Assembly (NCBI GenBank): GCA_018384465.1
Contig: JAHAYQ010000207.1
Location: 1-36,890, forward strand
Source: Myroides sp.
Lineage (GTDB): Bacteria; Bacteroidota; Bacteroidia; Flavobacteriales; Flavobacteriaceae
Length of the DNA stretch: 36,890 nt
Direction of reading: 5' to 3'
The notes under the pieces: model-generated
Database searches by the model: none
Seen by the model: only the letters and a program-made list of their open reading frames with translations
Told to the model about the DNA's origin: nothing
Shown here: positions 1-36,890 of the stretch, piece after piece
Layout: every line of letters starts with the position of its first letter
How positions within the stretch are numbered: the first letter of the stretch is position 1
Program-made: the position numbers and the translations under genes

Positions 1-270
1 GATCTGAAGTTGACAAAAGATGGTAAGAAATTTATCCGCCGCGCCAGCAAATTCGAAGTGCCGATAGAGGTACACGACGAGGAAAACGAGATCATGGAAG
101 GCGCAGGTGCGACCTGTGCCGCAGCGGACGAAGTGCTGTTCTCCATCCTGAAAGACATCCGTCGCAAAGAGGCAAAGAAGAGCGATGTGCCGCCGTTCGT
201 CATTTTCCAAGACCCGAGTCTGGTATCAAACAAATACAATTATGGGAATCTAACCCTGTCGAGCATATAA
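1..270 (+). pseudogene. recQ: RecQ-type ATP-dependent DNA helicase, C-terminal (HRDC) fragment; 5' end outside window, 3' end replaced by unrelated sequence
   Basis: Translation 'AAADEVLFSILKDIRRKEAKKSDVPPFVIFQDPSL' matches the start of the RecQ HRDC domain. The expected continuation (such as 'EDMA..YP') is missing; from about nt 222 the sequence changes to AT-rich DNA and the frame stops at 270. Confidence 0.7.
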
Positions 271-455
271 AAACATACAATTTATTAAAAAATCATTCTG
301 ATAAAATTCCAACTGGAATTTATCCAAGTTTTTTATTTACTAAAGAAGATATAGTTTCAATGGCTAATTTTGTAAAAATTGATGGTAATTATGATGTAAG
401 TGAAGAAGGGAGACAATTATCTGAAAAAGGGTTGATTTTTTTCAATATAAAATAG
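219..455 (+). pseudogene. Orphan C-terminal coding fragment fused just after the recQ break
   Basis: Open frame from 219 to the TAG at 453-455 (…GIKQIQLWESNPVEHIKTYNLLKNHSDKIPTGIYPSFLFTKEDIVSMANFVKIDGNYDVSEEGRQLSEKGLIFFNIK*). It is in a different frame from recQ and lacks its own start. Family not recognised. Confidence 0.35.
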
Positions 456-498
456 TTTTACTTTCAAGATATTTCAAGAATATATCCAATATAAAACA

Positions 499-530
499 AA
501 AAACCCACACTTTTGCAAGTGTGGGTTAAT
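499..530 (-). terminator. Intrinsic terminator downstream of tRNA-Arg
   Basis: Near-perfect stem AACCCACACTT-ttgc-AAGTGTGGGTT, followed on the minus strand by a T-rich tract (TTTTTTGTTTT). Confidence 0.7.
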
Positions 531-540
531 TAAAGATCAG

Positions 541-614
541 TGATCCAGTCAGGATTCGAACCTGAGACCTACTGCTTAGAAGGCAGTTGCTCTATCCAGC
601 TGAGCTACTGGACC
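541..614 (-). tRNA. tRNA-Arg (anticodon TCT)
   Basis: Reverse complement GGTCCAGTAGCTCAGCTGGATAGAGCAACTGCCTTCTAAGCAGTAGGTCTCAGGTTCGAATCCTGACTGGATCA folds as a cloverleaf: acceptor GGTCCAG/CTGGATC, anticodon loop CTTCTAA, TTCGAAT T-loop. Confidence 0.95.
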
Positions 615-645
615 GATCCAAAACTTTCCATTACTAGAAATTTTG

Positions 646-659
646 TCGGGGTGGCAGGA
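646..659 (-). other. tRNA-Pro-like 3'-end remnant; candidate ICE attachment site
   Basis: Reverse complement TCCTGCCACCCCGA resembles the 3' T-arm plus acceptor strand (CACCCCG + A) of a tRNA-Pro. The rest of the tRNA is absent to the right. Confidence 0.4.
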
Positions 660-1231
660 CGAAAATCCTATCACTCAAATATCTATAAATCAATAAATTG
701 ACTTCTTTATTCAAGAACTACTCACCGTTTTACTCACATACAGTTTGTAATTCGATGGTGCAAATATAGCCAACATAACCAAATGAGCAATACATTTTGG
801 TGCTTTTTTTATTAAAAAAAACAGCTAAAACAAAGACAACTGATAATTTATCACTTAGTAAACAAAGCTTATTTAGTAACAATGATTATTCGGCCTTATT
901 TTGTGTTATTTCCCCTTAATCAGCGATAAATATATAATAAGTTATACCTTATTGGTTTCTTAATTGGTACCAAAAAACTATATAAATTCTTTCCACTGAG
1001 AACATGTGATATAAAAAGTGGATATTTGGTATCATTGACACATTTTGCAAATTCCAGTGATAAATAAAGCCGCTTCAGGCTGGTATTGCTGTGTGTGGCA
1101 AAGGTACTTCCATACATTTTAGGTTTTTGCTATTGTAACAAATATACCTAAAATATATCCCACGTAGCTATAGAACGGCGATTTTGAAAATACATCTGTA
1201 AATAAGTTAATATTTACTTATAAATTAAAAA

Positions 1232-1266
1232 CCAACACTACCAAAATAAGAATTTGGTAGTGTTGG
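1232..1266 (-). terminator. Intrinsic terminator of the minus-strand helicase/methylase operon
   Basis: Perfect 14-bp stem CCAACACTACCAAA/TTTGGTAGTGTTGG with 7-nt loop; minus-strand T-tract follows (TTTTTAATTT), just after the stop at 1295. Confidence 0.8.
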
Positions 1267-1294
1267 AATCTATAATGAAATATAGTTCTCAATA

Positions 1295-3367
1295 TTAATT
1301 CAATATCCCTGATTTAATTCCAACTCCACTTATCGATAATTGTTGTATAGCTCTACTTGCCGCAACATAAAACAATGATTTTTCTGTTTTAAGGATCTGC
1401 GATTTTTCAATTTGGGATAAGCTAGCATAATCAAAAGGTAATCTAGGGAATGTCCGGTCATTTACATCAACAAGAAAAACATGTTTAAACTCCAATCCTT
1501 TTAGTCCATGAAAAGTAGCAATTCTAATTCCTTCATTTGTAGAATTTAGAAGATGTTTGTCTACATAAGGAATTCCGTTCTGATGAAGATAATTTCTAAA
1601 ATCATTAACGCTATCTCTTGTACGTGCTGCTATTACTATTTCATTGTAATGTACGCCGTCTTCTAAAAGCGATACAAGTTCTTCTTTAACAGCTGCAAGT
1701 TCTTCTTCTTTGGATGAAAAAAGCTTATATACTGGTTTTGGTCCATGGAAAAGCGATAGATAACCAGCTTTAGATTCCTCCTCACCATCAAAATCATCAT
1801 ATTTTTCATCTAAGATGACTGACATGGCTAAATTCTTTATCTCTTCTGTAGTGCGGTAATTAATACGCAAACGCTTGCTTCTTTTTCCCCTTATATTGAT
1901 TCCAGCTTTCGAAAAATTAATTTTACGATCATAGATATTCTGCAATGGGTCACCTACCAAAAATAAATCATTTTCTCCTTCTGAAGTCAATGATCGAATG
2001 AAAGTAAGTTCAACATTTGAAAAATCTTGTAATTCATCTACTATAACGTGAGAAAAAATATTTTTCCCATTTTCTTTTAAATAATTGGAAACCATATTAT
2101 AGATCTCTTCTTTATAATAGAGATTACTAGCTGATTTCTTAGTTAAAAACAATTCGATAAGCTTCCAAATTTCTAATCGCTGTTTTCGAGAAATTGCTTT
2201 TCCTCTGCCTATACGGCTTGCTTTTAGATATTCGGAACTTGTGTGTACATTTTGAATTAACACAACTTCTTCGAATTCTTCTTTCAAAAAAGTATCATCA
2301 AAAGAAGCTAAATTCTCTTCTAATACTTCCTCCCAAATCTCGTCTGGTTTTTTCACGGCATTCATACCAAACACTTTATCCGTAGGTTGTCTTATGTTAA
2401 ATTCTTGTGATAATTGAAATGCTAAAGCATCAATATTTAGAATTTTAAATTGTTGTGGTGGTATTTCTAAATCACCAGCCAAAGCAGATAAGCTTTCACT
2501 TAATTCCTTTGTGAATGTGGTAAATAAAATTGGCAATTCTGATGTTTTTTGCTCTGCTAAATATTTTAATCTATGCAATGCAGCCACCGTTTTTCCAGTA
2601 CCAGCACCACCTGATATTTTAACAGCCCCTTTAAAGTCACCATTTACAACAGCAGATTGCGAAGGATGCAAATAATATTTCCATTTATGTAATGATCCAC
2701 GAAGAGCTTCATTCAGAATTTCATCATTTGTAAACTCAATAAATGAACGAGCATTGTTCTTACTACCTAATGCATCGTCAATCTGCTTACCCTGTAAAAT
2801 ATCTGTTTTCAAACTTTCAATGGAAGCACCATCAAGTAGGTAAAAAAGGTTTTCAAAAGCATCTACAGGTAGGTAAACTTCTAATTTTTCTAATTCAACA
2901 ATATCATTTACCTTCAATACCGATGGCATTAATACTTCTGGGACACCAATAGCTATCAAATCATCCTGTGTATAAACATTCATAAATAAAGATGTGTCCA
3001 GTCTAGGTGCTTGTGAAGGCTCGATGGTAACGGTTTCGTCTACACTGAATACTTGGTAGGCTTGAGTTTGCTCATTCCAATCAATTACCTTGTTTTTTGC
3101 CCAATCCATTGCCTCATCGTGATTGTCAACCCAAACCAATAAATACAATTCACCGGGTGTAACTTCTTTTAAAATAGCACGGTATTTTTGATCCACTCTT
3201 GCAGTACGCAGCGATTGATCTTTGAATGTACTAATTGATTCGAGATTAAGTGCCGAACTTTTAGAATTGGTTCTGAATTTACTTATAAACTCAGTTATCT
3301 TACTTTGCGTTCCTTTATTGATATTTAAGAATGCATCCCAAAATTTGTCGTAAATAAATAACTTCAT
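1295..3367 (-). CDS. UvrD/Rep-like superfamily 1 DNA helicase with RelE/ParE-like N-terminal domain
   Basis: Walker A 'GGAGTGKT', Walker B 'VIVDELQDF', motif III 'VGDPLQNIYD', 'INYRTTEEI', 'ATFHGLKGLEFKHVFLVD', 'LFYVAASRA'. N-terminal ~100 aa ('ALNLESI..FKDQSLRTARVDQKYRAILKE…YLLVWVDNHDEAMDWA') resembles a RelE/ParE toxin fold. ATGA 4-nt overlap with the upstream gene. Confidence 0.85.
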   Translation of the reverse strand: MKLFIYDKFWDAFLNINKGTQSKITEFISKFRTNSKSSALNLESISTFKDQSLRTARVDQKYRAILKEVTPGELYLLVWVDNHDEAMDWAKNKVIDWNEQTQAYQVFSVDETVTIEPSQAPRLDTSLFMNVYTQDDLIAIGVPEVLMPSVLKVNDIVELEKLEVYLPVDAFENLFYLLDGASIESLKTDILQGKQIDDALGSKNNARSFIEFTNDEILNEALRGSLHKWKYYLHPSQSAVVNGDFKGAVKISGGAGTGKTVAALHRLKYLAEQKTSELPILFTTFTKELSESLSALAGDLEIPPQQFKILNIDALAFQLSQEFNIRQPTDKVFGMNAVKKPDEIWEEVLEENLASFDDTFLKEEFEEVVLIQNVHTSSEYLKASRIGRGKAISRKQRLEIWKLIELFLTKKSASNLYYKEEIYNMVSNYLKENGKNIFSHVIVDELQDFSNVELTFIRSLTSEGENDLFLVGDPLQNIYDRKINFSKAGINIRGKRSKRLRINYRTTEEIKNLAMSVILDEKYDDFDGEEESKAGYLSLFHGPKPVYKLFSSKEEELAAVKEELVSLLEDGVHYNEIVIAARTRDSVNDFRNYLHQNGIPYVDKHLLNSTNEGIRIATFHGLKGLEFKHVFLVDVNDRTFPRLPFDYASLSQIEKSQILKTEKSLFYVAASRAIQQLSISGVGIKSGILN

Positions 3368-6300
3368 AATTTAATCGTATTAATTTCTTCGGGTTTATAA
3401 ATCGTAAATCCTGCCTCCTGTAATATTTTTTCTGCCTCCTGTGAGCTTGGATTTATCGCTATTTTGATACTTTGTAAAATAAAATCAGCATCTGCCAATA
3501 CATTTCCATCATCATCTACCCACGAATCCAAAAAGTCAGCGTTTTCTTGATGAATCAGGTCTTTTGTAATGGCCTGATCAATTAATGAATGAAGATACGA
3601 ATCATACATCTCTAACACTTCCGATTTCCATTCTGCTGAACTTTCATTTTCTATCTGTTCATTATTTAATGCTGCAACATCAGAAGACTGGAATACATTA
3701 AACAAGCTCCAATAAAATTGCCATTGTGCTTTGTCTATATATTCAAATGAAGTGTTATTTGCAAGATGAATAATTTGCTGCTTGCCCATATTCACCCAAA
3801 TCTTCCATTCACCAAAAGAATAGGTATAATTATACTGGACAGGAACCAACGCATTGAAATCTTTTACTCTATTTTCTCGGATATAACTATCTTGTGTCAG
3901 TTTCTTTGCAACAATCAGATCGAGCTGTTCCGGATTAAAAGATGGTTCTAAGAATTTATTCGTCCAAGAGCCTAAATAATAAAACCATGATTTATTCCAA
4001 ATGGAAATTGGATGTGTCAAAGCTAATAAAATCCGATCAACATTATTCGATGCCAAAGCATAGTTTACCCTGTCTTCGACATTGATCGTCTGCAATAACT
4101 TTGTGTAATGTGGTAAGAAATCGCCTTTATACTTTTGGGCAATTTCATCCAATGCTAATTTATCACCTTCCAATTGCTTTTGAAATAGATTTAAATCTTC
4201 CCAGGTCAATGTCCAAGTCGTAAATTCAGGTTGGTCAACAATAGCTTTTCTAATATTAATATCACGTTCAAAAACATTGTGTTCTTCTGAGGCGTGATAC
4301 TGATAACCGTCCAAATAAACCGCTACTTTTTTAATGCGATCTTGATACTCCTGACCTTGATAGCGGTAACTTCCACATACAATTAAAAAGTCTGTTCTCG
4401 TACTATAGGCAATCCCATCTTTTGGTCCCAAAACGACTTGAGGTCGTATCCAATATACCGCATCAATATCATTTTTATTGATTTTTAATTCGTAAAAAAC
4501 AGTACCGCTTTCTCTTTTCTCTATAAGTGAATACCCCTCTTGATTCTCTGCATAAACAGACAATAATTTGATAAAACGTTCTTCCAATTCAGATTCTTCG
4601 ATCTTTCCTGAATTGGTAATAGAGGTCAATCCGTGGTTATTCTTTATCCATTCTTCTGTTTTATCAACTATTTTAGCAAACCATTTTTCCGCACGCTCTC
4701 TGCTTAGGTCTTCGCGATTGTATTGATTTCCATAACTGTAAATACACTTATAACATCCATCATGCCCCTCCAATTGACAAGAACAATCTCGTATAGCCTC
4801 ATAGCCTCGTTGAAGTAACAAAGTAAATTCTTGATGGTCGAATAATTGTTCCAGATATCCAGTACCTCCTGGGATTGTATCGAATAACAAAAGAAATCGG
4901 TCAAATTTATCTGTATGCTGATTAAATTCCCGATATGACTGAATATGGATATGTCCAGGATTTCCTTTAAAATATTTCTTCAATCCAAGCTCCAATCCAG
5001 CTTGAAACATTCGAACATCTGTTTCACTATTAAATTCCTGAACAGGTAAAACAATTTTCAAAACCTCAGTTTTCATTTCTCTGAAAAAGTAAACTTCTTC
5101 AAAAACACCGATATTACTTGGGTCGTATTGAACATCACGATGCTTACAGTAACCATAGTGAAATTCCCTTGCTTCTCTAACCAAATGTGTAGCTGAAATC
5201 GACTTACCACAATGTTTACAGGTGACGAAACCTCTTGTTAATGCTTCAGTATCATTTATTTTAATTTTACGAGCGTCACTACCATCACTCCGTCCATAAT
5301 TTATGGAAGTAATCGTGGCACTTCTCACATATTCAATACCAAATGGAATATCCTTTAACACCCAAGCTCCTGCGGATGTATTGTTATCAAGCAACACATG
5401 ATCGATGATTTGATACTGTGTTCTATCTCGATCGTCATTAGAATCACTCAAAGTTGCCTTTGCGGCATTATTGAATGATTTAACATTTGTCATCTTCACA
5501 AAAGCATGCACATTTGAAGACGAAGCCCAAGATAAATCGCCACATTTCGGACAATTTCCCGTTTTTGCCAAAGCAGCCAATTCAATGTGGTCACATTTTG
5601 AACAGAATCTTTTCTTGTGATAATTTTCCTGATCAGCCCAATCGAATGTATTAACCCCAGAAATTTCAAATCGATAACCTTGCGTATAAAAAAAGTTTTC
5701 TGGAGCCAATTCCTTAATCGCCTGAGAAGCTGAACGTACTAACTCGAAATCTTTGTTTGGATGAAGATTCGTGCTTTCTTCAACAGGTGAACTTAATACA
5801 TGCGCATTTAGCCGAACACCCGTTTCTGGAAAAGCATAATTAGGCAACACACCTACATTGGTGAAATGTTCTAAAATATTACGTGCGGAAATTGACTTTT
5901 TGATGCCGTTTAGATTTCGCTTTTCTTTTACATATTCATCGTATAAAGGATCTCCTTTAGCTAGATTGAGAGTTTTTACCTCATCGTCAATATCCTTTTT
6001 ACGCTTCTCAACATCGAATATCTCTGCTTTTATTTGTATAAACACATCCAATAGTTCACTGTAAAAACTGCCCGATTGCAAAGCATTTTGTATTGCTGGG
6101 AATATGTTTTCCTTGATTCGAACATCATATTGTTTCAGAAAGTTAGTAACCAACAAAAGCGAATGATCGGATATAAATTTTGATAAGCGATTGATAAAAA
6201 AATCAGCAGCAGTCAAATCTTTACTTTGCAACTTGAGATCCCTAACAAAAGTAGGAATCGTATTTTCATTAGGATTCTGAGAAGTCCAACTATCAAAACA

Positions 6301-9300
6301 ATAAGCCGTAAAATGTCTTCTCAAAATATCCTTCGCTTCCAAGTAACAACCGGGCGTATTTACCTCTCCAATCATCATTTCTAACGGATCGGTAAAATAA
6401 TATAAGTCGTGATTTTGATTTTTCGCAAAGTTTACAATCACGGCCGATCCGGAACTACGACCAGCACGTCCTACACGCTGTAAGAAATTTGATGGTAAGG
6501 GCGGAATACTGTTATTATAAGCCGTATTCAAATTCCCAATATCAATCCCCATTTCCAAAGTACTAGTCGCTACCAAAGCGTTCACAGAATTGAATTTAGG
6601 TCTTGTCTTAAAATCGACTTCCAGACGTTCTCTTATACTTCTTTCCAACAAACCGGTGTGTTCTTTCGCAAAAACACGAGGTGAACGCGTACGGTTATAA
6701 ACGTCCTTATAATAATTATTTTTTGGTTGCGAGGTCAATTGGTAATGCCCAATACAACGATAGCTTACACAACTGCCATTAGCAATCACATCTTCATCAT
6801 CATAGGTATATTGGGTGTCTTCACAGACATCACAATTGTAAACTTTAATATTCTTATGAACCCAAATTGCTTCGGGTGAAATGCCGTAATTCAGTTGGTC
6901 TCCAGAGGTAGCACAATTCAATATACCTACCGATAAAAGTGCCTGCGTCCACTGTTCGAAAAATTCATTCACAAAATCAACTGTAACGGCTGCTTGCGGA
7001 AAACTTTTCTGAAAATACGAATGAAACCAATTGGATGTCCTTGCTCTAGTTGTGTCCAATAAATTATCTCTCGATTGTTGGTTGGTCAACAATTTCGGAA
7101 AACGTGCACGAGGACCAAATTTTGGATTGAGAAAATGCCGACCATCCTTTTGCCAGTTCAAGTCCCATAGACTTAATCTATCATTTCTAAATTTTGAAAG
7201 GTAAGGATGATCAATCGCACCTCTGTTTCGAGCTCGATGCAAAATAAGATTAGTTAAGCGAATCGTGTTTTCTTTATTTATGCTACCACTAACATCATTA
7301 GCTGCAATCCACTCAGATAGTTGATTCCATGTGTTTTCTAATTTTTCTTTATCAAAATAAACAGATGATGCACCAGTTTTTTCCAGCGTACGACCAATTT
7401 TTGAATTAAATCCAAATTCAGAATAGATTTCCCAACGTACCCGCTCATCAAATTCTTTCAAAAAATGAGGAGCGTAATTTCTACCGACCAAATAATCTTT
7501 TGGGGAAGATTTACCAATATAATCTTTAGGATAAAAACGATAGAAATAAGCAGGTAATGATTCTTTTCCAGATTCATCTGCATGCTGTTTCCAATAATTG
7601 ATAAAAGTATCTGCCAACTCATCTAATCGAATAGCATCGTTTTGTTGATTAATTACTTTTTGTACCGAACCTCTCAACGCAAAACGATAATTTCGACCTT
7701 CTACAAAACCAGCTTGATGTGCTGCATCTTGAACAGAATTGGTAAAGGCTAAAACTTTTCGTCCATTATCGCTCGATTTATCTAAATCGGTTGCCAAAGT
7801 TTGACTGATCGCAATAGAGCTCAAGGTCGGAATTTTAGTACCTACTATAGCTACCGTTCCTGATGAATTACAACAAGGACATATTTCTTCTATTTTATTT
7901 TCCTTTAGTTTTCTTACAGCTTGGATTGCCAAACCGTCCTCATTATCATCTATAATTTTTAGTGTAATTGGATTGATTTTGATGGAAAGATTATCATCCG
8001 GTTGGTAACCTGTTGCTTGAAAATCTTCTAACCTCAATTCATCTTTCGGCAATATGAAATAGACATTCTTATTTCTGGAAAAGTATTTTTCGTAAACTTC
8101 ATTAATGTCTTTTGTAAAAGCATCACTGTTTTCTAATTTTACACCCAACCAACCCGAGTTATTACATTCTCTACAATACCACGGCGGTAAAGCAGCTAAT
8201 TCTTGATTGGCATCTACCTGATCACGGAAAGAAAATTTCGCTTTTTCTTCCAATGTGTATTGTACACCGCTCAATTCTCGTATCCAAAATTGGATTTGCA
8301 AATACATAAAAGGTGAGCGGGGATTGTCAATATCCTTTGCTTTAGAAATCAATGCCAATAATGATTCTAAAACACGTTCTTTAGGATTGTACTGATGCTC
8401 AACATCCCATTGTGGTAATTTCCTATACGATTCATTGGTAATAGAAAGTTCACGGATGATGTCCGTTATGGTTTTGATTCCAGTTCCTTTGTTTATCGTC
8501 ACCACCAAATCACGAACAATTTTTAGATGCAAAAGACCTTGTGCCAATTGGTTTGCATCTTGCTGCCAGAACTCGATATGCTTTTGTATAAAAGCCTCAA
8601 AGCCGTCATCTTCCTGATAGGTCAACTCTTTTAGCCTATTGGGCAGAGGAATAAAATCGTTGAGCAATTCTTCCTCACCAAAAAATTGATGAGGTGAGAT
8701 TCTATTTTCTGTGATAATTGCATCGGTTCCGATGGACTCCCCGAATATTTTTGTCGCATAATCTGCCAGTAACTCTGGTGCTTCGACTCCTGTACCAATA
8801 GTCGCCGATGTACCTACAGCACATAATTGATTAGCAGGCAGAGCCAGCTTTAATTTTAATCGACGAATCAGATTGGCAACATCCGTACCTTGCGCACCAT
8901 CGTAGGTGTGCAACTCATCCAAAACCAAAAATTGAAACAAAGAAGTGTCGTTGAAATTATGTATCCATAAACGATGGAAATTATGCTTCATCAAAGCATA
9001 ATCCAACATCTTGAAATTGGTTAATAGAATATCTGGTGGTGCATCCAAAATACTATCTCGATGTTCGATAATATGATCAGCTCCCATTATTTTAGGGAAT
9101 TGTCCTTTGGGACCATTCCCTTCTCCAATGAAAAGTCCCGCTCTGATTTTGCCTTTCAACCGAGGATCTTCGTCTATCATTTCTGCCAAACGTTTTGCCT
9201 GATCGGTAGCCAAAGCATTCATCGGATAAAGGATAATGACTTTAATACCCGGACGATGTTGATGCTGAAAGCAATAATCCAACATCGGATAAAGAAAAGC

Positions 9301-9630
9301 CTCCGTTTTTCCCGAACCTGTTCCGGTAGTAACAATTGTTGCTTCAGGAGATTTATTCTTTGTGGATAGTCGTGTCCAGGCTTTTACTTGATGGTCATAA
9401 GGCGGCCATGTTGGCTTTATGGTAAGCGGAATGGCGTCAATCTCTTCTGTCTTTGCTTTTACAAAACGGAGCTTTAACGACACAAATGGCCCTTTGAACA
9501 TCCCTTGCGTGGGATGATCTATAAAATCATCAAACGCATTTGCTACCTGCTTTTTCCTAAAGGTAAAAGTAGCTTGCAGATACGATTTGATCGATTCCCG
9601 TATTTCTATGGCTTGCTGTAAACTTAGCAT
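3364..9630 (-). CDS. Very large DEAD/DEAH helicase with DUF1998 (MZB) domain, DrmA/DrmB- or DruE-like, with possible C-terminal nuclease-like domain
   Basis: 'TTGTGSGKTEAF' (Walker A), 'LVLDELHTYDGAQGTD' (DELH box), 'VGTSATIG', 'ATSTLEMGIDIG', 'QRVGRAGRSSGSA'. Cys cluster 'CSCQLEGHDGCYKCIYSYGNQYNRE' typical of DUF1998, plus several CxxC motifs. C-terminal 'TDFLIV…KKVAVYLDGYQYHA…ERDINIRKA'. Confidence 0.85.
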   Translation of the reverse strand: MLSLQQAIEIRESIKSYLQATFTFRKKQVANAFDDFIDHPTQGMFKGPFVSLKLRFVKAKTEEIDAIPLTIKPTWPPYDHQVKAWTRLSTKNKSPEATIVTTGTGSGKTEAFLYPMLDYCFQHQHRPGIKVIILYPMNALATDQAKRLAEMIDEDPRLKGKIRAGLFIGEGNGPKGQFPKIMGADHIIEHRDSILDAPPDILLTNFKMLDYALMKHNFHRLWIHNFNDTSLFQFLVLDELHTYDGAQGTDVANLIRRLKLKLALPANQLCAVGTSATIGTGVEAPELLADYATKIFGESIGTDAIITENRISPHQFFGEEELLNDFIPLPNRLKELTYQEDDGFEAFIQKHIEFWQQDANQLAQGLLHLKIVRDLVVTINKGTGIKTITDIIRELSITNESYRKLPQWDVEHQYNPKERVLESLLALISKAKDIDNPRSPFMYLQIQFWIRELSGVQYTLEEKAKFSFRDQVDANQELAALPPWYCRECNNSGWLGVKLENSDAFTKDINEVYEKYFSRNKNVYFILPKDELRLEDFQATGYQPDDNLSIKINPITLKIIDDNEDGLAIQAVRKLKENKIEEICPCCNSSGTVAIVGTKIPTLSSIAISQTLATDLDKSSDNGRKVLAFTNSVQDAAHQAGFVEGRNYRFALRGSVQKVINQQNDAIRLDELADTFINYWKQHADESGKESLPAYFYRFYPKDYIGKSSPKDYLVGRNYAPHFLKEFDERVRWEIYSEFGFNSKIGRTLEKTGASSVYFDKEKLENTWNQLSEWIAANDVSGSINKENTIRLTNLILHRARNRGAIDHPYLSKFRNDRLSLWDLNWQKDGRHFLNPKFGPRARFPKLLTNQQSRDNLLDTTRARTSNWFHSYFQKSFPQAAVTVDFVNEFFEQWTQALLSVGILNCATSGDQLNYGISPEAIWVHKNIKVYNCDVCEDTQYTYDDEDVIANGSCVSYRCIGHYQLTSQPKNNYYKDVYNRTRSPRVFAKEHTGLLERSIRERLEVDFKTRPKFNSVNALVATSTLEMGIDIGNLNTAYNNSIPPLPSNFLQRVGRAGRSSGSAVIVNFAKNQNHDLYYFTDPLEMMIGEVNTPGCYLEAKDILRRHFTAYCFDSWTSQNPNENTIPTFVRDLKLQSKDLTAADFFINRLSKFISDHSLLLVTNFLKQYDVRIKENIFPAIQNALQSGSFYSELLDVFIQIKAEIFDVEKRKKDIDDEVKTLNLAKGDPLYDEYVKEKRNLNGIKKSISARNILEHFTNVGVLPNYAFPETGVRLNAHVLSSPVEESTNLHPNKDFELVRSASQAIKELAPENFFYTQGYRFEISGVNTFDWADQENYHKKRFCSKCDHIELAALAKTGNCPKCGDLSWASSSNVHAFVKMTNVKSFNNAAKATLSDSNDDRDRTQYQIIDHVLLDNNTSAGAWVLKDIPFGIEYVRSATITSINYGRSDGSDARKIKINDTEALTRGFVTCKHCGKSISATHLVREAREFHYGYCKHRDVQYDPSNIGVFEEVYFFREMKTEVLKIVLPVQEFNSETDVRMFQAGLELGLKKYFKGNPGHIHIQSYREFNQHTDKFDRFLLLFDTIPGGTGYLEQLFDHQEFTLLLQRGYEAIRDCSCQLEGHDGCYKCIYSYGNQYNREDLSRERAEKWFAKIVDKTEEWIKNNHGLTSITNSGKIEESELEERFIKLLSVYAENQEGYSLIEKRESGTVFYELKINKNDIDAVYWIRPQVVLGPKDGIAYSTRTDFLIVCGSYRYQGQEYQDRIKKVAVYLDGYQYHASEEHNVFERDINIRKAIVDQPEFTTWTLTWEDLNLFQKQLEGDKLALDEIAQKYKGDFLPHYTKLLQTINVEDRVNYALASNNVDRILLALTHPISIWNKSWFYYLGSWTNKFLEPSFNPEQLDLIVAKKLTQDSYIRENRVKDFNALVPVQYNYTYSFGEWKIWVNMGKQQIIHLANNTSFEYIDKAQWQFYWSLFNVFQSSDVAALNNEQIENESSAEWKSEVLEMYDSYLHSLIDQAITKDLIHQENADFLDSWVDDDGNVLADADFILQSIKIAINPSSQEAEKILQEAGFTIYKPEEINTIKL

Positions 9631-9648
9631 CTATATTATTCTTTTTCT

Positions 9649-12600
9649 TTATTTAAACTTCTCCTCAAAAAACGCCCACGCTCGTTTATAATCTTCTACA
9701 CGATCTTGTTTGGTAAACGGTGCGTGGTAAGTGATTTTTTCGCCTTGGTATAGTTCAGACTTGGTGATGGTATGCTCATAGGTTTCACCAGCGGGCATAT
9801 CTTTTATGGTATTCCATTCTGGGCGATCCAAACCGACACCTACCAAACCTTTGCTGCAAGTAAACACAATATTTCCTTTGGTATCGTACCAAGTGTCATC
9901 TTCGTTTTGTTGCAATACGGGAAACTGAATATTGTACATCAATATCAATTCTTCCAACGTTAGGTTGAGAGCCATTGCCGTGATCACATCAATCTCTACC
10001 AATGCCATGCGACGTTCAAAATAATTACGCAAAGGTGAATACCATGACCATTCTTTGGTTAAAGAAGAAAAAGGTTTTAAACGCTCGTCTTGCAACGACC
10101 AAGTTTCCTGCGTAAATGCGTCCTGATAACTTTCCTCCCAAAGCGGTGCATAATATTTGTTTAAGCTATTGAGTTGTAATGTACGTACGAACAATGCCGA
10201 TTTGTATTTTTCTGAAATGCCAAGCGGGATTGTATTTAGTATTCCTTGTTTGATATTAGCACTGCCGATACTCTTCACATAAAAATCTGAAACGAGAGAT
10301 GATAATATACCAGTGAATTCGGTCAATTCTGATAACTTCTTAAAAACTATACTATTTAGATTTAAACAACTCACTTTCGGAGGGAACATACATCCTTGTA
10401 ATGTTCTTTCTCCAGTTAATGAAACCATACGCGGAATTATCGCTTTAAAGGAACTTACCCAAGTTCCTTTATTATTTCGCAATCGTCGATTAAATTTCTC
10501 TGAGTTAGCATCTAATGGAACAAAATTCGTTCTTGGCACAAAAGATTGGTCAATTTTAGTTAAATCAATTACATCATAATCAGAATTTAAAATTGATTTT
10601 CTCCAAGGATTTTTATATAAAGGATTTACCACATAAAAGTGTGGCCCGCTAACAATTAATTCAAATTCGTCTAACTGAGCCCATTTTGTTTCTCTACGTA
10701 AAAGTCCATCTTTTTCTGATTGTGCTTGGTCAAAACCGATCACGTAATCATAATCATAATTCGCTAATCTGCTTGGAAACATTCCAATTTTCTCTATCGC
10801 TTGTATAATTTCCTGAGCGTGAATGCTTACTAATTTCGCACCTTCCCAATCTGAGGTATTTTCAAAAGTTTTGGCTAAGATTTTTAATACATTTTCGTTT
10901 ATGCTTACAATACGATGCTGGTGTGCTTGTATATTCCACTCCATCTTTCCCGTATTCTCATTTTTCACTTTAAATCCGCCAACTTGACCTAAACCGTTAT
11001 GCACAAAACTACCATCAATAGTTGCTGGATGAAACAAATTGGATATAGATTGAAAATCAACTTCATTTTTTTTACCAGAATAAATATGAATACCGTAAAT
11101 AGTTTCGTGATGAACATCAGCGAAAAGCACCATTTCATTTTTAAACTGAAAATGAAATTTCAAGCGTTGGTATATTTCCTTACGCAAAGCATAACCATTA
11201 GGGTCGTCGTACACCCCTTCAGGATGTATCAAGCCTAAGTATCCTTTTTCGGCAATCCAATGCAAACCGTTTTCCAGTACACATTTGTACAAATTATTCC
11301 TTTGTCCAACCAGTAAAGGGTAATTCTGGACAGCACCTAAGAACTCTTTTGTAGTATTTGCCTCTACTGTTTCATTAATATAAATATCAGCTAAAGAAGT
11401 ATTCTCTTCCAGATGTTTTTCTGCAAAAGTTTTTACCTCAGGTGCAGTAAAATTCTTTACAAAAACCTCAGGATAAAATTCAGAAACCACGCCTGTTTCA
11501 TCAAAAGTGATGTTTACCCATGGCGGATTCCCTACAGCAACATCAAAACCATTCTGCTCTCTAAATACCTCTATAAACTCCAGCTCATAATGGAAAAATT
11601 TATATTGCTCGGCATAAGTTTGCACCAAATCAGCACGTTCGTTTGTAAACAAAGAGGCAGTTGATTGCTTCAATGCTTCTGCCAATTGCTTCTCTAACTG
11701 TTTCTTGTCTTTTCGATAATCACGAACAGTTTCTTCTTCAAGCGTTTCTTGCTTCGTAATTTCCGTTAAATCAATATTCAGCAATTGCTCTAAATCATCG
11801 TACCACTCATCTCTTGTGGGCAAATCTTGTGCATTGCGTACATCCCAAAACCATAGACTGCACCAATAGTCCATCATCAGTTTCAGTTTGTAATAAGGTG
11901 CATTGGGTTTTAGGCGTTCTTGGGCAAACTGTTGTTTTTGCTCAAAAGTATAAGACTGAAAATCGAGTTGCATTATCGCATTCGGGTTTCCAAAATACTG
12001 GGGATTGGTTTCAGTAATCAATCCAATATTTTTCTGTATTTCGTAATGCGCCAAAAGCAAAGCATCAATGGCTTTAGAAATTCGTTGTACACGTTGAAAT
12101 TCATCATTTCGCAAAGGGGCACAAAAAGCCTTACGCCATTCGGTAATGCGTGCAGCCTTTTCCGGAAAAGCATCTTTCAATAATTTGATACTTCCCGAAG
12201 AGGCCATTCCGGCATCGGGTAATATAAAATGATAAATTTCGTCGTCTCTACGTAAAACGCCTTTTTTACCAAATTGCAAATGTTTAGGTGCTTGTGTCCA
12301 CCATTCTTTTTTAACAAAGCCTTTTACACCTTTTGGTTCAAAGGAGAAATCTTTGTGTTTGAAAACTTTTAACCACGAACCGACTACAGCATTACCTACG
12401 CCCAAACGATAACCAAAGAAAGGCGTTTGCATATCTTTATGGATAACATTGAGCCATAAAGACAATTTCCCTAATTCGATCGCCGTAGGATTTAAATCGA
12501 CACCATACACATTGTTTAAAGCGATGTAAGCTTTAATTTTCTGAATTTCTTCTTGGTATTTATTTGGATCTACTTGCTGTTTCAGTTCTTGCTGTCTATA

Positions 12601-14430
12601 CGTTAAATACGCTTGTGCCAACTGATTGATCACTTCATTATGAAAAGCAGCGGCACCCATTGCTGGTTCTAAAATTTTGAGTTGTAACAAATCTAATGCT
12701 TGTATTTCTCCCTTGTCCAATCGCTCCAGAATTGGTTTCAAGGTGTATTTAACCGTTGTTTGCGTCAGCACTTCGGGTGTATAATACGAAGCAGATTTTT
12801 GACGATCACGCCCGCTTAGGCGATAGATAAAAGTACCTTTGGGGATCACTTTTAGTTCTTCTGAACCATCAGCTTTTTCAGAATAAAAAACTTCTTTCGG
12901 ATCAAAGTCATCTAAACGATGACGTGGTACCAAATAAGACCCATCGGTATTGACCACTTTTGCAGAAGATTCATTGCTTTTGCGCTTGCGATGCACTTCG
13001 ATATAATCGGTTTCTGCCAAAAAACCACGAAATGCCAACAAGCTTTCATAAACCGATCCCAATTGGTTAATGCCTAAATTGGCGTAGGATATACGACCTC
13101 GACTTTTTTTGTTCTGTTTTTTGGATAGCGACAATTCGCAAATAACATCTTGCCAAACTTGATTTCGAATTTTCACCCTGTTTAGATAATGCAGCAGGCT
13201 ACTATCAAACATCGGCGAATCTAAGTGTCGGATTTTAAAACTTTTATTTGATCCTTCGTTTTCATGGTAACCTCTATTTAACAAATCGAATAATTGAAAC
13301 AAAGACTGATGAAAGAAATAGCCGTTTAGACTTGATTCCGTGATTAAGGGCACTTGCTCCAAATCGCGCAACATCTCTAAAGAATAACCACGTTCGTAAA
13401 CTTCGTCATTGGAAGGCAAAATATCCAAATCTTCTCGGGACTCGGCATAAAAAAGAAATAAAAGTCGATAGACCATATTCAGGCAATCGTCTTTCAATTT
13501 TGTTGCGTCAATGTCAGCAGGTTGTACGCCTTGCGTTTCCAAATCTTTTACGGCTTCGTTCGCCAAACTTTCTACTGCATGGATAACGCCTTCTTTCAAA
13601 TCTTTGGTTACTTCGTAAGCAGCTTTATGCGAATCTTCATCCAACTGATCCATCAAGACCATTTCGGCAGTAGGTGCCAATAAATCTTTCCCTAACAAGA
13701 GATAGAATATGCTGTAATAATCTTTGGCAATCGCCGCATCGTCAAACAATGCTTCTAAATCCAATTGCAAATACGAACCACGGAACCATTTTTCGGCTTC
13801 CAATAAAAAATATTGGTTACCGGCACAAAGCAAAACATAATTCGGACGACGTTGTTCGGGTAATAAAAACAATTCGTTTACCGCCTGATTAATAATCATA
13901 GGCGATATACTCACATCATCGCTTACCGAAAAAATATCAGTCCATTGAGAGCGGTGGTATTTCTGTTCTTTGGTGGTTTTCTCATCACCATCTTGAGAAC
14001 TGGTATAGCTTTGTTCAAAAAGTCCGTCAGGTTCTTCCTCATCTTTGGTTTTGATCATGGCGTGCATTTCCATTACCATCAGATGTGGCTGATCTCCTCG
14101 ATACAAAATATGACGAATAGGTAAAACAGATTTATCGTTGATAGGAAACAAGTCATGATATTGCATATGTTCAGCATCATAACCTAATGCACGCAATACT
14201 TTGCTATGAAAATCGTGCGAAAGATTGATTTTATCTTTTACACGCAAATGATTTTCTATAAAGCGATGTTTTAATTTAAAGTATTCAGGTTTTAACTGAT
14301 TTATTTTTTGATTGATGTCTTTAACAGCATCTGTGCTATGACCCGATTTTTCGATTACTTTTTTCCCAAAGTTTTCATCGAAATAATTAGATGCAAAAAA
14401 ATCGCCAATATTATGTAGAAAATGAATCAT
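9649..14430 (-). CDS. Large class I N6-adenine DNA methyltransferase (Eco57I/PglX/DrmMI-like)
   Basis: SAM motif 'ILEPAMGAAAFHNEVINQLAQAYL', catalytic 'FDVAVGNPPWVN', 'NVYGVDLNPTAIELGKLSLW', 1593 aa. Between two helicase genes with short intergenic gaps. Confidence 0.85.
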   Translation of the reverse strand: MIHFLHNIGDFFASNYFDENFGKKVIEKSGHSTDAVKDINQKINQLKPEYFKLKHRFIENHLRVKDKINLSHDFHSKVLRALGYDAEHMQYHDLFPINDKSVLPIRHILYRGDQPHLMVMEMHAMIKTKDEEEPDGLFEQSYTSSQDGDEKTTKEQKYHRSQWTDIFSVSDDVSISPMIINQAVNELFLLPEQRRPNYVLLCAGNQYFLLEAEKWFRGSYLQLDLEALFDDAAIAKDYYSIFYLLLGKDLLAPTAEMVLMDQLDEDSHKAAYEVTKDLKEGVIHAVESLANEAVKDLETQGVQPADIDATKLKDDCLNMVYRLLFLFYAESREDLDILPSNDEVYERGYSLEMLRDLEQVPLITESSLNGYFFHQSLFQLFDLLNRGYHENEGSNKSFKIRHLDSPMFDSSLLHYLNRVKIRNQVWQDVICELSLSKKQNKKSRGRISYANLGINQLGSVYESLLAFRGFLAETDYIEVHRKRKSNESSAKVVNTDGSYLVPRHRLDDFDPKEVFYSEKADGSEELKVIPKGTFIYRLSGRDRQKSASYYTPEVLTQTTVKYTLKPILERLDKGEIQALDLLQLKILEPAMGAAAFHNEVINQLAQAYLTYRQQELKQQVDPNKYQEEIQKIKAYIALNNVYGVDLNPTAIELGKLSLWLNVIHKDMQTPFFGYRLGVGNAVVGSWLKVFKHKDFSFEPKGVKGFVKKEWWTQAPKHLQFGKKGVLRRDDEIYHFILPDAGMASSGSIKLLKDAFPEKAARITEWRKAFCAPLRNDEFQRVQRISKAIDALLLAHYEIQKNIGLITETNPQYFGNPNAIMQLDFQSYTFEQKQQFAQERLKPNAPYYKLKLMMDYWCSLWFWDVRNAQDLPTRDEWYDDLEQLLNIDLTEITKQETLEEETVRDYRKDKKQLEKQLAEALKQSTASLFTNERADLVQTYAEQYKFFHYELEFIEVFREQNGFDVAVGNPPWVNITFDETGVVSEFYPEVFVKNFTAPEVKTFAEKHLEENTSLADIYINETVEANTTKEFLGAVQNYPLLVGQRNNLYKCVLENGLHWIAEKGYLGLIHPEGVYDDPNGYALRKEIYQRLKFHFQFKNEMVLFADVHHETIYGIHIYSGKKNEVDFQSISNLFHPATIDGSFVHNGLGQVGGFKVKNENTGKMEWNIQAHQHRIVSINENVLKILAKTFENTSDWEGAKLVSIHAQEIIQAIEKIGMFPSRLANYDYDYVIGFDQAQSEKDGLLRRETKWAQLDEFELIVSGPHFYVVNPLYKNPWRKSILNSDYDVIDLTKIDQSFVPRTNFVPLDANSEKFNRRLRNNKGTWVSSFKAIIPRMVSLTGERTLQGCMFPPKVSCLNLNSIVFKKLSELTEFTGILSSLVSDFYVKSIGSANIKQGILNTIPLGISEKYKSALFVRTLQLNSLNKYYAPLWEESYQDAFTQETWSLQDERLKPFSSLTKEWSWYSPLRNYFERRMALVEIDVITAMALNLTLEELILMYNIQFPVLQQNEDDTWYDTKGNIVFTCSKGLVGVGLDRPEWNTIKDMPAGETYEHTITKSELYQGEKITYHAPFTKQDRVEDYKRAWAFFEEKFK

Positions 14431-14440
14431 TTTTAATCGT

Positions 14441-17326
14441 CTATTTATTGTAAAATACAGCTACTACTTTCAGATACGGATTGCCGTTGAGACTAGTTAA
14501 GTCCTTGAAATATTGACTTGAATTATTTAAAATTGTCTCTATTTCATATTCTTTGTCCTGCATTCTTTTCTTAACAAAACCAGTGATGCTTTTATCAGCA
14601 AATTCTAGTTCCATTTGTTGCTGTTTACTTTGGTGCCAATTCTTTAATTTCTCTTCGTACACTGCCAGTTTCTTTTCCATTTCAAATTGCAATTTTTGTT
14701 GTTCCTGATCCATGTGAAGCTGGTGTGCAAAATCAATCGCATCGGGTAAGATTTCCTGTAACTCTTCGATATCTTCGGTTGGAATATCCAAAGTATAGAG
14801 ATCGTCTTTAAGGTTGTATTGTACCATAAAATCCTCAAAAGGTAAAGGTCTTTCTTTTAAACCACCGTTGATATTCATGGGTACCACAAAGAAATCAGAC
14901 AAGATCGATTGTCCTAAATTATTTGCAACTATACCTTGAATCAGAAAAAAAGCTGTATCTGTAGGTAATCTATCCAATTTTGTTACCAAGGCAACGTCTT
15001 TATCAACCGAGGCTTCCAGTTGTGTCATGAGATAGCGAACAACAGGATGCAGTTCATACAAAATCTGAAATTTTGCCCATTCGCCCTTTTTCTTTCGAGC
15101 ATCGGTAATGGACTTTTGTACGTCATCTTTATCCAAAGAAAGCTGATAAACATCACCTAACTTATCAGGTTTTGCTTCTGCTGGCAGGTCATACAAAATA
15201 CGATTGAGCTCTTTCGTTTGTTTAACTTCCAATAGATCTCCCTCAAATTGAGCTTCGTCATTTTTTAAATATTGATCGGTCTTCAATTGTTCTATCAAAG
15301 CTTGATAATAAGCTTTCTCGTTCTGGAACAAAGAAACTTGCGCAGCAATAGGGTTTTCAATCTGTAATTTAGGCGTAGCATCATCAAATAAGGAATCAAA
15401 TATATCATCATCCAATTCATTTTGACTCGAGTGCTCCAATAAATCGACATTGTTAGATGCTAATGCTTTGGTTACCAAATCCTCTTCGGCACTTGCTTCA
15501 TACAACTTATAGACCGAAGCCGCATCTCCCAAAGACTCATACACTGTTTCTTCTTTTTCTTTCAGCTTATTTACGATGTGTAAATCATCCTTCAAACCTT
15601 CCAAATCAGAGGTGGCAATCATATAATGGATGTATGGCGTTTTGGTTTGACCATAACGATCGATACGTCCATTTCGTTGCTCCAACGTAATCAATGACCA
15701 CGGAATATCGTAGTTGAACATGTGATTACAATAATAATGAAGGTTGACACCTTGTGCACCTGCATCAGAAGTTAATAAAACACGATACTCTGAATCTTCT
15801 TTTCCAAAATCCTCAATAATACGTTGCTGTTCCATATCGGTCAACGATCCATGAAAATCAGCAATTACTTTGTCATCTAAATCGAAATCTTGCTGCAGTT
15901 TTCTCTTTAGTGCCTTCAAGGTTTCTATACGCTCGGCGAATACGACGATACGAAAATCTTTTTTTCGTCCATTCCACTTCAAACGAATCAATTCGTTTCT
16001 GAAAGCAGTGTATTTTGCATCTTGACGCAAATCGATAATCGTTAATAACTGTTGCTCTAAATTTTCTAAAGTTGCTAAGTTTTGCTCTACAACATCTTCA
16101 CGATTAGTAATGTCTTCCAGCTTTTTTATCCTATTCTGGATCGAACTTAAAGCTGCTTCTGGTGAAGACATATAGGATTTGAACAAACCAATAGCAAATA
16201 ATAAATCACGTTTTGTTTTATGTTTTAACTTTCTGCCAAACAAATCTTCCGTGACGTCTTCATCGTTTAATCCTGCTAAAGCAGTAAATTTTATCTTTTG
16301 CTGAATTTCAAGAAAGGCATTCTCAGCATTAGTTAATTCGGCATGAATAGAAACGATCTTTCTTTCTTGAAAATTAGAACGGACATTTTCATCGTCAATA
16401 TCATTTTTGAATCGGCGCACATAGTAGGGCAATATATCCTCTTGGCTATACTGTTGCTCATCCTTAATTGCTAACGGTTCAATCATATTAATGAGATTGG
16501 CGAAATTTTGCTTTTTACCATTATGTGGCGTAGCTGAAGTAAGCACCAAAGATTCACACTTGGTACTTAGTAACTGTGCCAAACTTCCTCTCAAAGAATT
16601 AGAATTGGACACAGTATGACATTCATCGATTACGATGATATCCCATTTTGTTTTTTCTATATAGTGTTGAAACTTCGCATTGTTTTTCAGTGTATCTATT
16701 GAAACAATGGTTTTGTCGTAATAATCGAACGGATTTTTATTGGCAGGTAATTCAGATTTTATTTTTGAAATCCCTTCCGAGTCTAAACGAACCAATGGAA
16801 TGGCAAAACGATTCCAAATCTCCTGTTGGAATTGAGCAAGAATAGATTTTAAAGCCAAAACTAAAATACGCTTTCCTTTTCCGCGCTTAATCATTTCAGC
16901 TAAGAAAATACCCACTTCAACAGTTTTACCTAAACCTACTCCATCTGCAATCAATATACGAGGTCGTGGCAGTTCAAAAGCTTTTAAAGTTGGCTCTAAC
17001 TGATATTCGGCTAAATTGAAAGCAGCTTTTTGAGCCACGGTAATTTGTTTGCTATAAATTGAGGAATTTCGAATCTGGTTTTCGACAAATAGTTTGGTCT
17101 TACGATAACCATAATCTACATCTGCAACCAATAGTGTTTTTTTGGGATCTAAAACCCGAATGTCTTTATCAATGTTGGTATCAAAAATATAGCGTTTGCT
17201 TTTGACCAATTCAGAGATTCCTTCAACCTTTAGAATCCATTTACCGTTATTTTCAACGGCATCATTAATGATAAAGTCTTCATCACGATTGGTTATTCGT
17301 TGTCCAGGCGTAAAATTCATATTCAT
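14441..17326 (-). CDS. SNF2-family helicase/ATPase (DrmD/HepA-like)
   Basis: 'ILIADGVGLGKTVEVGIFLAEM' (Walker A), 'IIVIDECHTVSN' (DECH), 'LVLTSATPHNGKKQNF', 'DAGAQGVNLHYYCNHMFNYDIPWSLITLEQRNGRIDRYGQ'. Confidence 0.9.
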   Translation of the reverse strand: MNMNFTPGQRITNRDEDFIINDAVENNGKWILKVEGISELVKSKRYIFDTNIDKDIRVLDPKKTLLVADVDYGYRKTKLFVENQIRNSSIYSKQITVAQKAAFNLAEYQLEPTLKAFELPRPRILIADGVGLGKTVEVGIFLAEMIKRGKGKRILVLALKSILAQFQQEIWNRFAIPLVRLDSEGISKIKSELPANKNPFDYYDKTIVSIDTLKNNAKFQHYIEKTKWDIIVIDECHTVSNSNSLRGSLAQLLSTKCESLVLTSATPHNGKKQNFANLINMIEPLAIKDEQQYSQEDILPYYVRRFKNDIDDENVRSNFQERKIVSIHAELTNAENAFLEIQQKIKFTALAGLNDEDVTEDLFGRKLKHKTKRDLLFAIGLFKSYMSSPEAALSSIQNRIKKLEDITNREDVVEQNLATLENLEQQLLTIIDLRQDAKYTAFRNELIRLKWNGRKKDFRIVVFAERIETLKALKRKLQQDFDLDDKVIADFHGSLTDMEQQRIIEDFGKEDSEYRVLLTSDAGAQGVNLHYYCNHMFNYDIPWSLITLEQRNGRIDRYGQTKTPYIHYMIATSDLEGLKDDLHIVNKLKEKEETVYESLGDAASVYKLYEASAEEDLVTKALASNNVDLLEHSSQNELDDDIFDSLFDDATPKLQIENPIAAQVSLFQNEKAYYQALIEQLKTDQYLKNDEAQFEGDLLEVKQTKELNRILYDLPAEAKPDKLGDVYQLSLDKDDVQKSITDARKKKGEWAKFQILYELHPVVRYLMTQLEASVDKDVALVTKLDRLPTDTAFFLIQGIVANNLGQSILSDFFVVPMNINGGLKERPLPFEDFMVQYNLKDDLYTLDIPTEDIEELQEILPDAIDFAHQLHMDQEQQKLQFEMEKKLAVYEEKLKNWHQSKQQQMELEFADKSITGFVKKRMQDKEYEIETILNNSSQYFKDLTSLNGNPYLKVVAVFYNK

Positions 17327-17335
17327 ACTTACAAC

Positions 17336-17554
17336 TTACTTACTAGAGTTAATCAATTCTTTCACATCTACATCCAATTGTTTGGCAATCTCCAAGAAAG
17401 TCTCCATTGAAGGTTGCACCTCATTGGTCACCCATCGAGAAACGGTAACTTCACTCTTTCCAAGTTGCTCTGCAAGCCACTTGTTTGTCTTTTCCGTTTC
17501 TGCCAATACTATTTTTAAGCGATTGATTTTCATTTTATGTTTATTGATTAACAT
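17336..17554 (-). CDS. XRE-family HTH transcriptional regulator
   Basis: 'KNKWLAEQLGKSEVTVSRWVTNEVQPSMETFLEIAKQLDVDVKELI'-type HTH_3 (read as NKWLAEQLGKSEVTVSRW…). 9 nt upstream of the SNF2 gene. Start may be the internal Met at about 17533. Confidence 0.9.
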   Translation of the reverse strand: MLINKHKMKINRLKIVLAETEKTNKWLAEQLGKSEVTVSRWVTNEVQPSMETFLEIAKQLDVDVKELINSSK

Positions 17555-17566
17555 CTGATGTTAAAA
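17550..17566. promoter_or_regulatory. Candidate operator for the XRE regulator
   Basis: Perfect inverted repeat TTAACATC-T-GATGTTAA overlapping the annotated XRE start and adjacent to the rteC/XRE divergent intergenic region. Confidence 0.5.
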
Positions 17567-17708
17567 ATAATACTAATTTGGAGAATAAAAAAAGATTTAA
17601 TACCGAAAATTGAAGCGTATGTACGATTTAATCCAAGTACTTTTATATAAAAATTCCCCAACTGGGGGGCAATATGTGGAAATGGTTTGATTTGAAATTC
17701 CAAATTTT

Positions 17709-17734
17709 GGGGTTACAACTGTAGTTGTGACTCC
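17709..17734. promoter_or_regulatory. Imperfect inverted repeat upstream of rteC, candidate operator
   Basis: GGGGTTACAACT-gt-AGTTGTGACTCC; 10 of 12 positions complementary, about 38 nt upstream of the rteC start. Confidence 0.4.
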
Positions 17735-17771
17735 GAAATAAATAGTAAAAACTTAAAAATAAAGCTATGCT

Positions 17772-18617
17772 ATGGAAATCGTATTGAGTAAAATCTTATC
17801 AAAAATTCATCGCCAAGAAGAAAAGTTATCTTCACAACCGATGCTAATCGCCGATGAAGCATACCAAATGACTTTGTTCCTAAATGAGATGCTTTGTTCA
17901 TTAAAATCAACGGTTTTGCAAAATAGGTTTTATGATGAAGAGCATGAAATTGATTTCTTCAAAAACATTAAACCGCAGGTCTTGGGTAAACTTATTTACT
18001 ATAATAAAGTATTCCGGATTGAAACCAATTGTCCTGTGAGTAACGGTAAACTACATCAGATCTATTTTCAGAAGCTTTTAAAAAATCTTAAATCTGATTA
18101 TTCAGAGAATATCTGTAAAGAAGATTTTTACAGGTATTATCGTACAGGCAGGAAAGATAAGGATAATATTTACTTTCGACTCGGTCAAGTCAATTTTCAC
18201 GATGGACTAAAAAGTGGTGTATTCGAAATCGATTTAAGCTTTTCCACCTACTATGATAATAAGACCGCCTATATAATTGCTAACGAGTTATTATACAAAT
18301 ATATTCTAGAGAAGACAAGTCCTGAGGGAAATTCAGACTTTACATTAATAAGTGGAAACGCTAATAAGGATATTGCTTGGTCGAATTCACAAAATGCACT
18401 TATTGAACTAATTTATGCTCTTTATGCATCATGTTCTGTTTCACATGGAAAGATAGGGATAAAAAAGCTAGCTCTAATTTTTCAAATAGTATTTCAAACT
18501 CCATTAAACGATGTCCATCATGCATTTCACAGAATGAAAACAAGAGCTGGCTCACGAACTGCTTTTTTAGATCAGCTTAAATCCTCACTTGAAGAATATA
18601 TGGATAGGGATCTTTAA
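17772..18617 (+). CDS. RteC family protein (ICE regulatory protein)
   Basis: RteC-like signature 'HEIDFFKNIKPQVLGKLIYYNKVFRIETNCP…FYRYYRTGRKDKDNIYFRLG'; located at the start of an ICE module. Confidence 0.85.
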   Translation: MEIVLSKILSKIHRQEEKLSSQPMLIADEAYQMTLFLNEMLCSLKSTVLQNRFYDEEHEIDFFKNIKPQVLGKLIYYNKVFRIETNCPVSNGKLHQIYFQKLLKNLKSDYSENICKEDFYRYYRTGRKDKDNIYFRLGQVNFHDGLKSGVFEIDLSFSTYYDNKTAYIIANELLYKYILEKTSPEGNSDFTLISGNANKDIAWSNSQNALIELIYALYASCSVSHGKIGIKKLALIFQIVFQTPLNDVHHAFHRMKTRAGSRTAFLDQLKSSLEEYMDRDL

Positions 18618-18639
18618 TTAAAAAGAAGCTTCTAAAATC

Positions 18640-18667
18640 AAAGCAGTACCAAACTAGTACTGCTTTT
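18640..18667 (+). terminator. Intrinsic terminator after rteC
   Basis: AAAGCAGTAC…GTACTGCTTTTT hairpin with T-tract, 22 nt after the rteC stop. Confidence 0.75.
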
Positions 18668-18866
18668 TCTATCCCCATATGTACCAATTGGTAAACCCTC
18701 CTAATCATATCTACAAAACAGATAAAACGAATTCAACCACCTGTTTTTCATAACATTTACAAGGAATAAAAAAAGCAAAAAAATAGTAAAACCAATTGGC
18801 GAGACTTGGCGGACAAACTCTTCCTCCTTTAGGAATTTTGTAGAAGTAATATTAAAGAATTGTACT

Positions 18867-19172
18867 ATGAATATTGACAGACTAGAATTTTTAGCATGGA
18901 TGGAGCGCCTAACGGAACGACTTAACATACTTGGCGACAATATTGACGACTTACAAAAGAAACGTAACAACATAGACGGTGAAGAATTATTGGATAATCA
19001 GGATTTGTTACAAATGCTAAAAATCAGCACCCGCTCGTTGCAACGATATCGCTCTTCTGGGAAACTCCCCTATTATACGATAAGTGGAAAACTTTATTAT
19101 AAACTATCGGACGTACATCAGTTTATACGAGACAGTTTTAACCAACCCTCAAACAGACAAAAAGCCATTTAG
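18867..19172 (+). CDS. Helix-turn-helix (MerR/excisionase-like) protein
   Basis: 'ELLDNQDLLQMLKISTRSLQRYRSSGKLPYYTISGKLYYKLSDVHQFI' is the HTH_17/excisionase-like pattern common in Bacteroidetes ICEs. Confidence 0.85.
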   Translation: MNIDRLEFLAWMERLTERLNILGDNIDDLQKKRNNIDGEELLDNQDLLQMLKISTRSLQRYRSSGKLPYYTISGKLYYKLSDVHQFIRDSFNQPSNRQKAI

Positions 19173-19259
19173 TGCCAAGTACGACCTCTGAAAACCACTT
19201 TAGGTATTACAGAATACACTTGTCATACTTTCGCCTGTAAACTTTAAATTTTTAAGATT

Positions 19260-20723
19260 ATGAGTGAAGAAACAACAAATAAACAGGAATTACCCGAACA
19301 GCTTTCGGATATTTTATTGGTATTGGATAAAGAGAAAATGAAAATTCAAGCTGTTAAGAGCATCGACGAAAACGGAAATATGAAAACTGTAGATCCTACG
19401 AAAAAGAATCAAAATCAGTTTTTACGTGTAGACAAACACGGTGATTTCTTTTCCAATTTTTTCTCCAATTTCTTCAGCCAATTGAAGAACCCAACGAATT
19501 TTTCCTTTTTCAAAGTTCCTGAACCTATTGCTCTTGACAAAGCAAAAGAATTGCAGAAACAGGTTGATAACCCAACTCCTGATGGCGAAAAAGTGATGAA
19601 AGAACATGAATTAAAGACCAGTGGATTAGATAATAGTAAACAAGAAAATAAAAATGATATGGCAACAACACAAACAACAGCAACGGCAAACGAATACCGT
19701 TACAAACCAGAGCAGATTGATTGGGACACCATGAAAAATCTTGGATTAAGTAAGGAATACCTTGAAAAAAGAAACTTGCTAGATCCTTTGTTACGTGGTT
19801 ATAAAACCAACGAATTGATACCAATAGGTGTTAACCTTGGAAGCTCTATTCTTCGCACAGATGCCCGCTTGTCTTTACAGCAAAACGAAGAAGGAAATGT
19901 AGTCGTGGCAATTCATGGTATTAAAAAAGAACCAAATCTACACTTTGAATTTTTCGGACATAAGTTTACAGATGAGGATAAGAAAAACTTACTCGAAACT
20001 GGCAATATGGGACGAGTAGTTAATCTGACCAATTCTAAAACAGGTGAACAAATGCCCTCCATTATCAGTATTGACAGGTTGACCAATGATGTAATTGCTT
20101 TACGAACTGATTTTATTAAGATACCAGATGAGATTAAAGGTGTTAAACTGAACGAAGAGCAAAAACAGACCTTAAAGGAAGGCAAACCACTCCAATTAGA
20201 TGGTATGATTTCAGCAAAAGGAACGGAGTTTTCAGCAACTGTACAGTACAATGCAGACAAACGCTATGTAGAATTTCAGTTTGACAGAAGCAACACGAAT
20301 AAACAAACGCAAAGCAACGGACAGCGCAATCAACAGAACCAATCGCAGGAAGCTCCAAAAACCTTTCGAGATAAAGAATTGGATAATGAGCAACATCAAA
20401 AATTCAAAGATGGTCAAACGGTTTATCTAAGCGGATTGGTGGATAAGAAAGGTAAAGAATACAATGGTTATATCACTTTTAATAAAGAAACCAATAAAAC
20501 AGACTTCTCTTTCCAAAATCCGAATAAGCTCAAAGAACAAGCGAAACCTACCGAAGCCTATAAAACGCAGACTGCGGTCAATTCCGAGGGTAAAACCAAC
20601 GAAGCGACCAAGAACATCAAAGAGCCTTTGAAATCGGGACAAAAAAATCCAGATAGCAAGAAACAGCAGGAAGAACAGGAAAAACCTAAAGCACCTGCTA
20701 AATCCAAAGGCAGAAAAATGTAA
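19260..20723 (+). CDS. DUF3945 domain-containing protein
   Basis: Repeated modules 'LNEEQKQTLKEGKPLQLDGMISAKGTEFSATVQYNADKRYVEFQF' and 'LDNEQHQKFKDGQTVYLSGLVDKKGKEYNGYITFNKETNKTDFSF'; precedes the topoisomerase gene as in Bacteroidetes ICEs. Confidence 0.8.
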   Translation: MSEETTNKQELPEQLSDILLVLDKEKMKIQAVKSIDENGNMKTVDPTKKNQNQFLRVDKHGDFFSNFFSNFFSQLKNPTNFSFFKVPEPIALDKAKELQKQVDNPTPDGEKVMKEHELKTSGLDNSKQENKNDMATTQTTATANEYRYKPEQIDWDTMKNLGLSKEYLEKRNLLDPLLRGYKTNELIPIGVNLGSSILRTDARLSLQQNEEGNVVVAIHGIKKEPNLHFEFFGHKFTDEDKKNLLETGNMGRVVNLTNSKTGEQMPSIISIDRLTNDVIALRTDFIKIPDEIKGVKLNEEQKQTLKEGKPLQLDGMISAKGTEFSATVQYNADKRYVEFQFDRSNTNKQTQSNGQRNQQNQSQEAPKTFRDKELDNEQHQKFKDGQTVYLSGLVDKKGKEYNGYITFNKETNKTDFSFQNPNKLKEQAKPTEAYKTQTAVNSEGKTNEATKNIKEPLKSGQKNPDSKKQQEEQEKPKAPAKSKGRKM

Positions 20724-20740
20724 TCGATAAAAAAAAGAGT

Positions 20741-22828
20741 ATGAAAGCAATTATTGCAGAAAAACCAAGTGTAGCAAGAGAAATAGCTGGACTTGTGGGA
20801 GCATCCGATAAAAAAGACGGATACCTAATGGGTAACGGCTATTTGGTTACCTGGGCATTCGGACATTTGGTGGGATTGGGAATGCCCGAAGATTACGGAA
20901 TATCAGGTTTTCAGAAAGCTTCGCTTCCGATACTTCCCAACCCATTTTTATTAACCGTTCGTAAAGTAAAAAAGGACAAAAGTTATGTAGATGATACAGG
21001 TGCATTAAAGCAATTGAAAGTGATTGAACAGATCTTCAATCGTTGCAATAGTATTATCGTAGCCACAGATGCTGGTCGTGAAGGTGAACTGATATTCCGC
21101 TACATCTATGAATATCTTAAATGCAACAAGCCTTTTGAACGCCTTTGGATCAGTTCGCTTACCGAAAAAGCCATCAAACAGGGTTTTGACAATCTTAAAA
21201 ACGGAAAAGAATTTGACGGATTATATCAAGCTGCACAAGGTAGAAGTCGAGCTGACTGGTTGGTAGGAATCAACGCATCGCAAGCATTAAGCATAGCCGC
21301 AGGCAATGGTATTTATTCACTTGGAAGAGTACAAACGCCTACATTGGCTTTAATTTGTAAACGCTATTTGGAAAACAAAAAATTCTCGGTACAGAAATAT
21401 TGGCAAATACAGTTATTGCATAATAAGGAATTCATTGATTTTAAAAGTCTATCTACAAAAAAATGGGAAGATAAAAAACTGGCAGAGGACACCTTAACGT
21501 CTATCCAAAGAAATGGAAACGTCGCTACAGTTACCTCCGTAGAAAGCAAAAACGTTACAGAACAAGCACCTTTGTTGTTTGACCTAACAGGTCTTCAAAA
21601 AGAAGTCAATAAAAAGCTGAACCTTTCAGCCGATGAGACTCTCAACATTGCTCAAAGCCTATACGAAAAGAAATTTATCACCTATCCACGCACCGGAAGC
21701 AAATATATTCCCGAAGATGTATGGGCTGAAATCCCTAATCTCGTAAGAGCTTTACAAGACAGAGATTCCTGCAAACAAGCCATAACCAAAGTAAAATGGG
21801 GACGATTCAACAAACGTATGGTGAACGATTTGCGAGTCACCGATCATCACGGTTTATTGATTACAGAGAAAATTCCTTCGGCTTTAAACGCAAAGGAAAA
21901 CGCCCTTTATGACATGATTGCATTACGGTTGCTCGAAGCCCTTTCTGGCGCTTGTATCAAAGAGATAACTGATGTTTCTTTACAAGCACTGCATTACGAT
22001 TTCACCGCAAAAGGCAGTAAGGTTTTAGAATCTGGTTGGCGCGCTATTAAGGGAAGTTTCTCCGATGAGGATACCGACCCGATGCAGGATTTACCGGAAC
22101 TTAGAAAAGGTGATGAAATTAAAATAAACGAAGCTACCGTTTTGGAAAAAACAACTAAAGCGCCCGTACTTTATACGGAAGCAGGACTTTTATCAGCTAT
22201 GGAAAGTGCCGGAAAGCAGATTGAAAATGCCGAGGAACGCAAAGCTTTACAAAATATTGGTATCGGTACGCCTGCTACAAGAGCCTCCATTATTGAAACC
22301 TTGTTTAGCCGTAATTACATTCAAAGGGAAAAGAAATCGTTGATTCCTACCGAAAAGGGATTACAAGTGTATGAATTGGTCAAAGACCGGAAAATTGCAG
22401 ACGTGGCAATGACCGCCGAATGGGAATTGGCTTTGCAGAAAATCGAAAACAACGAAAGTGATTCAGATGCATTTCAAAAAGAAATGGAAATCTATGCGAC
22501 AACCATTACCAATGAATTATTGCAAATTTCCATTGTCCAAAACAACCTGCCTAAATTGGTTTGTCCGAAATGTAAAAGCCAGCAACTGATTATTAGAGAT
22601 AAGATTGTTAAATGTCCTGATGAAGTTTGTAGCTGGGTACAGTTCCGAAATGTTTGTGGGGTACAAATCGGCATTGCTGATATTGAAGGCTTAGTTAACA
22701 AAGGTAAAACCTCGCTTATCAAAGGAATGAAAAGCAAAGCCGGAAAGCAATTCGATTCTTATATCGTATTGAATGAGGATTGCAAAACTTCTTTTGAGTT
22801 TGCTAATAATAAAAGCTACAAAAAGTAA
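20741..22828 (+). CDS. topB: Type IA DNA topoisomerase (TopB-like)
   Basis: 'MKAIIAEKPSVAREIAGLVGA', 'ATDAGREGELIFRYIYEY', 'SLGRVQTPTLALI', 'FITYPRTGSKYIPED' (catalytic Tyr), C-terminal CPKC…CPDEVC zinc motif. Confidence 0.95.
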   Translation: MKAIIAEKPSVAREIAGLVGASDKKDGYLMGNGYLVTWAFGHLVGLGMPEDYGISGFQKASLPILPNPFLLTVRKVKKDKSYVDDTGALKQLKVIEQIFNRCNSIIVATDAGREGELIFRYIYEYLKCNKPFERLWISSLTEKAIKQGFDNLKNGKEFDGLYQAAQGRSRADWLVGINASQALSIAAGNGIYSLGRVQTPTLALICKRYLENKKFSVQKYWQIQLLHNKEFIDFKSLSTKKWEDKKLAEDTLTSIQRNGNVATVTSVESKNVTEQAPLLFDLTGLQKEVNKKLNLSADETLNIAQSLYEKKFITYPRTGSKYIPEDVWAEIPNLVRALQDRDSCKQAITKVKWGRFNKRMVNDLRVTDHHGLLITEKIPSALNAKENALYDMIALRLLEALSGACIKEITDVSLQALHYDFTAKGSKVLESGWRAIKGSFSDEDTDPMQDLPELRKGDEIKINEATVLEKTTKAPVLYTEAGLLSAMESAGKQIENAEERKALQNIGIGTPATRASIIETLFSRNYIQREKKSLIPTEKGLQVYELVKDRKIADVAMTAEWELALQKIENNESDSDAFQKEMEIYATTITNELLQISIVQNNLPKLVCPKCKSQQLIIRDKIVKCPDEVCSWVQFRNVCGVQIGIADIEGLVNKGKTSLIKGMKSKAGKQFDSYIVLNEDCKTSFEFANNKSYKK

Positions 22829-23715
22829 TGGAAAATAAGCCTATTATTAGTCCGATGAAAATCAAGAATCTGATTTATACCATACGAGATAAACAAGTGA
22901 TATTGGATAGTGATATTGCAAAAATTTACCAAGTGGAAACAAAGGTTTTCAATCAAGCCGTAAAACGAAATGTTGAACGTTTTCCTGAAAATTTTCGTTT
23001 TCAATTGACACAAGACGAGTTTGATACGATAAACTTGAGGTCACAATTTGTGACCTCAAGTTTTAATTACGGTGGTAGACGCTATTTGCCTTATGTGTTT
23101 ACTGAACAGGGAATTGCAATGTTGAGTGCGGTACTTCGATCCGATGTCGCAGTAAAAGTCAGTATCGAAATTATGAATGCTTTTGTAGAAATGCGAAAAT
23201 TACTGATCAGCAATGCTTCGTTATTTCATCGTTTAAACAAAATTGAGTTGAAGCAATTGGAATCCGATCAAAAGTTTGAAGAAATCTTTAAGGCTTTAGA
23301 AAGCGATAAACTTCACAGCGATAAAGGTGTTTTTTATGATGGTCAAATTTTCGATGCCTATACTTTTGTGTCCGATATTATCCGAAGTGCCAAAAGCTCC
23401 ATTATCTTAATTGATAATTATGTGGATGATACCGTACTGACTTTATTAGGAAAACGGAATGATAATGTAACCGCAACTATCTACACCAAAAACATCAGCA
23501 ATCAATTAAAGTTGGATTTACAACGGTACAACAGTCAATATCCTCAAATTGAAATTGAGGTTTTTTCCGATGCTCACGACCGTTTTATAATCATAGATCA
23601 AACAGAACTCTACCATATCGGTGCATCGCTCAAAGATTTAGGTAAAAAATGGTTTGCCTTTTCGAGAATGGATATTGAAGTTGGTAGGATGCTTGAAATA
23701 TTAAATAAACAATAA
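22828..23715 (+). CDS. ORF6N domain protein with C-terminal phospholipase D-like region
   Basis: 'IRDKQVILDSDIAKIYQVETKVFNQAVKRNVERFPENFRFQLT' (ORF6N); C-terminal 'SSIILIDNYVDDTVL…SDAHDRFIIIDQTELYHIGASLKDLGKKWFAFSRM' (PLD-like HxRxxxxD). 1-nt overlap with topB. Confidence 0.85.
   Translation: MENKPIISPMKIKNLIYTIRDKQVILDSDIAKIYQVETKVFNQAVKRNVERFPENFRFQLTQDEFDTINLRSQFVTSSFNYGGRRYLPYVFTEQGIAMLSAVLRSDVAVKVSIEIMNAFVEMRKLLISNASLFHRLNKIELKQLESDQKFEEIFKALESDKLHSDKGVFYDGQIFDAYTFVSDIIRSAKSSIILIDNYVDDTVLTLLGKRNDNVTATIYTKNISNQLKLDLQRYNSQYPQIEIEVFSDAHDRFIIIDQTELYHIGASLKDLGKKWFAFSRMDIEVGRMLEILNKQ
23032..23062. repeat. Perfect 15-bp inverted repeat inside the ORF6N coding sequence
   Basis: AACTTGAGGTCACAA-t-TTGTGACCTCAAGTT, encoding NLRSQFVTSS. 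Confidence 0.85.
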
Positions 23716-23740
23716 ACCCTCCGAATTCGGAGGGTTTATT
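23711..23740 (+). terminator. Perfect 30-nt palindrome, probable (bidirectional) terminator
   Basis: AATAAACCCTCCGAATTCGGAGGGTTTATT between the converging ORF6N and ABC ATPase genes. Confidence 0.75.
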
Positions 23741-23761
23741 GTCTGGATGTTAAAAATAATA

Positions 23762-25720
23762 TTATTTATTAATATGTTTTAAACTTGGATTATCTTTTGT
23801 GTAATATTCTCCGACGATATGCTCGGAATGTAATAAATCATCTGTTATATAAGATGTTGTATATATTAATTGACTTTTTTTGTTTGGATCAAGTAAATTA
23901 ACTCTTTGAATTAAAATGTTTTGAAAATTTTGAGCTCGTTCTTTTTCGATACCTTTATCCTCCATATTATCGGCAAAAATAAATCTAGGAAAACGCATGC
24001 TCCCTTGTTTAAGGGAAGCAAGATATAATGCAAATCTAGCAGAAATTTTCAAGTAGAAATTGGAGCTAGCGGAAAACTTTTGGTATTGCTTGAACTTTTC
24101 CGTATCGTCGGTTTTTAAGTATACTAGATTATTTGAAAAATCAATAATTAAATCCTTTGGCTCAGCACTTGTAAATTCACGTTGTCTTTCAAAATCATTA
24201 TTAAGAAGATATACTCCTTCTGTTTGAATAGTTGATATAGTTTCCTTTTTAAGATTTTTTTGAATTTTCTGAATAGTTAATATTCTATATTTTAATGACG
24301 AAATGTTTTTATCCAAAGTCAGTTTTTCTTCTAGCAATTTCTCAAAAATAGATGCTTGTTCAAGCATAGTTCTAAACTGTAGAATTTCACCTTCTGCTAA
24401 ACCTTTTTGAAAATTTAATGAATCTAATTTTTCCAATTCAAAAGGTCTAACATCTACAATTGAAGCGTTAACTCTGATTTGCAAATCATTTAGTTCAGAA
24501 ATATTCTTCTCTAAACTAGACTCAAGTCTAGTTAAATTTTTATTTTTAAATTTCAACAGTTTTTTAGATTCGTCAATTTGAAATTTAATTTCTAGTTGCA
24601 TTCTTTTAGCTTGTGTTATTCCAAAACTATCATCGGAACTTTGTTTACATAACTTACAATTATGCTCATTATCCGTTTGAATAAGCTTATTTAAACACTC
24701 AGGACAATAATCTAAAGGAATATTGCCTAAAAACTCCCGTGTATGCACTGAATTACTTAATGCCCTATATTTGTCATTTAACGCTTCTATAAAAAACTCT
24801 GAATCAACTAATTCATTTGACAAAATAGAGATCTCATTCTGCAAATTTACTACTATAATTCTTTTATCAGATGTCTGTTCTTGCAGTTTTTGAAATTCCA
24901 ATTGATCAGTAGAATGGTAATTAATCTCTTTAATACTACTTCTTATTTGTAAGATCTCTTCATTTAAACTTTTAATCTCAATTTCTTTATTTTGAATTTG
25001 GGTGTTTAAATGTTCTTTGTTTAAAGAAAAAGCATTTTGAAAAAATCTTTTCGTTAAACGGATTTCATTTTTGACTTCTTCAAGTTGTTTTTCAGCGTGA
25101 TAAAGATCTAACTTTAATGTATATAAATCTTGATTATAAACTCCAAGTAATAAATCTGATACCGCCTCACGAGTAGTTTGCTTATCAAATTCTTCATAGA
25201 AAAACAATGAACTAGTAGGTGACTCTTGGTCGATATATAATAACCTTAAAATCTGGTGAATTGTTATATTATTTTCCTCTTTAACTTCAGGTAATCCTAA
25301 CAATTCAAATAGTACATTTGAAAAGCTTCTTTTCTCTGGTGTTGTGTTATATTGGAACTTTTGCCAATATTTATTTGGTGGCGGGTTCTGACTTTCATCA
25401 TAATCCCCCCAGAAAATGTGCATTGCAATACGTGCATTTATATTGTTAGTTCTGTCACTAATTTCTATATATCGTTTGATTGTTACGATTGTATCATTTG
25501 CTAATATTTCTGCAAAAACAACTTGACATTCTCGTGCTTCAGGTACAAAATCATTGAATTCCCCTCCCAAAGCAAAAAAAATAAAATGGGTAATTGTTGA
25601 CTTTCCACTACTATTGTCACCACAAATAATATTAATTCCGTGATGAAATTTCTCATCATAAGCAACTTCACCATTATTAGTGTAAACAATTAATCTGTTT
25701 AAATGTAGATTATTCATCAT
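23762..25720 (-). CDS. SMC/RecF/Rad50-like ABC ATPase with zinc-hook-like motif (ABC-3C-type ATPase)
   Basis: 'GINIICGDNSSGKSTITHFIFFALGG' (Walker A), coiled coils flanking 'YCPECLNKLIQTDNEHNCKLCKQ', C-terminal 'FPRFIFADNMEDKGIEKERAQNF' (Walker B-like). Confidence 0.85.
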   Translation of the reverse strand: MMNNLHLNRLIVYTNNGEVAYDEKFHHGINIICGDNSSGKSTITHFIFFALGGEFNDFVPEARECQVVFAEILANDTIVTIKRYIEISDRTNNINARIAMHIFWGDYDESQNPPPNKYWQKFQYNTTPEKRSFSNVLFELLGLPEVKEENNITIHQILRLLYIDQESPTSSLFFYEEFDKQTTREAVSDLLLGVYNQDLYTLKLDLYHAEKQLEEVKNEIRLTKRFFQNAFSLNKEHLNTQIQNKEIEIKSLNEEILQIRSSIKEINYHSTDQLEFQKLQEQTSDKRIIVVNLQNEISILSNELVDSEFFIEALNDKYRALSNSVHTREFLGNIPLDYCPECLNKLIQTDNEHNCKLCKQSSDDSFGITQAKRMQLEIKFQIDESKKLLKFKNKNLTRLESSLEKNISELNDLQIRVNASIVDVRPFELEKLDSLNFQKGLAEGEILQFRTMLEQASIFEKLLEEKLTLDKNISSLKYRILTIQKIQKNLKKETISTIQTEGVYLLNNDFERQREFTSAEPKDLIIDFSNNLVYLKTDDTEKFKQYQKFSASSNFYLKISARFALYLASLKQGSMRFPRFIFADNMEDKGIEKERAQNFQNILIQRVNLLDPNKKSQLIYTTSYITDDLLHSEHIVGEYYTKDNPSLKHINK

Positions 25721-26228
25721 ATTTACTTTCCATTAAATTACTTCTAAATTTTAGACCCTTAGCACCAAATAATGAGATATCGTAAAAGCTCGAAGTAACA
25801 ATCGTTATTATATTTTTTTCTCGTGCAGATAATTCTCCAACAGATTTAGAATAGTTCTCCAGATGATCTAAAGAATTAATTTTAATAAAATTTTCTAGTA
25901 GTGAATCTTTATCAATTATATTATATGAAGCTAGACAAGTAAGTGCTGAAATTTGATATGGTTTGATTTTTTCTAGTGTTTTTCTTTCGTCATAAATCTC
26001 TTGATAAGGATTGGTCTTAGTTATATTTAACTGCTTTAGAATTTTCTTAAATTCAATTTCATTTCTTTGGGGCTTAAGTTTAAATATTTCATTTGGAAAC
26101 AGTAAATAATAATCCCAGATTCTAATTTTATCAGTCTCTATTTTTTCATCAGGGTTAATCTTACTTAGCAAATGAAGCATGCGAAAAATAGTATGATATA
26201 AATCAAAAGCATTGTTATATAGTATCAT
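25710..26228 (-). CDS. Probable ABC-3C middle component protein
   Basis: 172 aa, between and overlapping its neighbours (11 and 14 nt). Middle-component-like text 'KPYQISALTCLASYNIIDKDSLLEN…LSAREKNIITIVTSSFYDISLFGAKGLKFRSNLME'. Assigned mainly from context. Confidence 0.6.
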   Translation of the reverse strand: MILYNNAFDLYHTIFRMLHLLSKINPDEKIETDKIRIWDYYLLFPNEIFKLKPQRNEIEFKKILKQLNITKTNPYQEIYDERKTLEKIKPYQISALTCLASYNIIDKDSLLENFIKINSLDHLENYSKSVGELSAREKNIITIVTSSFYDISLFGAKGLKFRSNLMESKYDE

Positions 26229-26787
26229 AATCTTTCCAATTTAAATGGCATTTACCGGTTAAAAAATAAATCATACCATAAATATCATTTACGTTATAAT
26301 TTAGAAAGTTATCAGCTTCGCCTTCTTTATTTAGGACATCTAAAATTGGTTGTATAACCTTTTCTCTCAAAATAATTATCACTTCTGATTTAGGAGCTCT
26401 TTCTTCAATTTTTGGAAAAACATAAGTATAGAAATCATTGTCAATTAAAGAAAAAATTTCTACATCTATCTCTTGCTGAGTTTGAAACATTTCACCTTTG
26501 ACAACTCTTTTAGAATATTTCTCTTTAAAATTTAAAGCTCTTAAAATTTCACGGCTATTAAATCCGGCATCAGTGAGTTTTTTTTCCAAACCTATTCCAT
26601 CCTGTATTGTGTTATAATTATGGAAATCTTCTATAAATGTTTCATACCGTTGATCACTTAGTACTTCTTCTTGAAGTTTTTCAAATCTCTTTTGCCATTT
26701 AGATTTGGCAGTAAGGTATACGTTATCTACTTTGCCAATATTGTTTTGTTGCTCGATAGATGCATCATTCTGAATTTTTTGAGTCAT
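26215..26787 (-). CDS. Probable ABC-3C C-terminal-domain protein with N-terminal Asn/Gly/Gln-rich signalling-like motif
   Basis: C-terminal 'NYNVNDIYGMIYFLTGKCHLNWKDY' resembles the conserved ABC-3C CTD ending; N-terminal 'ASIEQQNNIGKVDNVYL' resembles the C-terminus of the upstream small protein. Confidence 0.65.
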   Translation of the reverse strand: MTQKIQNDASIEQQNNIGKVDNVYLTAKSKWQKRFEKLQEEVLSDQRYETFIEDFHNYNTIQDGIGLEKKLTDAGFNSREILRALNFKEKYSKRVVKGEMFQTQQEIDVEIFSLIDNDFYTYVFPKIEERAPKSEVIIILREKVIQPILDVLNKEGEADNFLNYNVNDIYGMIYFLTGKCHLNWKDYDTI

Positions 26788-26790
26788 GGA

Positions 26791-27132
26791 TTATAAAGAG
26801 ACATTACCAGTAATATTCCCAACATTTACTTGTTTTTCAATACTGCCGTTATTCGTTATAGTTTGATGTATGTTTTCGATATTAGTTTGGGAATTTAAAA
26901 CAAAGCTTTCTAATTCATTTTTGAAATTTATATCTTCATTTAAAATTTCAATTAGTATCGTTTTAATGTCGTTTATCCCCATCTCTTCAATTATTTTATT
27001 TTTCTTTTGAAAAGGCGACTTCAATAAATTCCAAATATCTTCTCCTACTTTTCTTGCAGTTCCCTCTCCAATTTTATTAAGGAATGGAGTGATTAGTGTC
27101 AAAGCAGTTGTCGCTAATGTAATGTTGTCCAT
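26791..27132 (-). CDS. Small Bell-like membrane-effector candidate with C-terminal amyloid-like motif
   Basis: N-terminal 'MDNITLATTALTLITPFLNKIGEGTARKVGEDIWNLLKSPF' resembles the bacterial Bell-type N-terminal pattern (hydrophobic helix, P-x-L-x-K-x-GE…KVGE..W..LK). C-terminal 'SIEKQVNVGNITGNVSL'. Confidence 0.55.
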   Translation of the reverse strand: MDNITLATTALTLITPFLNKIGEGTARKVGEDIWNLLKSPFQKKNKIIEEMGINDIKTILIEILNEDINFKNELESFVLNSQTNIENIHQTITNNGSIEKQVNVGNITGNVSL

Positions 27133-27366
27133 ATTGTATAATTAGGTTTGAAAAAATTGATAATTCCTAAGTATACGCAACGCGTATTCCCTATTAGATC
27201 GATTATCAATCCGTGTGTTCTCACAAACATACGAATTTAATCCTATCATATTAAGCTTCTCTATGTCAAATCCTGCCTCCTAAAGCCAATCCCTACCACT
27301 TCTACAAAAACTCCTACTACCTATGCTAATTTTATCCATCAAGCAAAATCATAAACATTTTAATGT

Positions 27367-27804
27367 ATGGATACACAACAAAAAGACCTGTCGTATTTCA
27401 GGTTACGACTGCAAGAATTATTAAATACCAGCTTTCCCGAAAAAGCCCATGATGAAAAATTTATCGATCAACGTTCTTCGTGGGCTGCCAATGCTTATGA
27501 AGGTGCTTTTCGTTCTGGAAATCCAGTTGAGCAATGTAATTACATTGCCGAATATATCCTTTTTGAAAACTTACATTTTTCTAAGTTTGACACCGTTTTT
27601 CAAGTAGTCAGCAATGAGTTTGATACCAGAATGGCAGACGAAGAGCTACGACCATTTGCCCTAAAAATGTTTTCGGTTTGCGAAGCTATTTTTGAGAATT
27701 ATAAACTAACTGATGACTTCGCCTACGGTTACGAGTTTGACCTGCTTTACACCGAACTGACCGGAACCATCGCCTTATGGATTGAGGAGCATGGGCTTCA
27801 GTAA
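27367..27804 (+). CDS. DUF1896 domain-containing protein
   Basis: '[78 protein letters not shown]', immediately upstream of the methylase/helicase as in other Bacteroidetes ICEs. Confidence 0.85.
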
Positions 27805-30800
27805 AAAGCAACATCTCCAACAAAACATTGATGCCCTACGAATTGCTTTTAAGATTGAAAAGGAGAACCGACAAGCCACCGTAGGTGAAAGACTGCTCAT
27901 GATGCAATACAGCGGATTTGGCGGTCTTAAATTCGTATTGAATCCTGCTCAAAACCCAATAGACATCAATCATTGGAGAAAAACGGAACACGACCTTTTT
28001 CCACTTACGCAGGAACTCCATCAACTTCTAAAGGAAAATTCCGAAGACGAAAAGCAATACCGCAGGTATGTGGACAGTATGCGGAGTTCTGTGCTTACCG
28101 CATTTTATACACCTCCACAAGTGATTGATGTTATTTCCTCAGCTTTACGAGAAAACGGTTTGGAGATCGATAAATTTCTTGAACCTTCTGCTGGTGTTGG
28201 CTCTTTTATAGAATCCTTTTCAGAAAATAAACAGAGGGTTGTTACCGCTTATGAAAAAGATCTACTAACTGGAAAAGTTTTAAAACAGCTTTATCCAGAA
28301 AGTGCCATCCGCATTAGTGGTTTTGAAGAAATACCCGAAAAGGAACAAAATAGTTATGACGTCGTAGCTAGTAATATTCCATTTGGGGATACTGCCATAT
28401 TCGATCTTTCTTATTCACGAAGTAAAAACTCCGTAAAAGAACAAGCCGCCCGAAGCATCCATAATTATTTCTTTTTGAAAGGAACCGATATGCTCCGTGA
28501 AGGTGGTTTATTGGTTTTTATAACATCCCAAGGTGTTTTGAATAGTCAGAAAAACGAGCCTATTCGTAGAAGTTTGATGCAAGACAGTAACTTGATCTCA
28601 GCCATCCGATTGCCTAATAATCTCTTTACGGATTATGCAGGAACGGAAGTCGGTAGCGATCTGATTATTCTACAAAAGAATACTGGAAAGCAAAGTCTGA
28701 GCGAATTTGAAGAACTGTTTTGTCAAAGCCAAATAACGCAATACAATACACCTAGCAATGCTTTGTTTAAAGACAACGCAAGAATTGTACATACCGATGT
28801 GAAATTGGATACTGATCCGTACGGAAAACCTGCATTAATCTACACACATAACGAGGCTTTGGTAGGAATTGCCAAAGATTTGAAACAAATACTTTCAGAA
28901 GATTTTAGAAAACATTTGAATGTGGATTTATATAAAGGAATTAATGAATCAGATATCCATATTCCAATTAATCCAACGAGTACTCCAACAGTAGAGCCTT
29001 TAATCATTCAACAAAAAAGACAAGTCGAATCAAACCTTGTAACTCATCGGGAAAGTAAGCAACAATCAGAACAATTAAGCATTTTTGATTTGTTTGAAAA
29101 TGCGAATGAACCTGTTATGGTGGCTGTGCAACAGAAAAGAACTGCTCTAACCAAAAGAGCATCAAAACAGAAAAATAATCGTTCGTTAAATACGCAAACT
29201 AACCTTTTCAGCGGTGGGATGCAACAGGCATATACACCTCCAAAAAATAATGCACCTTCAAATGGTAGTGTGCAAATAAATAGCAAAGAAGTGAAAATAA
29301 TAGGTGATTTGTTTTCAGAAGTCAATGGAAACAGTCAAGTGGAAACCCAAGCTATTTCGAACAGCACAATCAACATTATTCCCGATCCAGCTCCATTCAA
29401 TAGTGAACTACAAACATTCCATCGAAATGATTGCCTTGTGGTAGATAATGGTTGGGTTGGCCATTTGCAAGATGTAGATACATCAAATGATTCCGCCATT
29501 TTTCATCCATTGCAATTGTCTTCTTTACAGAAAGCAAGAATCGAAGCCTATATTGAAGTTAGAGATGTTTATCAACAACTTTACACGAAAGAATCCGAGC
29601 TTCAGACGGAACACAAAGAAGAGCGGAAAAACCTTAACGATTTATATGATGCCTTTGTCAAGAAGTACGGAAATCTCAACAGTGTCGATAATATCAAACT
29701 CATTAAAACAGATAGTGCTGGTAAAGAAATACCCTATTTAGAACGTGTGGTTGGCGGTGTTGTACACAAAGCGGATATATTTCATCAACCTGTAAGTTTT
29801 TCTATCACAACATTGACTACCGATAATCCCGATGAAGCCTTAGCTGCATCGTTGAATAAATATGGTAGTGTGGATTTGGATTATATGTCCGAAATCAGCA
29901 ATATATCTACCGACACGTTGCAAGAAGTTTTACGTGGACGTATTTTTTACAATCCGCTCCAAAAGGAATATGAAATAGTTGAGCGTTGGATCTCAGGTAA
30001 TGTGGTTGAGAAAGCTCAAAAAGTAAAAACCTATTTGGAAAACAATCCGCAAGATACTCAGGCTAAAGAAAGTTTAGCGGCTTTGGAAGAAGCCCGTCCA
30101 AGACCTATTGAATTTGAAGAGCTAGATTTCAACCTTGGTGAACGCTGGATTCCCACAGGGATTTATGCACGTTTTGCTTCACATATTTTCGATACCAACG
30201 TACGGATTCATTACGCAGAAAGCAGTGACGATTTCAATATAAAATGTGATCAGAAAAATGTCCATATATGGGATAAATATGCTGTGAAATCTGAAAGTCG
30301 AACCTTTGATGGTATTGCTTTGCTTAAACACGCGCTGGTCAATACCACGCCTGATATCACCAAGAAAATATTCATTGATGACAAGGAAGTTAAGGTACGA
30401 GATATGGAAGCCATACAAATGGCAAATACCAAAATTGATGAAATTAGAACTGCTTTTTCCGATTGGCTACACGCTCAAAACGATGAGTTTAAAAACCGGC
30501 TGACTCAACAATACAATGATACGTTTAACTGTTTTGTACGTCCGAAATATGACGGAAGTCATCAAGAATTCCCCGGATTAGACCGTAAAGCATTAGGTAT
30601 TGAGGACTTGTATTCCAGTCAAAAGGATGCCGTTTGGATGATAAAACTCAATGGAGGTGCCATCTGTGACCACGAAGTAGGTGCTGGAAAAACATTGATT
30701 ATGTGTACCGCAGCGCAAGAAATGAAACGTTTGGGAATGGCACACAAGCCTATGATCATGGGATTAAAAGCCAATGTTCATGAAATTGCAGAAACCTATC

Positions 30801-33187
30801 GAAAAGCTTATCCACACGCTAAAATACTATATCCAGGGAAAGAAGATTTTACACCACAAAAACGCCAACGAATTTTTGGAGATATAAAAAATAATGATTG
30901 GGATTGTGTCATATTAACCCACGACCAATTTGGAATGATCCCCCAATCTACCGAAATGCAAAAGGAAATTCTGCAAGCAGAACTGAACAGCGTGGAAGAT
31001 AACCTTTCCGCTCTGGAAGCACAAGGCAAAGAAATTTCGAGAGGAATGCTCAAAGGAGTAATTATCAGAAAGCAAAATCTGGAAGTGAAACTCAAAACAT
31101 TGGAACACGATATTGAAAACCGAAAGGACGATGTAGTCGATTTTAAAATGATGGGAATTGATCATTTGCTGGTAGATGAAAGCCATCGTTTTAAAAATCT
31201 GATGTTCAATACCCGCCACGATCGAGTTGCCGGATTGGGCAATATGCAGGGAAGCCAAAAGGCAATGAACCTGCTTTTTGCCATCCGTACCATACAAGAA
31301 CGTACCGGAAAGGATCTAGGTGCAACCTTCCTTTCGGGTACCACCATCAGTAACTCGTTAACGGAATTGTATCTTTTGTTCAAATACTTGCGTCCACAAG
31401 CTTTGGAAAAACAGGGCATCAATTGTTTTGATGCTTGGTCGGCTATTTATGCTCGAAAAACAACCGATTATGAATTTTCGGTCGCTAACAATATTGTACA
31501 AAAAGAGCGTTTCCGCTACTTTATAAAAGTACCGGAATTGGCACAATTCTATTCAGAAATCACAGATTACCGAACGGCAAAGGATATTGGTATTGACCGT
31601 CCTGAAAAAAAAGAAATATTATACAATATCCCACCAACTCCACAGCAGGAAGTCTTCATTAAAAACTTGATGGAGTTTGCTAAATCGGGTAATGCTACTT
31701 TACTTGGAAGAGCACCGCTTTCTCCAAACGAAGAGAAAGCAAAGATGCTGATTGCAACGGATTATGCCCGTAAGATGTCATTGGATATGCGAATGATTAG
31801 TACTAAATATGACGATCATCCCGATAGCAAAGCTTCTCATTGTGCCGCAAAACTTGTGGAATATTACACTCGTTTTAATGCACAAAAAGGAACACAATTC
31901 GTTTTCTCGGATTTGGGGACTTACAAACCCAACGAATGGAATGTGTATTCAGAAATCAAAAGAAAACTCGTAGAAGATCATGGTATTCCAGCACAGGAAA
32001 TTCGATTTATACAGGAAGCGAAGACTTATAAAATGCGAAAAGAGTTCATCAATGCTATGAATGATGGGAAAATACGAGTATTGTTTGGCTCTACCGATAT
32101 GTTGGGTACAGGCGTCAATGCGCAGAAAAGAGCCGTTGCCGTTCATCATCTGGATACACCTTGGCGACCAAGTGATCTTGCCCAACGAGATGGACGAGCA
32201 GTTCGCAAAGGCAATGAAATTGCAAAGCATTTTGCAGGCAATAATGTCGATGTAATCATCTATGCCGTAGAAAAATCATTGGATAGTTATAAGTTCAATT
32301 TACTCTACAATAAACAACTTTTTATAGATCAACTAAAATCCAATCACCTCGGTAAACGTACCATTGACGAAGGTAGTATGGATGAAAAATCGGGAATGAA
32401 TTTCTCGGAATATGTAGCAATTCTCTCGGGCAATACCGACCTGTTGGATAAAGCGAAATTAGAAAAACAGATAGCAGGGTTGGAAAGTGAAAAACAGGCT
32501 TTCAATCGTTCGAAGTTTAGTTCGAAACATAAATTGGAAGATAGTTCCGCTATGCTTAATGGTGCGCAATCCCGTTTGGAACGCATGAGTCTTGATTGGC
32601 AAAATTTACAGCAACGTGTACAAAAACGTTCAGACGGTACAATTGCAAATCCAATACAATTGAACGGTTTATCGCCCAATGCGGATGTAAAACAAATTGG
32701 AGCTAAGCTCAACCAACTTGCGGATAAATCTCGAACTGGAGGCGACTATCAGGAAATCGGCAGTCTATACGGTTTTCAATTATTGGTTAAAACCGAAATG
32801 TCGGAAAAAGAGGGTGTAGACATCCGATTGAATCGTTTTTTGATCCAAGGTGAAGGAAACATCAAGTACACGTACAATAATGGTGTCATTGCTAAAGACC
32901 CTCAAACCGCTACTATGAATTTCTTAAATGCTTTGGATAAATTGCCCAGCTATATTGAGCAAGAACAAAAGAAAATTGTTGAACTGAAAAAGGATCTACC
33001 CGTTCTTCAAGAAATAGTTAATGGAACTTGGTCTAAAGAAGGTCGTTTGAGCGAGCTCAAAACTGAATTAGCAGCGATTGATCGAAAAATACTATTGTCT
33101 ATTGCTCCTGAATCTAAAGAAGAACGGGTTGAAACTGTTAAAGCCGATATTCCAGAAAAAAACACTGTTCGAATAAAGGCAATGTGA
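27782..33187 (+). CDS. Giant N6-DNA methylase / SNF2-type helicase protein
   Basis: '[23 protein letters not shown]', '[15 protein letters not shown]' (SAM motif I), 'ASNIPFGD' (NPPF-like), '[17 protein letters not shown]' (Walker A), '[11 protein letters not shown]' (Walker B), '[21 protein letters not shown]'. Track start is TTG; the more likely start is ATG at 27791. Confidence 0.9.
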
Positions 33188-33188
33188 C

Positions 33189-34022
33189 TTACTTTTCATC
33201 CTGTTCGTCCATCTTCTTAATAAGCCCTTCTCGTAGAGAATCAAGAAATTTTGTACGGTTTACTTTACGATTTTTCAGTTCTAAATAAGTGTGGTAAAAA
33301 TCACCCAGATCAACATTAAAAGCACGTTCAAATGTTTTGGTAATAATTTTAATATCTGTATTTCCATTGTTAAATACACCTTGCGAATGCAATGCGTAAA
33401 TCAATTCTATCATTGCTGCTTTGCTACCTGTCCAATTTAATCTTGGCAGGTCTGTCAAGAAGTCGAGCTGGTCTATCTTGTTTTTATAGAGTTGGTCTTC
33501 GATATAAACCTGTATCAAATCATTTGCCATTATCTTGGCTACTTTGTAATCGTGAGATGTTGAGAAAGTATAATCAGTTTCAAAATAATAGGTGTCTAAC
33601 CAAAGCTTTACATCGTGCTTACCACGTACAAAAAACTTCTCGTCAACATAAGAATTATTGCTACGGTAATACTTATAAAATTCTAGGTTACGATCAAAAA
33701 ATCTTTTGAGCTTCTTGAGTTCTTTGTTAAGATATTTCCTTACGGGCTTTGCTCCATACGGTTTCCTCGTTTCAATTTTGTAAATGGTATTATAGTAAAT
33801 AAGTTTTGAGACAATAACTGGCTTCTGATGTTTAAAAAAATGAATTTCTTCATCGACACTCTCAAATCCGTTTTTTTGAACGTGTTCCTTTACTCCAGAA
33901 AGACAGTTCACAATGAAATGTATAATAGCCTCTGATCTTTGTAGAGGGCAATCGACTTCAATCTCTAATTCATTGATAGCTGTTTCAAGTTTATTTAGTG
34001 TTTCGTTGTAAAATTTTTTCAT
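33189..34022 (-). CDS. Second RteC family protein, divergent from the first
   Basis: 'EEIHFFKHQKPVIVSKLIYYNTIYKIETRKP' and 'FYKYYRSNNSYVDEKFFVRGK' align with the same blocks of the 17772..18617 protein. Confidence 0.85.
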   Translation of the reverse strand: MKKFYNETLNKLETAINELEIEVDCPLQRSEAIIHFIVNCLSGVKEHVQKNGFESVDEEIHFFKHQKPVIVSKLIYYNTIYKIETRKPYGAKPVRKYLNKELKKLKRFFDRNLEFYKYYRSNNSYVDEKFFVRGKHDVKLWLDTYYFETDYTFSTSHDYKVAKIMANDLIQVYIEDQLYKNKIDQLDFLTDLPRLNWTGSKAAMIELIYALHSQGVFNNGNTDIKIITKTFERAFNVDLGDFYHTYLELKNRKVNRTKFLDSLREGLIKKMDEQDEK

Positions 34023-34162
34023 TTGGTTACTTTGATGTCTATATTTGGGTTAGAGAAAAAACTAAACTTTATAATTTTTAGGCGATATCATATCTAATGA
34101 TTTTTTTAGGAGTTATCATTAGTGCCTTTTTTCAATAGGTCTGCTTTTTACTTAATAGGGTT

Positions 34163-34214
34163 AAAAGAGTATTCAGAAATTGTTCTAATAAACATTCCTG
34201 AACACTCTTTTTTT
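34163..34214 (+). terminator. Possible terminator hairpin between cation transporter and rteC2
   Basis: AAAAGAGTATTCAG…CTGAACACTCTTTTTTT imperfect stem with T-tract on the plus strand; flanking genes are both minus, so the role is uncertain. Confidence 0.4.
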
Positions 34215-34263
34215 ATTCCTCTTACTACCCTTCCAAGAGAAAGGCAACTATAGATATAGGGAT

Positions 34264-35058
34264 TTACTTTGCCAACTTCAATATTCTGTAAGCCCCTCTT
34301 GCTACAATTACAAATACAATAGCTCCAATAATCAAATCTGGATAACTTGAATTGAGCCAATTAACTAAAAGACCAGCAACAATAACTCCCGAATTGATAA
34401 TGACATCATTTGATGTGAATATCATCGAAGCCTGCATATGCGCTTCTTTACTTTTGTTCTTTTGTAAAAGATAAAGGCAAAATACGTTTGCAATCAATGC
34501 TAAAACTGAAACGACAATCATTGTCTTGAAATCGGGCATAGCTTCAATTCCCATAAAACGTCTGATCACTTCAACGAAACCTACAATAGCAAGTAAGACT
34601 TGGAAGTATCCTGCAAATCTGGCGATGTTGTTTTTTAGGGCGATTGTTCCCCCCACAGCTATTAAAGCCAATGCGTAAACGACACTGTCCGCAAGCATAT
34701 CCAAGCTATCGGCTATCAATCCCATTGAACCTGAAAAAATACCGAATAACATTTCCAATCCAAAGAACAGGAAGTTGATAATCAACACGATCCAAAGTAA
34801 TTTCCGTTGCTTGTTGCTTGTATCTGTTTCAACAACAAAATTGCTTTTTTCAGTTGAAACCAATGTCGTATTTAGGTTCAGTGTTCCCAAAGCCAAAAAA
34901 ATTGGCTCTGGGTTTCCATTGTGATAAACGTCCAATTTTCTATTGGCTATATCAAATTCCAATCCTTTTACCGTATCAAAGTCTTGCAGTTTCATACGGA
35001 TTAATTGCTCCTCGCTTGGGCAATCCATTTTAGTTATATTGAATATGGTTTTTTCCAT
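34264..35058 (-). CDS. Cation diffusion facilitator-type cation transporter with N-terminal HMA-like domain
   Basis: N-terminal 'MEKTIFNITKMDCPSEEQLIRMKL' followed by several TM helices including 'GIFSGSMGLIADSLDMLADSVVYALAL' (CDF signature). Confidence 0.85.
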   Translation of the reverse strand: MEKTIFNITKMDCPSEEQLIRMKLQDFDTVKGLEFDIANRKLDVYHNGNPEPIFLALGTLNLNTTLVSTEKSNFVVETDTSNKQRKLLWIVLIINFLFFGLEMLFGIFSGSMGLIADSLDMLADSVVYALALIAVGGTIALKNNIARFAGYFQVLLAIVGFVEVIRRFMGIEAMPDFKTMIVVSVLALIANVFCLYLLQKNKSKEAHMQASMIFTSNDVIINSGVIVAGLLVNWLNSSYPDLIIGAIVFVIVARGAYRILKLAK

Positions 35059-35063
35059 TTGTT

Positions 35064-36890
35064 TTAAAGCTTGAATTTTATTCCTCCGTTAATCACAAAT
35101 CCGTCCAAAGGTGCATAAATGTCTTTAAAAACCGGATTGGTTATTGTTCCTGTATAAATGCTACCAAAGCGTGTTTGTCGGGTGTCAAGGAAGTTTTCAA
35201 AGTTGATGTACAGAGAAAATCTTTCCCAAATCTTTTCAGCCATAAACCCGGTAATAAAGTAACCTTTGCCCGTAGTTCCATTATTCAGTTTTTGAGGACT
35301 GAAATAATAGGCTTCCAGACCAACTTTCCATTTGTCTTCTATTTCATACATCAGGATGGAATTAATGCGGTGCTTTGGCGTTAACGGGCTTTCTACAGTC
35401 ATTCCATTTTGGTTTAATCGAGCATCTGTATAAGTGTATCCCAAAAATAATTTCAGGTCATCGTAACCAATTTTAATATTGGTTTCTGTTCCTTTAGTAT
35501 GAATATAACCTGGAGAATTAACGAACTGATACAGATTTGCAGAGGGGTTTTCAAGTAACAAGGGATTATCCAGATAGGTGTAAAAGAACAATTGGTTTAT
35601 GCTAAATGACCAATCTTCCCCAATGTAGGTGCGGTAATTGATGTCTGCATTTGCTCCATAACTTTTTTCCAATTTATTGATTTTGTTGTCAATAGGCATT
35701 ACATTTTGATATTGTAGGCGTTCGCTTTCTTCTGTAAAAATGGTTGGTGTTTTATACCCAAATCCACCTCCAATACGTGAAGTCAATCCGTTTGCAATCT
35801 TAAACAATGCAGATACTCTTGGCAAAAATACAGCTCCGTAATCTATCACGTAATCCGTTCTTAAACCCGCTTCTAATTGAAGCCAATCAGTAGCCTTAAA
35901 AGAATTTTGAACGAAAGCTCCGAATGTGTTTTGGCTGTAATCCCTCAACGGAAATGCAGTAATCTGCTTTTCTTTAAAATTGTCTGTCCAAATATTGACC
36001 CCGGCTACCCATTCCGATTTTTCTGTACTGTTGGTATAATTTGCTTCTGTAAAAGTTGCGGTTTGTGTTCCCTCAAACTGATAGTTGGGAATTGTTGTAT
36101 TTCGGTTAAAATAACTCACGCTGTTTTTAATTTGAAAAGAACTTTTTTCATTAATCAAATGGTCGAAAACAAATTGAGTGGAATAGCGTTGTGTTTTATT
36201 TTTCTCGAAATACTGATGCGTGTTATCTCCTTTACCTTTGATGTAAAGCATATCACCTCCCAAACGGTTTTCGATAGTTGTATTGACACCGAAATTCATT
36301 TTTGTTTTATCATTGAAATAAACAAACAATTTAGGGTTCAGTACAAAACGTTCAAATTTTGGAATGGCAGAAAAACCAATTTTTGCAGGGTCGTAAGCTC
36401 CGTTTCTATTATGCGAAGCAAATATGGTTGTTCCGATTTTCTTAAACTTCTGTCCGTAAAAACCGTTGATGTCTAAACCTCCTCCTGATGTTCCGTTTAA
36501 ATGAAAACGCAAATCCCTTTCTTCCGTTGGTGTCTTGGAAATCAGGTTTACCAAACCTGCTATTGCTCCACCACCATACAGCGTAGATGTAGAACCTTTA
36601 ATAACTTCAACCTGCTTTAAGTCAAGCGGTGGAATTTGCAACAAACCTAATCCGCTTGAAGCACCTGAATAAATGGGGAAACCGTCTTTCAGGATTTGTG
36701 TATATCTTCCATCAAGTCCCTGAATACGAATACTTGCATTGGCACTGGTAGGCGAAGTGGTTTGTACGTGAATACCTGTGCTTTCCGCTAAAAGCATACG
36801 AATATCTCCCGGTTTCATATTACCTTTTTCACCCAATTCCTCACTTCCAATAAATTCGATACGGGTAGGAATATTCTGTATGCTTCTTGT
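35064..36890 (-). CDS. TonB-dependent receptor (5' end beyond window)
   Basis: Plug domain 'STGIHVQTTSPTSANASIRIQGLDGRYTQILKDGFPIYSGASSGLGLLQIPPLDLKQVEVIKGSTSTLYGGGAIAGLVNLISKTP' and beta-barrel with C-terminal aromatic/hydrophobic end; frame stays open past 36836 to the window edge. Confidence 0.9.
   Translation of the reverse strand, partial: TRSIQNIPTRIEFIGSEELGEKGNMKPGDIRMLLAESTGIHVQTTSPTSANASIRIQGLDGRYTQILKDGFPIYSGASSGLGLLQIPPLDLKQVEVIKGSTSTLYGGGAIAGLVNLISKTPTEERDLRFHLNGTSGGGLDINGFYGQKFKKIGTTIFASHNRNGAYDPAKIGFSAIPKFERFVLNPKLFVYFNDKTKMNFGVNTTIENRLGGDMLYIKGKGDNTHQYFEKNKTQRYSTQFVFDHLINEKSSFQIKNSVSYFNRNTTIPNYQFEGTQTATFTEANYTNSTEKSEWVAGVNIWTDNFKEKQITAFPLRDYSQNTFGAFVQNSFKATDWLQLEAGLRTDYVIDYGAVFLPRVSALFKIANGLTSRIGGGFGYKTPTIFTEESERLQYQNVMPIDNKINKLEKSYGANADINYRTYIGEDWSFSINQLFFYTYLDNPLLLENPSANLYQFVNSPGYIHTKGTETNIKIGYDDLKLFLGYTYTDARLNQNGMTVESPLTPKHRINSILMYEIEDKWKVGLEAYYFSPQKLNNGTTGKGYFITGFMAEKIWERFSLYINFENFLDTRQTRFGSIYTGTITNPVFKDIYAPLDGFVINGGIKFKL

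Follow-up and report, generated by a model that had tools for sequence, protein, structure and literature searches.

ARMADA type II is a four-gene defense system whose gene order was defined in a 2025 preprint (PMC12458937). According to the accessible parts of that preprint, the system defends in a non-abortive manner and needs all four of its genes, and its ArmC protein carries a predicted active Vsr nuclease, behind which inactivated EEP and Vsr domains are often found; the mutants described there affect helicase and methylase motifs only. A 2026 review counts ARMADA among the systems whose mechanism of restriction is unknown (PMC12904381), and the way in which it destroys phage DNA is the question on which an ArmC nuclease bears. 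The helicase DruE, which cuts long DNA, carries fused PLD nuclease domains (PMC13192584), and REase_MTES_1575 was defined as a novel REase with the Vsr fold that forms part of giant SF1-helicase proteins (PMC3710099).

Our analysis of a 36,890-nucleotide stretch of a Myroides sp. contig (JAHAYQ010000207.1, positions 1 to 36,890, hereafter the window) showed that one open frame on the minus strand (3364-9630) encodes a protein of 2088 aa, ArmC, which PADLOC and Pfam place among the YprA/DruE-like SF2 helicases. Its best PADLOC match was DruE1 (3.9e-98) and its Pfam domains were DEAD, Helicase_C and MZB, with a Walker A motif (GSGKT) at residue 105 and VLDELH at residue 236. The four cysteines of the DUF1998/MZB cluster, CSCQLEGHDGCYKCIYSYG (residues 1616-1634; 4729-4785, minus strand), were invariant in alignment A1, and six CxxC pairs are present in addition to it. 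C-terminal of the cluster we counted 454 residues, in agreement with the 400 or more given in an earlier note on this DNA. This extension comprises a Vsr/MTES_1575-type PD-(D/E)XK nuclease-like domain of ~140 residues (residues ~1676-1815; 4186-4605), a middle region (residues ~1816-1980; 3691-4185) and a terminal domain (residues ~1981-2088; 3367-3690), all on the minus strand. The nuclease-like domain was assigned from conservation, profile comparison, AlphaFold modeling and PMC12458937. We consider it likely, with a probability of about 0.78, that it constitutes a metal-dependent nuclease domain of the Vsr/REase_MTES_1575 branch of the PD-(D/E)XK superfamily at the C terminus of ArmC in an ARMADA II operon, and that ArmC acts as a helicase-nuclease.

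ArmC homologues were taken from species genomes, Bacteroidota genomes, plasmids and viral contigs, and the resulting 26-sequence alignment spans Bacteroidota, Pseudomonadota, Cyanobacteriota, Actinomycetota and viral-contig records. Nine residues of the Vsr-type domain (S1680, E1683, D1747, D1774, G1775, H1779, D1790, R1794 and W1810) did not vary among the 26 sequences, whose identity to the window ArmC goes as low as 24%; the nine include the D, H and R positions that the earlier note had singled out. The motif reported there (RTDFLIVCG...LTWEDL), which in translation reads RTDF...VYLDGYQYH...ERDINIR...LTWEDL, occupies residues 1745-1813 (4192-4398, minus strand) and lies inside the proposed range of 4190-4480, but that range misses an N-terminal helix with an invariant Glu. 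Because this invariant S-x-x-E helix (S1680 and E1683; 4582-4593) falls outside it, we redrew the domain as 4186-4605. The features of Vsr and MTES_1575, namely the Glu helix, the Asp strand, the DGxxxH strand and the D/R helix, are all conserved in ArmC. Like Vsr-type enzymes, ArmC does not have the canonical ExK lysine. In a comparison with ArmC of Chryseobacterium, identity was 85-89% in the two parts of the helicase motor, 76% in the Vsr-type domain and 53% in the terminal domain; dN/dS was mostly saturated in this comparison, so amino acid identity is the sole usable measure.

We infer from these sequences that the Vsr-type domain is catalytically active on DNA and, by analogy with the related DruE, that ArmC would be a helicase-nuclease effector with this domain as the cutter. 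In such a scheme, ArmA, ArmB (through methylation) and ArmD would take part in the discrimination between self and invader or in preparing DNA, while ArmC would load on single-stranded parts of phage DNA and move 3′ to 5′, driven by ATP. The fused Vsr-type domain would then nick or cut DNA at a putative metal/catalytic site made up of E1683, D1747, D1774 and H1779, and the terminal domain probably plays a structural, DNA-holding or regulatory role. These four residues make the predicted nuclease testable by simple point mutation, whereas the mutants in the accessible parts of PMC12458937 concern other motifs.

The main rival explanation, which we regard as unlikely, holds that the Vsr fold has been kept without being the effector, serving instead in DNA binding or as an assembly signal while phage DNA is destroyed by host enzymes or other Arm proteins. 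Non-catalytic use of the fold does exist in the family, since Druantia I/II DruE and many ArmC ends carry predicted inactivated Vsr domains (PMC12458937, accessible parts). In line with this rival, a distant YprA protein from Hydrogenimonas has a degenerate copy only, and the ARMADA mutants so far reported, as far as the accessible text goes, hit helicase or methylase motifs. Against it, none of the 26 ArmC sequences departs from the acidic, His and Arg residues; DGxxxH is, by contrast, lacking from the terminal copy that these proteins carry.

This terminal copy reads G.VLADADF...KIAI...AGF in the window, and an alignment of 23 sequences gave the consensus G.V.A.AEL.W...K.AI....AGW, likewise without DGxxxH. 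Its profile matched Vsr and MTES_1575 at only 10-13%, the Vsr match being weak (10%) and in register; because the signal is this low, the Vsr identity of the domain rests on the in-register alignment together with the accessible parts of PMC12458937. To judge from its sequence, a degenerate Vsr-like domain that would fit the inactivated Vsr of that preprint is plausible. The last ~90 residues of ArmC were modeled mostly at pLDDT 78-96. The middle region, where the ARMADA preprint places its "inactivated EEP" domain, is faster evolving and mostly below pLDDT 50. It is conceivable, but rather doubtful, that the intact Vsr-type domain and its degenerate copy form a catalytic/regulatory pair in which ArmC would cut only once released by the degenerate half or by the state of methylation that ArmB sets; the helicase-nuclease would then be self-contained and carry its own lock. 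It should be noted that the armC frame ends early in two Bacteroidota genomes (L043/L055 and L008): in one, what follows the Vsr-type domain is encoded by a separate ORF that overlaps the first, and in the other, a stop near residue 2004 leaves the terminal domain missing.

Returning to the predicted intact nuclease, we found no nuclease match when the window ArmC alone, including its C terminus, was searched with Pfam or when its C terminus alone was searched with NCBIfam. Across the 26 ArmC members, six matched the Pfam family PF18741 (REase_MTES_1575; best E value of 5.9e-4). Profiles of MTES_1575, Vsr and DUF559 were built from members extracted from Bacteroidota genomes and compared by hhalign. 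ArmC aligned with REase_MTES_1575 at 97% probability (E value of 5e-11, 72 columns), with the D, DG, YH and W columns in register. The matches to Vsr (28%) and DUF559 (18%) were weak, yet in register on D and DG/HG, and the MTES_1575, Vsr and DUF559 profiles matched each other at 94-97%. As controls, 20 column-shuffled ArmC profiles gave probabilities of at most 2.1%, and 15 natural segments from ArmC and ArmD at most 2.6%. Collectively, the invariant columns and the profile match measured against these controls place the motif beyond chance. A profile search of PDB sequences returned R.SwaI alone, at an E value of 0.22 that is not meaningful. In E. coli Vsr, the counterparts of ArmC E1683, D1747 and H1779 would be E25, D51 and H69; the profile alignment displays the D and H correspondences only, not that of E1683. 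The suggestion of the earlier note that the helicase carries its own nuclease, in the form of a Vsr/DUF559-type PD-(D/E)XK-like domain, is thus upheld as a prediction by the MTES_1575 profile, the PF18741 matches and the invariant residues.

The AlphaFold2 model of the domain, built from an 18-sequence alignment, had a mean pLDDT of 83, with most of the core above 90. It runs from a helix through three strands, a strand at RTDF/D1747, a strand before D1774/H1779, a helix (D1790/R1794) and a strand to a final helix, and this predicted order agrees with a PD-(D/E)XK core plus extra strands. PD-(D/E)XK cores show low similarity to one another. A Foldseek search of the model against PDB and BFVD (viral) at an E value of ≤0.001 returned no PD-(D/E)XK structure, and a second model of the C-terminal end gave nothing significant against PDB. 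The Vsr-like core foreseen in the earlier note was therefore recovered in the order of its secondary structure elements but not as a structural match to a nuclease, and because Foldseek found no solved nuclease, the fold assignment is based on the profile match, the motif and the secondary structure order. The Foldseek result and the missing Pfam match for the window sequence would favor a superficial resemblance on an unrelated fold. We consider this very improbable in view of the 97% profile match with its motif residues in register and controls of ≤2.6%, the matching secondary structure order of the model, and the compact Vsr/DUF559-like motif at the same place in deeper relatives. In addition, the same domain was assigned independently in PMC12458937, as far as its accessible parts go.

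The four genes lie in the order armA-armB-armC-armD on the same strand. By profile matches, armA (14441-17326, minus strand) encodes an SNF2/RapA-type, DrmD/BrxHII-like helicase of 961 aa, armB (9649-14430, minus strand) a PglX/DrmMI-like adenine methyltransferase of 1593 aa with NPPW at residue 968, and armD (1295-3367, minus strand) a GajB-like UvrD helicase of 690 aa. Residues 1-100 of ArmD (3068-3367) follow a RelE/ParE-like pattern, RxDxxYRAI...HDxAxxWA, in an alignment of 14 sequences, with no RelE match in Pfam. Judged by sequence, the order of BrxHII-like helicase, PglX-like methylase, YprA helicase and GajB-like helicase is that of a complete ARMADA type II operon, and the helicase and methylase motifs mutated in the accessible parts of PMC12458937 are intact at near-identical positions. 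The setting assumed in the earlier note, a drmC-less DISARM in which the helicase acquired a nuclease as a replacement, draws on the ArmA and ArmB matches to DrmD and DrmMI profiles and on the DUF1998 common to DrmB, but can practically be dismissed, since drmC is not part of ARMADA, helicase core and DUF1998 form one fused 2088-aa protein nearest DruE rather than separate DrmA and DrmB, a GajB-like helicase comes next and the four-gene order matches ARMADA type II. Druantia was rejected as well: only the helicase is DruE-like, its neighbors are DrmD-, DrmMI- and GajB-like, and neither DruH nor type I/II Dru partners are present. ArmB also gave a full-length match (1630 bits; 9649-14430, minus strand) to the PADLOC model of Type IIG restriction enzyme-methyltransferases, so in PADLOC 2.0.0 output an ARMADA II locus would probably appear as type IIG restriction with DruE/DrmD as strays.

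Beyond the operon, conjugative-transposon-type genes at 17772-34022 of the window, comprising two RteC genes, DUF4099/DUF3945, topoisomerase III, DUF1896 and a gene for an 1801-aa N6-methylase/SNF2 protein, surround further defense-like genes and suggest that the ARMADA II operon rides on an integrative element. Within this region are an ABC-three-component/Lamassu-like set (LmuB-like ATPase, MC5 and CTD9 proteins; 23762-26787, minus strand) and an ORF6N protein matching the PADLOC candidate PDC-S05 (1.6e-133; 22828-23715, plus strand).

The best full-length plasmid relatives of ArmC mostly share the ARMADA operon, and the identical four-gene order occurs on plasmids of Pseudanabaena, Gemmobacter, Streptomyces and Microvirga. 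In a Cylindrospermopsis curvispora plasmid (NZ_CP060823.1; L034 7983-21607), the ARMADA II-type genes are rotated, armC-armD preceding armA-armB, an exception to the reported strict gene order. On a Tsukamurella tyrosinosolvens plasmid (NZ_LR134452.1; L029 1-20158, L155 451-10005), an armA/drmD-like and an armB/drmMI-like gene occur once each. Immediately upstream of them are a gene related to helicases, at the position of drmA, and DrmB (PADLOC 4.5e-66); after them come armC in split form, armD and a further UvrD helicase. The arrangement looks like a single composite operon of DISARM and ARMADA with one helicase-methylase pair in common. Three IMG/VR contigs filed as viral (L063, L064 and L065) encode ArmC-type helicases, followed by an armD-type gene in L063 and L065, which agrees with ARMADA being carried by phage-like elements. 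Among distant plasmid YprA proteins, those of Thermus and Nostoc bear the compact Vsr/DUF559-like motif, that of Hydrogenimonas (L152) only a degenerate motif, and L154 none of this kind, a series that parallels the active, inactivated and replaced nucleases reported in the accessible parts of PMC12458937.

Compared with known nucleases, ArmC shares with REase_MTES_1575 (PF18741) the D, DGxxYH, RD...R and W motif and the placement behind a helicase, but differs in its SF2 YprA helicase, in additional strands before the core and in the lack of a Pfam match for the window sequence. With Vsr (PF03852) and DUF559 (PF04480) it shares the Asp strand and the DG/HGxxxH strand; unlike these, it scores low in direct profile comparison and is not stand-alone. 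DruE of Druantia III resembles ArmC as a YprA defense helicase-nuclease whose C terminus bears fused nuclease domains, of which one is intact and the other degenerate, but these domains belong to the PLD family and DruE partners with DruH (PMC13192584). The ARMADA II system of E. coli NCTC 12900, as described in the accessible parts of PMC12458937, has the same four-gene order, a YprA helicase with DUF1998, a C-terminal predicted active Vsr domain and NPPW and Walker motifs at near-identical positions, and its degenerate Vsr-like end has a plausible counterpart in the window ArmC. The window ArmC differs in belonging to a Bacteroidota genome and in adjoining conjugative-transposon-type genes, and it is ~29% identical to an E. 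coli plasmid ArmC-type protein. The ArmC nuclease has already been predicted in print, in the accessible parts of PMC12458937, and our finding confirms this prediction in a new, divergent Bacteroidota member.
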